Positions 1-64,000 of a stretch of 64,000 nucleotides of DNA are shown here, one piece after another. Position 1 is the first letter of the stretch, and each line of letters starts with the position of its first letter. Position numbers and translations under genes: made by a program. The stretch spans positions 1-64,000 of the forward strand of contig QZKU01000019.1 in assembly GCA_003598085.1 (NCBI GenBank), in the 5' to 3' direction. A model generated the notes under the pieces. It saw only the letters and a program-made list of their open reading frames with translations, was not told the origin of the DNA and did not search any database. This DNA comes from Candidatus Abyssobacteria bacterium SURF_5 (GTDB lineage Bacteria; Abyssobacteria; SURF-5).

Positions 1-401
1 AACACCAAAGCTATCACTCAGAAGAAAAAGAACAAAAGCCGCCCTCGATCAAACTTTCCTACAGAAATTACTCGGAATTTAGATGCGTAAGCCCTGCGCC
101 GAGTGCGAGGGATTCGGATTATGATGTGCCCCCCTGATTCGCCGGTTGGAATAATCGCGACGAGTTCACCTACAGCCCCGCCTGATGTACGTAACGAACG
201 TGTTGGAGCGGGAGAGAAAGGAAAACAGATAAGCCGAATCAGTACCGTACGTTTTCCCGCCGCAGGAGTCGCCCGGGTTCGGAAAGCCGGGGCTGGTCGT
301 TGAAAAGCGACGCCCGAATTTGCTTAAAGCCGTATGTTCATATAGTATAGTGCAGCAACCCCCGACCCCGCAGAAAAGCCGCCGGATAAAGGAGAACAGC
401 T
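1..401. other. Intergenic/leader region without a convincing gene
   Basis: No supported gene. A 66-codon open frame at 103-303 has a low-complexity product and no ribosome binding site and is discounted. A weak promoter-like pair, TTGCTT at 320-325 and TAGTAT at 343-348 (17-nt spacing), precedes the first gene, whose Shine-Dalgarno AAAGGAG is at 388-394. The region may be the tail of an intergenic spacer beginning outside the window. Confidence 0.4.
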
Positions 402-1877
402 ATGGAAGAAGACACAAGATCTGATATGGCGTCAGATGATGGGAAGATTTCTCGCCGTTCTTTCCTTGCCGGGGCGGCTGCCGGCGCGGCAGGCGCTTGG
501 GGGATCTCTTACGGATTAAAGGCGATGGCCGTTGACCCCTCACGTCCGCCCGATCTTTACGAATTCTTTCTTGACAACTTCTGGTTCAAGGAGGCCGAGC
601 TCGAGCGCGAGCGCCTGAATCCACCGCTGAAAGGCAGCCATCAAGCAGACATCGTGATTATCGGCGGCGGCTTTACCGGGCTGTCATCGGCTTTGCATCT
701 GAGCCGCCTGCTGCCTCAGAAGAAGATCGTGCTGCTTGAAGGCGCCTGTTGCGGGTACGGCGCGAGCGGGCGCAATGGCGGTTTTTGCGACGCCGGCATC
801 CCGGGATTGATGGATTATGTGCATGAGGCCGGGCCGGAGCTTGGCCGGAAGGCGTTTGACGCCACACTTTACGGCCTGAAGCAGATCAGAGAGCTTTCGA
901 CGGAGCATGGAGTCAAGTGCGATTTCGAGGAGAACGGAATGCTCGAGGCGGCAATGGATGAGGAGCAGGCCGAGAATCTCGAAAAGGAGTATGAGCTATA
1001 TAAGACGATGGGGCTCGACGCAACCATTGTGCAGGGACAGGAACTGAAAATGGAGGTAAACTCGCCGCGGTATCTTGCGCTCTTGAAATTCCCGTACGGC
1101 GGCATAGTAAATCCCGCCAAATTGGCGCGCGGTATGAAACCGCTGATCGAGAAGGCCGGGGTCGAGGTGCACGAATGCACAGTTGTCATGCGGGTGACTC
1201 CGGGCAAACAGCATCGTGTTGAGACGGAGATGGGGGAGATCACCGCGCCCATACTCGTTCTGGGTCTGAATGGATATTCCTCAAAAATCGGCTTCTTCAA
1301 GAATCGCGTAATGCCGCTCTGTAGCTATGTGATCGCGACTGAACCTCTGAGCCAGGCGCAGTGGGACTCAATCGGGTGGAAGAACAGACAGGGAATGGCA
1401 GATATGCGGGTTCTATTCGATTACCAGCGTCCAAGCGCCGACGGCAGAATAGTCATCGGAGGTTCCGATTATCCCTATTTCGCCAACGACCAACTCAGTT
1501 CAGGGAACAATAAACCGGTCATCGAGTTGTTGACGCAGAGCCTGCTGACGACATTTCCGCAACTCGAAGGCATCCGAATCGATCACGCATGGGGCGGCAC
1601 TATGGGTTTTACCCTTGATTTTACGCCGTCGGTCGGCGTATTGGGAGATGATAACAATTTGTTTTATGGCGTCGCCTATAACGGCGAAGGAGTCGCTTTT
1701 GGGCAGACTGCAGGCCGAATCATTGCGGAGCTTGTAGCCGGCGAGCGGAGCGGACTGACGGATTTATTTGTGTTGAATCATAAAATTCCCTATGCCGGAC
1801 CGCAAAGCGCGCGGTTTCTTTCGGCTCGCCTGCACAAGTGGTATCTCACCCGAACGTCGTCGAAGACGGTTCGATGA
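402..1877 (+). CDS. Tat-exported FAD-dependent oxidoreductase (DAO family)
   Basis: This 491-residue flavoprotein belongs to the D-amino-acid oxidase/GlpA (DAO) fold, whose members oxidise amines, amino acids or glycerol phosphate. A twin-arginine signal is visible: SRRSFLAG at residues 18-25 followed by an Ala/Gly-rich hydrophobic stretch, implying export of the folded holoenzyme. The dinucleotide-binding motif GGGFTG lies at about residues 88-93 and is followed by the family's GASGRNGG motif. The start is fixed by AAAGGAG eight bases upstream. A paralogue without signal peptide lies at 36293-37609. The next gene, an MFS transporter, begins about 130 bases downstream on the same strand, so shared substrate handling is plausible. 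Substrate is unknown; family assignment is firm. Confidence 0.85.
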   Translation: MEEDTRSDMASDDGKISRRSFLAGAAAGAAGAWGISYGLKAMAVDPSRPPDLYEFFLDNFWFKEAELERERLNPPLKGSHQADIVIIGGGFTGLSSALHLSRLLPQKKIVLLEGACCGYGASGRNGGFCDAGIPGLMDYVHEAGPELGRKAFDATLYGLKQIRELSTEHGVKCDFEENGMLEAAMDEEQAENLEKEYELYKTMGLDATIVQGQELKMEVNSPRYLALLKFPYGGIVNPAKLARGMKPLIEKAGVEVHECTVVMRVTPGKQHRVETEMGEITAPILVLGLNGYSSKIGFFKNRVMPLCSYVIATEPLSQAQWDSIGWKNRQGMADMRVLFDYQRPSADGRIVIGGSDYPYFANDQLSSGNNKPVIELLTQSLLTTFPQLEGIRIDHAWGGTMGFTLDFTPSVGVLGDDNNLFYGVAYNGEGVAFGQTAGRIIAELVAGERSGLTDLFVLNHKIPYAGPQSARFLSARLHKWYLTRTSSKTVR

Positions 1878-2007
1878 AAGGCGGCTAAAGGGGGCAAAAC
1901 CACCTGTTTTACCGGGGCCAAGAGAACACTCCCCTAAAGGCGAAAGCCGGTTCCGGGTGGTTCATCTCGTGTGAAAGGTGCTTTGCCCTTCAATTGCTCA
2001 TACATTT

Positions 2008-3291
2008 ATGAGTCATTCCATCTCTCCCCAAAAAACGGGACGTGTGTTTTTTGGCTGGTACATTGTCTGTGCCGGATTCATCTGTTTGTGGATCAATGCC
2101 GGGATTGGCTTCTATTCTTTCCCCGTCTTCCTGGTGGAGTTGACCAATAAGCTGGGATGGGGAAGAGGGTCCACCGCAGTTGGCATCTCGATCACCTTTA
2201 TCATTGGGGGCTTTGCGAGTCCGGTCGTCGGCAGATTGCTGCCGAATTTGGGGCCGAAGAAACTTATTATCGCCGGCTCCATTCTCATGAGCCTCGCGTT
2301 TATCGCGTTCAGCTTCATGACGGCGCTCTGGCAATTCTACCTCATTTGCTCCTTCCTCGCCATCGGGTTGAGCTGCACCGGAACAATGCCTGCCAGTTAC
2401 GTGATCTCCGACTGGTTTCAGAGAAAACGGGGAAGGGCAATGGGAATCATGATGATAGGCGTCGGATTGGGCGGACTAACCTTTGTTCCATTGACTAACC
2501 GGCTCATTCAATCGCTCGAGCTGCGACAAACCTTCATTGCCTATGGGCTCTTTATCAGCTTGGCTATTGTTCCGATTACCAGTATTATCATCAGACGAAG
2601 GCCAGCCGAGGCAGGAGTGATGCCCGATGGAGACCTAGAAGCGGTCGCGCGCACAAGCGGCTCTGACTCCTCTTCGCCTGCGGCGCCGGTTTCCTGGAAG
2701 CTCAAGGAAGCGCTTCGTACAAAAACCTTCTGGGCAATCGCCGCCGCCTTTCTTTTGGCAACCTTTGGGCAGACTCCCATCCTCATTCATCAGGTCGCTT
2801 ACTTTCAGGATATCGGTATATCAGCCGAGAAGGCTGCGGCCGCACTTGGCCTGTGCGCTTTCTTGGGGATCGGCGGAAAGTTGTTTTTCGGGGCAATGGC
2901 CGACCGCTATCCCGCCCGCTATGCAATGATGCTTTGTTTCGGGCTGCAATTCGTGGGAACGCTCCTTCTGCTAAAAACCGGAGGCTTGGGCTCCCCCTAC
3001 TGGTTTGTAATCGTTTGGGGATTCGCGATGGGGGGAGTAATTGCGTTGGAGCCGCTTATCGTGGTTGAATGTTTCGGAATGGAATCTTTTGGAGTAATTC
3101 TCGGCATGCTCTACGTCCTGACCACAATCGGCGGGTCCTCGGGGGCTCCGTTTGCGGGATTCATATTCGATTTTTTCAAGAGTTATAATGCTGCTTTTGT
3201 GCTGTTCGCTGTTACCTATCTCTTTGCGACTGCTTTCAGCCTGCTTGCGGTGCCGCCATGCAAGATTTCCATCCGGCCAACCATTCTGTAA
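2008..3291 (+). CDS. MFS transporter, OFA/monocarboxylate type
   Basis: A 427-residue inner-membrane protein with about twelve hydrophobic segments and a central hydrophilic loop (about residues 205-235). The start FFGWYIVCAGF and the loop WFQRKRGRAMGI resemble the oxalate/formate antiporter and monocarboxylate (MCT) branches of the major facilitator superfamily, which move small organic anions. A GTG at 1978 is in frame, but the ATG at 2008 better matches the usual short cytoplasmic N-terminus. Neither start has a clear Shine-Dalgarno sequence. It follows the exported flavoenzyme gene on the same strand. The substrate is inferred only at the level of small carboxylates or related solutes. 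Confidence 0.8.
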   Translation: MSHSISPQKTGRVFFGWYIVCAGFICLWINAGIGFYSFPVFLVELTNKLGWGRGSTAVGISITFIIGGFASPVVGRLLPNLGPKKLIIAGSILMSLAFIAFSFMTALWQFYLICSFLAIGLSCTGTMPASYVISDWFQRKRGRAMGIMMIGVGLGGLTFVPLTNRLIQSLELRQTFIAYGLFISLAIVPITSIIIRRRPAEAGVMPDGDLEAVARTSGSDSSSPAAPVSWKLKEALRTKTFWAIAAAFLLATFGQTPILIHQVAYFQDIGISAEKAAAALGLCAFLGIGGKLFFGAMADRYPARYAMMLCFGLQFVGTLLLLKTGGLGSPYWFVIVWGFAMGGVIALEPLIVVECFGMESFGVILGMLYVLTTIGGSSGAPFAGFIFDFFKSYNAAFVLFAVTYLFATAFSLLAVPPCKISIRPTIL

Positions 3292-3342
3292 TAGATTCAG
3301 AATAGCCTCACCGCGCATGCGAAGACATTTCTGTCACTACAA

Positions 3343-3960
3343 TTATTGCACCGGCTGAATTTTGAGATATCTTTTCCCGACGACAGCCCCGGCCATGCAT
3401 ACGATCAATGACGCAATGACAAAAGACATATCGCGCGCCTGAAAGGATGCGAGCCCCAGCGTGATCTTATAATAAAGAGTTATCACGCCGATGACGCACC
3501 ACAGGAAAGTCAGCCGCTTATTCTTATGGCCGATCCAGCATCCGCCGAGAAAAGTCGCTAGATAAAACAAGGCGATACCAAGTGCGCTGCTGATCCAGTG
3601 CGGTAATGATCTCGGGAAAAGGGTATGAAAAAGGAGGAGTGTCCCCAACCATGCTGCAAACAGAAACAGATGGAAGAGGAAGAACCCCTGGAGTCCGATG
3701 AGGACGTTCTTCATCACGAAAAATCTTCTGATACGGAAAAGACGCCATAGTACCACCCCAAAAAGCAGCATGAAGATGATATAGCCATACATTACATAAT
3801 CCCGCGAAATATTCAGTTTCAGAAGATATTTGTCCATCGCCTTCTGTGGGTACTGCGTTATAAGGAATATCCACGTAATCCAGAAGATGATTCGCTCGTC
3901 GTTTTGAGAGAATACCATAATTTCCGAGGCCATGATAAGCGGAGTCTCTGCATCAATCAA
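3343..3960 (-). CDS. Hypothetical multi-spanning membrane protein
   Basis: A 205-residue protein with about five hydrophobic segments and a basic C-terminus; I do not recognise a family. It is convergent with the MFS gene (about 50 bases between stops). The start is uncertain: internal ATG codons occur at residues 10, 15 and 42, and none has a strong ribosome binding site. Its composition (long Leu/Phe/Trp helices separated by basic turns) fits a real integral membrane protein. No function can be offered. Confidence 0.55.
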   Translation of the reverse strand: MIDAETPLIMASEIMVFSQNDERIIFWITWIFLITQYPQKAMDKYLLKLNISRDYVMYGYIIFMLLFGVVLWRLFRIRRFFVMKNVLIGLQGFFLFHLFLFAAWLGTLLLFHTLFPRSLPHWISSALGIALFYLATFLGGCWIGHKNKRLTFLWCVIGVITLYYKITLGLASFQARDMSFVIASLIVCMAGAVVGKRYLKIQPVQ

Positions 3961-4145
3961 ACAAGATCACATCGCGCAACGCCATTTCGTTTTGCACGCG
4001 GGGGCATTTGGCAAAACTGTCACGGACCCGTTAGCCGAGGGCACAGAATTGGGGGGCAGCGATTCCAACTAGGACGCTCCTTCTTGACAAGGGGTAGCGA
4101 TCGGAATCCGGACGGCTTGACCCATTCTACTATTCAACGTGCTCG
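3961..4145. other. Gap between two minus-strand genes
   Basis: About 185 bases between the start of the membrane-protein gene and the stop of the sugar-dehydrogenase gene. No repeat, hairpin or gene was recognised. It should hold the promoter of the membrane-protein gene, but no clear -35/-10 pair stands out. Confidence 0.35.
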
Positions 4146-5270
4146 CTACGGCTGCCGGCTGTAGCTGATCCGGTAAATGGAGCCGGAATGATCATCGGAG
4201 ACGAGTAGTGCGCCATCGGGCATAACCTGCACGTCAACCGGCCGTCCCCACTTATCCGAATCCTGAAGCCATCCGTCCGCAAATACCTCTAATGCCGCGG
4301 GTTTGTTGTCCTCCAGCCGGACGAGCATCACCCGATAGCCAATGGGTTCTGTTCGGTTCCACGATCCGTGCTCGGCGATGAATATCTGGGTTCGGTATTC
4401 GGAGGGAAACATTTCTCCCGTATAAAACCGCATGCCGAGCGCCGCCACGTGCGGGCCCAAGTTCATTGCCGCCGGCACATATTTTCGGCAATCTGCCTCT
4501 TCCTCAAAAAACGGATCAGGCGTATTCTTCCCATAACAATAAGGGAAGCCGAAATGCATTCCTTCCTGCGGCGCATAATTCAACTCGTCTGGCGGCAAAT
4601 CATCACTCAACCGATCGCGCCCGTTGTCGGTAAACCACAACACGCCGGTCTTGGGGTGCCAGTCGAAGCCGACGGTATTGCGAATGCCTCGCGCAAAAAT
4701 CTCAAGATCGTATCCGTCCGGATTCATTCTCATGATGGTGCCATAACGAGGGTTTTCTCGAACACAGATATTGCATGGCATTCCCACAGGCACGTAAAGC
4801 TTTCCATCCGGGCCGAACCTGATGAATTTCCAGCCATGAGATCGATCGGCGGGAAAGCTGTCATTGACAACTACAGCGTCTGGCGGCCTTTGCAGGTTTT
4901 CCTCAATTCTGTCAAACCGGATAATGCGGTTGATTTCCGCCACATAAAGAGATCCATCGCGGAAAGCGACTCCATTCGGCATATTCAAACCGCCTGCGAT
5001 AGTGATCACCTCATCCGCTTTTGAATCATTGTCATTATCTAAAACCGCATAAACTTTCCCTTCGTTTCTCGTGCCTACGAATAAAGTGCCGTTTTTCCCG
5101 AGAGTCATTGATCGTGCCCCGGGGATATCGTTGGCATATACGGCGATCTCGAAGCCGGCGGGCAGCTTGATCAGATGCAGGGGCAATTGTGTGTTTTCGG
5201 CGTCCGATATTCCGCAAGAGAAGAAAATGAATTCCACAACCGCAATCAGCAAGACAAAATTTTTAGCCAT
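4146..5270 (-). CDS. PQQ-dependent soluble sugar (sorbosone/glucose) dehydrogenase family protein
   Basis: A 374-residue exported protein of the six-bladed GDH/sorbosone dehydrogenase propeller family, which oxidises aldoses or similar substrates with PQQ in the periplasm. Family signatures include LPAGFEIAVYA near the mature N-terminus, GTRNEGKVYAV, GFDWHPKTGVLWFTDNG, and the terminal SDDHSGSIYRI. The ATG at 5270 is chosen over the longer frame because it starts a clean signal peptide (MAKNFVLLIAVVEFIFFSCG) and has GAGGAA just upstream. The cysteine at the end of the hydrophobic core could make it a lipoprotein. No PQQ synthesis genes are nearby, so the cofactor and substrate are inferred from the family. 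Confidence 0.8.
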   Translation of the reverse strand: MAKNFVLLIAVVEFIFFSCGISDAENTQLPLHLIKLPAGFEIAVYANDIPGARSMTLGKNGTLFVGTRNEGKVYAVLDNDNDSKADEVITIAGGLNMPNGVAFRDGSLYVAEINRIIRFDRIEENLQRPPDAVVVNDSFPADRSHGWKFIRFGPDGKLYVPVGMPCNICVRENPRYGTIMRMNPDGYDLEIFARGIRNTVGFDWHPKTGVLWFTDNGRDRLSDDLPPDELNYAPQEGMHFGFPYCYGKNTPDPFFEEEADCRKYVPAAMNLGPHVAALGMRFYTGEMFPSEYRTQIFIAEHGSWNRTEPIGYRVMLVRLEDNKPAALEVFADGWLQDSDKWGRPVDVQVMPDGALLVSDDHSGSIYRISYSRQP

Positions 5271-5365
5271 TGGCGTTCCTCGGGCTTCGGATGCCCATTT
5301 TTTTGTATTTATTTCTAAAACAAATTGTTGCACAGATGGGATGAAGGGGCAAGGGAGCCAGGAGA

Positions 5366-5390
5366 AGGGGGACGCATGGCGCGTCCCCCT
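5366..5390 (-). terminator. Hairpin downstream of the FG-GAP gene
   Basis: A perfect 10-bp stem (AGGGGGACGC/GCGTCCCCCT) with a five-base loop begins about 20 bases past the stop of the minus-strand FG-GAP gene. On that strand it is followed by TTCTCC rather than a real U-run, so it is a weak intrinsic terminator or a dispersed hairpin repeat. Confidence 0.45.
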
Positions 5391-5411
5391 GAAGGCGAGG
5401 TTGATCTATGT

Positions 5412-6935
5412 TTAGTAAGTTGAAGTTACGTCCACAAAATCCTTCCCGGTCATGTCATCAAGTTTTCCATTCGGGTCACCATCCAGAATGAAAAAGAAAC
5501 GGTAACTCCCCCTGGGAAGCGTCCGTTCCAGGATAGGGGTAGGCGGAAGGTCGAATAATTCGTAAGAGCCCGCACTTACCGGAACTTCTGAGCGCACCCA
5601 AACATCAGGCGGCGTAAACCAGTACAGACTTGAAGAGGCCTTCGCGCCTATCCAGCAGTCATACAACATGCCGGCTGAGGCATGTGGTTCGACGGAAACA
5701 GTAATAGTAACGGGCTGGCTCTCTCTTACGGTCACCAGCCCATCCTTCCCGTTAGCCTTGATATCAGGTGCCGGAGAAGTGTTGGCGTACAGAACCGTTA
5801 GCCCGCTGCCGCAACTGGCCAAAGCGACGTCATTGGAGCCGTCGTTATTGAGGTCGCCGATTACGAGCGAATGCGGTTTGTAAAGTGAATTGTAAGGAAT
5901 CGGGTACAACTCGTAAGTAGGCAGTTCGCCGTCGCTCTGGAGATGCACTTCCAGCACGTCGCCGCCCGCAGTAAGGACGTCGTTTTTTCCATCCCAGTTG
6001 ACATCTCCAATTTCCACCGGAGTAGGTTGTCCAGAGGATGGATAACTTACAACGGGATCGAGTGTCCCGGATTCATTTTGGAAGAAAACACCGATATTGT
6101 AGCTATAGGTGACCACCACGTCCTGCAGACCATTCTCATTGACATCTCCAACGGCCACTCCAGATGTGTTCTCGTCAATCAGGAGGTCGTAATAGAATGG
6201 GCCTTCCATTGTTCCCGACGTGTTCTGCAGCAAGATTCCAAGATTATCAACATCATATCCCTGTCCGCTCATCACGATGATATCATCGAGCCCATCATTA
6301 TTTACGTCTCCTACCTCCAGATCATCGTATCCGCCATGCTTCACAATATACGTGACCCGCGGGTTGAGCGTTCCCGAAATGTTTTGAAGGAAAACCTCGA
6401 CATCATGTGATTGTGCCCCCCAGTCGATCGAGACAACATCATCGAGGCCGTCATTATTAAAGTCGCCAATCCTGACGCGCGTGCTCGAAAGCCGAGTGGG
6501 GTAGAGAACAACCGGATCAAGAGTACCCATATCATTCTGAAGGAAAACGCCTATGTTGCCATTCAGGGCGACAATCACGTCATTTTTTCCGTCATTGTTC
6601 AGATCACCAATGTCAACGGAAAACGGGCTATAAGCCGGGGCCACGCCATACTTGCCGGAAAATGCGAGTTCGCCGCTCTCTTGCTGCAGGAAGACATGGA
6701 TGCGGTTGTCATTATCCGGGTCCCATCCATATCCCGGCGTGGCAACAACGACGTCGTTTAACCCGTCGTTATCGAGATCTCCAATAGCCACCGCTTCAGC
6801 GCACGAACCTGTTTCATGCGTCTCGTAAGGGAGAAAGAGATTGGCTGCATGAGAAGAGCCAGGCAAAAGTGATGCTGCGAAAGCGAGAACAACGAAGACT
6901 GCTGTTAATGAACGATCATTCTGTCTGCACATCAT
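5412..6935 (-). CDS. Secreted FG-GAP/VCBS repeat beta-propeller protein
   Basis: A 507-residue exported protein with about seven FG-GAP/VCBS blades. Each carries a calcium-binding-like core of the type IGDLNNDGxNDVVVA (for example GDLDNDGLND, GDFNNDGLDD, GDVNNDGLDD, GDVNWDGKND). Such propellers occur in surface adhesion proteins and lyases; here no catalytic domain is attached. About 120 C-terminal residues form a separate, probably beta-sandwich domain. The ATG at 6935 is preferred: it starts a typical signal peptide ending PGSSHAA, and a G-rich Shine-Dalgarno lies directly upstream. The longer frame has no such site. Precise role unknown. Confidence 0.8.
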   Translation of the reverse strand: MMCRQNDRSLTAVFVVLAFAASLLPGSSHAANLFLPYETHETGSCAEAVAIGDLDNDGLNDVVVATPGYGWDPDNDNRIHVFLQQESGELAFSGKYGVAPAYSPFSVDIGDLNNDGKNDVIVALNGNIGVFLQNDMGTLDPVVLYPTRLSSTRVRIGDFNNDGLDDVVSIDWGAQSHDVEVFLQNISGTLNPRVTYIVKHGGYDDLEVGDVNNDGLDDIIVMSGQGYDVDNLGILLQNTSGTMEGPFYYDLLIDENTSGVAVGDVNENGLQDVVVTYSYNIGVFFQNESGTLDPVVSYPSSGQPTPVEIGDVNWDGKNDVLTAGGDVLEVHLQSDGELPTYELYPIPYNSLYKPHSLVIGDLNNDGSNDVALASCGSGLTVLYANTSPAPDIKANGKDGLVTVRESQPVTITVSVEPHASAGMLYDCWIGAKASSSLYWFTPPDVWVRSEVPVSAGSYELFDLPPTPILERTLPRGSYRFFFILDGDPNGKLDDMTGKDFVDVTSTY

Positions 6936-7108
6936 ACCCCCCCCTTGGATGACCAACTTCCAGCCCCAATTGATTCTCGTGATGATCGTTATTATATCAC
7001 CGCCAAATGTGGAAAATGAAGAAATCATTAACGAGCTTGGCTGAATACCATTCTTTCTCCCAAACCCGTATCTTCGGGCTGAGGAAGATGAAAAGTCATA
7101 TGGCCGGC

Positions 7109-8704
7109 TTATGAATTGTTGCTGCCGGAATGTTTGATGAGGAAAAAAGACACCTGCGTCAGCCGAACGAAGGGCCCGAGCGAGCGGTCGATCTCATAAC
7201 GCTCGGTCTCCGCCGGAGCGGCTGGCGCCAGAAAATGAACGTTGGGGGGGACATGGATAAAACATCTCGTTCCAACCTTCAAACCGTACCTCGTGCCGGT
7301 GATGGGGATGGATTGAGTCGTGTTTGAATCAATCGGGATGCCGGAGAAAGAAAAGATGCCGTCGCTCTCCCTTATCTTCGCCCTCTGCGCTGGAGACGAC
7401 TCCGAGTCCCGGGGTAACAGCATTGCATTTCTCGCATAATATCGAAACAGCGGCTCGTAATTCAAAATGTATGCCCTGTCGGCGAGCACAACCGGATTCT
7501 CATATGAAACAAGATATTGGCCCACCTGTTTAAGTTCGCCTCCTCCATAGTTGCTGCCAAACGACTGATAGAGGGATAGGCAGAACCCTAACAGGATGGA
7601 TAGGAGCAGGATCAGGCGATAAATTCTTTGAGATAGTTGTTCCCGTAGCCATCCAAAGGATACCGCCAAGAAGGGAATCATGCCGAAGAGATAGTAGCTG
7701 TGCCGATGGAAAAAGAGGTAGAAAATGAAGAAAAGTGCAATTGAAAGGATCACGAGCAGCTTGTTTCGAGTGAAATGAAGAAATGAAACCGCCATCCCTG
7801 CGATTCCACCAAGGAGTATTAGCGGCGAACACCCCCATAGCAACTCTGTAAGCAAAAACTGCAATGTGGGGCCGGCGGCGAGGCCCGCTTTGCTCGCTGA
7901 GCCGTGCAACTGTGCCCGGATCAGCCGGCCCGCATCGTGCAGCAGATGATATCCGTAGTACGGAGCGATTACCACTGCGGCGGCTGCCAAGAAAATGAGA
8001 AAATCCTTTTTCAGCAGCTTTTTTCTGTCTGGTCCAAGCGCCTCGAACAGAATTAGTGCCGCGGCCGGTATGACGGCGAATTGTTTTGTGAAAAGCGAGA
8101 ACCCAAGAAAGATGCCCGCCAGCACGAAAGTAAGGCTGTTTTCACTGCGGCGGGCCTTCAAATAGAAATAGACGCAGAAGAGCGAGAGCGTGACGTAAAC
8201 GATGTCCGTTTGCACGTTGCGGCCAAGGATAAGGAAGAGAGATGTCGAGGCAAAAAGGGCAGCCGTCTCCAGACCTGCCCCTTTCCTAAGCAGCGTCTCT
8301 CCCAGCAAGTAAACCGCCAGAAGCGACAGAAGCGAAAAAAACACCGGCACAATACGAGCCGCCGCCTCGCCAGGTCCGAACAGTGAGAAACTGATATAAA
8401 TGAGATAAGAGAAAAAGGGAGGGACATTCAAATCGAGATTCTCATCATAGGTGGTCGGCATAAAGAGAGAATGAGAGGAATAATTTTCGGCGATGGCGGC
8501 GTACCAGGCTTCCTGAAAACCATGGAAGCCGTCAAAAGGCTCAAATAACCCGAAAAAGAGGAATCCGGCGACTGCCATGATGAACAACAGGAGGAAAATC
8601 TTATATAACCTGCCGCCGCTTTCCTCTATCGGGCCGCAAACGGGGATCTCTTCTGCATGGGGGGCGCTGAGATCGATTGCAGAAGTTGAGTGTTCCGGCG
8701 TCAC
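7109..8704 (-). CDS. ArnT/PMT-like membrane glycosyltransferase (GT-C fold)
   Basis: A 531-residue integral membrane protein with about 11-12 hydrophobic helices and a C-terminal periplasmic region. The N-terminal loop with DGFHGFQEAWYAAIAENY, then NVPPFFSYLI, follows the layout of ArnT/PMT-type GT-C enzymes, which transfer a sugar from a polyprenyl-phosphate donor to lipid A, protein or other acceptors outside the inner membrane. The usual first-loop acidic residue is represented by Glu in FQEAWY. It begins with GTG, has no strong ribosome binding site, and is separated from the por operon upstream by a strong terminator, so it is probably transcribed independently. Donor and acceptor are unknown. 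Confidence 0.75.
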   Translation of the reverse strand: MTPEHSTSAIDLSAPHAEEIPVCGPIEESGGRLYKIFLLLFIMAVAGFLFFGLFEPFDGFHGFQEAWYAAIAENYSSHSLFMPTTYDENLDLNVPPFFSYLIYISFSLFGPGEAAARIVPVFFSLLSLLAVYLLGETLLRKGAGLETAALFASTSLFLILGRNVQTDIVYVTLSLFCVYFYLKARRSENSLTFVLAGIFLGFSLFTKQFAVIPAAALILFEALGPDRKKLLKKDFLIFLAAAAVVIAPYYGYHLLHDAGRLIRAQLHGSASKAGLAAGPTLQFLLTELLWGCSPLILLGGIAGMAVSFLHFTRNKLLVILSIALFFIFYLFFHRHSYYLFGMIPFLAVSFGWLREQLSQRIYRLILLLSILLGFCLSLYQSFGSNYGGGELKQVGQYLVSYENPVVLADRAYILNYEPLFRYYARNAMLLPRDSESSPAQRAKIRESDGIFSFSGIPIDSNTTQSIPITGTRYGLKVGTRCFIHVPPNVHFLAPAAPAETERYEIDRSLGPFVRLTQVSFFLIKHSGSNNS

Positions 8705-8733
8705 TTTTGAAATACCATCTTATTCCCAGTGAT

Positions 8734-8777
8734 AAAAATGCCGCTCCATCGGCACAGGTTCACGCGATAGAGCGGCA
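8734..8777 (-). terminator. Rho-independent terminator of the por operon
   Basis: On the minus strand, a 13-bp stem TGCCGCTCTATCG/CGATGGAGCGGCA (one T-G wobble) is followed at once by TTTTTAT. It lies just past the porB stop and before the glycosyltransferase start, the expected place for the end of porCDAB. Confidence 0.85.
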
Positions 8778-8783
8778 AGATTG

Positions 8784-9722
8784 TTATTCAGGTCTTTCCT
8801 TGATTTCGCCGCATTTCCACAAGAGCGTGTTCCATTTGTGGTCGACGTATTTCTGGAAAGTCATCAACATGTCGGCGTTCTCAGGCTTGAACAGGTGATT
8901 GAAGCGACCCTGACCCTTCAGCCATTCTTCGAGCGGCTTCTTCTCGCGCGGCTTATAAGTCAACTTGTAGACGCCGTTCACCACTTCATAGAGCGGCCAT
9001 AGACAGGTGTCCACGCCGAGCTTCGAATATTTCAAAGAATCGGCCGGGTTAATCCGCCAGCCCCTGTGGCAGGAGGAGAGAACGTTGATGAAGGAAGGCC
9101 CCTTCGTCGCCAGAGCCTTTGTTACTTTCTTGTTGAGGTCACGGTGGAAACCGATTGATGCTTGCGCTACGTATGGCACGTCATGTGCCACCATAATCTG
9201 CGTCAGATCTTTCTGGAATTGCTGTTTCCCCGCGATCTTAATGCCGGCGGGTGTCGTGCTGGTGGCGGCTCCAAACGGGGTTGCGCTCGAGCGCTGGATG
9301 CCGGTATTCATATAGCCTTGGTTATCGTAGCAAAGGTAGAGCATGTTGTGCCCGCGTTCCATCGCGCCGGAAAGCGATTGCAGGCCGATGTCGTACGTGC
9401 CGCCATCGCCCCCGAAGGCGATAAAGCTGTACTCGGCGTCCAGCTTCCCCTTCTTCTTCAACGCCCGATATGCGGTTTCAACTCCGGAGATTGTGGCGGC
9501 AACGTTCTCAAATGCATTATGGATGAAGGAACTACGCCACGCCGTGAACGGAAATATGGTGGAGACCACTTCCATGCAGCCGGTTGATAATCCGGCCACG
9601 AGATGTTTATCTACTGCCAGGGTCACCTGTCGCATTGTTATTGCAGGCGCGCAACCGGAACACGCCCGATGCCCGCTGCAGAATATGTCCTGTCTTTTCG
9701 CTAATTCTTTTAAAGATGCCAT
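8784..9722 (-). CDS. porB: Pyruvate:ferredoxin oxidoreductase, beta subunit
   Basis: The 312-residue beta subunit binds thiamine diphosphate and the proximal 4Fe-4S cluster in the four-subunit oxidoreductase that splits pyruvate and CoA into acetyl-CoA, CO2 and reduced ferredoxin. Visible signatures are the cysteines of CSGHRACSGCAP near the N-terminus, the ThDP/Mg motif GDGGTYDIG with YDNQGYMNTG, and the later SSCHRGW cysteine. Shine-Dalgarno GAGGGTGA precedes ATG. It is the last gene of the operon, 26 bases after porA, with a strong terminator behind it. Another 2-oxoacid is possible, but PorA is of the pyruvate type. Confidence 0.92.
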   Translation of the reverse strand: MASLKELAKRQDIFCSGHRACSGCAPAITMRQVTLAVDKHLVAGLSTGCMEVVSTIFPFTAWRSSFIHNAFENVAATISGVETAYRALKKKGKLDAEYSFIAFGGDGGTYDIGLQSLSGAMERGHNMLYLCYDNQGYMNTGIQRSSATPFGAATSTTPAGIKIAGKQQFQKDLTQIMVAHDVPYVAQASIGFHRDLNKKVTKALATKGPSFINVLSSCHRGWRINPADSLKYSKLGVDTCLWPLYEVVNGVYKLTYKPREKKPLEEWLKGQGRFNHLFKPENADMLMTFQKYVDHKWNTLLWKCGEIKERPE

Positions 9723-9748
9723 TGAATCACCCTCACTCTATTAAAGAC

Positions 9749-10921
9749 TTATTCTCTCAGCCCCAGGTATTTCATCTGCTGGTCGCATTTCCCTTCAAAG
9801 AGATCGTTAAACGCCGATTCGGCCATTGCCGGCATGAAATCGCGTCCGCCGAGACCGTAAATGTAGCTGCAAATGGGGATTGTCTTCCCGTACATGGCTG
9901 CTTTTGTTTCCAGGTACAGCGGCCCGCCCTGCGCACCGAAAGAGATCGATCGATCCAGGACGGCGACCGATTTCAGGTGGCTGAGCGCCTGAGCGAGCTG
10001 CTCATACGGGAAGGGCCGGAACACGCGCAACTTGATCATTCCCGCCCTGGTTCCGCGTTCCCGCAGGGTATCGACAACTTCCTTCGTCGTGCCCGCAGCC
10101 GAACCCATCACGATTATCGCGCATTCGGCGTCATCCAACCGGTATTTTTCGAAGAAGCTGTATTCCCGGCCGGTCAGTTCAAGAAACTCCTTGCCAACCT
10201 GCTCGATCACGCGGGGCGCATTGTACATGCCTTCCACCTGCTGGCGCTTATGCTCGAAATAGTAATCCTGCAGGTCCAGCGCGCCCATCGTTATCGGCTG
10301 GTTAGGATCGAGCAGGGTGAAAAGAGGCGTGAACTCACCTACGAAGCGCCGCGCCGCCTCATCGTCCAGAATTTCAAGCACCTCTGTGGTATGACTGATA
10401 ATGAAGCCGTCCAGCGTGATCATTGTCGGCAACATCACGTCCTTGTGCTCGGCGATCCGAAACGCCTGCAGCGTGTTGTCGTATGCTTCCTGCGTATTCT
10501 CAGAGAAAATCTGTATCCAACCGGCGTCGCGCGCGCCCATCGAGTCGCTATGATCACAATGAATGTTCAGCGGGCCGCTCAGCGCGCGGTTTACGACGGG
10601 CATCACGATCGGCAGCCGCAATCCCGATGCAATATACAGCACTTCCCACATCAGCGCCAGTCCATTGGCGCTCGTAGCGGTAATGGCGCGGACTCCGCTT
10701 GCCGAGGCGCCCACAGTGGCGCTCATGGCGCTATGCTCGGACTCGACGGCAATCAGTTCGGTGTCTACTTTGCCGTCATTCACGAATTCGGCGAATCTAT
10801 GCATCAATTCTGTTTGCGGCGTGATCGGGAAAACGGCGGCAACATCCGGATTTACCTGCCGCAGCGCTTCTGCGACCGCCTCATTCCCAGTCAGCGCAAT
10901 TCTCGCTGTTTCTTTTGCCAT
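9749..10921 (-). CDS. porA: Pyruvate:ferredoxin oxidoreductase, alpha subunit
   Basis: The 390-residue alpha subunit shapes the substrate/ThDP pocket and the CoA site. Family motifs are clear: VFPITPQTELM near residue 35, VESEHSAMSA, TATSANGLALM and the DSMGARDAGWIQ segment. ATG is preceded by AAGAGG. It lies 10 bases after the ferredoxin subunit gene and 26 before porB, so the subunits should be made stoichiometrically. A long open frame antisense to it (9584-11026, plus strand) is a codon-bias shadow. Confidence 0.92.
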   Translation of the reverse strand: MAKETARIALTGNEAVAEALRQVNPDVAAVFPITPQTELMHRFAEFVNDGKVDTELIAVESEHSAMSATVGASASGVRAITATSANGLALMWEVLYIASGLRLPIVMPVVNRALSGPLNIHCDHSDSMGARDAGWIQIFSENTQEAYDNTLQAFRIAEHKDVMLPTMITLDGFIISHTTEVLEILDDEAARRFVGEFTPLFTLLDPNQPITMGALDLQDYYFEHKRQQVEGMYNAPRVIEQVGKEFLELTGREYSFFEKYRLDDAECAIIVMGSAAGTTKEVVDTLRERGTRAGMIKLRVFRPFPYEQLAQALSHLKSVAVLDRSISFGAQGGPLYLETKAAMYGKTIPICSYIYGLGGRDFMPAMAESAFNDLFEGKCDQQMKYLGLRE

Positions 10922-10931
10922 TGTTTACCTC

Positions 10932-11231
10932 TTATTCCTCGAATTCTGATTCCGGTTTCATGGCGATGGCGCTCACCTTCGGCGGGCACACTGCTGCGCA
11001 GATGCCGCACCCCTTGCAATGGGTGAGATCGAATCCCTTGAACTGGTCGTCTTCCACTATTATGGCTGCATCCGGGCAGGCAAACCAACATTCCAGGCAA
11101 TTGATGCACTTCTCTTTATCATGGACGGGCCTGAATGAACGCCATGAACCGGTTTCATATTCATATGCAGTCCCCCCGCGCGGAATGATTCCGCCGATGG
11201 GGATTTCCTTCCAGCCTTTCAATTTGCTCAT
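10932..11231 (-). CDS. porD: Pyruvate:ferredoxin oxidoreductase, delta (ferredoxin) subunit
   Basis: This 99-residue 2x[4Fe-4S] ferredoxin-like subunit passes electrons out of the enzyme. Two cluster motifs are present: CINCLECWFACPD and CKGCGICAAVCPP, each CX2CX2-3CX3CP. The N-terminus (GWKEIPIGGIIPRGGTA) is the extension typical of PorD. Its start overlaps the porC stop (ATGA), indicating translational coupling, and it is followed 10 bases later by porA. Confidence 0.92.
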   Translation of the reverse strand: MSKLKGWKEIPIGGIIPRGGTAYEYETGSWRSFRPVHDKEKCINCLECWFACPDAAIIVEDDQFKGFDLTHCKGCGICAAVCPPKVSAIAMKPESEFEE

Positions 11232-11800
11232 GCTGCTTTTACCTCCTCATATGCGCGTTTGATCGCTTTGAGGTTCCCCTCGACCACCTGAGCCTTGAAT
11301 TTCTTGGAGAACTTTTTCTTGATATCCTCAAGCAATACGTCAAGCGAGAGGGTGCCGGATACCTTTACCAGCGCACCCAGCATCGGCGTGTTCGGGATGG
11401 GGCGGCCCATTTCTTCAAGCGCGATCTGCGACGCATCAATCAGGAAAAGCTTTTTCCCGCTCCATTTCAGTTTGCCGCGGATTGCCTTCGGATCTTTGTT
11501 CGTATTGACAATCAGAATCCCGTCTTCTGCAAGTCCTTCGCATACGTTAACCGTGTCCAGAAGCGTGTCGTCAAGCACGACGACCGTATCGGGCTCATCA
11601 ATTGCCGAATGAAGGCGTATGGGATGGTCGCTGATCCGCGTGAAACCCCTCATCGGAGCACCCATTCGCTCAGGACCATAATCAGGGAAACCCTGGCTGT
11701 ACTTGCCGTCTCCTATCGCTGCTTCCGCAAGAAAAGTGGCGGCCGTTTTGGCGCCCTGGCCTCCGCGTGCATGCCATCGAATTTCAGTTAATTTTGCCAC
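11228..11800 (-). CDS. porC: Pyruvate:ferredoxin oxidoreductase, gamma subunit
   Basis: The 190-residue gamma subunit contains the CoA-contacting domain. It opens with ITEIRWHARGGQGA-type sequence (here LTEIRWHARGGQGAK), the hallmark of PorC, followed by FPDYGPERMGAP. It is the promoter-proximal gene of porC-porD-porA-porB. The start is GTG at 11800 with AAGGAG about 12 bases upstream. The gene order gamma-delta-alpha-beta matches archaeal and Thermotoga-type four-subunit enzymes rather than the single-chain enzyme. Confidence 0.9.
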   Translation of the reverse strand: MAKLTEIRWHARGGQGAKTAATFLAEAAIGDGKYSQGFPDYGPERMGAPMRGFTRISDHPIRLHSAIDEPDTVVVLDDTLLDTVNVCEGLAEDGILIVNTNKDPKAIRGKLKWSGKKLFLIDASQIALEEMGRPIPNTPMLGALVKVSGTLSLDVLLEDIKKKFSKKFKAQVVEGNLKAIKRAYEEVKAA

Positions 11801-12367
11801 TTTTTCCGTTGTCTCCTTGGTTGCTTTTCCCCTTGAACAATATTCCTATCATTATAATAATAGCACATTTAGAAAAAATTTTTCTACTGCCCTTGCCAGT
11901 TCCAATTCTGGGTGGGCGATGGAAAAGTATAGCAAAGCGAACGGCGTATTTCAAGCATTTTTTGCGGCTCTTGCTCTCTCGCACCATCCAGAATTCCATC
12001 TTCTCCGGCATCGCTTCATCGTCTCCATTGGGAAGAGTTTGCTTCTCCGGCCGGAAATCATCCAGGTAATGGAGACGTTCGCAGGCGTATCATAAGCGTT
12101 TCCCGGAAAGGGACGCCCCGTCATTTGGCTTCTGGACCAGAATGCAGGAAATTCAGATTTGCTGCTTTTAGAAGCATTGGAAATAATGAGACAGCGATGA
12201 GGGCCTCTCACGAACCGCAAAAAGGGCTTTAAGATGGAGCGCCGGAAAACCCATGGCAGAGTGTGCAGCCGCCACTCGTATCAGAACCTTCCTGAAACGT
12301 ACCACTGGAAGTTAAAATGAGCGGCAAATACCCTGGTAGAAAACCGGTTTCCTAACACCAGGACAAG
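11801..12367. other. Divergent intergenic region between porC and the FNT gene
   Basis: About 570 bases with no supported gene. The porC side is very AT-rich: TATAAT on the minus strand (11851-11856) and a near-perfect palindrome TAGAAAAA-A-TTTTTCTA at 11870-11886 sit where a promoter and operator would be, although no good -35 is visible. The FNT side carries nested inverted repeats at 12332-12362 (described separately). The middle shows nothing I recognise. Confidence 0.45.
12332..12362 (+). promoter_or_regulatory. Nested inverted repeat just upstream of the FNT gene
   Basis: CCTGGT (12332-12337) and ACCAGG (12357-12362) form an outer inverted repeat enclosing the perfect 10-bp palindrome AAACCGGTTT (12341-12350). 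It ends five bases before the FNT start codon, so it could be an operator or a leader hairpin influencing ribosome access. No family of regulator can be named. Confidence 0.4.
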
Positions 12368-13192
12368 ATGAAAGTACCGCAGAAAGAAAAGGATGAAAAT
12401 ATGCAAGATCGGCAAGCTGATGGCCCAACAAAATCTTACCATCTGATTTTAGAGCAAAAAATAGAACAGGGCTTGGCCGAGTTTGAGCGGTCCAACAGCG
12501 GATTGTTTCTATCCGCTCTTTCGGCCGGCTTGGATTTAGGCTTCAGCGTCTTTCTAATGGCGGTCCTGTATTCCAGATTCAGCGGAATTCTTACAAATGA
12601 AGCCATAGAAAGCCTGATGGCAATCGTCTACTCAACCGGTTTCCTGTTGGTGATTTTCGGCAGATCGGAATTGTTTACAGAACACACGGCGCTGGCGGTA
12701 TTTCCTGTTTTGGCCGGGCGGTCCACGATTCGCTCTCTGCTGCGCGTGTGGATGATTATTTACATGGCGAACCTTCTCGGAGCGGCTGCATTCTCTCTTC
12801 TCCTGCTTGCTGTCGGTCCTTCCCTGAACATCATCAAGGAGGATGCTTTTGTCAATCTTGCCGAATCGCTCATTAAGCCTTCATGGTACATAATCCTGCT
12901 CAGTGGCGTTGTGGCAGGTTGGCTGATGGGCCTGGTGTCCTGGCTCGTGACCGCAGGGAAGGAGACAATCGGACAGGTATTTTTTGTGATGCTGCTCACA
13001 GCAACAATAGGATTCGGGAAACTGCATCATTGTATTGTGGGCTCAATAGAAATCCTTCCTGCCGTCTATTTGGGCCTTGGGGTCAGCTTCTGGCAATATC
13101 TGTACACCCTCTTGTGGATGACCTTTGGAAACATAATTGGAGGGGTTTTTTTCGTGGCTTTGATCAAATACAGCCACACCGTTCGCGGTTAG
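12368..13192 (+). CDS. Formate/nitrite transporter (FNT) family channel, YfdC-like
   Basis: A 274-residue inner-membrane protein with a charged N-terminus of about 45 residues and six hydrophobic segments, the usual FNT plan. FGRSELFTEHTALAVFPVL is characteristic of the YfdC-like branch rather than classical FocA. FNT pentamers conduct formate, nitrite, hydrosulfide or similar weak-acid anions; the substrate of this branch is not established. An alternative ATG at 12401 has AAGGA at a better distance than the 12368 start, so the first eleven residues are uncertain. It is convergent with the flavoprotein gene downstream. Confidence 0.85.
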   Translation: MKVPQKEKDENMQDRQADGPTKSYHLILEQKIEQGLAEFERSNSGLFLSALSAGLDLGFSVFLMAVLYSRFSGILTNEAIESLMAIVYSTGFLLVIFGRSELFTEHTALAVFPVLAGRSTIRSLLRVWMIIYMANLLGAAAFSLLLLAVGPSLNIIKEDAFVNLAESLIKPSWYIILLSGVVAGWLMGLVSWLVTAGKETIGQVFFVMLLTATIGFGKLHHCIVGSIEILPAVYLGLGVSFWQYLYTLLWMTFGNIIGGVFFVALIKYSHTVRG

Positions 13193-13284
13193 CAGAAAAG
13201 CTGCTTGAGAGGGTCCAATTCGGTGGGCGGAATTTTGATCATAAGCACTGCAGGAAGGGCGTCGCTTGAATCCAAATCCAAAAA

Positions 13285-13959
13285 TCAGGTGAGTCCCCGA
13301 TGCTTCTGCCAAAACGCGTACTCGTACGGCCATTCCTGCTTCCGGTAGACCATCAGGTATTTCATTCGCTCCTTGAAATTATCTTTCACGCGCTCGACCT
13401 CCGGCAGAACTGCTTTGCTTTTCCAAGAATGCACCAAAATCCTGCCCAGTTCGCGGGCGCGCGCAACAATTTCCTCGGTGAATCGGCCGTCCGGAAGCAG
13501 GCCCATAGTTGCCCAGACCGAACCGACCGGCGTAATGCCAGTGGTGATCAGGAAATGATTCATGTAGTTGACAATCGGCTCCTCGTCGCCACCGCCCGAC
13601 GTTACGACTGAGGCGCCATATTTTCCCTCGAATCCCACGCAATGAATCACGCCGCAGCACCTGTCAATGAATGCCTTAAGTTGAGCGCTCACGCTGTAGA
13701 TGTAGTTTGGACTGCCGAGGATCAGTCCGTCCGCGTCAAGGATCTTCTGCCTGATCTCTTCAAAATCATCTTTCTGCGGACATTTCCCCACTTTATGACA
13801 AGTGTCACAGGCGTTGCACGGATTCACTCTCTTGCCCGGGAGGAAAATCGTTTCGACGCAAGCGCCTTCACCTTCCGCGCCTTCACCCACCAAATCTGCC
13901 AATCGCGCTGTCGCACCCCTCGCTTTATGAGGGCTCCCGATGATAGTGATGATTTTCAT
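13285..13959 (-). CDS. Flavodoxin-like NAD(P)H-dependent FMN oxidoreductase, iron-sulfur flavoprotein type
   Basis: A 224-residue protein of the NADPH-dependent FMN reductase/iron-sulfur flavoprotein group. The N-terminus IITIIGSPHKARGATA is the phosphate-binding loop for FMN. A compact cysteine motif CNACDTCHKVGKCPQKDDF (CX2CX2CX5C-like) resembles the cluster-binding segment of ISF proteins, and GLILGSPNYIYSVSAQLK contacts the flavin. These cytoplasmic enzymes move electrons between ferredoxin or NAD(P)H and small acceptors. ATG has GGGAGGAAGC just upstream. It appears monocistronic. Confidence 0.85.
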   Translation of the reverse strand: MKIITIIGSPHKARGATARLADLVGEGAEGEGACVETIFLPGKRVNPCNACDTCHKVGKCPQKDDFEEIRQKILDADGLILGSPNYIYSVSAQLKAFIDRCCGVIHCVGFEGKYGASVVTSGGGDEEPIVNYMNHFLITTGITPVGSVWATMGLLPDGRFTEEIVARARELGRILVHSWKSKAVLPEVERVKDNFKERMKYLMVYRKQEWPYEYAFWQKHRGLT

Positions 13960-14157
13960 GCTTCCTCCCGATCAACTAAACATGACGGTCAAAATGCCGG
14001 TGGCTTGCGTTGGATTCATTATCCCATAAAGTGGGGAGAATTGTCACGGGAGGAAACAAGGAAAAAAGAGTTTCAGAAGGAGCTAAGGCCTTAGGAAATT
14101 CCTGCTGTGAGGAAAAAGTCAGACTATCCGGACAGCACCTGGACCCTGCTGGGCCTA

Positions 14158-15375
14158 TCATTCCTTCGGCTGTTCCAGTTCGGCCGCTTCCGCCTGTTCC
14201 AACAGTTGTACGAGGGGAGGCTTAGCGTTCCCTTCAGCTTTTGCGATGGCGAGCGCTGTCAGTCCGGCCTTGTTTCTGGCGGTTGCGTTGGCGCCTCGAT
14301 CAAGGAGCATTTTTACAGCTTCAGCGTTTCCGACTGATGCGGCGGCCATTAAGGGAGTCTGCCCATTCTTGTTCCTTGCATTCGGGTCGGCATTCGCGTT
14401 GAGCAGAAGCCGGGCGATTTCGGTTTTGTCCTCGCCAATGGCCATCAATAATGGCGATGATCCATCCTTTGCGGCGAGATTGGGATCGGCGCCTTTCTCG
14501 AGAAGTAATTTTGCGACGTCAGCGTTTCCGGCAGCAACCGCAGCAAGCAACGGAGTCTGCCCATTCTTATCCCGTATATTCGGGTCCGCATTATGATCAA
14601 GCAGGAGAAGGGTCAGATCGTTTTTGCCTTCACGAACGGCCGTCAGCAGCAGCGCCGACTCCTCCATATCGCGGGCATTCGGATTCGCGCCGCCATCGAG
14701 CAGGAGACCGGCCATCTCCATCTTGTTATCGCGAACGGCCAGCAACAGCGACGTCCAACCATTTCTCGCCGCCGTATCAGGATCAGCGCCTCTCTGGAGC
14801 AGGATTTCGGCCATGTGGAGGTCGTTGTTGAGAGCGGCGATCATCAGCGCGGTGGCGCCTCCCCTGGTCCTCGTATTGACCTTGGCGCCGCCGTCCAGAA
14901 GAATGTACACGATCGACGTGTTTCGCGCGAGAGCAGCGAGCGTGAGCGCGGTGAAGCCTTGGGTGGTTTTTGCGTTCGGATTTGCTCGCATCCTCAATAA
15001 GCTTCTGACGACATCAGAATTTCCGCCGCTGGTGGCAGCCATTATGGCCGTCATGTTGCTGTCCTTGAATGGCGCCCAGCTCTCATCCTCCCCCAGAAGA
15101 AGGTTGGCGGCCTCTTCTTTATTGAGATACCGCTCGATTAATCTTACCGTTTGAAGATCGATTCCGGTGGCATTGGGATCTACCCCATCGCTCAGCAGAA
15201 TACGAACATATTTCGAGTTCCCTTTACTTGCTTCTGTCATCAGTAATGTAGAAGAACTGCTTCGATCGGCTGCGGCGGCATATTTGTTGCCGGAATATGA
15301 ACTGCAGCCCGCCGTGCCCATCAAGAGCATGAGCATTAGGAACAGTGTCGTGCGAAAATGTCCATTCGCAGTCAT
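14158..15375 (-). CDS. Ankyrin-repeat lipoprotein
   Basis: A 405-residue protein made almost wholly of about nine to ten ankyrin repeats (units such as GQTPLLAAVAAGNADVAKLL followed by LEKGADPN). It starts with a lipoprotein signal peptide ending in MGTAGC, so it is probably tethered to the outer or inner membrane facing the periplasm. Periplasmic ankyrin proteins act as protein-protein scaffolds; some protect against oxidants or toxins. The repeats are also visible in the DNA as recurring near-identical segments about 99 bases apart. ATG is preceded by AGAGGGG. No enzymatic domain is attached, and the flanking genes give no clear partner. Confidence 0.85.
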   Translation of the reverse strand: MTANGHFRTTLFLMLMLLMGTAGCSSYSGNKYAAAADRSSSSTLLMTEASKGNSKYVRILLSDGVDPNATGIDLQTVRLIERYLNKEEAANLLLGEDESWAPFKDSNMTAIMAATSGGNSDVVRSLLRMRANPNAKTTQGFTALTLAALARNTSIVYILLDGGAKVNTRTRGGATALMIAALNNDLHMAEILLQRGADPDTAARNGWTSLLLAVRDNKMEMAGLLLDGGANPNARDMEESALLLTAVREGKNDLTLLLLDHNADPNIRDKNGQTPLLAAVAAGNADVAKLLLEKGADPNLAAKDGSSPLLMAIGEDKTEIARLLLNANADPNARNKNGQTPLMAAASVGNAEAVKMLLDRGANATARNKAGLTALAIAKAEGNAKPPLVQLLEQAEAAELEQPKE

Positions 15376-15540
15376 CTTGCGACCCCTCTCTTCACGTCGG
15401 TTGTCCGTTTGTCAGACGCCGGCTGGCCTCGTTCCTGCCATTGTCGGCCTTTTCAATAAATTAAGATTTTATTCAGCCGAAGGAGCAAAAAACCTGCCAA
15501 TGAAAACCGTGCTCAAAGCCCGCTACTGCGCGAGTCCTTC

Positions 15541-15569
15541 TTGACACTGGACGTGCTTTCTGGTAATTT
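15541..15569 (+). promoter_or_regulatory. Sigma-70-like promoter for the aminotransferase/serA genes
   Basis: A perfect TTGACA (15541-15546) is followed after 17 bases by TAATTT (15564-15569) with an extended TGG just upstream of the -10 element. A perfect TATAAT at 15572-15577 also lies here, but 25 bases from the TTGACA. Either would start transcription about 50-60 bases before the aminotransferase gene. Confidence 0.55.
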
Positions 15570-15629
15570 AGTATAATTTTAGTTATTGAGTTGCGAAGGG
15601 TGTAGTGTTTCTTGTGACGAAGGATTTCG

Positions 15630-16769
15630 ATGAAGAAGAAGCTGCTTATGACGCCAGGGCCGACCTCGACTCCGTCCGAGGTGTTGCTCGCCATGGCAAA
15701 ACCGATCATCCATCACCGGACGGAGGAATTTAAGGCCATCCTCAAGGAAACAAACGAGGGTCTGCAGTACCTTTTCCAGACGAAAAACCCGGTCGTAATG
15801 TTTTCCGCCTCGGGCACGGGCGCGATGGAGGCGGCAGTAGTCAATCTCCTCTCCCGCAACGATTTGGCGCTGGTTGTTCGCGGAGGCAAGTTCGGCGAGC
15901 GCTGGGGCGAGATCTGCGAGGCTTACGGCATGAAGCCCCTTTATATCGATGTCGAATGGGGGCATGCGGTCGATCCGGTCGCCATCCAGTCTGCCCTGAA
16001 AGAGCATCCTGAGATAAAAGCCGTCTTTACTACATTATGTGAAACAAGCACGTGCGTAAGAAACGATATTGAGGCTATCGGCAAGACTGTGGCCGACACG
16101 GCCGCTGTGCTGGTGGTCGATGCCATCAGCGGCTTGTGCGCGGACGATCTGAAAACCGACGAGTGGTCGGTGGATGTTGCGGTCTCCGGCTCTCAGAAAG
16201 GAATCATGCTGCCGCCGGGCCTGTCATTTGCATCGATCAGTCCGAAGGCGCAACAGCTTATAGTCAATTCAAATTTGCCGAAATTTTACCTGTCCTTTCA
16301 GAAGGCGCTCAAAAGCCTCGCGAAAACAGATACGCCCTTTACCTCTGCCGTCTCGCTTATTTACGGCCTCAGGGAAGCCATCCGAATGATCCGAGCCGAG
16401 GGTATCGCCGAGGTGATCCGGCGTCATTCGCGTCTGGCGCGCGCGACGCGTGAGGCCGCCGAGGCTCTGGATTTGAGCCTCTTCTCAAAAGCGCCTTCCA
16501 ACGTCGCTACCGCCGTGCAGATGCCGGGCGGGATCGACGCGGATGTTCTCCGCAAGAAGCTGACCGGCGCGTTCGGCATCTCTTTCGCGGGCGGCCAAGA
16601 CAAATTGAAAGGAAATATCATTCGCGTCGCTCATTTGGGATATTGTGCGGAATCGGACGTTCTGACGGCTGTTTCCGCTCTTGAGATAGTGTTAAACAAG
16701 ATGGGCTACTCAGCCAAACCGGGCACGGCAGCCGCAGCGGCGGAACGTGTCTTCACACAACAGCTATGA
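15630..16769 (+). CDS. Class V aminotransferase (alanine/serine-glyoxylate or phosphoserine type)
   Basis: A 379-residue PLP-dependent class V aminotransferase. It begins KLLMTPGPTSTPSEVL, has FSASGTGAMEAAVVNLL for the cofactor phosphate, DAISG for the pyridine-nitrogen Asp, and SGSQKGIMLPPGL with the Schiff-base Lys. By sequence it is of the alanine-glyoxylate/serine-pyruvate type. It overlaps serA by four bases, and in several anaerobes such an enzyme replaces SerC in serine synthesis, so phosphohydroxypyruvate transamination is the likely job. AAGGA precedes the ATG. Confidence 0.85.
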   Translation: MKKKLLMTPGPTSTPSEVLLAMAKPIIHHRTEEFKAILKETNEGLQYLFQTKNPVVMFSASGTGAMEAAVVNLLSRNDLALVVRGGKFGERWGEICEAYGMKPLYIDVEWGHAVDPVAIQSALKEHPEIKAVFTTLCETSTCVRNDIEAIGKTVADTAAVLVVDAISGLCADDLKTDEWSVDVAVSGSQKGIMLPPGLSFASISPKAQQLIVNSNLPKFYLSFQKALKSLAKTDTPFTSAVSLIYGLREAIRMIRAEGIAEVIRRHSRLARATREAAEALDLSLFSKAPSNVATAVQMPGGIDADVLRKKLTGAFGISFAGGQDKLKGNIIRVAHLGYCAESDVLTAVSALEIVLNKMGYSAKPGTAAAAAERVFTQQL

Positions 16770-18379
16770 ATGAGAACAAAAACAGAAAACAGGTTCAGGC
16801 CAGGATTCTGGTAAGCGATCCGCTGGCCGAGCAGGGGATCACCTTCATCAAGAGCCACAACGGCTTTCACGTAGACGTGAAATCAAAGCTGGACGCAACC
16901 GAATTGCTCTCGGTTATTCCCGCATATGACGCCCTTATCGTGAGAAGCGAAACCAAGGTGACCGAAAAGGTGCTCGAGGCCGGGAAGAACCTGAAAGTTG
17001 TCGGTCGTGCGGGAGTCGGGCTCGATAACATCGATGTGAATGCGGCTACCAAGCGCGGCGTCGTCGTTCTGAATGCGCCTGGCGGGAACACCATATCAAC
17101 CGCGGAACACGCCGTCTCGATGATGCTTGCTCTTGCTCGAAACATACCGCAGGCGTGCTCGTCCGTAAAATCACGCAAATGGGAGCGCAAGCGTTTTACC
17201 GGCACAGAGGTCTATGCCAAGACGCTCGGAATAATCGGACTCGGACGCATCGGCGGCGAAGTCGCCCGCCGCGCTCACGCGCTCGGCATGAAGCTGCTCG
17301 GATACGACCCGATCATTTCTCCGGAAAAGGCGCGCTCGCTGAACGTTGAACCGGTCGATCTCGATGATCTTATTCGGCGGTCGGACTTCATTACCCTGCA
17401 TGTTCCTTTGACCGACCAGACAAGAAACCTCATTTCCTCGCGCCAATTCGCCATAATGAAGGACGACGTGCGCATCATTAACTGCGCGCGCGGCGGTATC
17501 GTGGACGAAGTTGCTCTCTTACAGGCTCTGGACAGCGGCAAAGTGGCCGGCGCCGCGCTCGACGTTTTCGAGAAGGAGCCGCCGCTCGACAGTCCGCTGC
17601 TCGATCACGATCGCGTCATCGTTACGCCCCACCTCGGGGCGTCTACCGAGGAGGCCCAGGTCAGCGTCGCATGCGAGGTGGCCGACCAGGTGATCCGCGC
17701 GCTTCGGGGCGAGCCCGTCCCGTTTGCGGTGAATGTGCCCCCGATCGATCCGGAAGCCTATCGCGAACTGAAGCCGTATCTTGATCTGGCGGAAAAGCTC
17801 GGACGCTTTCAGTCGCAGTATCCTCTCGGCAACGTGCGCGAGCTAGTGGTCGAGGTATTCGGCGAAATTGAAAATTATGATCTGCGCCCGATCCGGACCG
17901 CCGTTATCAAAGGGTTTCTGGAAGTCTTCCTGCATGAGAACGTCAATTACGTCAATGCTCCGGTATTATTGGCCGACAGAAAGATCGCCGTTACCGAACG
18001 CAAGGGAAAGATGCTCCGCGATTATGCAAACCTGATAACGGTTCGCGCAATCACCGACCGCGAAGAAAATTCGGTGGCGGGAACCCTCTTCAGCCTCACC
18101 ACGCCCCGCATCGTGCGGCTGAACGAATTCCACGTTGATATCTGGCCGGAAGGGGTGGTCCTCATCTGTCTGAACGAAGACAAACCGGGGATCATCGGCG
18201 GGCTCGGCACGCTCATGGCAAACAACAACATAAATATCGGAGCGATGACGCTCGGCAGGACAAAACGCGGCGGAAAAGCCGCCACCATTCTCAATCTCGA
18301 TGCCGAGTTGACAGCAGAGATTCTCGATGAAGTAAAAAGCGTAAAGTATGTGAATGATGCAAAAGTCGTGATCCTCTAG
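16766..18379 (+). CDS. serA: D-3-phosphoglycerate dehydrogenase
   Basis: A 537-residue long-form SerA that oxidises 3-phosphoglycerate to 3-phosphohydroxypyruvate with NAD+, the first step of serine synthesis. Order of domains: substrate-binding half, Rossmann domain (TLGIIGLGRIGGEVARRA, about residues 150-167), catalytic HLGASTEEAQ, an intervening ASB domain, and a C-terminal ACT domain (VVLICLNEDKPGIIGGLGT) through which serine usually inhibits the enzyme. The start overlaps the preceding aminotransferase stop (ATGA), a two-gene serine unit. galE follows after 10 bases. Confidence 0.95.
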   Translation: MNENKNRKQVQARILVSDPLAEQGITFIKSHNGFHVDVKSKLDATELLSVIPAYDALIVRSETKVTEKVLEAGKNLKVVGRAGVGLDNIDVNAATKRGVVVLNAPGGNTISTAEHAVSMMLALARNIPQACSSVKSRKWERKRFTGTEVYAKTLGIIGLGRIGGEVARRAHALGMKLLGYDPIISPEKARSLNVEPVDLDDLIRRSDFITLHVPLTDQTRNLISSRQFAIMKDDVRIINCARGGIVDEVALLQALDSGKVAGAALDVFEKEPPLDSPLLDHDRVIVTPHLGASTEEAQVSVACEVADQVIRALRGEPVPFAVNVPPIDPEAYRELKPYLDLAEKLGRFQSQYPLGNVRELVVEVFGEIENYDLRPIRTAVIKGFLEVFLHENVNYVNAPVLLADRKIAVTERKGKMLRDYANLITVRAITDREENSVAGTLFSLTTPRIVRLNEFHVDIWPEGVVLICLNEDKPGIIGGLGTLMANNNINIGAMTLGRTKRGGKAATILNLDAELTAEILDEVKSVKYVNDAKVVIL

Positions 18380-18389
18380 CTCCGGATAA

Positions 18390-19439
18390 ATGTTTTGGCA
18401 TCCCGCGGCAGAAGAATTGAACCTTTCTTTTAAAAAAATCCTGGTGACCGGCGGCGCCGGCTATATTGGCAGCCATACAGTCAAAGAACTGCTCCGGCAG
18501 GGCTGTGACACGGTCACGCTCGACAACCTTTCTACCGGCCACCGCGAATCAATATGCGGAGGCGTGTTCGTCGAGGCCGACCTCCGCAACCTGCAAGCAT
18601 TGCGTGATACCCTTTCTTCACATCGCATCGATGCCGTCATCCATTTCGCCGCTTCCTGCTACGTGGGCGAATCGGTGAAGGAGCCGATAAAGTACTATGA
18701 AAATAATGTGCTGTGCGGAATGAACCTGCTGAGCGCGATGGCCGAACGAAATGTGCGCTACATCATTTTCTCATCATCGGCCGCAGTTTACGGAAATCCG
18801 GTGCAGGTGCCGATCCCGGAGGAGCATCAGCAACTCCCGATAAATCCGTACGGCCAGACGAAGTCGCTCTTCGAGGACATCCTGAAAAGCCACGAGCGGC
18901 TTTACGGCATTCGATCGGTGAGCTTGCGCTATTTCAATGCGGGCGGCTGCGATCCTGACGGCGACATCGGAGAACACCACGATCCCGAGACGCACCTGAT
19001 CCCGCTGGTGCTCGATACCGCGCTCGGCCGTCTCCCGAAGATTTCCATCTTCGGCGACGACTATCCGACACCGGATGGGACCTGCATCAGGGATTTTATC
19101 CATGTTACCGATCTGGCCGACGCTCATATCCGGTCTCTGGAATATCTGTCCGGCGGAGGAGCGACCACCGCGCTCAACGTCGGCACCGGCAAAGGATATT
19201 CGGTGAAGGAAGTAATTCGCGCGGCCGAACAGGTATGCGGGCGCTCCATCGCTCACACCGTTTCCTCGCGCCGGCCCGGCGATCCTCCGGTCCTCGTCGC
19301 CGCCGCGGATAGGATCAGGCGCGAGATCGGATGGGAACCACGTCGCTCTTCCCTTGAAGAGATTTTGGAAACAGCATGGAGATGGCAGAAAAAGCTGCGG
19401 AAAAGCAGCGACAGGGCCCGTCCTTCTCACTCCGATTGA
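18390..19439 (+). CDS. galE: UDP-glucose 4-epimerase
   Basis: A 349-residue short-chain dehydrogenase/reductase that interconverts UDP-glucose and UDP-galactose (or the GlcNAc forms). KILVTGGAGYIGSHTVKELL is the NAD-binding start, TLDNLSTGH follows, and SSSAAVYG with NPYGQTK supplies the catalytic Ser/Tyr-X3-Lys. It is about ten residues longer at the N-terminus than E. coli GalE; the start has only a weak ribosome binding site, so a slightly later start is possible. The following gene overlaps its 3' end by about 60 bases. Confidence 0.92.
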   Translation: MFWHPAAEELNLSFKKILVTGGAGYIGSHTVKELLRQGCDTVTLDNLSTGHRESICGGVFVEADLRNLQALRDTLSSHRIDAVIHFAASCYVGESVKEPIKYYENNVLCGMNLLSAMAERNVRYIIFSSSAAVYGNPVQVPIPEEHQQLPINPYGQTKSLFEDILKSHERLYGIRSVSLRYFNAGGCDPDGDIGEHHDPETHLIPLVLDTALGRLPKISIFGDDYPTPDGTCIRDFIHVTDLADAHIRSLEYLSGGGATTALNVGTGKGYSVKEVIRAAEQVCGRSIAHTVSSRRPGDPPVLVAAADRIRREIGWEPRRSSLEEILETAWRWQKKLRKSSDRARPSHSD

Positions 19440-21031
19440 CCGCCAAACGGCGTGCATGGGTTTTTGCCGCGGCCGCTATCCTGTCGGTTCTTGTTTATGC
19501 GAATTCGCTGAGAAACGACTTCGTATGGGATGATAACGATCTCATAGTCGATAATCCCGCAGTTCATTCATTGTCGCATGTCCCCTCCTTCTTCACCGGC
19601 CATTTCTGGTCACAATCGAATCAGCCGAGTGCGCGCGGTTACTACCGGCCGGCGGTATTGCTCTCATATGCGCTCGATTACGCGGTCTGGGGAAAGAATC
19701 CGGCCGGCTTCCACCTCACAAACATGCTTCTTCATTCGATCGCGGCGGCACTGGTATCTCTATTGGTTCTGCAACTGACGGAAAAAGTCGCGGCCGCTCT
19801 GGTCGCAGGCGTTTTCTTTGCCGTGCTTCCGGTTCATGTCGAATCGGTTGCCTTCATTTCCGGCCGAACAGACGTCCTCGCCACCGTTTTTGTTCTCCTA
19901 TCTCTGTGTCTGTACCTCGCCGAGCGAGAATCCGGTCGTCTCTCCTACAAGCTGCCGCTTGCGCTCCTGCTTTTTGGCGCCGGATTGCTTTCGAAGGAAG
20001 TGGCGGCGGTGTTGCCGCTTTTGCTGTTGGCTGTTGAGACAGCAAAGCCCGCCGCAGTGCCGGCGCGAAGAAAGCTGCTTCTTCACACGCCGTTCTGGCT
20101 GATACTTGCGGGATACCTGGCGTTGCGGTTCGGACTCCTGCACATCAATCCCCGGATAGAAGGCAGGTTATCCGCGATCGAGGTACTGCTGACGATGCCG
20201 TCGGTCGTGCTCGATTACCTCCGCCTGTTAGTGGCGCCGGTTAACTTGTGCGCCGACTACGTCGTGAGAGTGCAACGCTCGATTACCACAGCAAATCTCG
20301 GTGCACTCGGAATCCTTGTTCTCGGAACAATCGCGGTGTTTTTTCTGTTGATGAAGAAACAGCTTTTCGGGCTGTTCCTTGTCTGGATTCTGCTGTGCCT
20401 GCTGCCAGTGCTCCAGATCGTGCCGATCTCGGTGCTCAAGGCGGAACGGTTCCTGTATCTGCCTTCAGTTGGATATTGCGCAATCGTCGGCCTGCTAAGC
20501 GCTTCTATTCTCGATGACGGCGGCCGCCGGAAAAATCAATTTGCCATGATAGGGCTGTTGATTCTTGTCGTTCTTTTTGCTTCAAAAACGAGGAGCCGCA
20601 ATTCGTGCTGGCGGAACAGTCTCACCCTCTACCGGAGCACTGCCGCGTGCGCGCCCGACAATTTTCGCGTGCAATACAATCTGGGAAATATCTATTTTCG
20701 ACTGGGACATGTGGAGCTCGCACTTGCGCACACACGGACAGCCTATTCATTGAAACCGGATTTTTCCCCAATCCCGTACAACCTCGGCGTTATGTATGAG
20801 GCGGCGGAAAGAAAGGAAGACGCCGAGCAGATGTATCGACAGGCGATCAGGCTCGATCCCGATTATGCGCTTGCGCATAATAATTTGGGGGCTCTCCTGT
20901 TCAGTCGAGGAGAATATCAAGAGGCTGAAGCGGAATGGTTGAAGGCGCTTTCGCTCGAGCCTGACTTGGAGTCGGCGAAACAGGGACTGTTGCTCTTGCA
21001 TAGGTACAATTCCGGCGGTCGCGAAAAATGA
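19376..21031 (+). CDS. TMTC/PMT-like multi-spanning membrane protein with C-terminal TPR repeats
   Basis: A 551-residue protein. After a basic N-terminus come about ten transmembrane helices, then three to four tetratricopeptide repeats (for example FRVQYNLGNIYFRLGHVELA, PIPYNLGVMYEAAERKEDA, ALAHNNLGALLFSRGEYQEA). The periplasmic loop DFVWDDNDLIVDNPAV and the VESVAFISGRTDVLA segment are typical of the bacterial relatives of TMTC O-mannosyltransferases, so it may transfer a sugar from a polyprenyl donor to protein. It overlaps galE by about 64 bases in another frame; a TTG at 19436 would remove most of the overlap. Function is inferred from family. Confidence 0.75.
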   Translation: MEMAEKAAEKQRQGPSFSLRLTAKRRAWVFAAAAILSVLVYANSLRNDFVWDDNDLIVDNPAVHSLSHVPSFFTGHFWSQSNQPSARGYYRPAVLLSYALDYAVWGKNPAGFHLTNMLLHSIAAALVSLLVLQLTEKVAAALVAGVFFAVLPVHVESVAFISGRTDVLATVFVLLSLCLYLAERESGRLSYKLPLALLLFGAGLLSKEVAAVLPLLLLAVETAKPAAVPARRKLLLHTPFWLILAGYLALRFGLLHINPRIEGRLSAIEVLLTMPSVVLDYLRLLVAPVNLCADYVVRVQRSITTANLGALGILVLGTIAVFFLLMKKQLFGLFLVWILLCLLPVLQIVPISVLKAERFLYLPSVGYCAIVGLLSASILDDGGRRKNQFAMIGLLILVVLFASKTRSRNSCWRNSLTLYRSTAACAPDNFRVQYNLGNIYFRLGHVELALAHTRTAYSLKPDFSPIPYNLGVMYEAAERKEDAEQMYRQAIRLDPDYALAHNNLGALLFSRGEYQEAEAEWLKALSLEPDLESAKQGLLLLHRYNSGGREK

Positions 21032-21152
21032 AGCGTGCGCAAGCATCTCGGAGTTGCCTTATCAGCAAAAACTTTTTTGCAGATGAAACGTTTTCCGCCC
21101 GGCTTCGTGTCGGAAAGTAGAAATACCAAGGAATTCCCCAAGCGCGCTCTCG

Positions 21153-21181
21153 TTGCGTTCAGCGGTTGTTTTCCTTATAAT
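21153..21181 (+). promoter_or_regulatory. Sigma-70-like promoter of the SEC-C gene
   Basis: TTGCGT (21153-21158), a 17-base spacer, then a perfect TATAAT (21176-21181). The predicted start of transcription is about 35 bases before the SEC-C start codon. Confidence 0.6.
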
Positions 21182-21223
21182 TGACTGAAGAAATCAATCC
21201 ACGGGTTAATGGAGAAACAGTAG

Positions 21224-21943
21224 ATGGCAACAGTTGGTCGTAATGAACCCTGCCTGTGTGGCAGCGGCAAGAAGTATAAGAAATGCTGTATGGCAAAGGA
21301 CACATCAATTAACTTGCAGGAGTTCAGGTCTGCCAGGGCCGAAGAAAGCCTCAGAAACCAGATTCTCAAATTCGCCATGAGTGCACGGTTTAAAGATGAA
21401 ATGGTAGAGGCTTACTCCGTCTATACCAGCGGGAAAGCGCTCCTCCCAAAACAGGACCCGCTCGATAACATTCGTTTTCTCGATTGGTTCATCCACGAGC
21501 ACGTGCTTTCGAAGGAGAGCAAACCGGTTATGCAGTTGTTCGGAGAGGTTCGGGGCAGGTATCTTGATGATGATCAGAAAAAACTGCTCGATGAATGGAA
21601 ACAATCCAGACTGGGAGCATTCGAGGTCGAGAAGGTTGAAGAGAATGTCGTTTCGCTTATCGATGTTTTCACCGGACAACAGCATTCAATAGAAGACGAG
21701 ACCGCGCGCGAAGAAGTGAAACAAGGGGAGGTCATCGTTGCGCGCATGACGAGTTCCTGGGGAAAGCAAAAGCTCGGCGGCGCTCCGATTATCCTGGCGC
21801 CCGAAAAGAAACAGAAATTGATGGACGAAGTAAATGCGGCCTTCGAGAAGCATAAAGAAGAACATCCCGATTCCGATATTTCGCAGTACCTCTCAACGCA
21901 TGCGCACGTCCTTTCGACGGCCGCGGCGGACTTGCACGGATGA
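21224..21943 (+). CDS. SEC-C zinc-binding motif protein of unknown function
   Basis: A 239-residue protein that opens with the SEC-C motif GRNEPCLCGSGKKYKKCC, a zinc-binding segment also found at the end of SecA and in many small bacterial proteins. The remainder is mostly helical and charged and not recognised. It is monocistronic: its own TATAAT promoter lies upstream and a strong intrinsic terminator follows 22 bases after the stop. GGAG precedes the ATG. A role in protein handling is suggested only by the motif. Confidence 0.8.
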   Translation: MATVGRNEPCLCGSGKKYKKCCMAKDTSINLQEFRSARAEESLRNQILKFAMSARFKDEMVEAYSVYTSGKALLPKQDPLDNIRFLDWFIHEHVLSKESKPVMQLFGEVRGRYLDDDQKKLLDEWKQSRLGAFEVEKVEENVVSLIDVFTGQQHSIEDETAREEVKQGEVIVARMTSSWGKQKLGGAPIILAPEKKQKLMDEVNAAFEKHKEEHPDSDISQYLSTHAHVLSTAAADLHG

Positions 21944-21965
21944 AATAGGAGATGCTTATACGTTT

Positions 21966-22001
21966 CGGCAGGAGCGAAACCCGCTCCTGCCGATTTCTTT
22001 T
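21966..22001 (+). terminator. Rho-independent terminator after the SEC-C gene
   Basis: A perfect 11-bp stem CGGCAGGAGCG/CGCTCCTGCCG with a five-base loop, followed by ATTTCTTTT. Confidence 0.88.
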
Positions 22002-22111
22002 ATGCTTTGGGCGTGCGGCGTTTTTGTGCTGTCAGTGCGGAACAGACCGCAGTCAACCCTCATCGCTCGTGCAAGCCCCTCCGCATTCCTTCAGATAGGA
22101 AAATCAAATTT

Positions 22112-22140
22112 TTGCCCCGTCATCCGTTTTCTTATATAAT
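22112..22140 (+). promoter_or_regulatory. Sigma-70-like promoter of the sugar-kinase operon
   Basis: TTGCCC (22112-22117), a 17-base spacer and TATAAT (22135-22140) about 45 bases before the TTG start of the ribokinase gene. Confidence 0.6.
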
Positions 22141-22184
22141 CATCTCACCAATCTCAGCCAAAAACCCTTTGTCCGGGGGCGCGC

Positions 22185-23177
22185 TTGAAAACAAAAGACA
22201 TCGTCGTCATCGGCAGCATCAATATGGATTTGGTTGTCAAGGCCAGCCGGTTTCCACGGCCGGACGAGACCATGGCCGGTGAAACCTTTTACACGAGTTA
22301 CGGCGGCAAAGGCGCCAATCAGGCGGTAACTGCCGCCCGGCTGGGTGCGCCGGTCAGTTTTGTCGGTTGTGTCGGCGACGATCGCTTTGGCGAAGAGATG
22401 ACACAGCACCTTCGCGATGAAGGCGTGAACACGAGTTGCGTGCGCCAGGTGAGTAATTGCTCGAGTGGGACCGCTCTGATCATCGTGGACTCCGTGGGAA
22501 GAAACCAGATCATCGTCGTGCGGGGCGCGAATAAGGAACTCAATGCGGAGGACATCCGGTGCGCGCAGCCGCTTATCGCTTCGGCCGAACTCGTGGTCAT
22601 CCAACTGGAAATACCTCGCCCCACCGTTCATTGCGCAGTAGAGACCGCGCGCAAATCGAATGTTCCCGTCATTCTGAATCCGGCGCCGGCGCCTGCCGGA
22701 CCGTTCGATCCGGGCCTGCTGGAACAGGTTCACATCCTCGTGCCCAACGAGCTCGAGGCCGAAGCGCTCACCGGTCTCGATCCGCAGTCGCCTGATTTCC
22801 CTGAAAAAGCTCTGCAGGCGCTCCGTAAACAGGGAGCCGAGAAGGTAATCATTACTCTGGGCGATCGCGGAGCCGTTTTCTCCGACGAAGACAAAATCCA
22901 ATGCGCAACTGCATATACTGTTCGAGCTGAGGATACCACCGGCGCGGGCGATGCATTCGTCGGTGCGCTTGCCGCGGGCTACTCTTTTTTCCCGAGTTTC
23001 GCCAAATTAATTCGGTTCGCTTCCGCGGTGGCCGCGATTTCCGTGACAAGAAGAGGAGCGCAATCTTCGCTTCCCGCTCGTGCCGAGGTCCAGACGTTTC
23101 TCGAAAATCATGAGCCTTCCTTGCTTCCCGATTTTTGTGCAATGGAAACCAGAAACATCGAAAGGGAGAAGAAATGA
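22185..23177 (+). CDS. rbsK: Ribokinase (PfkB family)
   Basis: A 330-residue PfkB-fold kinase, expected to phosphorylate ribose at O5. IVVIGSINMDLVVKASRFP and GGKGANQAVTAARLGA are the ribokinase sugar-binding signatures; TTGAGDAFVGALAAG holds the catalytic Asp and anion hole. The start is a TTG preceded by GGGGG. Length is slightly over typical RbsK because of a short C-terminal tail. It overlaps the following dehydrogenase by ATGA. Pairing with a second PfkB kinase and a polyol-type dehydrogenase suggests a sugar or sugar-acid catabolic unit, so a substrate other than ribose is possible. Confidence 0.85.
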   Translation: MKTKDIVVIGSINMDLVVKASRFPRPDETMAGETFYTSYGGKGANQAVTAARLGAPVSFVGCVGDDRFGEEMTQHLRDEGVNTSCVRQVSNCSSGTALIIVDSVGRNQIIVVRGANKELNAEDIRCAQPLIASAELVVIQLEIPRPTVHCAVETARKSNVPVILNPAPAPAGPFDPGLLEQVHILVPNELEAEALTGLDPQSPDFPEKALQALRKQGAEKVIITLGDRGAVFSDEDKIQCATAYTVRAEDTTGAGDAFVGALAAGYSFFPSFAKLIRFASAVAAISVTRRGAQSSLPARAEVQTFLENHEPSLLPDFCAMETRNIEREKK

Positions 23178-24190
23178 AAGCGGCAGTTATGAAGGACAGG
23201 CGGAAGATGGTCATCGAGGAGACACCCGCCCCAAAGGCCGGCCCCGGTGAAGTCGTCCTGAAAATGAAATACGTTGGAATCTGCGGCTCGGACCTGCATC
23301 TCTATACCACCGGGCTGGTGCCGCCGGATACGATCATGGGACACGAATGCGCCGGCATCGTCGCCGAAGTGGGAGACGGTGTCGAAGGATGGAAGATCGG
23401 CGACAGGGTCGGTATCCATGGAGGACTTTACTGTGGGAAATGCTTCTGGTGCAGACGAGGCCAAACCAATCTGTGCCGCGAGGTCGGCGGCATCGGCCTC
23501 GGCGATATGCCGGGCGGATACGCCGAATATCTCAAGGTGTTTCCTTCGATGCTGCTGCCGGTGCCGGAGAAGATGCGCCTCCGCGATGTGGCGCTGCTCG
23601 ATCCATTTTCCACTGCGTTCCATGCCGTTCGATTATCCGGATTCCAGATCGCCGACACAGTCCTTATCATGGGCGCCGGACCCATCGGCTTGTGCGCCTT
23701 ACAGCAATTGAAACTGGCAGGCGCAAAGGTAGTCTGCGTGACTGAAAGAGTCGAGGCGCGCGCCCGTGCGGCGAAGGCTTTCGGCGCCGATCTGGTGCTG
23801 GACCCGACTGATGACGTATCGGGGAAGCTTGCCGACCTGACCGATGGAGTAGGCGTAGATTTCGTCTTCGAATGTGTCGGTATACCGGACACAACCCAGG
23901 AGGCGTTCAATCTGGTCAGGCGCGCAGGCAAAGTCGTTCTTGTGGGTGTCTGCATGGACCTGGCAACCGTACATCCTGTCTTGTGGGTGATTAATGAAAT
24001 ATCGATGCAGGCAACGATCGGTTTTGTCAGAGAAGACCTCCTCAGCTCAATGAAGCAAATCGAGAAAGGGGTCTTGAGAACAGATGGATTGGTGACCGAA
24101 ACGATTTCGATTGAACAGCTTCCCGACGCTTTCGAACGGCTTCTGTCGCCAAATAATGAAATAAAAGTTCTGGTCGAGTTCGCTGATTGA
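23174..24190 (+). CDS. Zinc-dependent medium-chain dehydrogenase (sorbitol/threonine dehydrogenase-like)
   Basis: A 338-residue MDR-family alcohol dehydrogenase. CGSDLHLY supplies the catalytic-zinc Cys, GHECAGIVAEVG the His-Glu, and CGKCFWCRRGQTNLC the four structural-zinc cysteines; VLIMGAGPIGLCALQ binds NAD(P). The ATG at 23174 overlaps the ribokinase stop and has GGGAG upstream, so it is preferred to the in-frame ATG at 23135. Members oxidise polyols, threonine or sugar acids; together with the two kinases a polyol or aldonate is most likely. Confidence 0.85.
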   Translation: MKAAVMKDRRKMVIEETPAPKAGPGEVVLKMKYVGICGSDLHLYTTGLVPPDTIMGHECAGIVAEVGDGVEGWKIGDRVGIHGGLYCGKCFWCRRGQTNLCREVGGIGLGDMPGGYAEYLKVFPSMLLPVPEKMRLRDVALLDPFSTAFHAVRLSGFQIADTVLIMGAGPIGLCALQQLKLAGAKVVCVTERVEARARAAKAFGADLVLDPTDDVSGKLADLTDGVGVDFVFECVGIPDTTQEAFNLVRRAGKVVLVGVCMDLATVHPVLWVINEISMQATIGFVREDLLSSMKQIEKGVLRTDGLVTETISIEQLPDAFERLLSPNNEIKVLVEFAD

Positions 24191-24205
24191 TCAGGAGGAC
24201 AGAGA

Positions 24206-25168
24206 ATGGCGATTCCGGTCGATGTCGTAACTTTCGGTGAAACGATGATTCGATTTTCACCGCCCGATCATCAGACCTTCGAACAAGCGACCACCGCCAA
24301 TGTTACGATAGGCGGCAGCGAATCGAATGTGGCCGTCGCCTTGTCCCGTCTCGGAGTGAAGACCGCGTGGATTTCCAAGCTGACAGATAACCCGTTGGGA
24401 AAGAAAATCTATACTTCAATTGCCGCCCACGGTGTCGATCTTTCCGGCGTCGTATGGATCTCGAGGGGACGTAACGCAACCTATTTTGTGGAACTTGGCA
24501 AACCGCCGCGCTCGCATCGCGTCACTTACGATAGAAAGGCGTCGGCCATCAATACACTTCAGCCGTCGGAAATAAATTGGTCGCTGTTCAAAGGCGCAAA
24601 AATCGTTCATCTCACGGGAATAACCGCCGCATTAAGCAGCAACTGCCGCAAGTTGGTCGAAATGATGATAAAGCGAGCCCGTAAAGAAAAAGCCCTCGTT
24701 TCCTTCGATGTTAACTATAGGGCCAAACTCTGGAGCTGCAAACGGGCCGGCGAAATTCTTTCTCCGCTGTGCCTTGGCGTCGATATCCTTTTCGTCAACT
24801 ATGAAGATGCAGCGAATGTCTTCGGCGCGCGCGGAGCTCCAGAAGACGTCCTGAAGAATCTGCAGTCGCGCTTCAATGGCGCCGCTGTCGTGCTCACCGT
24901 TGGTAAAGACGGCGCATTCTGCAGACACAAAGGCCAAATATTCCGTTCTCGCACGTTTCTGGCGGTGGAAACGGATCGCGTCGGCGCGGGCGATGCCTTT
25001 GCAGCGGGATTCCTCTTTGGATTCTTGAATCGCGACGTCCAATACAGCCTTGACTTTGCCTCCGCTCTGTCATCCCTCAAATTCACTATTCCGGGCGATC
25101 TTGCATGGATCTCACGCGCTGATGTTGAAGGAATCCTCCAGAACGATCGACCGGCTATACAGCGCTGA
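24206..25168 (+). CDS. PfkB-family carbohydrate kinase, 2-keto-3-deoxygluconate kinase-like
   Basis: A 320-residue kinase. VVTFGETMIRFSPP and GGSESNVAVALSRLG resemble KdgK rather than ribokinase, and VGAGDAFAAGFLFG contains the catalytic Asp. KDG kinase makes 2-keto-3-deoxy-6-phosphogluconate for the Entner-Doudoroff aldolase, which is not in the window. AGGAGG lies nine bases before the ATG, 16 bases after the dehydrogenase stop. It is the last gene of the three-gene operon. Confidence 0.8.
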   Translation: MAIPVDVVTFGETMIRFSPPDHQTFEQATTANVTIGGSESNVAVALSRLGVKTAWISKLTDNPLGKKIYTSIAAHGVDLSGVVWISRGRNATYFVELGKPPRSHRVTYDRKASAINTLQPSEINWSLFKGAKIVHLTGITAALSSNCRKLVEMMIKRARKEKALVSFDVNYRAKLWSCKRAGEILSPLCLGVDILFVNYEDAANVFGARGAPEDVLKNLQSRFNGAAVVLTVGKDGAFCRHKGQIFRSRTFLAVETDRVGAGDAFAAGFLFGFLNRDVQYSLDFASALSSLKFTIPGDLAWISRADVEGILQNDRPAIQR

Positions 25169-25369
25169 CTGATTGCGGGCTGACTGCAACTGGTCGGGAA
25201 AAACGAGGACTTTAGAAAATATATCGGTTTCTTGACAGGAATATCGAGGGAGAAGATTGAACTGTGGATGTAGCTTCGAAATGAATGACAGCGACCCAAC
25301 TCTTTACATCGAAATTTCCGATTCGTCTGCGCGTGGATTCCGTATGTAGTAATCTTGAGTCCATCTTAT

Positions 25370-25693
25370 TTAAGCGACACTCGTTTTGCTTGCTCTTTCC
25401 GTTACCACCAACAATCTGCCGCAATATTCACACGTGCGAATGAAATTCTTGTACCGCAGCATCTCATGCGAATCCGGATACACCATTTGGCAACCGCTGC
25501 AAACCCCGTTCTCAAGCACCGCTACGGCCGTCCCTTTCCGCTCCTTCAGTTTTTGATAACGTTTGAGCAGCGTCGGGTCCAAGTGCTTTTCCAAAGACCG
25601 AAAATCCTTCACTTTCCCCACTCCATTGCCGTTCTTCTCCAGCTTATGAAGTTTCAAAAGGATCGTTACCTGCGGATTCATTTTCCCTTTCAT
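25370..25693 (-). CDS. Short C4-type zinc-ribbon protein
   Basis: A 107-residue protein whose C-terminal half has the zinc ribbon CSGCQM...CEYCGRLLVV (CX2C, about 20 residues, CX2C) of the DUF164/CdsZ-like family. Usual members are about 230-250 residues with a long N-terminal coiled coil; here only about 65 residues precede the ribbon, and they contain a helical LKRYQKLKERKG segment. It is therefore a reduced family member or a relative that keeps only the nucleic-acid- or protein-binding end. GAGGG lies upstream of the ATG. No partner gene is adjacent. Confidence 0.7.
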   Translation of the reverse strand: MKGKMNPQVTILLKLHKLEKNGNGVGKVKDFRSLEKHLDPTLLKRYQKLKERKGTAVAVLENGVCSGCQMVYPDSHEMLRYKNFIRTCEYCGRLLVVTERASKTSVA

Positions 25694-26041
25694 TTTTGTA
25701 TTTCCCTCACTCGATGATAATATGCGTTATGAAATTATTCTGTACCGAAACCTTCTCTAAAAATAACACATTTATTTTTTCTTGCTCACCTGCCGTGCGA
25801 AATGTCTCCGGCGAACTTCAAGTTGCTCATCCTGTTTATTGTTTACTAAACAATTATAGTCCCCAGTTTTGCCTTTGTCAAGAGGATTCTGAAGAAATAT
25901 CATACCAACTTTACCCCATATTTCAAGCCGTTGCCTTGGCTAAACTTGCAAAGTCGCCCGTGCTTCCGGTAGAATAAACTGTATGATAATGTACAATACT
26001 TTCGGTGGTGGTATCCGTTGGAACCAGTGTCGACATCGGCG
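25694..26041. other. Divergent intergenic region before the histidine kinase
   Basis: About 350 AT-rich bases between divergent genes. The plus-strand promoter for the two-component pair is at 25946-25975 (separate entry). The minus-strand half should contain the zinc-ribbon gene promoter but no clear boxes were identified. No small gene is supported. Confidence 0.4.
25946..25975 (+). promoter_or_regulatory. Sigma-70-like promoter of the two-component genes
   Basis: TTGCAA (25946-25951), an 18-base spacer and TAGAAT (25970-25975), about 65 bases before the preferred kinase start codon. Confidence 0.5.
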
Positions 26042-27160
26042 ATGAGAGACATAACCAGGCTATCCATTATCCTTGTTATCACCGCAGCGATAACAGCGCA
26101 ACATTACCTTGTAGGCGTGAGCCACGAAAACATGGAACTACACAATATACATTACTTGTTGTACTTCCTGCCCGTGCTGATGGCCGCCATCTGGTATGGT
26201 TTGATCGGAGGAATTTCTGCCGCCGTTGCGGTCAGCATATTGTATGCTCCTGTTGTGCTCGGACCGATGGGAAGACATGTCTTCACCTCGAACACCCATA
26301 AGGTGCTGGAACTGGTCATCTATAACGTGGTCGGGCTTGTGACAGGATTGCTTTCCGAACGGGAACGGCGCGAGCGAGAAAGCTATCGCCGAACGGCTGA
26401 AAAGCTTCGGGCCGCATACGAGCAGCTTCATGAACAGACAAATATCATGATCGAGACCGAGGAGCAACTGCGGAAGGCGGAGCGGCTAAGCACTTTGGGG
26501 GAATTGGCTGCAGGAATCAGCCACGAGATTCGAAATCCGCTTGCATCAATAAGGGGGACCGCTGAAATTCTGCAGGATATCACAACTCCTCAGGAGAAGC
26601 GGCAGGAGTTCGCGAAATTAATGTTGCACGAGGTTGATCGACTGACTCGTGTTGTGGAGAACTACCTTCGCCTTGCACGGTTTCAGCGATTGAACCGGGA
26701 AAAAGCAAATATGAAGGAAATCCTCTCACGCATGCTTCAGATTGTCGAATCGCAGATGAAACGAAAGAATATCACAATCAGTACTGAGTTCGCTCCCGAT
26801 CTGCCGGAACTCGATCTTGATGTCTCACAAATCGAACAGGCGCTCCTGAATCTTTTGCTGAATTCTGCGGCGGCAATGCCTGATGGAGGCACATTGAGTC
26901 TTGCGAGCTACCTGAGAAAATCCGATGGCGCCGGAGGTGTTGTCGTTGAAGTAAAAGACACAGGGGCGGGAATCGCGCCGGAGCATCTCTCACGTGTTTT
27001 CGAACCTTTCTTCACCACCAGGCAGGACGGAACCGGACTGGGACTTTCCATGGTGAAGCGCATCGTGAAAGCTCACGGAGGTTCAGTCGAGGTTTCAAGT
27101 GAAGTGGGGCATGGAACTTGTGTCACCTTGTTTCTGCCTGACTCGGAGGACAGCCGATGA
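26042..27160 (+). CDS. Membrane sensor histidine kinase, NtrB/AtoS-like
   Basis: A 372-residue sensor kinase. Three to four N-terminal transmembrane helices (DUF4118-like, about residues 5-105) lead to a coiled segment, then the dimerisation/phosphoacceptor helix (LAAGISHEIRNPLASIRGTAE, His near 165). The ATPase domain has N-box LLNLLLNSAAAMPDGG, DTGAGI and GTGLGLSM. No extracellular sensing domain is visible, so the signal may be membrane-borne. The ATG at 26042 begins a proper first helix; a TTG at 26018 is the alternative. It overlaps the response regulator gene by ATGA, so the two form a pair. Confidence 0.9.
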   Translation: MRDITRLSIILVITAAITAQHYLVGVSHENMELHNIHYLLYFLPVLMAAIWYGLIGGISAAVAVSILYAPVVLGPMGRHVFTSNTHKVLELVIYNVVGLVTGLLSERERRERESYRRTAEKLRAAYEQLHEQTNIMIETEEQLRKAERLSTLGELAAGISHEIRNPLASIRGTAEILQDITTPQEKRQEFAKLMLHEVDRLTRVVENYLRLARFQRLNREKANMKEILSRMLQIVESQMKRKNITISTEFAPDLPELDLDVSQIEQALLNLLLNSAAAMPDGGTLSLASYLRKSDGAGGVVVEVKDTGAGIAPEHLSRVFEPFFTTRQDGTGLGLSMVKRIVKAHGGSVEVSSEVGHGTCVTLFLPDSEDSR

Positions 27161-28539
27161 GACCAGAAAAGATTCTGCTGGTCGATGACGACGAGAGCCT
27201 TCGCAAGGTGCTGCATTATAATCTGGAACAGCAAGGTTTCATCGTGTTTCCCGCATCAGACGGCAGCGAAGCATTGCGTCTGTACGACGAGCACGAGCCA
27301 GATCTGGTTATCACCGACATAAAGATGCCGGGCCTCGATGGAATCGACCTGCTGAAGGAGATCAAGCGGCGCGATTTGGAGAAGCTGGTAATCGTGGTCA
27401 CCGCCTTCGGCACTATCGATAATGCGATCGAAGCGATGAAATTGGGCGCCTACGACTATATAACCAAGCCTTTCAATCGAGATGAATTGAAGCTGGTCAT
27501 CCAAAAGGCCCTTGATCTGAAGCGATTGCGCTCGCGCACCTCACTTTTGCAGGCGCAACTGGTGGAAAAATTCAGTTTTGAGAACATCATCGGCGGAAGT
27601 TCGAGGATGGCGCAGGTTTTTGAGATGATCAGGCGGGTAGCCCCCAGTGACGCAACCATCCTGATAAAGGGGGAAAGCGGAACGGGCAAAGAGTTGATCG
27701 CGCGCGCGATCCATTATAACAGTCCCCGGGCCGGCGGCAATTTCGTCGCAGTCAACTGCTCGAGCATTCCTGAGAATCTCCTTGAGAGCGAGCTTTTCGG
27801 CCATAAAAAGGGGGCTTTCACAGGGGCCGTAAGCGATAAGGTGGGAAAATTCGAGCTGTCAAGCGGTGGAACCATTTTCCTGGATGAGGTGGCCGATTTG
27901 CGCTTTGATCTTCAGGCGAAACTGCTGCGCGTACTTCAGGAAAAGGAGATCGAGCGCGTCGGCGATCCAAAACCTATCAAGGTCGATATTCGAGTGGTTG
28001 CCGCTACCAATAAGGATCTCGATGAAATGCTCAAGAACGGCGATTTCCGGGAAGACTTGTACCACCGGATACACGTTGTTCCCATTGTGCTCCCGCCGCT
28101 CAGGGAGCGTAAGGATGACATCCCTCTCCTCGTTCACCACTTCAAGAACAAGTTCAGCGCAGCGGAATGCAAGATCGAGCCCGACGTGATGATCGCCTTT
28201 AGTCGCTACTCCTGGCCCGGCAATGTGCGCGAACTGGAAAATGTGCTTCAGCGCTCGATTTTGCTGCGGAAACACCCGGACCGCCTGACCGTTAAAGATC
28301 TTCCCGATAATATTCTCAATGCTGAACAGCGACTCGACTTCCTGCTGAATGTACCGGAACAAGGTTTGAACCTGGATGATGTGGAGAAAGAACTCCTGCT
28401 CTATAGCCTTCGCAAACACAACTGGAACCAGACGCGTTCGGCCAAGTTTCTGGGGATCACGCGCCAGGCATTGATCTACCGCATGGAAAAATATGCGCTG
28501 AGGGTGGAGAAACCGGAGCAAACAGAAGAAAAAGAATAA
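27157..28539 (+). CDS. Sigma-54-dependent response regulator, NtrC family
   Basis: A 460-residue activator with three domains. The receiver (residues 1-120) has the phosphorylatable Asp in VITDIKMPG and Lys in YITKPF. The AAA+ domain has GESGTGKELIARAI (Walker A), GAFTGA (the sigma-54 contact loop) and GGTIFLDEV. A Fis-type HTH (NQTRSAKFLGITRQALIYRM) is at the C-terminus. It is translationally coupled to the kinase before it. Target promoters would be of the -24/-12 type; I found no convincing one in this window. Confidence 0.93.
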   Translation: MRPEKILLVDDDESLRKVLHYNLEQQGFIVFPASDGSEALRLYDEHEPDLVITDIKMPGLDGIDLLKEIKRRDLEKLVIVVTAFGTIDNAIEAMKLGAYDYITKPFNRDELKLVIQKALDLKRLRSRTSLLQAQLVEKFSFENIIGGSSRMAQVFEMIRRVAPSDATILIKGESGTGKELIARAIHYNSPRAGGNFVAVNCSSIPENLLESELFGHKKGAFTGAVSDKVGKFELSSGGTIFLDEVADLRFDLQAKLLRVLQEKEIERVGDPKPIKVDIRVVAATNKDLDEMLKNGDFREDLYHRIHVVPIVLPPLRERKDDIPLLVHHFKNKFSAAECKIEPDVMIAFSRYSWPGNVRELENVLQRSILLRKHPDRLTVKDLPDNILNAEQRLDFLLNVPEQGLNLDDVEKELLLYSLRKHNWNQTRSAKFLGITRQALIYRMEKYALRVEKPEQTEEKE

Positions 28540-28580
28540 TCGAATTCCGGATATCTCCCGCTAATTGGGAAAAAATTTTA

Positions 28581-28610
28581 TTGAAAACGTAAATTAGGAC
28601 GTGATATAAT
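28581..28610 (+). promoter_or_regulatory. Sigma-70-like promoter of the yggU-pnp-isp-gltX operon
   Basis: TTGAAA (28581-28586), an 18-base spacer with TG two bases before the -10 element, and a perfect TATAAT (28605-28610). Transcription would begin about 60 bases upstream of the GTG start of the DUF167 gene. Confidence 0.65.
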
Positions 28611-28680
28611 CGCGCGACCACAAGAAAATTCGGATGGCGCAAAAGCTCTTGCGACTTGCCTCGAACAGAATCAGGGGGGT

Positions 28681-28953
28681 GTGGTTCTTTCAGTTTGCGT
28701 TCAGCCGAAATCGGCAAGAAATGAGCTGATTGGGCCGGTGGAAGGCTATCTGAAGATAAAGGTAACCGCGCCACCCGTTGAAGGCGCCGCAAACGAAGCG
28801 TGCCGAAAGTTGCTCTCAGATGTTTTCGGTATTGCGAAGGGGCGCGTCCAGGTTATTTCCGGCTCCAAATCGAGGGGGAAAAGGATTCTCCTTCAAGGAC
28901 TGGATGCCGCCGCTGTTGTAAAGCGATTGGAAGACCTGCTGCGGTTGGCATAG
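28681..28953 (+). CDS. DUF167/YggU family protein
   Basis: A 90-residue protein matching the YggU family along its whole length: [33 protein letters not shown] and [12 protein letters not shown]. The fold is known; its function is not settled. The only in-frame start downstream of the promoter is GTG at 28681, with a GGGGGG run directly before it, an unusually close Shine-Dalgarno. In many genomes this family sits next to division or nucleotide genes. Here it is the first gene of an operon leading into purine nucleoside phosphorylase. Confidence 0.8.
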
Positions 28954-28984
28954 CTTACTACTCACGAAAGAGGAGAAGAATCAA

Positions 28985-29809
28985 GTGGTTGATCTGGTTC
29001 AGAAGATACAAGAAACGACCGCTTCAATTAGGAAAAGGACCGACATAAAACCAGAGATCGGAATTATTCTCGGCACCGGGCTGGGCTCGCTGGTCAAAAC
29101 CATAAAAGGGAAAAAGGCGCTTCCGTACGACGAGCTCCCGAACTTTCCGGTTTCGACAGTGATGAGTCACGAAAATCAAATGGTGTTCGGAAGAATCGGC
29201 GAACACCCCGTTGCAGCCATGCAGGGCCGCTTTCATTACTACGAAGGCTATACGATGCAGGAGGTTACCTTCCCGGTGCGCGTCATGAAGGCGCTCGGTA
29301 TCAAGACGCTCGTGGTTTCCAATGCCGCCGGCGGCATGAATCCTCAATTCAAGTCCGGAGATTTGATGGTAATCAGCGACCACATCAACCTGATGAACGA
29401 TAACCCGTTGCGCGGCCGAAACGACGATCGGCTCGGCCCGAGATTTCCCGACATGTGCGAACCCTATGATAGCGGCCTCATCGACCTGCTGGAGAAAGTC
29501 GCGCTCGATGAGAAAATTCCTCTGAAGCGCGGCGTCTATGTCGCAGTGCCCGGCCCGAACCTCGAAACAAGGGCCGAATACCGATTCCTGCGATCCATTG
29601 GCGCCGACGCCGTGGGAATGTCCACCGTCCCGGAGGTCATTGTCGCCGTGCATGCCGGACTCAAGGTCCTCGGCATAAGCGTCATCACCGACGAATGCTT
29701 TCCCGATGCCTTGAAACCGGCTAACATCGATATAATACTAAAGGTTGCGGCCGAGGCTGAACCCAAGCTCGGCCGACTCATCAGTAAAACCATTACGTCC
29801 ATGAAATGA
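28985..29809 (+). CDS. Purine nucleoside phosphorylase (inosine/guanosine type)
   Basis: A 274-residue trimeric-type PNP that splits purine nucleosides with phosphate into base plus ribose-1-phosphate. Motifs: [13 protein letters not shown] at the N-terminus, [44 protein letters not shown] and [16 protein letters not shown], with a late Asn in [10 protein letters not shown] replaced by Asp, where human PNP has Asn. The start is GTG with AGAGGAG eight to ten bases upstream. It belongs to salvage and could feed ribose-1-phosphate to carbon metabolism. Confidence 0.9.
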
Positions 29810-29844
29810 GAAATATGTCTGAAAAAGGGAAAGGAGGTGAAATG

Positions 29845-30846
29845 ATGGTTACATTTGTAGCAAGAGTGCTTCTGATCGTTTTCAGTGCTTCCATTGGATA
29901 TGTCATCGGAAACACGTTCGGAGTACTTCAACCCTGGCATTCGCTGCTCGGAATGCTCCTCGGTGGTGCGGTGGGATTCTTTATCATCGGCATCGAGTTC
30001 GTCATCAAGAACTTTTCTTTTGAAGGGTTAGTCGCGCCAACAGTAGGACTCATCCTTGGAATGGTTACTGCAAGCTTCATCGTCGGATGGCTCGACCTCG
30101 TGCTTCCAAGCTCGTTTGTTGTGTTCAGCAATATCAAGCACTTCTTAACGATAGTGCTCATGCTCTTCCTCGGATATCTCGGCTTCACCGTCGGACTCAA
30201 GCAGAAGGGCGACCTGAGGATTCTGCCCGCCCCAACGTTCGGCCGTAATTCCCTGACCTCGCCGAAAGTGCTTGATACGAGCGTTATTATTGACGGACGC
30301 GTGGCCGATATCTGCAAACTTGGCTTTATCGAGGGCTCACTCGTTATTCCGCGGTTCGTCCTTGCGGAATTGCAGAATATCGCCGATTCGCCCGAGCCGC
30401 TTCGCCGTACCCGGGGAAGACGCGGACTCGATATCCTGAACGAGATACAAAAACAGGTGGCCATCGACGTTCGCATCAGCGAAGTCGATTATCCCGAGGT
30501 GCGCGAGGTAGACTCGAAGCTCGTCAAACTCGCGAAACAGCTCCGGGGAAAAATCGTCACCAACGACTTCAACCTGAACAAGGTCGCACAGTTCCAGGGA
30601 ATCGAAGTGCTGAACGTCAACGACCTGGCGAACGCGCTGAAGCCGATCGTACTGCCGGACGAGGATTTTATCATCAAGATCATCAAAGAAGGCAAAGAAT
30701 CCGGACAGGGTGTCGGTTATCTTGATGACGGAACGATGGTGGTCGTTGAAAACGGCTCCAAATTGATCGGCAGAGAAGTAAAGGTGACTGTTACCAGCGT
30801 CCTCCAGACGTCGGCTGGTCAGATGATCTTCACCAAGATCAAATGA
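29845..30846 (+). CDS. PIN/TRAM-domain membrane protein (YacL-like)
   Basis: A 333-residue protein with four N-terminal transmembrane helices, then a PIN nuclease-like domain ([20 protein letters not shown], with acidic residues also in [13 protein letters not shown]) and a C-terminal TRAM domain ([21 protein letters not shown]) that should bind RNA. It matches the YacL family of putative membrane-bound RNases. A perfect AAGGAGGTGA at 29831-29840 marks the start at 29845 (or 29842), in preference to the in-frame ATG at 29806. The next gene, ispD, overlaps by ATGA, a linkage common for yacL in many bacteria. Confidence 0.9.
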
Positions 30847-31592
30847 ACCCGTTGAAGGCGCCCTCCGCCCAGCAAACTGCGGCTTCCCCAGACGCAAGTG
30901 AGGCAACCCTTTATTTTCGGGCCGCCGCAATCGTGCCGGCCGCCGGACAGGGTATTCGTATGCGCCTGGGAAAACCAAAGGCGTTGCTGCCTCTGCTCGG
31001 TCGCCCGATGCTCGGATGGACCCTCGATCCTATCCAACAGGTGGGACTGTTCTCGAGCATCCTCGTTGCATGCCCGCCCGGAGAAGAAACCGCCTTTCAC
31101 GATTCGCTTGCGCCAGTTTTCGGTTCCGTCCGCTTTGTCGCCGGAGGTAGGACCCGTCAGGAGTCGGTCCAGAATTGCCTCGAACAGATTCCGGTCGACT
31201 ACGATCTTGTTGCCATTCACGATGGCGCACGCCCCCTGGTAACCCGGGCGCTTCTTCGAGATACCCTAACCAAGGCCGCCCAAGTAGGGGCTGCGGTCGC
31301 GGCAGTCAGAAGTAAAGATACAGTAAAGGAATGCAACGAGCGGGGTGTCATCGAACGAACGTTTGTTCGAGAAAACCTGCGCCTCGTGCAGACGCCGCAA
31401 TGCTTCAGGCTCGAGTTGATCCTGCAGGCTTATGAAAAAGCCAGATTCGATCTCTTCTCCGCTACCGATGATTCGGCTATCGTCGAACGACTCGGCGTCG
31501 ATGTGCATGTGGTCGAGGGATCATACGAAAATATCAAGGTAACTACTCCGGAAGACATCATTGTCTGTGAAGAGTTGCTCAGAAGGAGATAA
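30843..31592 (+). CDS. ispD: 2-C-methyl-D-erythritol 4-phosphate cytidylyltransferase
   Basis: A 249-residue MEP-pathway enzyme joining MEP and CTP to give CDP-ME. After about 25 extra N-terminal residues comes [21 protein letters not shown], the nucleotide-binding loop, and later IHDGARPLV and [12 protein letters not shown]. It overlaps the yacL-like gene by ATGA and ispF follows after five bases, an arrangement seen widely and sometimes fused. Shows that the organism makes isoprenoids by the non-mevalonate route, relevant to the lipid genes later in the window. Confidence 0.94.
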
Positions 31593-31597
31593 CTATC

Positions 31598-32077
31598 GTG
31601 AGGATCGGCTTGGGCTACGATATCCATCGTTTGGCGCCATCGGAAACCGGGATCATACTCGGCGGCGTACAGATACCGCTGAACAGGCGTTTGGTCGGGC
31701 ATTCCGACGGTGATGCACTATGCCATGCAATCATCGACGCACTGCTCGGAGCCGCGAATCTCGGAGATATCGGCCAAAAATTCCCGGACACCGATTTGAC
31801 ATACAAGGACATCTCGAGTCTTGAACTTCTGAAACGGACGGCTGCATGGCTGCGTTCCGCTGGTTTTGCCGTCATAAATATCGATGCCGTCGTCGTGGCC
31901 GAGGTTCCGCGCGTGGCGCCCCATAAGGAGGAGATGGCGCGAAATATCGCCGCCATACTGGGCATCGACCCTTCTCGGGTAAGTATCAAGGGAAAGACAG
32001 CGGAAGGTCTGGGGGCCATTGGCGCGGGTGAGGCCCTCTGCGTTCACGCCGTCGCCTTGGTAGAAGAGGAAAAATGA
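31598..32077 (+). CDS. ispF: 2-C-methyl-D-erythritol 2,4-cyclodiphosphate synthase
   Basis: A 159-residue MEP-pathway enzyme that cyclises CDP-ME phosphate. RIGLGYDIHRL gives the zinc-binding Asp-X-His, HSDGDALCHAIIDALLGA the second signature, and KGKTAEGLGAIGAGEAL the C-terminal one. The start is GTG with AGAAGGAG upstream. It overlaps gltX by ATGA. Confidence 0.95.
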   Translation: MRIGLGYDIHRLAPSETGIILGGVQIPLNRRLVGHSDGDALCHAIIDALLGAANLGDIGQKFPDTDLTYKDISSLELLKRTAAWLRSAGFAVINIDAVVVAEVPRVAPHKEEMARNIAAILGIDPSRVSIKGKTAEGLGAIGAGEALCVHAVALVEEEK

Positions 32078-33525
32078 GCGAAGTGCGCGTCAGATTTGCG
32101 CCGAGTCCGACAGGCTACCTGCACATTGGCGGTGCGAGGACGGCGTTGATCAACTGGGCGTTCGCCAGGCGTCATGGCGGCATCTTCATATTGCGCATTG
32201 AGGATACGGACGTGGTGCGTTCGACCATGGCGTCGTTTGAATCGATCATTGCTTCCTTGAAATGGCTGGGGCTGGAGTGGGATGAGGGCGCCGAGAAAGG
32301 CGGTCCGTATGGTCCATATCATCAATCGGAGAATTTCGCCAACTACAAACAGAAGGCGGATGAGCTGCTGAAATCGGGTCACGCTTATCATTGTTATTGT
32401 CTGCCGGACGAACTGGACGAAAGACGTAAGCTGGCGCTGAAGGAGGGGGGGCCGTCCGGATACGACAAGCGGTGCCGAAGTCTTTCGGCGGCGCAGGTGG
32501 CTGAGTTCGCGAGCAAAGGAAGACAGCCGGTAGTGAGGTTCAAGGTGCCCGACGACCGGTCCATTATCGTTGACGACATCGTCCGCGGACGCGTCACGTT
32601 CGCACGCGGCATCATCAGCGACTTTGTCATTTTGCGAGCCGATCAGACGCCGACTTTCCATTTTGCCAACGTGATCGACGATTTGCGGATGCGGATTACA
32701 CATGTGATCCGGGGAGAAGACCACCTCTCGAACACTCCGCGCCACGTGCTGCTCTTCGAGGCCTTTGGCGCGCGCCCGCCGAAGTTCGCCCATCTCTCGC
32801 TGATACTCGGCCCCGATGGCGCGCGTCTGAGCAAACGACACGGCGCGACGGCGGTCGAGGAGTTTCGTGATGCCGGCTACCTTCCTGAGGCGCTCGTCAA
32901 CTGGCTTGCGCTCCTCGGTTTTGCGCCGCCGGACGGCAACGAAGTTTTCGGCATGAATGAATTTGCTCAGGAATTCGATCTGAACGTTCTGGGCAAAAGC
33001 GCGGCGATCTTCGACCGCGCCAAGCTCGACTGGCTCAACGGCACGTACATTCGCAAGATGCCGCCCGAGCGGCTCGGACAGCTCTGCAGGCCGTACCTCG
33101 AGCGGGCGGGCTACGATATGTCCGCATATAGCGATGCCGCTCTCGGCGAAATCGCCGTCTCTATCAGAGGAAACATGGCAGTGCTTTCCGATAGCGTCGA
33201 GCAGGCGGCGCCGTATTTCAAGACCATCGAAGATCTCCTCGAAGCGGACGCACGCGAATATCTGAAAGCCAATGCTGTCTCGAGGGGTGTTCTGACTGCG
33301 TTCGCGGAGGAGTTGAGGAATCGGCAGAAAATTGAATTGACCGATGTATCGGCAATTGGAAAATCCATTCAGAAGACCACAGGCGTGAAAGGCAAAGAGC
33401 TGTATATGCCCATCCGCGCCGCCGTCACTGGCAGACTTCACGGCCCCGAATTGGCGAAGGCGATTCCACTGCTGGGCAAAGAGAAATGCCTGCAACGCGT
33501 CGAGCGGGTGCTGGAACTGCTTTGA
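32074..33525 (+). CDS. gltX: Glutamyl-tRNA synthetase
   Basis: A 483-residue class I synthetase charging tRNA-Glu. The HIGH motif is in SPTGYLHIGGARTALINW and the KMSKS-equivalent in RLSKRHGATAV; VRFKVPDD and GEDHLSNTPRHVLL are also family-typical. The C-terminal anticodon-binding part is complete (ends VERVLELL). It is the last gene of the operon starting at 28681 and overlaps ispF by four bases. A 608-codon open frame on the opposite strand (32044-33870) is its codon-bias shadow. Confidence 0.95.
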   Translation: MSEVRVRFAPSPTGYLHIGGARTALINWAFARRHGGIFILRIEDTDVVRSTMASFESIIASLKWLGLEWDEGAEKGGPYGPYHQSENFANYKQKADELLKSGHAYHCYCLPDELDERRKLALKEGGPSGYDKRCRSLSAAQVAEFASKGRQPVVRFKVPDDRSIIVDDIVRGRVTFARGIISDFVILRADQTPTFHFANVIDDLRMRITHVIRGEDHLSNTPRHVLLFEAFGARPPKFAHLSLILGPDGARLSKRHGATAVEEFRDAGYLPEALVNWLALLGFAPPDGNEVFGMNEFAQEFDLNVLGKSAAIFDRAKLDWLNGTYIRKMPPERLGQLCRPYLERAGYDMSAYSDAALGEIAVSIRGNMAVLSDSVEQAAPYFKTIEDLLEADAREYLKANAVSRGVLTAFAEELRNRQKIELTDVSAIGKSIQKTTGVKGKELYMPIRAAVTGRLHGPELAKAIPLLGKEKCLQRVERVLELL

Positions 33526-33547
33526 TGCTGTAACCTGCAGAAAAAAC

Positions 33548-33576
33548 TTGCATTCAACAAAAGGCTCTGGTAGAAT
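33548..33576 (+). promoter_or_regulatory. Sigma-70-like promoter of the HU gene
   Basis: TTGCAT (33548-33553), a 17-base spacer ending in TGG, then TAGAAT (33571-33576). It lies about 100 bases before the GTG start of HU, leaving a leader of about 90 bases. Confidence 0.6.
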
Positions 33577-33676
33577 TACGCCCGATTCAGTGATCGCAAG
33601 AAGTTGCCTCAAAATATTGGTTCGAGTTCCACGAGGGCGAATCTCAGGGGAAAGGATAACAGGGGGTGACGTCGAA

Positions 33677-33949
33677 GTGACTAAACAAGAACTTGTCGAC
33701 ATCGTGTCAGAAAAGAGCGGCCTCACCAAGAAGGAAACTGGAACGGTCGTTGACATAATCCTGAATACCATAACCGAAACCATGAAGCGCGGCGAGAAAG
33801 TGTCGCTCGTCGGTTTCGGTACGTTCGACATAAAACGGCGCAAAGCCCGTGAAGGCCGCAATCCCGCCACGGGCGAAACAATTCAGATAGAATCGCGAGT
33901 CGTGCCCTCGTTCAAAGCCGGCCGCCAGCTCAAGGAAGCGCTGTCCTAA
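33677..33949 (+). CDS. HU/IHF family DNA-binding protein
   Basis: A 90-residue histone-like protein: TKQELVDIVSEKSGLTKKE, then VGFGTFDIKRRKAREGRNPATGE, the beta-arm signature, ending at the usual C-terminal helix. The GTG at 33677 with AGGGGGTGA upstream gives exactly the family length; the longer frame beginning at 33548 would be inside the promoter. Binds and bends DNA in the nucleoid; the pattern fits either HU or IHF subunits. The next gene is a MerR-type regulator, the arrangement found around ihfA in proteobacteria. Confidence 0.92.
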   Translation: MTKQELVDIVSEKSGLTKKETGTVVDIILNTITETMKRGEKVSLVGFGTFDIKRRKAREGRNPATGETIQIESRVVPSFKAGRQLKEALS

Positions 33950-34046
33950 CGCCTTCTGAATCGCGGCTGCTCTTTTCTTCATTCGGAAAGCTTCTCAGTC
34001 GGGGTATGCCCCGGGAAGGCCTGTTATCGGGGGCGCTTCGGGTGAT

Positions 34047-34406
34047 GTGGTGACCATGGATGGAAAAGCACCCAGGAAGATCTACTTCTCCATCGGAGAA
34101 GTCAGCGCGATGACCGACATTCCTCAGCACGTGCTCCGCTATTGGGAAGACGTATTCCCCACGCTCAACCCGCCGAAACGGCGCAATGGCAGCCGGGCCT
34201 ATCGCCAGCAGGACATCGAAAAGGTGCGCCTGATCAAGCGCCTGCTCTATAGCGAAGGCTACACCATCCGGGGCGCGCGCAAGAAGCTGCGCGATGAAAA
34301 AATCGAGACCGAAAAAGCGGAGAAGGCGCACACGTTTTCCGATGCGCTTTCCGATGTCGAGAGACGGCTGCAGAATATCATCGAGATGCTCGACTCGGGC
34401 GTCTGA
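34047..34406 (+). CDS. MerR-family transcriptional regulator
   Basis: A 119-residue protein with an N-terminal winged-helix domain (FSIGEVSAMTDIPQHVLRYWE, RRNGSRAYRQQDIEKVRLIKRLLY, GYTIRGARKKL), the MerR layout. About 30 residues follow and no cysteine-rich sensing domain, so it is of the short type found beside ihfA and pheT in many proteobacteria. It starts at one of two adjacent GTG codons or the ATG at 34056. Target unknown. Confidence 0.85.
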   Translation: MVTMDGKAPRKIYFSIGEVSAMTDIPQHVLRYWEDVFPTLNPPKRRNGSRAYRQQDIEKVRLIKRLLYSEGYTIRGARKKLRDEKIETEKAEKAHTFSDALSDVERRLQNIIEMLDSGV

Positions 34407-34447
34407 CAATCTTCAACCTGCCCTTTTCCTGATGCGGCGCCGAATCT

Positions 34448-34517
34448 CATTTTGCATTTCAAAATACCGCCTTCGGTTCATCTTGGACGGGAGTGGTTCA
34501 AGTTGAAATGCAAAATG
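34448..34517. repeat. 15-bp perfect inverted repeat with 40-bp spacer
   Basis: CATTTTGCATTTCAA (34448-34462) and its exact complement TTGAAATGCAAAATG (34503-34517) flank about 40 bases in the MerR-tRNA gap. It could be the ends of a tiny non-autonomous element, a stem of a small RNA or a transcriptional signal; no target duplication was recognised. Confidence 0.6.
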
Positions 34518-34619
34518 GATGATAGGGGAGTGGAAAGAACGCAGAGTTGAGCATCTTGCCTTTGGACAGAAGAACAATCTGAAGGTTCAGGAAGGCTACC
34601 GGTTCTTTTCGCCTTCAGC

Positions 34620-34648
34620 TTGAGTTTTGCCTCAACGTGCGATACAAT
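34620..34648 (+). promoter_or_regulatory. Promoter of tRNA-Pro
   Basis: TTGAGT (34620-34625), a 17-base spacer and TACAAT (34643-34648), placing the transcription start about a dozen bases before the mature tRNA. Confidence 0.6.
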
Positions 34649-34666
34649 AAGCTTGAAAGACACCAT

Positions 34667-34740
34667 CGGGGCGTGGCGCAGTTGGTTAGCGTGCTTGACT
34701 GGGGGTCAAGAGGTCGCTGGTTCAAATCCAGTCGCCCCGA
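34667..34740 (+). tRNA. tRNA-Pro (anticodon GGG)
   Basis: Folds by hand into a full cloverleaf: acceptor CGGGGCG/CGCCCCG, D-arm GCGC with loop AGTTGGTTA, anticodon stem CTTGA/TCAAG around loop CTGGGGG (anticodon GGG), T-arm GCTGG/CCAGT with loop TTCAAAT, discriminator A. The 3' CCA is not encoded. A promoter lies directly upstream and a hairpin directly downstream. Confidence 0.93.
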
Positions 34741-34761
34741 CCCAGGCAGATCGTTGATCTG

Positions 34762-34798
34762 AGGCCACTTGGGAAGCAGCCCGAGTGGCCTTAATCCT
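34762..34798 (+). terminator. Putative terminator after tRNA-Pro
   Basis: A 12-bp stem AGGCCACTTGGG/CCCGAGTGGCCT (one wobble) with a six-base loop, followed by a weak T-rich tail TAATCCTTT. Placed 21 bases after the tRNA. Confidence 0.6.
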
Positions 34799-34925
34799 TT
34801 CCAGTAAGAGATATGACCCATCTCCTTCTTTACGTCATCGACCGACTCGTGAAAGGTTCCGACGGCGATGCACCTGATAATGTAAACTACGATATATAAA
34901 ATATCCGGAACCCGAGAACAACTGG

Positions 34926-36248
34926 TTATGTGAGCCTGAAGTGCTTTATCTGGTAATCCGGGTTATTCTTGTAAACTTGAAACCGCGGCAGCGGAAGCAG
35001 CCCGATTCCAAAGGAAACCTTCAAGAGATAGAGCGCCGTCCGGCCATAGAACGCGATTTTGCCGGGCAAGCTCTGCATCTGTCCCGTTAAGAAAAAGAAG
35101 GACGTCCAGAATTTTGGGGGACATCCCTCGAGTTGCATGGCTTTATCAAGATGCTTGTTGTACTTGATGGCGCAGTTGCCGAACAAGAGTGTGCGCGGCG
35201 AGTTGCGTTCCTCCTTATAGCTTTTCCCAAAGATTATCCTCAGATCGTTAAAATCCTGGTTGCGGCTCAAGGCGGCGAGAAGCAGCGACGGCCCCGACAG
35301 GTTGGCGAAACATTGCGAGCATGCGGCGTCGGTAAAAGCCAGCACCTCGTAACCGGTGTGTCCTGAAGCCGGCATATCCTCGGCCGCTATCGAGCGCCAT
35401 TCGAGATATTTAGTATGATCCTCGACTCGCTCCCCCCTGACTTCGATCGCATCCGGCTTCTCGAGAACGTCCATTCTTTTGTGACGCTCGGCATAAATCC
35501 TGAGATGTTCTGATTCAGTCGGTTTCGCTCCCAGCAGGCGAGCGCCCACGGCGTCGGCAGCCAGGAAATCGGTTGAGGCCACAAGTATCCCGCGGGCGCG
35601 GCCTGTGCCGATGGTGGCGTCGGGACCCTTCTCCATCGCGTAGATGCCGTCAATGATGACCAGGTGCTGCGGCACGGCTTCCACCAGACGGGAGATACGG
35701 TAATGAATGGTGCCGTGTTCCCCATGGAAATATCTCTTCGAGGCCAGGCTCATGCAGCCTTTGAGGTTCTTGCTCGAGAGGGAAACCCTCGTGTCCTGGT
35801 GCGTCTTGAGGACAGGCAAATTAATGAAAAAGTCGGTGTCAAGGGCCGCCTCCGCAATGTTCATGGGGACGTCCTCAACCATGATCTTTTTGTGAGGTCC
35901 CGCGTTGAAATCGATCAGCTTGACTCCGTACTTCCTGGCCAGCCGATCGAAATGAATCCATTTGTAGCCCTTCATGGTATTCGTGCCGAGTTCGTCGGTG
36001 ACGGTGCCTTCTCCGATGCTGATGTCTCTGACGCCGAAATCCTTCAACGCGCGCACCGTCCCCTCCACAACTGCCGTCGTGGTGACGGTTCCGTATGGCG
36101 GGATGAAGCCGCCTCCCGCCGTGCAGATGTTGGGCTTGAGCAGGACCCTGTCGCTCGCCTTGAGAGCCTTGAAGCCCTCGCACATTTGAATCGCGTTCGC
36201 CACCGAACCAACGTCCGTGTACCGTACGATAGAAACGATCGGTTTCAT
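34926..36248 (-). CDS. DUF362 domain protein
   Basis: A 440-residue protein of the DUF362 family: VLLKPNICTAGGG, then GEGTVTDELGTNT and NLPVLKTHQDTRVSLSSKNLKGC are the conserved blocks. About 130 residues beyond the DUF362 core contain scattered cysteines (ACSQCF, FGNCAIKY, LEGCPP) that could bind metal, and a hydrophobic C-terminal patch. DUF362 proteins often accompany ferredoxins and redox enzymes; no activity is established. The ATG at 36248 has GGAGGT nine bases upstream. It is the last gene of the TetR-led operon. Confidence 0.75.
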   Translation of the reverse strand: MKPIVSIVRYTDVGSVANAIQMCEGFKALKASDRVLLKPNICTAGGGFIPPYGTVTTTAVVEGTVRALKDFGVRDISIGEGTVTDELGTNTMKGYKWIHFDRLARKYGVKLIDFNAGPHKKIMVEDVPMNIAEAALDTDFFINLPVLKTHQDTRVSLSSKNLKGCMSLASKRYFHGEHGTIHYRISRLVEAVPQHLVIIDGIYAMEKGPDATIGTGRARGILVASTDFLAADAVGARLLGAKPTESEHLRIYAERHKRMDVLEKPDAIEVRGERVEDHTKYLEWRSIAAEDMPASGHTGYEVLAFTDAACSQCFANLSGPSLLLAALSRNQDFNDLRIIFGKSYKEERNSPRTLLFGNCAIKYNKHLDKAMQLEGCPPKFWTSFFFLTGQMQSLPGKIAFYGRTALYLLKVSFGIGLLPLPRFQVYKNNPDYQIKHFRLT

Positions 36249-36292
36249 TATGCCGTACCTCCCCACTGATAAATAATGCGAAATACTCGCTT

Positions 36293-37609
36293 CTACTTTC
36301 CCATATCCAGCATCAAGTCCAATATTCTGAAATACGACTTGTAGGCATTGATTCCGAGATACATGACGGATGCGGAAGGAACGCCGAAGACGGCCTTGTT
36401 TATCAACATGTGGTCGGTTAATTCGGTCTTCTCACCGGCCATCAACTCGGCAAGCATCTTGCCGGCAAGTTGACTGAATGTAACTCCATGTCCGTTGTAG
36501 CCCATGCTGTAATATATGTTCCGGTGTTTGCCCGTCCTGCCTATTGACGGCAGGAAGTCGAGTGTGATGCCGATCCGCCCTCCCCACTGGTGAGTCACCT
36601 CGATGCCCTTCAGGAAGGGGAACGTTTTGATCAAGAGTCGGAAGTGACTCCGATACTCGCTGGGACGGTGGCTGTAGTCCCGATCCACACGGTAAAAGTA
36701 TAACGCATCGTTATCGATAAAAAGGAGTCGGTTGTCGGCCGTGAGGCGCCCCATCCAGAACAGGTTCTTTTGGTTGAAAACGGCGAATTTCCCTGCCCAG
36801 CGGAATTCATCCATCTGTCCCTTCGTCAGCGGTTCAGTAACAATATTATATACGTAAAAGGGCAGCACCTTGTACCGGAATAATCCGAGAGGATTTTCAT
36901 AAGCATTTGTCGCCATGACGATGGTCGCCGCTCTCACGTGGGCTAACGGCGTGTATAATGATATTGTGGATCCGGGCTCCATGTGGGCGCAGTGGGAATA
37001 TTCATAGACCTCGACACCGAGGGATTCCACTACTTTTCTCATCCCGCGCACGAATTTCGCAGGGTTAAGCTTTCCCTCGTCCGGCGAATAAAGGCCCGCG
37101 AAGGCATCGAGCGCTCCAAGACGGCTGTGAACCTCCTGTCTTTCAAGCCATGTCACCGGCGCGCCTGTTTCTTCGCAGGCCCGGGCTTCTTGCTCGAGCA
37201 GCTTCATGGCTTTACCATTCTCGGCAATGACCAAGCGCCCGCTCCTCTCGTAATCACAATCGATGCCATGTTCTTTAACCAGTTCTTCAAAAAGCAGGAA
37301 ACCCTGAGCCGCAAGCTGTTGGAGCCTCGCCGCTTTTTCTCTTCCATGCGTCTTTTTCAGGAGGAGGGCGCTGTTGCCTAGCATTCCGGTTGCAATGCCC
37401 GAGTTGCGGCCGGAGGACCCGAATCCTATGAATTTGCTCTCAAGCACGATGACCCGTTTCTCGGGAAATCGTTTCTTGATAAAGTAAGCAGAGGCCAGGC
37501 CCGTGAGCCCCCCGCCGACAATGGCGACGTCAGTCTTAAGGTCTCCCGTCAAAGAAGGCCCTGGCTCATAGGGTGCATCCAACCAAAGGTTATCTCGTGC
37601 GGTTCGCAT
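36293..37609 (-). CDS. FAD-dependent oxidoreductase (DAO family), cytoplasmic paralogue
   Basis: A 438-residue DAO-type flavoenzyme with DVAIVGGGLTGLASAYF at residues 28-45 and GFGSSGRNSGIATG. It aligns end to end with the Tat-exported protein at 402-1877 (same GGGxTGLxSA and GxSGRN blocks, same VTHQWGGRIGITLDFLPSIG-like C-terminal block), but lacks a signal peptide. Probably oxidises an amine or amino acid. AGAGAGGA lies before the ATG. Fourth gene of the TetR-led operon. Confidence 0.85.
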   Translation of the reverse strand: MRTARDNLWLDAPYEPGPSLTGDLKTDVAIVGGGLTGLASAYFIKKRFPEKRVIVLESKFIGFGSSGRNSGIATGMLGNSALLLKKTHGREKAARLQQLAAQGFLLFEELVKEHGIDCDYERSGRLVIAENGKAMKLLEQEARACEETGAPVTWLERQEVHSRLGALDAFAGLYSPDEGKLNPAKFVRGMRKVVESLGVEVYEYSHCAHMEPGSTISLYTPLAHVRAATIVMATNAYENPLGLFRYKVLPFYVYNIVTEPLTKGQMDEFRWAGKFAVFNQKNLFWMGRLTADNRLLFIDNDALYFYRVDRDYSHRPSEYRSHFRLLIKTFPFLKGIEVTHQWGGRIGITLDFLPSIGRTGKHRNIYYSMGYNGHGVTFSQLAGKMLAELMAGEKTELTDHMLINKAVFGVPSASVMYLGINAYKSYFRILDLMLDMGK

Positions 37610-37693
37610 TGACCGATTTCCTCTCTTGCATCAGGGTATGGAAAGAGTAAATGGCGATGCCCTTATCTCCCCTGGGAAGAGCAATTGATTTGA

Positions 37694-39010
37694 TTATGCC
37701 GTCCCTCCCCATTGGCAGACGCGGCTGACGGCTTCCGCTGCGCTCGCCATCGCTCCTTCCATGGCGGAACCGCCGAAGACGTCACTTACAAACGAAACCC
37801 CCTTCAATTGCTCGGCCTTCTTTTTGAAATCCAAAATTCGACGATGAGAGCCGACAGGGTATCGCGCCGTCGCATATGGATGACGAAATACTGTAGCTTC
37901 CTCGACCCATTTGGAAAAGCCCGGAACCATAACCTCGATGTCTTCCTGCGCTTTCTTTAGGATTTCATCATCCGGTTGGTCAATGAGGTTCAACGACAGC
38001 GGATGGCCGGACCATCCGGTCAGTATGCTCTTACCGCTCGGCACCATCTCGGGAACCTTGGCCCACGCATCGATTGCAAACCAGAACGTCTTCTTCAGAC
38101 CCGGGTCATTGAAATAGTTCCAGACATCCTTGCGGAGCGGGCGGTCAAGATAAAAGACCGGCATCGGGAGCGGCGCGTAAACGATCGAGTCAAAAAACTC
38201 TTTCTGTTCTTCAAGCTCTTCAGGCATGAGACGAGACGCCGAAGGCGGCGCTACCGCCACAATCACGTGCCCGGCCTTCTTGATCGTTCCTTGTTTCTCC
38301 ATCTGGACTCCGACAATCCTGCCTTTTTCCGCTACCAGTTGCCGCACGGGCGATTCATATTGTACCGGCAATTGCCTGGCAAGTTCCTCGGTGAGAGAGC
38401 TCACGCCGCGCGTCAGACTAAGAAAATCGGTCAACATGGTCATGCGAAATTGATGGAGGTAATGGTACAGGTTGATCCATTCCGGCATCCCCGTATTCTC
38501 GCCCTGGCTTACGACGGTGACGATGTAATCCCTTATCGGCTGGTCCTTGCGGTTCGGGTACAGGTCGAGCGGCATCACGTTATCATACTCAGGGATGTCT
38601 CTCGCTATTCGATACATCGGGAAGCGCTTGCCCAACAGAAAATACTTGATGAGAAAGCAGTAGAGCTGCAGGTTGCCTCGCACACCGAGCATCTTCATCC
38701 AGGGGTCTCGATGGCCGAAAAGTTGAGTCGAGCCGTCTCTGAGAGAGAATTGGGTTTTTCCTTTGATGGGGCGCCATGAATGGCTTAGATTGGCCGCATC
38801 CGCCAGCTCGAATGCGTATCGGTAGTTGGAATGATAAAATTGGGCGCCGACGTCCACGCGGTCTCCCTTGCGCTCCAGGAATACCATGCGTCCGCCCGGC
38901 CGATCGGAACCTTCGAGGATCTTTACTTCATAGCCTCTCTGGCAGAGCCAATAACCGGCGGCAAGGCCGCCGATGCCAGCCCCGATGATAATCACTTTTC
39001 CGCTTGCCAT
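37694..39010 (-). CDS. Amine oxidase/protoporphyrinogen oxidase-like FAD enzyme
   Basis: A 438-residue flavin amine oxidase-fold protein: VIIIGAGIGGLAAGYWLCQRG (FAD-binding, residues 5-25), LEGSDRPGGRM and a C-terminal FVSDVFGGSAMEGAMASA block. Relatives include desaturases of isoprenoids, protoporphyrinogen oxidases and amine oxidases. AGGAG precedes the ATG. Together with the DAO enzyme and DUF362 protein it forms a redox operon controlled by a TetR regulator. Substrate not determinable from sequence. Confidence 0.82.
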   Translation of the reverse strand: MASGKVIIIGAGIGGLAAGYWLCQRGYEVKILEGSDRPGGRMVFLERKGDRVDVGAQFYHSNYRYAFELADAANLSHSWRPIKGKTQFSLRDGSTQLFGHRDPWMKMLGVRGNLQLYCFLIKYFLLGKRFPMYRIARDIPEYDNVMPLDLYPNRKDQPIRDYIVTVVSQGENTGMPEWINLYHYLHQFRMTMLTDFLSLTRGVSSLTEELARQLPVQYESPVRQLVAEKGRIVGVQMEKQGTIKKAGHVIVAVAPPSASRLMPEELEEQKEFFDSIVYAPLPMPVFYLDRPLRKDVWNYFNDPGLKKTFWFAIDAWAKVPEMVPSGKSILTGWSGHPLSLNLIDQPDDEILKKAQEDIEVMVPGFSKWVEEATVFRHPYATARYPVGSHRRILDFKKKAEQLKGVSFVSDVFGGSAMEGAMASAAEAVSRVCQWGGTA

Positions 39011-39127
39011 TCTTGTTTCTCCTGAAGTGTCAGAGCGAGATACAATATAATGGTTGTAGTACCAATGCCGCGCCCGCCCAACTCAAAAGTTGAAAAGCCA
39101 CAATGTCGATCACTCCTTTTCCCGGAA

Positions 39128-39478
39128 TCAGATCCAGATGCAGTACAGGAGCAAAACGATCGCCCCGATGGTTCCCCAATACTTGAACAGCTTGTCCCCC
39201 ATGTTCTTGAACATCGCGAGGCTGACAAGGTAATTGCACAGATACATCCCCGTGATGAGGAGCGCCAGCGACTTCGGCCACGACGAGCCTGACAGCAGTC
39301 CATACAAAACAACGGCCCAGCAAGCAGCCATTATTATCTCGCTGACGCCGAACATCCAGAGCACATTCTGCGAGATACCCATCTTCTCCGGATTCAGTAT
39401 TCCCGTAAAGACGCTGAAGGCCGCGACGGCGAAACCTATGATGCCCAGAATGGGGATCCCATATGAAATCAGCGACAT
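39128..39478 (-). CDS. Small four-helix membrane protein
   Basis: A 116-residue hydrophobic protein with four predicted transmembrane helices and short loops; no family recognised. It lies 26 bases after the TetR regulator gene and should be on the same transcript. The layout resembles small DoxX/DUF-type membrane subunits that support redox enzymes, but that is only an analogy. Confidence 0.6.
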   Translation of the reverse strand: MSLISYGIPILGIIGFAVAAFSVFTGILNPEKMGISQNVLWMFGVSEIIMAACWAVVLYGLLSGSSWPKSLALLITGMYLCNYLVSLAMFKNMGDKLFKYWGTIGAIVLLLYCIWI

Positions 39479-39504
39479 TTATCTTCTTCTGTTCCCATGG
39501 TTTC

Positions 39505-40110
39505 TCAATTCTCTTGCCCGGGCTTGAGATGATTGAGAAATAATTCTGCGATCTTGTCGTTAATTGCTTCGACGGGTGTCGCCATGGGATTGACTACCCA
39601 GAGCATGGTTGTTCCTTCAAGGCTTGCGAGCATCGTATTGGCCGTAACCAGGGGATCGACTTTGGCGAAGTCTCCCGACTCGATCCCCTTGCGTATGATT
39701 CCGGCAAGCCTGCCGATAATCTGTCCGTAGCAGTCCCTTAGAGCCTCAGCGATGGACTCGTTGGTCTTGGACAGAACCCAAAACTCCACCCACGCACGCG
39801 AGAATTCCATGTTGAAACGATTGAGATCCAGAAACCACGACCAGAAGAATTCCATCTGTTCGGTGGGCGACTCGCGCTTTTCGAGGCCTTCGGTGAACTC
39901 TGCCAGGTAGGTTTCGAGCACGTGGCCCAAGACACCCAGAACCATTGCCTCTTTGTCAATGAAATAGTGATGTAGGACCCCCTTGCTGACGCCAGCGGCC
40001 TCGGTTATTTCACGTGTCGAGGCATTTGCGAAGCCTTTCTTTGCCACGACTTTGAAAAATCCGTTGATGATCTGCTCTCGTCTGATATGCGCAATGCTCT
40101 TTCTACCCAT
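39505..40110 (-). CDS. TetR/AcrR-family regulator, BetI-like
   Basis: A 201-residue repressor. The N-terminal HTH reads RREQIINGFFKVVAKKGFANASTREITEAAGVSKGVLHHYF with usual TetR spacing; the ligand domain (NPMATPVEAIND and the preceding helices) resembles BetI C-terminal domains. AAGGAG lies before the ATG. It heads a five-gene minus-strand operon, and its promoter contains a perfect palindrome (separate entries), so autoregulation is very likely. Ligand unknown. Confidence 0.9.
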   Translation of the reverse strand: MGRKSIAHIRREQIINGFFKVVAKKGFANASTREITEAAGVSKGVLHHYFIDKEAMVLGVLGHVLETYLAEFTEGLEKRESPTEQMEFFWSWFLDLNRFNMEFSRAWVEFWVLSKTNESIAEALRDCYGQIIGRLAGIIRKGIESGDFAKVDPLVTANTMLASLEGTTMLWVVNPMATPVEAINDKIAELFLNHLKPGQEN

Positions 40111-40137
40111 TTCATCTCCTTGGAAAGGCGATTAATA

Positions 40138-40153
40138 TATAGGGCGCCCTATA
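40138..40153. promoter_or_regulatory. Palindromic operator of the TetR-led operon
   Basis: TATAGGGCGCCCTATA is a perfect 16-bp palindrome 28 bases upstream of the regulator start codon, covering the expected transcription start. Size and position are those of a TetR-family operator; binding by this regulator is inferred. Confidence 0.75.
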
Positions 40154-40155
40154 AA

Positions 40156-40184
40156 TATATATCACATCCCTCGCCTCCTGTCAA
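40156..40184 (-). promoter_or_regulatory. Strong promoter of the TetR-led operon
   Basis: On the minus strand: perfect TTGACA (40184-40179), 17-base spacer, TATATA (40161-40156), with the palindromic operator starting two bases downstream of the -10 element. Confidence 0.8.
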
Positions 40185-40914
40185 GTACTGATAGGCTATT
40201 TCCAGCCCTATCAAACTCGATATTGAGGTCATGTATCCATCCATGATTCCACTGCAGAACCCCCTTTGGTAGGGCCGAATTCATTCGGCCAGTCTTGAAT
40301 GTGCGAATAAATTCGCACCTACCATAGCGCGGTTGAACCCGAGAGTGGGAGTTTTGCAGCAGAATCCAGCCATGATTCATGCAACTGCTTGACAATCGAA
40401 GCCGCAACACAAGTTCAAATCTTCAGCAAATCTTCAAATAGTCATCGACCGATTCCTGCGCGAAGAGTTCGTCATAAAATCTTCACCATTTCGAATTCCA
40501 GGAAGATGTCCTTAACGGAGGACACACTTGAAGTATAGCTTTGCAGCAGGTAGGCGATCATTACGGGCGCAGGATTTCAATTTGTGAGCAGTCAATCCTC
40601 GCTGCGTACTCAGCAGGAAGCAGCAAGCGAATGAGAAATTTTCGTTCCGGCCCAAACTGTGGCCCAAGCCGACGAGTTTTGGGTTTTTTTGTGCTATTTG
40701 TTGCGAATGCTCTGAACCTCTCGTACTGAATTCCGGAGAAAGTTACTCCTCTCGGTGAGCTAGTTTTCATTGGCGACAAACCGGTACTTTCTGATATGCT
40801 ATTTTCTTATAGGATATCCATTCCTGTGGTCTGCCCAATTCACATGGTTCATGGACCAATGTTTGACTATTATATGGGAACTGGATTTATAAGGCATGGT
40901 AAGGGGGCGCGCTG
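40185..40914. other. Intergenic region with a REP-like element
   Basis: About 730 bases between divergent genes with no supported gene. Open frames at 40162-40410 and 40561-40779 have no ribosome binding sites or family resemblance, and the first runs through the REP-like repeat. Upstream of the plus-strand gene, TTGACT (40863-40868) with TTATAA (40887-40892) could be its promoter. The rest is unremarkable AT-richer sequence. Confidence 0.45.
40267..40324. repeat. REP-like element: two hairpins inside a 7-bp terminal inverted repeat
   Basis: TGGTAGG (40267-40273) and CCTACCA (40318-40324) enclose two 8-bp hairpins, GGCCGAAT-tc-ATTCGGCC (40273-40290) and GTGCGAAT-aa-ATTCGCAC (40301-40318). 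The 58-bp unit can fold into a three-way junction. It has the form of dispersed extragenic palindromes mobilised by RayT-type transposases, none of which is in this window. Confidence 0.7.
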
Positions 40915-42120
40915 ATGAAACTGACCGACGTAAAGACCTACGTGATAAGAACCGACCCTCCCAATTGGGGGGGACCACTGTGGTTTTTCACAAAGCTTGA
41001 AACCGATGAAGGGATCGAAGGTTGGGGTGAAACCGCAATACTGAGTTGCCTGCACGGCCTTGAAAAAAATTATGAAGTCACGGTCAAGGCAATATTTGAC
41101 CGGCTGCTGAAGGGCCAGGATCCCATCAACAGGGAGCCGCTCTATCACATGCTCTATACATCACTGACGTCGCAGCATCCCGATTATGTCGCCTTGGGAC
41201 TCATCAGCGCGTTTGATGTCGCCCTTTGGGACATTTGCGGCAAATACTATAATGCACCGGTCTACAATCTGATTGGCGGCAAGTGCAGGGATCGAATTAG
41301 AACATATACCTACATCTATGATCTGGAAGCAACGGATAGCCTGTTTAACGCAGTCAAGGACTGGTTCAGCAATCCGGCCAGATTGGGCGAACACGCGGCC
41401 AGACTGGCGGATGAAGGTTTCACCGGCGTGAAGTTCGATCCTTTGTGGCAGGCTGGATCGGGTCAATTCAAGAATCCTCCCTGGGAAATTTCCCAATTGG
41501 AATATGATCACGCCGAAAAGGCCGTTGCCGCTGTTCGCGAAGCGGTGGGCAATAGAGCCGATATATGCATCGGCACGCATGGGCAGATCACGCCTGCTGC
41601 GGCGCGCCGTCTGGCCAGAAGAGTGGAAAAATATGATCCGTTGTGGCTGGAAGAGCCTTGCCCGCCCGAAAATTACGCGGAGATGGGAAGGATTGCCCAG
41701 AGCACTTCGATTCCGATAGCGACGGGCGAGCGTCTGGTTACGGTCTATGAATTTCAAAATCTCATAAGAGAGAACGCGTGCGCTATCGTGCAGCCCGATC
41801 TCGGCAGTTGCGGCGGAATAACCGCCTGCAAGAAAATCGCCTCACTTGCGGAAGCGAACTATGTGCTCATGGCGCCCCACGTGTGGGGAGGACCCATAAT
41901 CACGGCGGCTGCGATTCAGATAGCCGCCAATATTCCGAATTTCCTTATTTTGGAGAGCATCTACAAGTCCCGGAACTTTTTTGATGTGATTGTCAAAGAA
42001 CCGTTTGACTGGGAAAACGGCTATCTCAACTTGGCCGACAGACCGGGCATCGGCATTGAACTCAATGAAGAAAGCCTGGAAGCCCACCGCGGAGCGCTCG
42101 AAGAGGGAGAGTGGTTGTAG
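40915..42120 (+). CDS. Enolase-superfamily dehydratase (mandelate racemase/galactonate dehydratase-like)
   Basis: A 401-residue MR/MLE-family protein that should abstract a proton alpha to a carboxylate and dehydrate a sugar acid. Visible: TGVKFDPLW (Lys region), the Glu ligands in LWLEEPCPPEN and ATGERL, and the His base region LMAPHVWGG. The third beta-strand metal site reads ICIGTHGQ, where galactonate dehydratase has a VDFHG-like sequence, so the first Mg ligand Asp appears replaced. AAGGGGG precedes the ATG. It runs ahead of the QueG-like gene by about 190 bases and need not be in the same operon. Confidence 0.82.
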   Translation: MKLTDVKTYVIRTDPPNWGGPLWFFTKLETDEGIEGWGETAILSCLHGLEKNYEVTVKAIFDRLLKGQDPINREPLYHMLYTSLTSQHPDYVALGLISAFDVALWDICGKYYNAPVYNLIGGKCRDRIRTYTYIYDLEATDSLFNAVKDWFSNPARLGEHAARLADEGFTGVKFDPLWQAGSGQFKNPPWEISQLEYDHAEKAVAAVREAVGNRADICIGTHGQITPAAARRLARRVEKYDPLWLEEPCPPENYAEMGRIAQSTSIPIATGERLVTVYEFQNLIRENACAIVQPDLGSCGGITACKKIASLAEANYVLMAPHVWGGPIITAAAIQIAANIPNFLILESIYKSRNFFDVIVKEPFDWENGYLNLADRPGIGIELNEESLEAHRGALEEGEWL

Positions 42121-42308
42121 CTTTCGGTTCTTGCCAAGGGCCTGGCTGATCCACTGATGATCAAAACGAACTGTGCGGGATTGCCATAATGCAGTATGAG
42201 CCTGCTCATTCATCCTCGAAACGTGCATTTTGTCATGCAGGGGAAAGACGAAATAAGGATAATTCCGCTCTTCCTTTTGGATAACACCCGATATTCAGGG
42301 AGAAAACG

Positions 42309-43190
42309 ATGAACCATTTGCTGCAGGATAATCCGGAGATGTTTATCACGGAAGAGATAGAACGATTTGTCGCAGAGAATGAGGCCAATCGTTTCACCAC
42401 GTTGGATAACTCGAGGATGTTCGATAAGCCGCTGGTCGGCTTCGCGGACGGCGATGACGAGATATTCGACAAATACCAGGGAGTAGTCGGCGATTTTCAC
42501 TGGAGGCCCAGGGACCTCATGCAGCAGCTTGCTACCGATGAGAAGTATGAGGGAAGCCTGGAGAACTTAAGCGTTATCGCCTGGGTTCTGCCGATCATGA
42601 AGGAAACAGTTGAAGACAACGCGAAGGAAGAGAAGCGGCCCTCCCGCCGATGGGCGTTGACCCGTGAGATGGGCGAGAAGCACAACAAGCTGCTGCGGCG
42701 GCATGTCGCAGACGTTCTCAGAAGGGAGGGTCTCCTCGCGACCGCGCCGATACTCACAAGCTATTGGCAATTCCTGGTGGATGACCGCGTCGGCCTTGCG
42801 TCTAACTGGTCCGAGCGCCATGCGGCCTTTGCGGCAGGCCTCGGCACCTTCAGCCTCAATGACGGATTGATCACCCCCAGGGGAATCGCTCACAGAGTCG
42901 GCAGCGTCATCGTGAACATGAAGCTCGAGGCTAGCCCCCGCGCCTACCAAAACCACATGGCAAACTGCCTCTTTCACAACAGCGGAACTTGCGGCGAGTG
43001 CATAAAGCGATGTCCGGCCGGAGCGCTCTCGGAATCCGGCCATGATAAGATGAAATGCGGCATGTATGTAATGCAGTGCACCGAGGAATGGCGCAAGGAG
43101 TTCGAAATCGACGAAGAGGCGGGATGCGGCCTCTGCCAGTCGGGCGTGCCCTGCTCAACAAGAATCCCGAAGAGACCTGCAAAAAAATGA
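42309..43190 (+). CDS. QueG/reductive-dehalogenase-like 4Fe-4S protein
   Basis: A 293-residue protein with two C-terminal cluster motifs: CLFHNSGTCGECIKRCP (CX7CX2CX3CP) and, after CGMYVMQC, CGLCQSGVPC. The preceding AAGLGTFSLNDGLITPRG matches the conserved block of epoxyqueuosine reductase and reductive dehalogenases that leads into the ferredoxin part, where a corrinoid usually binds. It is shorter than QueG and lacks its HEAT repeats. No signal peptide. GGGAG precedes the ATG. The activity is probably a cytoplasmic reduction; whether a corrinoid is bound is open. Confidence 0.7.
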   Translation: MNHLLQDNPEMFITEEIERFVAENEANRFTTLDNSRMFDKPLVGFADGDDEIFDKYQGVVGDFHWRPRDLMQQLATDEKYEGSLENLSVIAWVLPIMKETVEDNAKEEKRPSRRWALTREMGEKHNKLLRRHVADVLRREGLLATAPILTSYWQFLVDDRVGLASNWSERHAAFAAGLGTFSLNDGLITPRGIAHRVGSVIVNMKLEASPRAYQNHMANCLFHNSGTCGECIKRCPAGALSESGHDKMKCGMYVMQCTEEWRKEFEIDEEAGCGLCQSGVPCSTRIPKRPAKK

Positions 43191-43253
43191 AGAAACGGCG
43201 GAGCAGGACGGCTCTGGCGCTCATCGCGCGGCCTTACCTGTCCGAGCAATTGC

Positions 43254-44408
43254 GTGAACGTGAATATGAATAATATCCGCTGCGGAAAAGCTACTACGCT
43301 GACCGAGCGGGAGAAGGACCTATTCGCAAAGCATCTCAGACAGCAGGGACTGTCCAATAACGTCTGGGATCTTTTCGATGAATGGGTTGCCAGATCAACT
43401 CGCCGAGTAAGCTTTTTCTATTTGAAACTGTTCACGGATGATGAATTGACAGGGCTTGGGCTTTTTGTGAAGATCAAGCCGTTTGATCTTCGCACTTCCT
43501 ATGCAGCTCTGAGAAAAAACTCCTTTCTCGGGCTATTGGGCGGCGGACTGTCGGCGCTTACAAACAACTGCGCCTACTTATCCTTTCGTAACCTGATTAC
43601 CTCTAATCTTAGCAGGCCCTTCTTTTATCGGGAGCCGGAAATGGCCGATGAAATGATGAAGGCCATCCTGACATGTTTGAGGAATGAAAAAGAAGCTGAT
43701 ATGGTTACGATCGTTGATACAGCTGTTCACGATGATGTCTATCAAACTGAAGGCTTTGCAAAATATCCCTCTCCCTCAGAAGCGTGGCTTGATGCGACAA
43801 GGTACAAGGACATATCCGAATACCTCGGGGAACACCGGAGCCTGAAGAAAAATTTGTCCAGAAGAAAGCAGTCCATAGTTTCCGAGGCGCGGCAGGGCCC
43901 GCTATCGGATAAAGATAAAGAGCAGGTAAAGGCGTGCGTTGAATGTTCAGTCGAATATAGCAGAGTCAACACTCCCTGCCAAAAATTCTTTGAGGACAAT
44001 ATATTTGAAACGGAGGTCTTCAACTCCGACAAATATCTCCACATTCTTGTCCGTGTCAATGAGACAATCTCCGGTTTCCATACTTTTCAAATCAGCGGCT
44101 CAAACATGGGTGGAGTTCTGGGAGGCTTCAACCGCGACCATTCCCGGAAGAGTTTTGCCTACGAGCGTGTGATAGTCACTTCGCTTGATTATGCGATCAA
44201 GAATAACATCAACCGAATTCACTACAGCCTGATCGACAACCAAACAAAGCTTCGCCTTGTTGAATGCCTTGAGCCGTGCGGCCTTTATTTCTATTCGAGA
44301 AATCCGTTAAATCGAACAGTGTTTAAGTTCACAAATAGATTCGGCGATCTATACCAACTGCAGCTATTAGAGAAGAAGGAAGCAAATAAAGAAAAGCAGC
44401 GCGAATGA
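43254..44408 (+). CDS. FemAB/GNAT-like acyltransferase-fold protein
   Basis: A 384-residue soluble protein not clearly assigned. The C-terminal half (SRRKQSIVSEAR, then VRVNETISGFHTFQISG and GVLGGFNRDHSRKSFAYERVIVTSLDYAIKN) has the pattern of FemAB/BioF2-type acetyltransferase folds, which transfer aminoacyl or acyl groups. The gene starts with GTG (or ATG at 43266) 63 bases after the QueG-like gene, probably in the same transcript. Substrate unknown. Confidence 0.55.
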   Translation: MNVNMNNIRCGKATTLTEREKDLFAKHLRQQGLSNNVWDLFDEWVARSTRRVSFFYLKLFTDDELTGLGLFVKIKPFDLRTSYAALRKNSFLGLLGGGLSALTNNCAYLSFRNLITSNLSRPFFYREPEMADEMMKAILTCLRNEKEADMVTIVDTAVHDDVYQTEGFAKYPSPSEAWLDATRYKDISEYLGEHRSLKKNLSRRKQSIVSEARQGPLSDKDKEQVKACVECSVEYSRVNTPCQKFFEDNIFETEVFNSDKYLHILVRVNETISGFHTFQISGSNMGGVLGGFNRDHSRKSFAYERVIVTSLDYAIKNNINRIHYSLIDNQTKLRLVECLEPCGLYFYSRNPLNRTVFKFTNRFGDLYQLQLLEKKEANKEKQRE

Positions 44409-44419
44409 TATGTCACATT

Positions 44420-44735
44420 CTCAGGCGCTCGAATCGCGCCGTTCAATCCGTTGGTCTTTGTCCTGAATTCCGCCTTGCTTCCCTATGCGCTGGCTATTGC
44501 CCGCTTTCGCATTTTCGATGTCGCGCCGGTGGCGCGCGACACCGTTATCGATCAGATTGGGTGACGGACTGATCGCTCTGGACCGCGTAGCAGATGTGAA
44601 TGAAGCGGCGCAGTCGCTCCGGGGTCTCGGCCGGTCGCAGGTGACCGGATCATCCCGCCTGTACTTTTTCCCTTCCTGGACTATCCCAAAACTGTCTCCA
44701 AAGTCCCGTTGTCTCCCAGAAAAAGGCCCGATATA
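44420..44735 (+). pseudogene. Relic of a 7TM-type sensor histidine kinase (membrane end plus PAS start)
   Basis: One frame from about 44442 reads PFNPLVFVLNSALLPYALAI then ARFRIFDVAPVARDTVIDQIG and stops at 44562. This is the conserved last helix and linker of histidine kinases with an N-terminal 7TM domain. The continuation DGLIALDRVADVNEAAQSLRG, expected directly after it as the start of a PAS domain, is in a different frame from about 44560. So at least one frameshift is present, and the rest of the kinase is missing. The flanking sequence to 44942 carries no gene. A decayed remnant, not a functional ORF. Confidence 0.7.
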
Positions 44736-44942
44736 GTCCGGTCGTTGGATACGCGCGCATGGCGATTTGCGGGGGGATCACATGAAAATAAAGCGGACGG
44801 TCGTCCTCTGCGGGAAGCACCTGTGTGAAAACGGCAAAGTTCTAATTCCCGCTCAACCCAGACACCTTGACCATGTAAGATATTGAAAAGAGATCAGCGA
44901 AACATTCTCCGGGTGGCCTCTTTGCCTTTTCTTTAGAATTCC

Positions 44943-45389
44943 TCATACGTATGGAGGTCTGCCTTTTGGCCACTGCGTATCGACCTGTTGAGAATACAGT
45001 TCGGACATGATTTTGACGAGTTCGGCGTTCTTCATGAAGATGCGCATATCGCCGCGTATCCTGATTGCTCCGCGCAAGCCGGCTTCGATGAAATCACGCA
45101 TGCCGGCAGCTATTTCTTCGAAAACGGTGGCCGGACCGCTGAAACGGAAGTCAAGTCCCTTGCCGTCCATTGTCTCGGAAAGTTCTTTGTATTCCTGGCA
45201 TTTTCCCTTATCGAACAGGATAAAGAAATATTTCGCCTGTCCGTTGCCGATATACGGTGATTTTCCGTCCCCCGCAATTTCAACGCAAATGCGCCACTGG
45301 CCCTGAGGCGCGCGAGCGGAGATGTCTTCGCGGCTGTTCACCAGCGCCTTCAGCGTGTCGTACCAGTCTATTGAATAGATATCAGCCAT
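44943..45389 (-). CDS. SCP2 sterol-carrier-domain protein
   Basis: A 148-residue protein of the SCP2 fold, a hydrophobic-pocket lipid-binding domain: WRICVEIAGDGKSPYI, then GLDFRFSGPATVFEEIAAGM and GLRGAIRIRGDMRIFMKNAELV follow the family pattern. The ATG at 45389 is preferred; the longer frame would overlap the preceding gene. It is the last gene of the GntR-led operon, 19 bases after a phytoene-desaturase-like gene. By analogy with UbiT, SCP2 proteins can present lipids to membrane-associated enzymes; the bound lipid here is unknown. Confidence 0.8.
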   Translation of the reverse strand: MADIYSIDWYDTLKALVNSREDISARAPQGQWRICVEIAGDGKSPYIGNGQAKYFFILFDKGKCQEYKELSETMDGKGLDFRFSGPATVFEEIAAGMRDFIEAGLRGAIRIRGDMRIFMKNAELVKIMSELYSQQVDTQWPKGRPPYV

Positions 45390-45408
45390 ATTCCCCCCCG
45401 CCAATTTT

Positions 45409-47025
45409 TCAGTATCCTCTGTCCGCTTGTTCCCAGAGCCTCGGAAGTCCGAAGTCCTGCGCGATAGACTTGAAGGCATTGTATCCGCATGCCGCAAACA
45501 CGCCGCCGGACGGATGCGTATATGGCCCACAAAGATACAGCCCGTCTATCTCGGTTCGATATTGTGACGCCTCGGGAAACGGCCTCATCCAGCCCGCCTG
45601 ATCGGCTGCAAGCGAGCCGTTTGAAAAGCAGCCTTCACGCATCAGCATTGTCTGCTCCATGTCGAGGGGTGTATAGAGTGTGTGGGCGAGCACATTAGCG
45701 CACGTCATATTGGGCGCATATTTTTCCCAATGATTGCGAAATTTGTCGTTGTAGGTGGATCGGACTTTATCCCATTCCGCGGGCGTCAGTTCGCTTGCCT
45801 TCGGGAAGAAAAACCATCCGCTCATTGAGTGCCTGCCGGGTGGCGCCTGTGTCGGGTCCCAAAGTGAATTTACCCAGGTGCCGGCGCCGGGCGTGCCGGG
45901 TATCTTGCCCTGTGTCGCTTCCCTGATATAGTTAATCATCTCCTCGGGTGTTTCGAAGCCGACGATCGTGTAAAACGTCTTGTTGATATTCGGATCCCAT
46001 TTCGCCGACTTGTAATCCGGTGCCTCCTTCAGGGCAAATGAGGTCGTGCCCAGGCAATGGTCGGGTCCTATTCTGAAATTCTTGACCCGTTTGATCCACA
46101 GCTCGCTAAGGTTTTGCTTGCCCACAAGATCGAACAGCGTTTGCTTGAGGTCGGCATTGCTGGCAATCAGTTTCTTCGCTTCAAACTGTGTTCCGTCCTC
46201 CAGCCTGACGCCGGCGGCGCGACCGTTCTTGATAATGATCTCGCGCACGAGCGAGTTCTCGCGCATGGCGACTCCTTCCCGCCTGCACGCGCTCTCCATG
46301 GCGTGGCTGAGCGTGTGGGTCCCGCCGACACACATCTTCCAGATGCCGATGAGCCACAGGATACAGGCGATGAAAGAAAAGCCGGTCGCGGTCCACTCCG
46401 GCGGGGTGCCCCACTCTAACACTTGGCGATAAAGCATCGTCCTGAGTTCAGGGGTTTCAAACGTTTCGTCAATAATCACCCTGACTGATTTATTCAGCAT
46501 TTCCTTGCCGAGGCCGAGATGCTCGAGCAAAGCGATCGTGATGTCCTCCGGGCCGTGAAGCGAATCGTCGGGAGGCATAACAGGAGGATTCCAGTACAGC
46601 ATGCAGAATAGATGATCGACTTCCATGGTCTTGCGTTTCAACTCGCAAAACGTCTCGGCATCCTGCTTCGAGTATTGCGCGATGCTCTTATAGGTGAGGT
46701 CAAGGTGCTGCGGATTGTGAACGATTATCGGCGGCCGCCCATCGGCGAAAGTGATGCCGCATTGATTGACTGGATAAATCATCTTTGCGCCCAGTTTCTC
46801 AAGCCCGAAGTCGTGATAGAAGGGCATGTAATCGATGAATTCCATGTACTGCGCGTGGGTGTTGTGCAGAAAACCGGGAAGCGTCACTTCCTCCGTCGCA
46901 AGACCGCTTCCCCATTCATGTCGCCGCTCGAGCACCAGCGTTTGCATCCCCGCGCGCTGCAGATACGCGGCCAGCGTCAGCCCGTTATGACCGCCGCCTA
47001 TCACTATCGCGTCATACGCTTTCAT
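45409..47025 (-). CDS. Phytoene-desaturase-like NAD(P)/FAD oxidoreductase (second copy)
   Basis: A 538-residue CrtI/PYROXD2-type flavoenzyme: YDAIVIGGGHNGLTLAAYLQRAG (FAD loop), LERRHEWGSG, and a C-terminal GLYLCGPYTHPSGGVFAACGYNA block that completes the FAD site. The family catalyses desaturation, isomerisation or ketolation of isoprenoid-type chains. It lies between two SCP2-domain genes and shares its layout with the paralogue at 47576-49168. GGGAGGA precedes the ATG. No carotenoid synthase genes (crtB) are in view, so a non-carotenoid lipid is plausible. Confidence 0.85.
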   Translation of the reverse strand: MKAYDAIVIGGGHNGLTLAAYLQRAGMQTLVLERRHEWGSGLATEEVTLPGFLHNTHAQYMEFIDYMPFYHDFGLEKLGAKMIYPVNQCGITFADGRPPIIVHNPQHLDLTYKSIAQYSKQDAETFCELKRKTMEVDHLFCMLYWNPPVMPPDDSLHGPEDITIALLEHLGLGKEMLNKSVRVIIDETFETPELRTMLYRQVLEWGTPPEWTATGFSFIACILWLIGIWKMCVGGTHTLSHAMESACRREGVAMRENSLVREIIIKNGRAAGVRLEDGTQFEAKKLIASNADLKQTLFDLVGKQNLSELWIKRVKNFRIGPDHCLGTTSFALKEAPDYKSAKWDPNINKTFYTIVGFETPEEMINYIREATQGKIPGTPGAGTWVNSLWDPTQAPPGRHSMSGWFFFPKASELTPAEWDKVRSTYNDKFRNHWEKYAPNMTCANVLAHTLYTPLDMEQTMLMREGCFSNGSLAADQAGWMRPFPEASQYRTEIDGLYLCGPYTHPSGGVFAACGYNAFKSIAQDFGLPRLWEQADRGY

Positions 47026-47065
47026 TGTTCAGGTATCCTCCCTGCTCATCTCCGGGGAGCCAAGG

Positions 47066-47554
47066 TCATCTTAGCGCGAGAAGCGCCGCCATCCCCAATA
47101 TTACTGCGGCCCCCGCTGCCGCGAGCATCCATCCGACGGGCCATGTCGCAGGCTTGTCGTCAGCCCTCATTTCTGCGGGCAGGCTCATGAATCTGGCCAC
47201 GCGAAACGCAAAAAGCGGGTGTCTCCATGCGGATTCGATTTTGAGCTTCCCGCTCATTATCTTTTCAATTGCTTTTCCTGATCCGCTTGAGGCGGCTTCG
47301 GCAATATCAAAAATGCCTCCCCGCATGGACAAGTCCGCATTCGGAAAGCATCCGCTGGATATCTCTATGCTGTCGCCCTTGAATTGAACAGTCACACCGA
47401 TGTTGCCTTCCGATGCTTCAATAGCCATCTTTCCTCGTATTCTGCAGGCTTGCCTGCGCTTGTATTCACAATCGCCCAGGTTCTGCTCAAAGTACTGGAA
47501 CAACATCATCGCCAGCCCGCTTGGCTCGCCATTTCCTTCAAGACTCACCTTCAC
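47066..47554 (-). CDS. SCP2-domain protein with C-terminal membrane anchor
   Basis: A 162-residue protein: SCP2-like core with GNIGVTVQFKGDSIEISSG, ADLSMRGGIFDIAEAA and KAIEKIMSGKLKIESAWRHP, then a single hydrophobic helix at the extreme C-terminus (VGWMLAAAGAAVILGMAALL). The tail would hold the lipid-binding domain on the membrane. The start is GTG, with GAGGTC upstream. It sits between two phytoene-desaturase-like genes. The anchored SCP2 arrangement is unusual; typical bacterial SCP2 proteins are soluble. Confidence 0.75.
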   Translation of the reverse strand: MKVSLEGNGEPSGLAMMLFQYFEQNLGDCEYKRRQACRIRGKMAIEASEGNIGVTVQFKGDSIEISSGCFPNADLSMRGGIFDIAEAASSGSGKAIEKIMSGKLKIESAWRHPLFAFRVARFMSLPAEMRADDKPATWPVGWMLAAAGAAVILGMAALLALR

Positions 47555-47575
47555 GCCATCGACCTCTACAGGGAG

Positions 47576-49168
47576 TTAGACCTTCTTCCACCATTTTTCC
47601 AGGCCATAATCGTCGGCTATCACCTGGAGTGCATTATATGCGGGAGCGAAAGTGATATACCCGTGCGGATGCTGGGTGGAGCCGCACATGTACAATCCCT
47701 TGATCGGGGTTCTGTATTGGGAAAGGGCAGGGAAGGGGCGCTGTGAAAGCAGGTTGTCGGGCGCAATGGCGCCAAGCATCCAGTCGCCGCGAACCATGTT
47801 CACCAGCCTGTCTGAGATCTCCTTGGGCGTATAGGGAACATATTCGATGATCGCGTTGCGATCCAGATTCGGCGCATATGCGCGCCACTTCGCTATGCAC
47901 CGCTCGGCGTAATCCGTTTTCACTTCGTCCCAGGCATTCTCATTCCCGTCAATCTGAAACGGAGCGAACTGCCTGATGAGACCGGTGTACTTTCCGGTAG
48001 GCGCGTCGGTGGGATCAAAAAGTGAATTGACGGCGCAGTTGAGCTTTGGGTCCGCCAGCTTTCCATTCCTGACCAGCGCGAAGTCCTTATTCAGATCCGA
48101 CAGCGATTCATATCCCACATTCATTACCCATGCCTGGTTGATGTCGGGATCGAAGGCGGCGGCCGTATACTGTGGCGGCTCGTTCATTGCAAGGTGGACG
48201 CTGAACAGCGACCAGTCCTTGTGCCTGCAATTCTTCACCTTCTCGATGAAGAGTTTGTCCGTGATTTCGCTGTCGAGAAATTTCAGAAACGTCTGCTCGA
48301 GATCCACGTTACTCGCGACCAGCTTTTTCGCTTCGATTTGCGAGCCATCCAGCAACTTCACGCCGGCAGCCCGGCCGTCCCTGGTCAGAATCTTTTCGAC
48401 AGGTGCGGCCGGATGCACGATGCCGCCATCCGCAAGCAGGGTCCACCAGAGGGCGTGCGCCAGTTTATGAGATCCACCGATGCAACATTGCCAATTGTCG
48501 ATCTTGCCGGCGAGCAAAGGAAAAGAAATCGCGAGTCCGCGCACGTCGTTACTGTATGCGCATACGGCCGCATGAAATGCCAGCATGGTCTTGATCTTTT
48601 CGTTTTCGAAATGCTGGTTCAGGAAATCATTGATGCTCAGGCTGCGCAGGCGCGCCCGCAGGAACTCGGATTTATCTTCGACTCCCCAGACAGTGAGCGC
48701 ATTTGTAATTTCGTTCAGGTCGATGGGCGGCGCGAACATGAGGGTGCCGACCAGGAGGTCGAGGAATCCTTTCACTTCCCCGTAAAGCCGGAGCCAGGTG
48801 TCGGCGTCCTGTTCCGAAAAGCGAGCCATTGACTGGTACGTCTTGTTCATATCCGTATGGATAGTAAGTGAGGTTCCGTCCCGAAAGACGCTTCCCATTT
48901 GGACCGGGGGGTGGGCATAGGTGAGGCCATGCTCGAAGAGTCTCAGGTCGTCATACACCGGCGAAACACCGACAAGCGTATGATAATTTGAATGGACATT
49001 ATGCAGAAAGCCGGGCCGCGTGAGCTCCTCTGTACAGAGGCCCCCGCCTTCCTCGTGCCTCCTCTCAAAGATGCCGACGCTCCATCCGCACTTCGCGAGA
49101 TAACACCCGAGCGCCATGCCATTATGGCCCGCTCCGATGATCACCGCGTCAAAACTTGCATCAGCCAT
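47576..49168 (-). CDS. Phytoene-desaturase-like NAD(P)/FAD oxidoreductase (first copy)
   Basis: A 530-residue paralogue of the 45409-47025 enzyme. FDAVIIGAGHNGMALGCYLAKCG and LCTEELTRPGFLHNVHSN give the FAD domain; GLYMCGSTQHPHGYITFAPAYNAL is the C-terminal signature. ATG is preceded by GGGGGATGA. It is the first structural gene after the GntR regulator, before the anchored SCP2 protein. Two related enzymes could act on successive bonds of one substrate or form a heterodimer. Confidence 0.85.
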   Translation of the reverse strand: MADASFDAVIIGAGHNGMALGCYLAKCGWSVGIFERRHEEGGGLCTEELTRPGFLHNVHSNYHTLVGVSPVYDDLRLFEHGLTYAHPPVQMGSVFRDGTSLTIHTDMNKTYQSMARFSEQDADTWLRLYGEVKGFLDLLVGTLMFAPPIDLNEITNALTVWGVEDKSEFLRARLRSLSINDFLNQHFENEKIKTMLAFHAAVCAYSNDVRGLAISFPLLAGKIDNWQCCIGGSHKLAHALWWTLLADGGIVHPAAPVEKILTRDGRAAGVKLLDGSQIEAKKLVASNVDLEQTFLKFLDSEITDKLFIEKVKNCRHKDWSLFSVHLAMNEPPQYTAAAFDPDINQAWVMNVGYESLSDLNKDFALVRNGKLADPKLNCAVNSLFDPTDAPTGKYTGLIRQFAPFQIDGNENAWDEVKTDYAERCIAKWRAYAPNLDRNAIIEYVPYTPKEISDRLVNMVRGDWMLGAIAPDNLLSQRPFPALSQYRTPIKGLYMCGSTQHPHGYITFAPAYNALQVIADDYGLEKWWKKV

Positions 49169-49247
49169 CAGTCATCCCCCTCCCGCCTGACTTCTGGACA
49201 AATATTTGTCGCGTTATTTGGACTGCCCCGGCATGCTCGAGGGGGAG

Positions 49248-49991
49248 TCATTTTCCAAGAGCCACGCTTTCCATGCAGTCGTAGTGTTCTTTCATGCATC
49301 TCCTGGCGGAGATGGGATTATGCGATTCGATAGCCTTGAGAATTTTTTTGTGGCCGTCGAAGATTTCTCTGGCGACCTTCTCCAACTTCTTCTCATCCAT
49401 GTTCTGGTATGTCAGGACGAGCGAGCGCGATTGTGCAACCAGTGCGATGAGCATGCTGTAGATCTGGGAGAGGACCGGATTCTGAGCGGCGGCCGCGAGG
49501 GCCCGGTGATAAGATAAATGGATAGCGGCCGGATTCTGCGTGTCTTCCGATTCCTTCACTTTCTGAGCCATCTTCCGAATATGCGCAGGCTTCGCGCGTT
49601 CGGCGGCCAACCCGGCCGTCTCGATGCCCACGATTCTGGCCGATTCAAGCGCCTGTTCGAGAGACGCTGCACCCGTGGTAAGCGACAGGCCGAGATACCG
49701 GTTTTCTTCCGGCCTGCAAATGGTCGTGCCGGGAACATCCCGTCTGATAATTCCGAGGATCTCCAGCGCCTTCATCGCCTCTCGGACCGATCCGCGTCCG
49801 ACTTTGAACGATTCGCAGAGCTCTCTTTCAGGCGGCAGTCTGTCTCCCGCCTTCAGTTTTCCCGTCACGATCATGGAGAGAATCTGGTCGACGATCTCTC
49901 CTGAAAGAGTCGTTTTTTCAACGGGACGGAAATGTAAAGCGCCGTCTTGCGGCGCGGAATCCGCAGACTTGGACGCATTCAGGGTTGCCAT
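49248..49991 (-). CDS. GntR-family regulator, FadR subfamily (FCD domain)
   Basis: A 247-residue regulator. Winged helix at residues 35-95: LSGEIVDQILSMIVTGKLKAGDRLPPERELCESFKVGRGSVREAMKALE, shown only in part here, is the standard GntR signature; the all-helical FCD ligand domain follows with its Asp/His metal-site pattern (HLSYHRALAAAAQNPVL, EHYDCME). The ATG at 49991 has GGAGAGGA at proper distance. It heads the operon of two phytoene-desaturase-like and two SCP2 genes, and a FadR-type operator lies about 100 bases upstream. Ligand unknown; members sense acyl-CoAs, keto acids or lactate. Confidence 0.9.
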   Translation of the reverse strand: MATLNASKSADSAPQDGALHFRPVEKTTLSGEIVDQILSMIVTGKLKAGDRLPPERELCESFKVGRGSVREAMKALEILGIIRRDVPGTTICRPEENRYLGLSLTTGAASLEQALESARIVGIETAGLAAERAKPAHIRKMAQKVKESEDTQNPAAIHLSYHRALAAAAQNPVLSQIYSMLIALVAQSRSLVLTYQNMDEKKLEKVAREIFDGHKKILKAIESHNPISARRCMKEHYDCMESVALGK

Positions 49992-50084
49992 GATCATTCC
50001 TCTCCTGTTCTGATTTCCACTTGCCGGCAAAGTGAAGAGGGCCGGTATTGCGCCGCACCCCCTGAACCGGATTTGCCGCTATTA

Positions 50085-50105
50085 TCACATGGTATGACCA
50101 TGTGA
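50085..50105. promoter_or_regulatory. FadR/GntR-type operator
   Basis: TCACATGGT-ATG-ACCATGTGA is a perfect 9+3+9 inverted repeat. Its core TGGTnnnACCA is the known consensus of the FadR subfamily of GntR regulators. It lies about 95 bases upstream of the gene for such a regulator, just downstream of a -10-like element. Confidence 0.85.
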
Positions 50106-50107
50106 CT

Positions 50108-50134
50108 TTATTATATTTCTTTGGGATGTGTCAA
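50108..50134 (-). promoter_or_regulatory. Promoter of the GntR-led operon
   Basis: On the minus strand TTGACA (50134-50129) precedes TATAAT (50115-50110) at 13 bases and TAATAA (50113-50108) at 15 bases. The spacing is short, so the exact -10 is uncertain, but the pair directly abuts the operator. Confidence 0.5.
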
Positions 50135-50227
50135 GCTGACGCCGGGCTGGAGGCTCATAAATACAAGTTCGGGGAATTGCATCCTATACTGAATGGTTTC
50201 GCAGAATCGCCAAGTCTCAACGCATAG

Positions 50228-51415
50228 TCAGCCGCTCTTGATGCCGAGGATATCCATTACGTCGAGTTCTGAGAGCGGTACGGGCGAAAACATCATACCT
50301 GGTTCGATGACGCACGCAGACACTAATTCCGAAGGCTTTCCTTCGAATTGTCCCATAACATCCTCAAGTCTTGGCAGGCCGATGGTGGATATCATATTTT
50401 CTATTGCATCAATTGCTGCATCGGCAACTGCCTCCTCGCCGGCATAGTCTTCGGGCGCCAGCCCAAAGATGCAAGCGATCTTTCGGAACTTGCCTGATTG
50501 AGCGCTTTTCAGCTTCCTCAGCCCCTGCGGGAGAACTGCGCTGCAGGCGGCGCCATGCGGCACATGACACCTTGCGCCAAGAACATGTCCGATCGCATGA
50601 GCGAAATGAGGCATCGCATGGCTGATTGCCATGCCCGCCATGGTTGCGGCCACGCTCATGCCGGCTCGGGCCTCGTCGTCCTCTCCGTCTTTCACGGCTC
50701 TCGGGAGGAATTTGGCCGCTAATTCCATTGCATAGAGAGAGAGGGAGTCGCTGATAGGACTGGATAGGGTTGACAGATAGGCTTCAATTGAATGACAGAA
50801 TGCATCTATCCCCGTGACAGCGGTCAGATCCGGCGGCATCGAGTAGGTGAGCAGGGGATCGACGAGCGCGACGTTTGGACACATGTTGGCGCTTATCACC
50901 ACCCGTTTGGAGGAGTCATCGCCATGGGTGAATACCGCCATAGAGGTTACCTCGCTGCCAGTGCCGGCCGTGGTGGGAATACATAGAAGCGGCGGAAGAT
51001 TCGGTGGCGCTTGGCGCTCCTGCGTCAAATCGTATTCCCGGATTGACCCGCCTCCCCCGATGATGCAACCGGCCATCTTGGCGGTATCGATCGAGCTGCC
51101 TCCGCCAATGGCAATAATGCCATTACATTCATTCTCCCGGTAAGCATTGACGCATGCGCTCACTGTTCTTTCGGGCACTTCCGGCTCGACATTGGCCCAC
51201 ACCGCGTGTTTGATCTTCGCGCCCTCCAGGGTTTCTACGGCTGTGGCCAATCCTTCTGATTCCGCCGTGATCGGGCCAGTGACAATCAAAGCTTTCTCTA
51301 TCTCAAGATCGCGCGCGGCGGCGCCCGTTGAGGTTACGACACCGTTGTTCAAAAATAGTTTTGTTTGCATCACAAAATTTAATTCATACCGTGCATCACC
51401 CGCAAAGTAAGACAT
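50228..51415 (-). CDS. Iron-containing alcohol dehydrogenase
   Basis: A 395-residue group III (iron-dependent) alcohol dehydrogenase, an NAD(P)H-linked oxidoreductase of short alcohols, lactaldehyde or semialdehydes. GIIAIGGGSSIDTAKMAG binds the cofactor; ALVDPLLTYSMPP, TGIDAFCHSIEAYLS and the metal-ligand block PHFAHAIGHVLGARCHVPHG are all present. The ATG at 51415 is chosen because AAGGAGGA lies eight bases upstream and it gives the family length; the longer frame adds 96 unrelated residues. It is divergent from the cytochrome operon. Confidence 0.92.
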   Translation of the reverse strand: MSYFAGDARYELNFVMQTKLFLNNGVVTSTGAAARDLEIEKALIVTGPITAESEGLATAVETLEGAKIKHAVWANVEPEVPERTVSACVNAYRENECNGIIAIGGGSSIDTAKMAGCIIGGGGSIREYDLTQERQAPPNLPPLLCIPTTAGTGSEVTSMAVFTHGDDSSKRVVISANMCPNVALVDPLLTYSMPPDLTAVTGIDAFCHSIEAYLSTLSSPISDSLSLYAMELAAKFLPRAVKDGEDDEARAGMSVAATMAGMAISHAMPHFAHAIGHVLGARCHVPHGAACSAVLPQGLRKLKSAQSGKFRKIACIFGLAPEDYAGEEAVADAAIDAIENMISTIGLPRLEDVMGQFEGKPSELVSACVIEPGMMFSPVPLSELDVMDILGIKSG

Positions 51416-51685
51416 GAGGCAATCCTCCTTCGGTTTGGAAAACCAGGAAATTTTGATTCGTATATCGCAGGGTGTCTCCCAGCTTCTCAGACCCGGGCAG
51501 AGTTGCGGGCTCTTTGTAGGATTTTCATTTGACGACCATATAAATTTTACACAGCGGGACATAGGCTTTACCCTTTCCTCCGAGCCCGGCATCATCCAAA
51601 GCCCTTGGTTCCAAGTAGTTTCCTGACGATGCCGCGCCTGCGTGCTCTTGATGGCATACATATTGAATATCAAGAATGAAGCCAT
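51416..51685. other. Divergent region between the alcohol dehydrogenase and the cytochrome operon
   Basis: About 270 bases. No operator comparable to the FadR-type site was found; a small inverted repeat CTTGG-TT-CCAAG lies at 51604-51615. Promoter boxes are unclear on both strands. Confidence 0.35.
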
Positions 51686-52723
51686 ATGCAAAGACGAACC
51701 CAAAGAGAGTCTTTATTGAGGGAATCAGCATACCCGGGAAGAGCGACTCTGGCTTTATTGCTCTCATTCGGCGTCTTTCTCATTGGGGGATGCGCCTCCG
51801 AACATTTCCGGATGCTGACCAGGGTGGAGCAGCATTATCCCTCCGCTTCCCAATGCGGCGAGTGTCACATCGAGATCTACAAAGAGTGGACGGAGTCGCT
51901 CCATTCCAAGAGTTACTCCAGTGACAGCTTCCGTCTCGCGACGAATGATCATTCCTTTGAGGACTGTCTTGGTTGTCATACGCCCGTTTCCATTCATGCC
52001 GCGGGCGTACCAGCCGCAAGAAATGCCATCCGCGAAGAGGGCGTGACCTGTATTTCATGCCATTTCAATCAGGGAACACTTATCGGTCCCATCGAACCTA
52101 CGGCCACGGTCGTGCCGCACGAGGTCGGCGTCGAAAAAGAATTCTTCACGACCAGTTCGCTCTGCGGGACATGCCATCAGGGAACATATGAAGAGTGGCG
52201 CAACGCTGCAATCGAGAACAAGAAAAATTGTCAGGACTGTCACATGCCGAAGGTGAAGAGAAAGGTCACCCAGGCTGACAGCTTAACATCGAAGATCTTG
52301 GTGAGCATGGAGGAGGAGCACATGCTCAGGCGGCACACGTTCAGTTTCGAAAAAATGGAAGCGCCCGAAGAAGCCGTTTCTTTGGATGTCAGGTGGGAAT
52401 GCGAAGAGCAGGGGGGCTTCGCCGAAGTGAACGTGATCAATCTTCTTCCCCACTTCATCCCGACCGGCGATTTCGGCTTTCGGAAAGCGACATTGTCCTT
52501 AACAGTGAAGTCGGACGACGGGAAGACGCTGCTCGAGCAGGCGGTGGACATTTATAAGGAAACGCAGACTGCTCTGAGGCCTCTGGAGCGACGCGCATTC
52601 CGATTTTCACTACCTCTTGAGGCAAGCCGGCTGGAAATTGTATTGAAGAGAGAAGGTCAAGATGGAGCACATCGATTTATCATCGATCAGCACCTGTTCG
52701 TCAAGGGCGAGACGAACTGGTAA
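51686..52723 (+). CDS. Pentaheme cytochrome c lipoprotein
   Basis: A 345-residue exported cytochrome with five CXXCH heme sites (CGECH 57, CLGCH 94, CISCH 122, CGTCH 160, CQDCH 182) in a cytochrome c554-like N-terminal domain, and a beta-rich C-terminal domain of about 130 residues. A lipoprotein signal ends FLIGGC (Cys 36), so it should be anchored in a membrane facing the periplasm. It opens a nine-gene co-directional run. No strong Shine-Dalgarno is visible. The next gene overlaps its 3' end by about 60 bases. It probably exchanges electrons with the cytochrome b or the 16-heme protein that follow. Confidence 0.85.
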   Translation: MQRRTQRESLLRESAYPGRATLALLLSFGVFLIGGCASEHFRMLTRVEQHYPSASQCGECHIEIYKEWTESLHSKSYSSDSFRLATNDHSFEDCLGCHTPVSIHAAGVPAARNAIREEGVTCISCHFNQGTLIGPIEPTATVVPHEVGVEKEFFTTSSLCGTCHQGTYEEWRNAAIENKKNCQDCHMPKVKRKVTQADSLTSKILVSMEEEHMLRRHTFSFEKMEAPEEAVSLDVRWECEEQGGFAEVNVINLLPHFIPTGDFGFRKATLSLTVKSDDGKTLLEQAVDIYKETQTALRPLERRAFRFSLPLEASRLEIVLKREGQDGAHRFIIDQHLFVKGETNW

Positions 52724-53360
52724 AATTCGCCGTTTTTCTGCGACCGAACGCCTGTTGCACTGGTCGTTCGCCCTCCCGCAAATCGTCCTGATGGTGACAG
52801 GGGGGTTGCTGCTATTCTCCGCCTCACGCTCGGGTGAAAGCGCATCCAAATTGAACCTGACGACGCTCCACAGGATCGCGGCCGTATGTTATATCCTCGC
52901 GCCTTTCCTGGTCTTCATGAGTGGGGACGCGAAAATCCTCCTCAGAAACATCAAGCTGGCATTCAGTTGGGACCGCAACGATTTCAGGTGGTTCTATGGC
53001 TCGTTCATGAAACTCTTCATCCCTTCTACAACCATGCCCGCCGTTGCAAAATTTAACGCCGGACAGAAGCTCAACATGTTGATTGTAATGAGCATGGGCG
53101 TTGGTTTTGTTGTTTCGGGACTTATCATGTGGTTATCCGACGGCCTGTTGCTGGCGTGGTTCATCCATGCCTCGTTGTTCCCGTTTGCGGTTCTCACGGT
53201 ATTGGGTCACATGTACATGGCTGTTCTGCATCGATCCACGCGCCCCTCGTTTTGGGCAATCATTCATGGGGACGTCGACAGAGAATGGGCTGATCATCAT
53301 CATCCTCGATGGGCAGGAACAGTGGAAGAACCTTGCACAGATGAAGATCCTCAATCATAA
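52662..53360 (+). CDS. Diheme cytochrome b, formate-dehydrogenase gamma (FdnI)-like
   Basis: A 232-residue inner-membrane protein with four transmembrane helices of the FdnI/hydrogenase cytochrome b type. RRFSATERLLHWSFALPQIV, LHRIAAVCYI, the FdnI-specific KFNAGQKLNM, FIHASLF and LGHMYMAVLH supply the heme-binding His residues. Such subunits connect periplasmic electron carriers to the membrane quinone pool. The 5' end overlaps the pentaheme gene and the 3' end the 16-heme gene by 20 bases, so all three are co-translated. No catalytic formate dehydrogenase subunit is nearby; the multiheme proteins probably replace it. Confidence 0.85.
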   Translation: MEHIDLSSISTCSSRARRTGKIRRFSATERLLHWSFALPQIVLMVTGGLLLFSASRSGESASKLNLTTLHRIAAVCYILAPFLVFMSGDAKILLRNIKLAFSWDRNDFRWFYGSFMKLFIPSTTMPAVAKFNAGQKLNMLIVMSMGVGFVVSGLIMWLSDGLLLAWFIHASLFPFAVLTVLGHMYMAVLHRSTRPSFWAIIHGDVDREWADHHHPRWAGTVEEPCTDEDPQS

Positions 53361-54966
53361 AAATCTCGCCGCTGTGGCGCGTGCAATCATGCTGGTTGTT
53401 CCGCTTGTCCTCGGGACGGAGGCAAAGGCGGATTTGCCTTCCTTCGCCAGGTTTCTCTCTCCCGGACAGCTCACAAAATCCCACGCTCATGAAAAGAAGT
53501 TAACGGATTGTTACGCGTGCCATACGCTCACCCGCGGAATAGACGACTCTCGGTGCCTGGATTGCCACAAGGACGTCAAGGAGAGGCTTTCGAGAAGGGA
53601 CGGCTATCACGGCAAACTCCAGGGAAGCTGCACAGAATGCCATACCGATCACAAAGGGTTGGAGTCGGATATCATCAATGACTTTGACCCACAAGCTTTC
53701 AACCACAGGCTGTCGAATTATCCTTTAACAGGCAAACACGCCGAAATCCATTGTGATAAATGTCACGCCAAACAGCACCCGCACGACGAACCGCACATTC
53801 ATTATATCGGACTCAAAGCAACCAAATGCACGAGCTGTCATAAGAATCCACACCCGCAAGCGATTAGTATCGATTGTGAAAAATGTCATTCAACCGACGG
53901 CTGGTCCGGGCCGGCGCTGAAGTACACACACAGCCGCGATTCCCAATATAAATTACTGGGAAAACATCAGGAGGCATCATGCGAAAAATGCCATCGTGGT
54001 CCCGAGCCGGCAACTCAATTCATTGTTCCGAACACCGCTTGTGTGGATTGTCACGCGGACAAACATAACGACCAGCTCTCAAAAAGCTGCGAAAAATGTC
54101 ACGACGAAACGGGGTGGACCGGCAGAAGCACGAATTACTCCCATGCACTCGACTCCAATTATAAGCTGGTGGGAAAACATCAGGAATTGAGTTGCGACAA
54201 GTGCCACAAACCCGGCGAACCAATCGCAAAACTTGCGGCCGCTAAATTCAAGGATATTGGGACCGATTGTATTAACTGTCATACGGACGAGCACCAGGGA
54301 CAACTGTCAACACAATGCCGGAACTGTCACGGCGAATTCGGATGGAAGGGCGCTTTCCTCACATTCAACCATGACGAGCAATCAAATTTCAAGTTGGACG
54401 CCATCCACAACTCCGTTGGCTGCGCGGATTGTCATGAACACGAGACATACAAGCCTCTCAAAGCCGCTTGTGTCGATTGCCACGCCGAGTATGCGGAAAT
54501 AATGGCCGGCTCCTCCGGCATGACTGCCGGCAAGGCCCTGCCGGACCCACATTGGAAACGCATTCGCTGTGACCAGTGTCATGACAGTCGCGAAGAAGGA
54601 CAGCGAATCGTCAGCTATCAGGATAGGTGCGTCCAATGTCACAACCCTCGATATGGGCTTTTACTGCTCGACTGGATGAAGGCTTGGTTTGATAGCCGGG
54701 TTGAGACACACGCGCTTTTTCAACAAATCCAGGAACAAGGATTAACAATGCCCGCAGAGTTTCAACAATTTCCCGAGAGGATCAAGCAAGTGGAAAAAAT
54801 TGGGGCTCACAATTTCCTGTTGGCGCCGCTCGAATGGAAAGCTTTAAAAGACGACCTTGAGCGTGAAGCCTCAAAAAGCCTGACGAGTAAAGCGAACAAC
54901 AGTGACGCCCGGCAGTTGCTGGAAACGGCGTCAGAGAATTCAGCGGCGGAAGGATCGAAAAAATGA
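53341..54966 (+). CDS. 16-heme cytochrome c (cytochrome c3 family-type repeats)
   Basis: A 541-residue periplasmic cytochrome with sixteen CXXCH motifs (including CYACH, CLDCH, CTECH, three CEKCH, two CDKCH and two CVDCH). The middle is built of repeated units with the pattern GKHxxxxCxxCH, HxxQLxxxCxxCH and GWxxxxxxxxH. The preferred start at 53341 gives a clean signal peptide (AIMLVVPLVLGTEAKA); the longer frame overlaps the cytochrome b gene. Length and heme number place it among multiheme conduits for long-range electron transfer. Its last 110 residues are heme-free and helical. It overlaps the next gene by ATGA. Confidence 0.88.
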   Translation: MKILNHKNLAAVARAIMLVVPLVLGTEAKADLPSFARFLSPGQLTKSHAHEKKLTDCYACHTLTRGIDDSRCLDCHKDVKERLSRRDGYHGKLQGSCTECHTDHKGLESDIINDFDPQAFNHRLSNYPLTGKHAEIHCDKCHAKQHPHDEPHIHYIGLKATKCTSCHKNPHPQAISIDCEKCHSTDGWSGPALKYTHSRDSQYKLLGKHQEASCEKCHRGPEPATQFIVPNTACVDCHADKHNDQLSKSCEKCHDETGWTGRSTNYSHALDSNYKLVGKHQELSCDKCHKPGEPIAKLAAAKFKDIGTDCINCHTDEHQGQLSTQCRNCHGEFGWKGAFLTFNHDEQSNFKLDAIHNSVGCADCHEHETYKPLKAACVDCHAEYAEIMAGSSGMTAGKALPDPHWKRIRCDQCHDSREEGQRIVSYQDRCVQCHNPRYGLLLLDWMKAWFDSRVETHALFQQIQEQGLTMPAEFQQFPERIKQVEKIGAHNFLLAPLEWKALKDDLEREASKSLTSKANNSDARQLLETASENSAAEGSKK

Positions 54967-56102
54967 GAGGAATGTCCATGCTCCAAAGGACCTCAGACAA
55001 AGTTGTGGGAAACATCTTGGATGGCATGCAGACTCATCTGAGAAATATACTCTCGCTGCATTTTCATCCCGAACATGGGAGCCCGTACTGGCTCAGACGA
55101 CAGACAGAACTCGGGATTGATGTTGCAAGTGAAGTGAAAGAAGTGGACGATCTTTGGAAGCTGGGGTTGATGGATGACGAGTCACTGCGAGGCCTGTCAG
55201 TGGAAGAGTTTGTTCCTCGGGCATTACTAAAGGAAAAGCAAACGTTTGTTCTTGGTGACAGCGCAGGCTCAACCGGCGCGCCTAAGCTTACCGCCTACTC
55301 AGAAGAGGAGTTCAGCGGCGCGTTTATAGAGCCTTTTTCCCGTGCCGCGAATGCGATGCGATTTCCACGCGAGGAAAACTGGCTGTATATAGGTCCTTCC
55401 GGCCCACACATAATCGGAAAGGCCGCGCGCGCCTGCGCCAATCGACTGAAAAGCATGGACCCATTTTCGGTGGATTTCGATGCGCGATGGGCTAAGAAAA
55501 TGAAATCCGGCTCAATGGGGAGTCGGAGATACCTTGAGCACGTAATCGAGCAGGCTCTGGGAATCCTGGACAGCCAGGACGTTGGAGTGCTTTTTACAAC
55601 ACCTTCCGTCTTGGCGGCTCTGAGCGAGGGGATGACCAAATCTCAGCGCCTGAAAATCAGAGGCGTGCATTATGGAGGAGTCGCTCTGACCCATGAGAGG
55701 TACGATGCTTTTCGGCAAGACATGTTCCCCAACGCGGTTCATATTTCAGGCTACGGCAATACCCTGTTTGGAATGTGTCCGGAACTGTTTCCCGTCGAGC
55801 CTCGGCCAATCGACTACTATCCACACGGCAATCGACTTGTCATTCGCCTGATCCCCCTGTGCGAGGGAGCCATCCCTGACGAGCGAGTGCTCCAAACAAG
55901 GGTCGCCTACGGCGAGCGAGGAAGGATCATGTTTCACCGACTGGATTCCAGCGGACTGATCGTCAACATGTGCGAACGCGATAGCGCCGAGCGCATCCCG
56001 CCCCCTGAGAGAGTTGAACATCTGGGTTTTGTGCAAGACGGGTTCCGTTGCCCGGAGCCGTTGCCGGTCATGAGGAATCGGTTGAAGACCGGACTGTATT
56101 GA
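54963..56102 (+). CDS. PaaK/LuxE-like adenylate-forming enzyme
   Basis: A 379-residue AMP-binding protein. SAGSTGAPK is the nucleotide-phosphate loop of the superfamily; HISGYGNTLFGMCPE and YGERGRIMFHRLDSSGLIVNMCERD resemble the later motifs. Full PaaK-type CoA ligases are about 430 residues with a C-terminal cap; this protein ends soon after the hinge, like LuxE acyl-protein synthetases (about 370). It may therefore activate an acyl or aryl acid to an adenylate and pass it to a protein or small acceptor rather than CoA. GGAAGGAT precedes the overlapping ATG. Confidence 0.65.
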   Translation: MRGMSMLQRTSDKVVGNILDGMQTHLRNILSLHFHPEHGSPYWLRRQTELGIDVASEVKEVDDLWKLGLMDDESLRGLSVEEFVPRALLKEKQTFVLGDSAGSTGAPKLTAYSEEEFSGAFIEPFSRAANAMRFPREENWLYIGPSGPHIIGKAARACANRLKSMDPFSVDFDARWAKKMKSGSMGSRRYLEHVIEQALGILDSQDVGVLFTTPSVLAALSEGMTKSQRLKIRGVHYGGVALTHERYDAFRQDMFPNAVHISGYGNTLFGMCPELFPVEPRPIDYYPHGNRLVIRLIPLCEGAIPDERVLQTRVAYGERGRIMFHRLDSSGLIVNMCERDSAERIPPPERVEHLGFVQDGFRCPEPLPVMRNRLKTGLY

Positions 56103-56136
56103 GGGATATTTGCGGTAAGGAAAGCAGGTGCTCTTG

Positions 56137-58170
56137 ATGAATCGAAGAATGACAAAGCCGGAACTGCTTGCTCCTGCAGGTACGTTGCAGACCTTGAAAG
56201 AGGTAACAAGCGCGGGGGCGGACGCCGTGTATTGCGGCGGCAAGAATTTCAACATGCGTCTTCACCGCTCTGACTTCAACCTCTCAGCAGAGGAACTGGC
56301 TGAAGCAGTCAAGTGGTGTCACGAGCGCGACAAACGGATATATGTAACCGTCAACAGTCTTCTCGGGGACGAGGAACTGAGCCGGCTTTCCCGCTACCTC
56401 GAATTTCTTGAAAGCATCGGCGTCGACGCAATCATTTTGCAGGACCTCGGGGTTCTCCATCTGTCCCGCGAATTAGGTTTGAAGCTCGAAAAGCATGCCA
56501 GCACGATGATGAACGTGCATAGCAGCGCCATGGCGACTTCCCTGGGCGAATTGGGGATTACGCGCATCATCACGTCGCGGGATATCACGCTTGCTCAAGT
56601 GCAGTCGATGTGGCGGGAAACCGGCCTCGAATTCGAATACTTTATCCATGGCGATATGTGCACGTCTCAGAGCGGGCAGTGTTTCACCAGCGGCATCCTC
56701 TTCGGAGAAAGCAGCAACAGGGGGCGGTGCCTCAAGCCTTGTCGCTGGCCATATGACCTTGTCGACGCGCAGAACGGCGACTCTGTCAAAAACGGCCGCC
56801 CGGGACCATATCTGCTCGCTCGAAACGACATGTGCATGTTTCAAAATATACCGGAGATGGTGAATGCCGGAATATGCTCATTCAAAATCGAGGGCAGGAT
56901 GCGTCCGTCTGAATTTCTGAAACCGATTGTGCAAGCCTATCGCGAGGAGATTGACAGGTATTGGGAAGCTCCCTGTTCATACCGCAAGAACGGAGACGCG
57001 TACAGCGACCTTCAAAACAACCGGGTCCGCGATTTTTCGTCCTGTTATGCATTTGGCAATCCCGGATCGTCTTCCATCGGATTTTCCGGCAAGCGGGAGC
57101 CGCGCCTCTTCAGCCATGCTCCCGGGATTCGGTTCCAGAACGCAAAGGGAATGGCCGACCTTGCAGCATCGGCTTCCCGCAATAGTGATCAACAGCACGC
57201 CTGCAATCCGGTTCCTCGCCTGGCAGTGCGGGCAGGCTCTCCCGAGGCTGCGTATGGCGCGCTGGAAGCGGGTGCGGACCTCGTTTATGTCGCAGGAGAA
57301 GTCTTCTTCGAGGAGGGAACGCGATGGACCGGCGGCTCGATCGCGGAATTCGCCTCGTTCGCCCGGGCATCGGGAAGGAACGCCGGAATCGCCACGCCGA
57401 GAATCAGCACGGAGCGAGAATTGTGGGAACTCGAGCGCCTGTTCCAGGGTCTACCAATTGATCTAATCGATTCCGTCCTGGCCACAAACCTGGGAGCGCT
57501 TCGGCTCGCCAATACATATTTTCCGGGGCAGGTTGTCGCCGATTTCAATTTTTCGATTCTTAATATCGGAAGCATCAAGCTCATGAGGAGCTTGAACGTA
57601 CAACGGTTCACTCCTGCGGCGGAAGCCTCCCTCGAGGAAGCTCTGTCTCTCAGTCGGCAGCGCATTCTGCCCGAAGAGCTTGTTGTTCACGGACCGGTAT
57701 TGGGAGCCGTTCTGGAGCATTGCCTGGCTGCTGCGAACATCGATTATGTTCCCCCAAACGGCAATTGCCCCATGCCCTGTCGCAGTAGACAGCAGTATGC
57801 GTTGAAAGACGAGCAGGGACAGATATATCCACTGATGATCGACCAGTATTGCCGAAATCACCTGCTGCTTCCTTTTGATATCTGTCTGCTTCCCCTCTTG
57901 AGGAGTGTTCTAAAGGCAGGAGTTCATGTTCTTAGAATTGAGGGGCAATATTACGAGGCGGGGCATCTCAAGAGCATCGTTGAACTGTATCGACGGGAAG
58001 TAGACCGGATTGCCGGAAGCAACGACTGTCCTTCGCTCCGCGAGAACGATTACGAAAAGTTGATCCGGATCAGCCCGCGACCGTTCAGCATGGGGGCTTA
58101 TATGCACGGAGTGTTGGGGAGTCTTGGCCACTTGATGAAGGAGGAAATATCGTGCACAGAGATACGATAG
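56137..58170 (+). CDS. Double-module U32 protein (RlhA/UbiU-UbiV-like)
   Basis: A 677-residue U32-family protein. Module 1 (residues 1-280) begins KPELLAPAGTLQTLKEVTSAGADAVYCGG and carries cysteines at 175, 182, 198, 202 and 233 within HGDMCTSQSGQCFTSG, NRGRCLKPCRWPY and ARNDMC. Module 2 (about 365-630) restarts with a second barrel-like repeat (AGSPEAAYGALEAGADLVYV) and cysteines at 529, 544, 548 and 572. U32 proteins once thought to be peptidases include RlhA (rRNA hydroxylation) and UbiU/UbiV (oxygen-independent quinone hydroxylation), which hold 4Fe-4S clusters on such cysteines. The usual DUF3656 insert seems reduced. GTG at 56128 is the alternative start. An SCP2 gene lies two genes on. 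Confidence 0.85.
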   Translation: MNRRMTKPELLAPAGTLQTLKEVTSAGADAVYCGGKNFNMRLHRSDFNLSAEELAEAVKWCHERDKRIYVTVNSLLGDEELSRLSRYLEFLESIGVDAIILQDLGVLHLSRELGLKLEKHASTMMNVHSSAMATSLGELGITRIITSRDITLAQVQSMWRETGLEFEYFIHGDMCTSQSGQCFTSGILFGESSNRGRCLKPCRWPYDLVDAQNGDSVKNGRPGPYLLARNDMCMFQNIPEMVNAGICSFKIEGRMRPSEFLKPIVQAYREEIDRYWEAPCSYRKNGDAYSDLQNNRVRDFSSCYAFGNPGSSSIGFSGKREPRLFSHAPGIRFQNAKGMADLAASASRNSDQQHACNPVPRLAVRAGSPEAAYGALEAGADLVYVAGEVFFEEGTRWTGGSIAEFASFARASGRNAGIATPRISTERELWELERLFQGLPIDLIDSVLATNLGALRLANTYFPGQVVADFNFSILNIGSIKLMRSLNVQRFTPAAEASLEEALSLSRQRILPEELVVHGPVLGAVLEHCLAAANIDYVPPNGNCPMPCRSRQQYALKDEQGQIYPLMIDQYCRNHLLLPFDICLLPLLRSVLKAGVHVLRIEGQYYEAGHLKSIVELYRREVDRIAGSNDCPSLRENDYEKLIRISPRPFSMGAYMHGVLGSLGHLMKEEISCTEIR

Positions 58171-59459
58171 TCGCCGGTATCGGTCCGAGTGAAATAGTTC
58201 GAAAGAAGAAAGAGTATCTCATCCCCTGCGTCTATCATTTCTACAAGGAGCCAATGCAACTTGTCCGGGGCAAGGGTCAGTACCTGTTCGACCACACGGG
58301 AAAGCAGTATCTCGACTGCTATTCGGGTGTGTCAGTCGTCAACGCCGGCCACTGCCATCCCTATATTGTGGACCGCATCTGCGAACAGGTGAGGACGCTG
58401 CAGCACACCACAACGATCTATCTTACGCAGCCGATCGTAGACCTCGCGGAACGGCTGGCTGCGATCATGCCGGGTGACATCAAGAAGAGTTTCTTTTGCG
58501 CAAGCGGCTCGGAAGCCAATGAAGGCGCCGCGTTGTTGGCGCAGATTTATACCGGTCGGAGCGAAATGCTGGCGTTGCGCCACGGCCTCCACGGGCGGAC
58601 GAAGCTCACGATGAGCCTCACCGGCCTGTCATTCTGGCGTACGGATCCTGCGCCGGTAGGCGGCATTACTCATGTGGCCGGCCCGTACTGTTATCGCTGT
58701 CCGCTGGGTCTTTCGGTTGAATCATGCGAGATCGAGTGTGCGCTGGAGGTCAAGGCGGCCATAACGACGAGCACTTCCGGCCGCGTGGCGGCATTCTTTG
58801 CTGAGCCTATTCAAGGCAACGGCGGCATAATCACTCCTCCGCCGGGTTATTTCGAGCGAGTGAGGGAAATACTCGATCATTATGAAATCCTTTTTGTTTC
58901 CGACGAGGTGCAAACCGGTTATGGTCGAACGGGTAAGATGTTCGGCTGCCAGCATTACGATATCATGCCCGACATCGTCACCTCCGCGAAGGCGTTGGCT
59001 AATGGAACCCCCATCGGCGCGTTTTCGACGACCGATTCCATAGCGGCTTGCTTTACACGTCCCAGCGCATCAACCCTTGGCGGAAATCCCGTCTCCAGCA
59101 CTGCAGCCCTCGCCACGCTGGACGTAATTGAGGACGAAGGATTGGTATCAAGAGCGGAATTTCTGGGAGGGGTACTGAAACAAAGGTTCCTGGAACTGCA
59201 GGACCGGCACCGCTTGATAGGCGATGTCCGAGGCAAGGGATTAATGCTCGGGATCGAGCTTGTTGGGGAGGAAAAGGCTCCGGCCGCTGAAGATACCGAT
59301 CATATTCTGGAATTACTGAAAAACGCCGGTGTGCTTGCCGGCAAAACAGGCGCCGCAAGAAACGTGCTCACTTTCCAACCTCCGCTCGTGATCGAGGAAG
59401 AAGACATCGATCGGTTGACTGAGGCACTGGAAAGCGTCTTCTCGTTTGTGGAACCTTGA
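58152..59459 (+). CDS. Class III PLP aminotransferase (AGXT2/omega-aminotransferase-like)
   Basis: A 435-residue class III aminotransferase. FFCASGSEANEGAALLAQ and LRHGLHGRTKLTMSL hold the cofactor, VSDEVQTGYGRTGK the pyridine Asp, and TSAKALANGTPIGAF the Schiff-base Lys. It has an additional cysteine-containing stretch CYRCPLGLSVESCEIEC (about residues 177-197), found in the alanine-glyoxylate (AGXT2-like) branch. Substrates in the family are omega-amino acids, amines and glyoxylate. Start GTG with AAGGAGG upstream overlaps the U32 stop by 19 bases. Its link to the neighbouring lipid genes is inferred from the operon. Confidence 0.88.
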   Translation: MHRDTIVAGIGPSEIVRKKKEYLIPCVYHFYKEPMQLVRGKGQYLFDHTGKQYLDCYSGVSVVNAGHCHPYIVDRICEQVRTLQHTTTIYLTQPIVDLAERLAAIMPGDIKKSFFCASGSEANEGAALLAQIYTGRSEMLALRHGLHGRTKLTMSLTGLSFWRTDPAPVGGITHVAGPYCYRCPLGLSVESCEIECALEVKAAITTSTSGRVAAFFAEPIQGNGGIITPPPGYFERVREILDHYEILFVSDEVQTGYGRTGKMFGCQHYDIMPDIVTSAKALANGTPIGAFSTTDSIAACFTRPSASTLGGNPVSSTAALATLDVIEDEGLVSRAEFLGGVLKQRFLELQDRHRLIGDVRGKGLMLGIELVGEEKAPAAEDTDHILELLKNAGVLAGKTGAARNVLTFQPPLVIEEEDIDRLTEALESVFSFVEP

Positions 59460-59473
59460 AAGGAGAGATCGAA

Positions 59474-59902
59474 ATGGATTCTGTACACGAAAGGACTTCA
59501 TCCGACACAATCTCAGCCGGGCTGCCCGATACGGTTACCGACAGCCGCGAATACTTCAATGAATTCCTGCCGCAATTGATCCGGCAAAAGGAGGACATCA
59601 CGATCGGCAATACGAACTTTACATGCATGTTCCGCATCGAGGGAGAGAAGGGAGGCAACTGGCTCTTCGAAATCAAGAAAGGCAAGATCAAGCCCCCGGT
59701 TCCCTGCGGCGAAGTCGAAGCGCCCTGTGTCATCACGATGGACAACGCCACGCTGATGCAGATCATAACCGCAAAGGTGCAGCCCGCTCATGCATTCTTC
59801 CGGGGGCACGTCAAGGTCAAGGGCGGAATGCAAATGCTGATAAAGTTGTCCACTCTCCTTCCGATTTATTTTCGCAAACATACTTTACGGCCCAAAAGGT
59901 AG
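59474..59902 (+). CDS. SCP2 sterol-carrier-domain protein
   Basis: A 142-residue soluble SCP2 protein: NFTCMFRIEGEKGGNWLFEI, GEVEAPCVITMDNATLMQII and FFRGHVKVKGGMQMLIKL are typical of the fold, which encloses a lipid pocket. The ATG at 59474 has AAGGAGA seven bases before. It lies 14 bases after the aminotransferase and 15 before an RND exporter. With U32 proteins nearby the comparison is UbiT, the SCP2 protein of the UbiU/UbiV system; the C-terminal hydrophobic patch (STLLPIYF) could contact the membrane. Third SCP2 gene in the window. Confidence 0.82.
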   Translation: MDSVHERTSSDTISAGLPDTVTDSREYFNEFLPQLIRQKEDITIGNTNFTCMFRIEGEKGGNWLFEIKKGKIKPPVPCGEVEAPCVITMDNATLMQIITAKVQPAHAFFRGHVKVKGGMQMLIKLSTLLPIYFRKHTLRPKR

Positions 59903-59917
59903 GAACGGTCTCCGCTC

Positions 59918-62164
59918 ATGTTCGTTCTTTACAGCCGCCTCATTACTTGTCACTCCCGCAAAATCCTTCGGGCGCTGACATGCATTACCATTGTCATGGG
60001 AATTTTCGTTTTCAGGCTTGAGACGAATAATTCGATTGAGACGTGGTTGCTCGATGACGACCCGCGGCGGCTTTCCTACGAGAAATTTGTGGAGATGTTT
60101 GGTACCGAAGAGTTCGTGCTGGTGGTCTACTCGGATACCGACCTGTTTTCGAGAGAATCGTTCCAGTTGAATTATCAGATTTCCGAGAAAGTCGAAAGCA
60201 TCGAAGGGGTTGCTCGGGTTTGGAGTCTCTCCGAAGTTTATCGGAACATCGTATCGCGGCTGCCCGTCGGGGCAGCGCTGCCGCTGCATCGATTCAAAGA
60301 GGGAGTCCTGGGACATCCGCTGTTTACGGGAAACTTGATCTCCGACGACGGCGTGACAACCGCGATCGTGGCGGTGCTGACGCCCGACGGGACGAAGGAC
60401 CGAAACGGGACGGTGCGCGCGATACGACAAGCGGCGGCAGAGGTTTGTCCGGACAAGGATCTGCGGTTTGCCGGGCCGCCCGTCATGAGCGCCGAACTCG
60501 ACCGCATTGCGCGACGCGACCCGCGTGTCTTCACTCCATTGGTGGTGATCATGGCGGCGGGTATCCTGCTCGCCATGTTTCATCGCCCGGCAGGCGTCAG
60601 GATCCCTCTTGCGGTCGCGGGCATGAGCATTGTCTGGTCGCTCGGAATCTTTTCGCTGATAAGCGGCACAATGAACATGGTGCTCGCCGTCATGCCGCCG
60701 TTGGTTCTCGTGGCCGCCGTCGGAGATTCCATTCACCTGCTTTGCCGCTACCGGCATCATATCCGAAGCAAACCGCCCGAAAGAGCAGTGGTTGAGGCGG
60801 TAAGAGATGTATGGAGGCCGTGCCTGATGACAAGCCTCACAACTGCGGTCGGCTTCGGGTCGCTTGCTGTAAGCCATTTCTCGCCGGTCAGAAGCTTTGG
60901 CCTGGTTTCGATGCTCGGGATCGCATTCGCCTTTGTCATAACTATGTTGCTGGCTCCCGCTTCAATAGCGTTTAAGCGCGGGGCCGGGTTATCCGCCGCC
61001 TCCGAGGATGTTAGTCCTCTGAATAAGATTCTGTCCTTTATAAAGACGGTAAACGCCAGGCGGCCGGTATGGATTCTGTCCGCTTTCGCCTTGTTGAGCA
61101 TCGTCGGCCTCCTGGGTATAATTCGGCTGAATGTGGAGGCAAATACTCTAAAGTTTTTTCCCGCCGACGGCGAAATCAGGCGGACATACAAGTTCATTGA
61201 AGAAAACCTGACGGGACTCAGTCCATTCGAGATATTGTTGCGGGGGGACGAACTGGGGGAACCCGCAACGCTGGCTGCGATCGATCGCATCCAAGCCTAT
61301 CTTGCCGAACAACCTCACATCACCCATTCCTTTTCCGTCCGCTCCTTGCAGGCTGGTTTTGCGACCCCTCACGCACTTGCTCCCGCATCGGAAGGTCTGC
61401 GGATCGCGGCGCTCTTTAAAGACCTTGAGGATTCTTTCATCAATCGGGAGCGCAGCGCGACTCACATCTCAGGCCGCGGCCTCACAATGAATTCCATCCT
61501 TTACGAGCGCGCCATGGACGACATTCAGTCGTTCGTGAACGCGGTCTTGCCCGAGGGGATCACCGCAGAGTTGACAGGGGTCGTCCCGCTGATCGCTTCA
61601 ATGGACAGATACCTCCTCGTGACCTTCATGAAGAGTTTTGCAATGGCCTTGCTGATTATCGGCGTGATCATGTCATTAAACTTCCGGTCGATCCGCTTCG
61701 GACTGCTCAGCATGATACCGAATGCGATCCCCATCGTTGCCGTTCTCGGCCTCATGGGGTTCTTGGCGATCGACCTCAGTCCGGCGACGGTGACAGTCGC
61801 CTCCGTTTCCCTCGGCCTTGTTGTGGACGACACTATTCATTACATGCATCGATACTTCCGTTATCTGGAGAACGGAAGTGCGCCTTCGGCGGCAGCCGCC
61901 ATGGCCACAGCCACGGTGGGCGCCCCCGCGATTTACACTACATTGGTATTGGGGGCCGGCTTCATTGTGATGGTTGTTTCCGACTTTGGGCCGACCAGGC
62001 TTTTCGGGCTTCTTTCGGTTTTCAGCATAATGCTCGCCCTGCTATGCGATCTGTTTCTGCTGCCCGTACTGCTGGTGAGGTTTACGCCGGTGACGCCTCT
62101 GGAGCCGAAACCCGCTCTGGTAGTCAGCACGCATGCGTTGGAGGAATATCAGGATGCTTCTTGA
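59918..62164 (+). CDS. MMPL/RND-family exporter (HpnN-like)
   Basis: A 748-residue inner-membrane protein with twelve transmembrane helices in two homologous halves, each with a periplasmic domain. It begins with a first helix then RLETNNSIETWLLDDDP; later helices include VVAAVGDSIHLLCRYRHH and VSLGLVVDDTIHYMHRYFRY, the RND TM4/TM10 pattern with paired Asp for proton coupling. MMPL/SSD-type members export lipids, hopanoids or siderophores. Neighbours suggest a lipid product. AGGAACGG precedes the ATG. The hydrolase gene after it overlaps by 11 bases. Confidence 0.87.
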   Translation: MFVLYSRLITCHSRKILRALTCITIVMGIFVFRLETNNSIETWLLDDDPRRLSYEKFVEMFGTEEFVLVVYSDTDLFSRESFQLNYQISEKVESIEGVARVWSLSEVYRNIVSRLPVGAALPLHRFKEGVLGHPLFTGNLISDDGVTTAIVAVLTPDGTKDRNGTVRAIRQAAAEVCPDKDLRFAGPPVMSAELDRIARRDPRVFTPLVVIMAAGILLAMFHRPAGVRIPLAVAGMSIVWSLGIFSLISGTMNMVLAVMPPLVLVAAVGDSIHLLCRYRHHIRSKPPERAVVEAVRDVWRPCLMTSLTTAVGFGSLAVSHFSPVRSFGLVSMLGIAFAFVITMLLAPASIAFKRGAGLSAASEDVSPLNKILSFIKTVNARRPVWILSAFALLSIVGLLGIIRLNVEANTLKFFPADGEIRRTYKFIEENLTGLSPFEILLRGDELGEPATLAAIDRIQAYLAEQPHITHSFSVRSLQAGFATPHALAPASEGLRIAALFKDLEDSFINRERSATHISGRGLTMNSILYERAMDDIQSFVNAVLPEGITAELTGVVPLIASMDRYLLVTFMKSFAMALLIIGVIMSLNFRSIRFGLLSMIPNAIPIVAVLGLMGFLAIDLSPATVTVASVSLGLVVDDTIHYMHRYFRYLENGSAPSAAAAMATATVGAPAIYTTLVLGAGFIVMVVSDFGPTRLFGLLSVFSIMLALLCDLFLLPVLLVRFTPVTPLEPKPALVVSTHALEEYQDAS

Positions 62165-62852
62165 GGAAGGCGTTACTTTCATGAGGGATTGGTTTCATTT
62201 GCGAGGCAGACTTTATTACGATGAGAGCCTCATTCCCACACGGGCCGTACTCCTCTGTTCTCCGCACCCCCATCTGGGAGGGGACATGGAGAACAACGTG
62301 ATTGTCCATATTGCGCGCACCCTCAGTGCGCACGGATGCGCAGTCATGACTTTCGATTATGCGGGAGTCGGCAACAGCGACGGCCCCTGGACAGATGAAA
62401 TGGAGCAATTTGAGTTCTGGGAGTCGATCATGGATTCCGAGGACTACGGAATTGTGGTCCCCGATGCCGAGGCGGCCTTCGATCACCTGCTGAAGTGTCT
62501 GCCGTCACAGCCGCACGTTGTTTTGGTCGGCGGATATTCGTTCGGGGCTGTCACGGCTCTCCGCGTTGCCTGTTCACGAAAGGTGGACGGAGCCTTCGGG
62601 ATATCGCCGCCGGTCGGCGAGTATGACCTGAGTTTCGTTGAGTCAATCGAGTGCCCGAAATACTTCATTTCATCCGATCAGGACCTTGCGTGCGATATAG
62701 GTGAAATAAAAGCGTTCTGCGAGCGGATCAATTCGAGCGAGAGGCTTTCGATCATACCCGGTGGGGATCATTTCTTCGTGGGACAGGAATTCCGCCTCTG
62801 TTCGGTTCTCATGGATCATCTGAAGCCGCATTTTGGCCTCAGCCCCGCTTAG
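62154..62852 (+). CDS. Alpha/beta hydrolase
   Basis: A 232-residue serine hydrolase. VVLVGGYSFGAVTALRVA holds the nucleophile (GXSXG), YFISSDQDLAC the acidic residue and PGGDHFFVG the catalytic His, the full triad; the N-terminal SPHPHLGGDMENNV and FDYAGVGNSDG place it with the small dienelactone-hydrolase/YfhR-like group. It may cleave an ester or thioester of the pathway. GGAGG lies before the ATG, which is preferred to the in-frame ATG at 62133. Last gene of the nine-gene run, convergent with the following regulator. Confidence 0.85.
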   Translation: MLLEEGVTFMRDWFHLRGRLYYDESLIPTRAVLLCSPHPHLGGDMENNVIVHIARTLSAHGCAVMTFDYAGVGNSDGPWTDEMEQFEFWESIMDSEDYGIVVPDAEAAFDHLLKCLPSQPHVVLVGGYSFGAVTALRVACSRKVDGAFGISPPVGEYDLSFVESIECPKYFISSDQDLACDIGEIKAFCERINSSERLSIIPGGDHFFVGQEFRLCSVLMDHLKPHFGLSPA

Positions 62853-62872
62853 ATGCCGGAATCGACCGGGAT

Positions 62873-64000
62873 TCACACCCTCAGATTCAGCGACTCGATC
62901 TTGTTATACATGGTCTTGAGGCTGATGCCCAAAGTCTTGGCGGCCTGGCTCTTGTTGCCGCCGTGGTGGCGGAGGACGCGAAGAATGTGCCGCCTCTCGA
63001 TCTCGCTGAGCGGCAGCGTTTCCAGTTCCCCGTCATCTTCACCCGATTGCTCCGGGGTCAAGGCCAGGTCTTCAGGCCTTATCTGAGGGCCGTCCGATAA
63101 CAGGCACGCCCTCTCGATCACGTTCTTCAATTCACGGACGTTTCCCGGCCAATGATGACGTTTGAGCACCTGAATCGTTTCGGGGAGCAACGTTTTCTTT
63201 TCAGCTTGATAGGCCGTCTGATTCAGGAAATGTTCGGCGAGGAGGGGGATGTCGGCGGGCCGCTCCCTCAGCGGCGGCATCTCGATAGTCACTACGTTCA
63301 GTCTGAATAGAAGGTCTTCGCGAAATCGATTCTGCTGCACTCTTTCCGTCAGGTTCTGGTTTGTGGCCGAAATGACGCGGACATTCACCCTGTGAACAGT
63401 ATTGCTTCCAACCCGCCGGATTTCGCCCGATTGCAGCACTCTCAACAGGCTTACTTGCACTGATGAGCTTGTTTCAGAAACCTCATCCAGCATAAGAGTA
63501 CCGCCGTCGGCGGCCTCGAAGAGACCGGGCTTGCTTTGCACCGCCCCGGTAAAAGCCCCCTTCTCATGGCCGAACAGCTCGCTCGCCAGCAGTTGCTCCT
63601 GCAGCAACCCGCAGTTGACGGCCAAAAAGGCCTGGTCATGCCGGCGACTTCTGGTATGGATCATCCTGGCGATCAGCTCCTTCCCCGTACCGCTCTCTCC
63701 TTGAAGCAATACCGGTGCGTCCGACGGCGCGATCTTATCGACCACGCTCAGCACATCGTTAATTGCTTTCGATTTCCCAATGAACGTCTCGGACCAGCGG
63801 GGGGACACAAGATCGCGAAGCACAATGTTCTGCGTGTGCATGACCTTTTTTTCATACGCTTTTTGCAGGACGATTTCAAGCTTCTTGAGCTTACAGGGCT
63901 TCGTGAGGAAATCGTAAGCTCCCAGTTTCATCGCCTCGGTGGCGCGGTCGATCGTGCCGTGCCCGGTCAGCATGATTATCTCTGAAAGGCTTCCCATTTT
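62873..64000 (-). CDS. Sigma-54-dependent response regulator, NtrC family (5' end outside the window)
   Basis: At least 375 residues of an activator whose beginning lies beyond the window edge. The visible part starts in the receiver (IIMLTGHGT, then the conserved Lys in FLTKPC). The AAA+ domain (GESGTGKELIARMI, GAFTGA, GGTLMLDEV) and a Fis-type HTH (HGGNKSQAAKTLGISLKTMYNKI) follow. It is convergent with the hydrolase gene, 20 bases between stops. Its partner kinase would lie upstream, outside the window. Whether it controls the adjacent operon is unknown; no clear -24/-12 promoter was found there. Confidence 0.92.
   Translation of the reverse strand, partial: KMGSLSEIIMLTGHGTIDRATEAMKLGAYDFLTKPCKLKKLEIVLQKAYEKKVMHTQNIVLRDLVSPRWSETFIGKSKAINDVLSVVDKIAPSDAPVLLQGESGTGKELIARMIHTRSRRHDQAFLAVNCGLLQEQLLASELFGHEKGAFTGAVQSKPGLFEAADGGTLMLDEVSETSSSVQVSLLRVLQSGEIRRVGSNTVHRVNVRVISATNQNLTERVQQNRFREDLLFRLNVVTIEMPPLRERPADIPLLAEHFLNQTAYQAEKKTLLPETIQVLKRHHWPGNVRELKNVIERACLLSDGPQIRPEDLALTPEQSGEDDGELETLPLSEIERRHILRVLRHHGGNKSQAAKTLGISLKTMYNKIESLNLRV

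Follow-up and report, generated by a model that had tools for sequence, protein, structure and literature searches.

Oxygen-independent hydroxylation of quinone rings has been described for the UbiUVT proteins, which work with an SCP2 helper and are reported to take the oxygen from prephenate (PMC11574389). UbiU-UbiV carries two Fe-S clusters (PMC6747719), and the UbiT-UbiU-UbiV system has been reported as confined to proteobacteria (PMC6747719, PMC10470549). Here we describe a nine-gene operon from Candidatus Abyssobacteria bacterium SURF_5 that resembles this system in encoding an SCP2 partner and a pair of U32 domains that carry cysteine sets of the Fe-S type. However, its U32 domains are fused, its partner enzyme is an aminotransferase, its relatives occur in hosts that are futalosine-type or pathway orphans, and its scores lie under the UbiU and UbiV cut-offs. 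A second comparison is the synthesis of rhodoquinone by RquA (PMC9814641), because a low-potential aminoquinone in anaerobes would result in both cases; in rhodoquinone the amine makes the potential about 160 mV lower (PMC13386864). RquA is a SAM-using methyltransferase homologue that lacks PLP, whereas the operon combines a PLP-dependent class III aminotransferase with a U32 protein, and no methyltransferase-type family, and hence no RquA, is present among its nine proteins.

Two further systems share genomic surroundings with the genes considered here. The futalosine menaquinone pathway (MqnA-E, P, L, M; PMC4746308) has UbiA/UbiD/UbiX end steps and neighbourhoods in common with them, but a U32-aminotransferase step would be added here, also in genomes where MqnC is absent. 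Listeria-type flavin-based extracellular electron transfer (EET) is comparable in that Firmicutes pairs of the same U32 and aminotransferase genes lie within Ndh2, EetA/EetB, ApbE, HepT and UbiA loci. None of Ndh2, EetA/B, ApbE or HepT is encoded beside the operon in the window (the whole 64,000-nucleotide stretch of DNA analysed), and SURF_5 has multihaem cytochromes there instead. A 2026 survey concluded that many Bacillota and other lineages seemingly lack a quinone pathway and that other quinones are possibly undiscovered (PMC13386864). We found no description of the present module in the papers searched on U32 proteins with quinones, EET or anammox.

The host genome (5.1 Mb, 98.5% complete) belongs to a sparsely sampled lineage. 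All nine open reading frames are present on the plus strand of the window at 51,686-62,852, and their successive junctions measure -62, -20, -4, +25, -19, -4, +15 and -32 bp, which bears out the operon claimed in an earlier note on this DNA. The unit is bounded upstream by a divergent Fe-ADH gene (50,228-51,703) and downstream by a convergent NtrC-type gene. Terminator-like sites occur at chance level (16 found versus 14.7 expected), and none lies in an operon junction. We regard the nine-gene operon and its conservation, documented below, as virtually certain. The gene families named in the earlier note hold with the exception of the ligase subtype, which is EhpF-like rather than PaaK/LuxE-like.

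The first three genes encode predicted electron carriers. The product of g1 (51,686-52,723; 345 aa) is a pentahaem c-type cytochrome with five CXXCH motifs and Cytochrome_C554/C7 matches, and its lipobox-like FLIGGC predicts a lipoprotein. The second gene (g2; 52,662-53,360) encodes a b561/FdnI-type cytochrome b, probably a quinone-reactive membrane subunit, that matches Ni_hydr_CYTB (PF01292, 56 bits) and scores 82 bits against the FdnI-type model TIGR01583, under its cut-off of 115.85. The third (g3; 53,341-54,966) encodes a 16-haem periplasmic cytochrome c (16 CXXCH; Cytochrome_C7/c3), whose likely start is the ATG at 53,341, which gives a signal peptide, and not the mechanically assigned TTG at 53,101.

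At the centre of the operon are a U32 protein and an aminotransferase. The 680-aa product of g5 (56,128-58,170) matches PF01136 in two stretches (Peptidase_U32, 325 bits) and is a fused double U32 protein, a putative UbiU/UbiV-like hydroxylase, although it reaches the cut-off of neither curated family (159.9 of 440 bits for UbiU and 40 of 275 for UbiV). In its first domain, C178-X6-C185-X15-C201-X3-C205 reproduces the U32-oxidase motif CX6CX15CX3C (PMC11574389) and is kept in 79 of 79 homologues. Four cysteines in the second domain (C532/C547/C551/C575) are present in SURF_5 and about 16 homologues and are elsewhere lost as a unit. Because they are kept or lost together, this second set appears to behave as expected of Fe-S cluster ligands. 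An AF2 model of g5 is a double barrel (pLDDT 76, pTM 0.80), for which Foldseek returned only generic TIM barrels apart from U32 peptidase 5d88, which ranked 32nd; a PDB sequence search with g5 gave no useful match. The adjoining gene g6 (58,152-59,459; 435 aa) encodes a class III PLP aminotransferase (Aminotran_3, PF00202, 338 bits) in which K280, D251, E252 and R403 are invariant, with the catalytic Lys (K280) and the substrate-binding Arg (R403) found in 58 of 58 sequences. Judged by these residues, the class III PLP site is intact.

The two genes lie side by side at about 60 loci, most of them from Bacillota, and these loci point to the pathway involved. A quinone gene (UbiA/UbiD/UbiX/Mqn) lies within the fetched stretch at 34 of the 60 paired loci, UbiA itself at 31 and at least two flavin-EET genes at 22. 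NCBIfam models confirmed MqnE, MqnC, MqnL (655 bits; cut-off 496), an MqnP-like UbiA, HepT and UbiX near pairs. The ligase, SCP2 and MMPL genes are all absent from the Firmicutes pairs, and the roles of these three proteins are thus less constrained. In a tree of g5 plus g6, the SURF_5, anammox, Auribacter and Victivallaceae sequences form one fully supported clade within Bacillota diversity, with a support of 0.10 for the exact placement of SURF_5 inside this ligase-bearing clade. This nesting indicates that the ligase-bearing version derives from a pair that is older; by sequence comparison, the core of double U32 protein and aminotransferase is much older and more widespread than the full set.

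Variants of the core were also encountered. Rumen Selenomonadaceae (L016, L019, L020, L023-L025, L028-L034, L037-L039 and L041) carry a double U32 gene without an adjacent class III aminotransferase gene of the g6 family, and the one genome of this type that was tested has UbiA. In Negativicutes, the pair comes after a gene for a TrpX-like ABC substrate-binding protein that has no obvious signal peptide; in a MAG of Syntrophomonadaceae, this protein and UbiX are read in a single frame (L014:9071-9940, L013:8418-9956).

The association with quinone genes extends to whole genomes. We used an even sample of 200 genomes from the phylum of C. drakei, in which a full-length double U32 protein was defined as a match of over 600 bits or one split match. 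UbiA is present in 27 of 27 genomes with the double U32 protein and in 46 of the 173 others (p = 4e-14 by a Fisher test that ignores phylogeny; n = 200). Among the 136 genomes that lack both MqnC and MenD, the corresponding counts are 13/13 and 8/123 (p = 4e-13, again ignoring phylogeny). None of the 11 MenD-positive genomes in the sample has a double U32 protein. MenD is likewise absent from all 34 genomes searched for it, most of which have the pair, while MqnC exceeds its cut-off in 18 of these 34. UbiA exceeds its cut-off in all 15 of the MqnC-less genomes with the pair or double U32 protein that were searched for it, typically within a UbiD-UbiA-UbiX-NMT1/SsuBC locus that often includes HepT, EetA, ApbE and Ndh2. 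SURF_5 encodes MqnE-MqnA-MqnC together and one UbiX-UbiA pair elsewhere, and lacks MenD. UbiA is also present in Scalindua, whereas Auribacter and Victivallaceae have no UbiA over the model cut-off; their prenyltransferase may be divergent, which is the only explanation we can offer.

Because the core sits in quinone and EET loci and the double U32 protein tracks UbiA, we propose that it modifies an isoprenoid quinone, and consider it probable, from these sequence associations, that the operon acts in isoprenoid quinone biosynthesis. The double U32 protein with its aminotransferase marks pathway-gap genomes that keep UbiA/UbiD/UbiX, and thus provides a concrete gene set for testing. Separately, we noted Bacillota with a UbiD-UbiA-UbiX-SsuABC/NMT1 locus, often accompanied by HepT, EetA/B, ApbE and Ndh2 (L047, L068, L072, L076, L106, L108-L113, L118 and L119), in which MqnC and MenD are absent except for the MqnC-positive Paenibacillus of L068. 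This locus is a candidate for an unassigned quinone pathway, which perhaps uses an imported aromatic acid.

The fuller gene set recurs in anammox bacteria. Searching 246 Planctomycetota genomes with a g4 profile yielded close matches (about 500 bits or more) in ten, and all ten also have the double U32, class III aminotransferase and MMPL genes. The core is therefore present in ten further genomes, and is neither unique to SURF_5 nor split elsewhere into unrelated units, either of which the earlier note had named as refuting its proposal. Most of the ten also have SCP2, NAD_binding_4 reductase and cytochrome b genes, and seven have a pentahaem cytochrome. An HzsA-type frame is present in eight, which are therefore anammox bacteria; one more HzsA genome carries a g4 fragment at a contig end. 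HZS_alpha (PF18582) was dropped as a clean anammox marker since it matches 41 genomes; only frames of 809-844 aa were counted as HzsA, and these occur in 13 genomes, of which nine have the cluster (one as the contig-end fragment).

With g5 as query, three loci from anammox bacteria (Scalindua, Brocadiaceae) were recovered. Coverage is best for L004, where a single plus-strand block holds homologues of g1 and of g3 through g9, while L005 and L078 stop at contig ends. The g1 homologue in anammox clusters is 31% identical (E 2e-46), and those of g8 are 32% identical over more than 700 aa. Loci from Auribacter and Victivallaceae (L021, L026) carry g4-g5-g6-g9 together with MqnA, MqnE, MqnC and MqnD in a single run; NCBIfam models confirmed MqnE and MqnC, and MqnA and MqnD were assigned by eye. 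The clusters of Scalindua, Auribacter and Victivallaceae include homologues of g9, and the Auribacter cluster has an SCP2 match. Neither g4 nor the double U32 gene is present in the two same-family genomes searched. Since most of the set is conserved in anammox genomes, we regard it as more than a chance assembly. In Scalindua, a second transporter of the MMPL type is encoded near MqnA-MqnC (L105:4281-6806).

In SURF_5, the pentahaem, b561-type cytochrome b and 16-haem genes precede the biosynthetic genes. The order is the other way round in most anammox clusters, where genes for a b6-type cytochrome b, a g1-like pentahaem, a 10-haem and another multihaem protein come after the biosynthetic genes, with a petD-like subunit gene in some; adjacent multihaem genes are missing at three anammox-type loci. 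That different cytochrome b families occupy the same position suggests a dedicated quinone-to-cytochrome route, and we lean slightly towards a dedicated coupling of the modified quinone to the adjacent cytochromes. The anammox Rieske/cytochrome b complexes (PMC12954380) are similar in that cytochrome b and multihaem c subunits are encoded together, but the present clusters have no Rieske gene and are linked to biosynthetic genes instead. We set aside identity with the known complex kuste4569-4574, as neither a Rieske nor an FAD subunit was seen in the clusters. The quinone of K. stuttgartiensis is reported to be mainly MK-7, and the anammox membrane protein that passes hydrazine electrons to the quinone pool has yet to be identified (PMC12954380). 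By joining quinone-modifying genes to cytochrome b and multihaem cytochromes, the anammox cluster becomes a candidate for hydrazine-electron entry, although this link is speculation.

In the mechanism that we infer, including its order of steps, amine product, prephenate donor and directions of transport and electron flow, the double U32 protein would add a hydroxyl group to the ring of a quinol or of the quinol's aromatic precursor, with prephenate as the presumed oxygen donor, as in UbiUV. The aminotransferase would then exchange a keto or hydroxyl group for an amine to yield a low-potential aminoquinone, a rhodoquinone analogue. The SCP2 protein would hold lipid intermediates as UbiT/UbiJ does, the EhpF-like ligase and the hydrolase would activate and release an aromatic carboxylate intermediate, the MMPL protein would shift lipid across or between membranes, and g1-g3 would carry electrons between the modified quinone and periplasmic or extracellular partners. 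A hydroxylase followed by a transaminase on a quinone ring, giving an aminoquinone, would be the simplest reading by analogy, and we give an amine-bearing product a little under an even chance. For the locus as a whole, the best explanation, which we favour by a modest degree, is an anaerobic modified menaquinone-type quinone coupled to cytochrome b and multihaem c cytochromes. We suggest more tentatively still that fused U32 proteins and PLP aminotransferases define a new anaerobic class of isoprenoid aminoquinones in Bacillota, anammox bacteria and other phyla, with a dedicated cytochrome complex in anammox bacteria and SURF_5. If true, such a class would extend to bacteria thought to be quinone-free.

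Much of the biochemistry first suggested for this DNA survives in that scheme. Adenylation, O2-independent U32 hydroxylation and transamination are supported, at the level of sequence, by the EhpF match, the Cys motif and the PLP site; the proposed lipid-handling pair is matched by SCP2 (PF02036) and MMPL/HAE3 families; and redox coupling to the quinone pool through cytochromes agrees with the placement of cytochrome b and multihaem genes beside the biosynthetic genes in SURF_5 and most anammox clusters. The substrate has to be revised: the core lies in UbiA/UbiD/UbiX/Mqn/EET loci, which points to a quinone or its aromatic precursor rather than to an acid on a lipid carrier.

The ligase may indicate a different origin for the amine. 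A Pfam search with g4 (54,963-56,102; 379 aa) gave no family match, but a g4 family profile aligns full-length with EhpF (PDB 3l2k/3hgu; E 6e-55; positions 4-356 of 356), motifs included. EhpF, an atypical ANL enzyme without the C-terminal domain, acts in griseoluteic acid/phenazine biosynthesis, and its substrate is a phenazine carboxylate; g4 shares this architecture but lies in another operon and probably acts on another aromatic acid. Lower-scoring EhpF-like ligases occur in 61 of the 246 Planctomycetota genomes. At planctomycete loci L151-L155, the neighbours of such ligases are aldehyde dehydrogenase genes, with Fe-ADH genes as well at some of these loci; together they likely form a carboxylate reduction unit. 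At a locus in genome G043 (L087:13415-17256), an NAD_binding_4-SCP2 fusion, an EhpF-like ligase, a YceI-domain protein and an alpha/beta hydrolase are encoded together, with neither a U32 nor an aminotransferase gene; by gene content, the system's second half occurs here as a module of its own.

Given these ligase neighbours, we kept an aldehyde-based alternative, in which the ligase would adenylate an aromatic carboxylate (e.g. the 6-carboxylate of 1,4-dihydroxy-6-naphthoate), an NAD_binding_4 reductase would form the aldehyde and the aminotransferase would convert it to an aminomethyl group. U32 hydroxylation would be separate, and the product would still be a quinone with another substituent. 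Thioester-reductase-type NAD_binding_4 genes adjoin the SCP2 or ligase gene in anammox and Auribacter clusters, and class III aminotransferases commonly use aldehydes, their usual substrates being aldehydes or simple ketones and not quinone rings. However, no such reductase is encoded among the nine genes of SURF_5, and at about 55 Firmicutes loci, where ligase and reductase are both missing, the aminotransferase has U32 as its partner. We consider this route unlikely.

Less probable again is the model of the earlier note, in which an acid would be adenylated, hydroxylated and transaminated on a lipid carrier and then exported; the product would here be a new amino-lipid, and the cytochromes would only supply or remove electrons. 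The enzyme families are as that model gave them, and lipid export is common among MMPL/HAE3 transporters such as g8 (59,918-62,164; PF03176, TIGR00921). The SCP2-domain protein encoded by g7 (59,456-59,902; 148 aa; 52.5 bits) is of the UbiT/UbiJ accessory type, and its gene accompanies the double U32 gene in SURF_5 and anammox clusters but not beside Firmicutes pairs; the alpha/beta hydrolase gene g9 (62,133-62,852; PF12146/PF00561) completes the operon. Yet no acyl carrier or acyltransferase is found among the nine genes, and the core pair tracks UbiA and sits in quinone and EET loci without ligase, SCP2 or MMPL genes. As a hopanoid transporter of the HpnN type, g8 was rejected, scoring far under the cut-offs (84 of 752 and 40.6 of 1100 bits). 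It is very improbable that the double U32 protein modifies tRNA or rRNA like TrhP/RlhA, with its aminotransferase and quinone-gene linkage incidental: its best NCBIfam score is for TrhP and the Cys motif is the same, but that score (177 bits) is under the cut-off of 534, SURF_5 has a separate single-domain U32 protein, and UbiA co-occurrence is perfect amid recurrent UbiA/UbiD/Mqn neighbourhoods.

Elsewhere in the window, a minus-strand unit at 44,943-49,168 contains a second SCP2-domain gene adjoining two FAD/CrtI-like oxidoreductase genes and is followed by a GntR/FCD regulator gene (49,248-50,030) and the Fe-ADH gene that diverges from the operon; this neighbourhood is possibly a second lipid or quinone-related unit. 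DAO-type FAD oxidoreductases are encoded at 402-1,877 on the plus strand and at 36,293-37,609 on the minus strand, the latter being one of three consecutive minus-strand open reading frames of similar length at 34,926-39,010.
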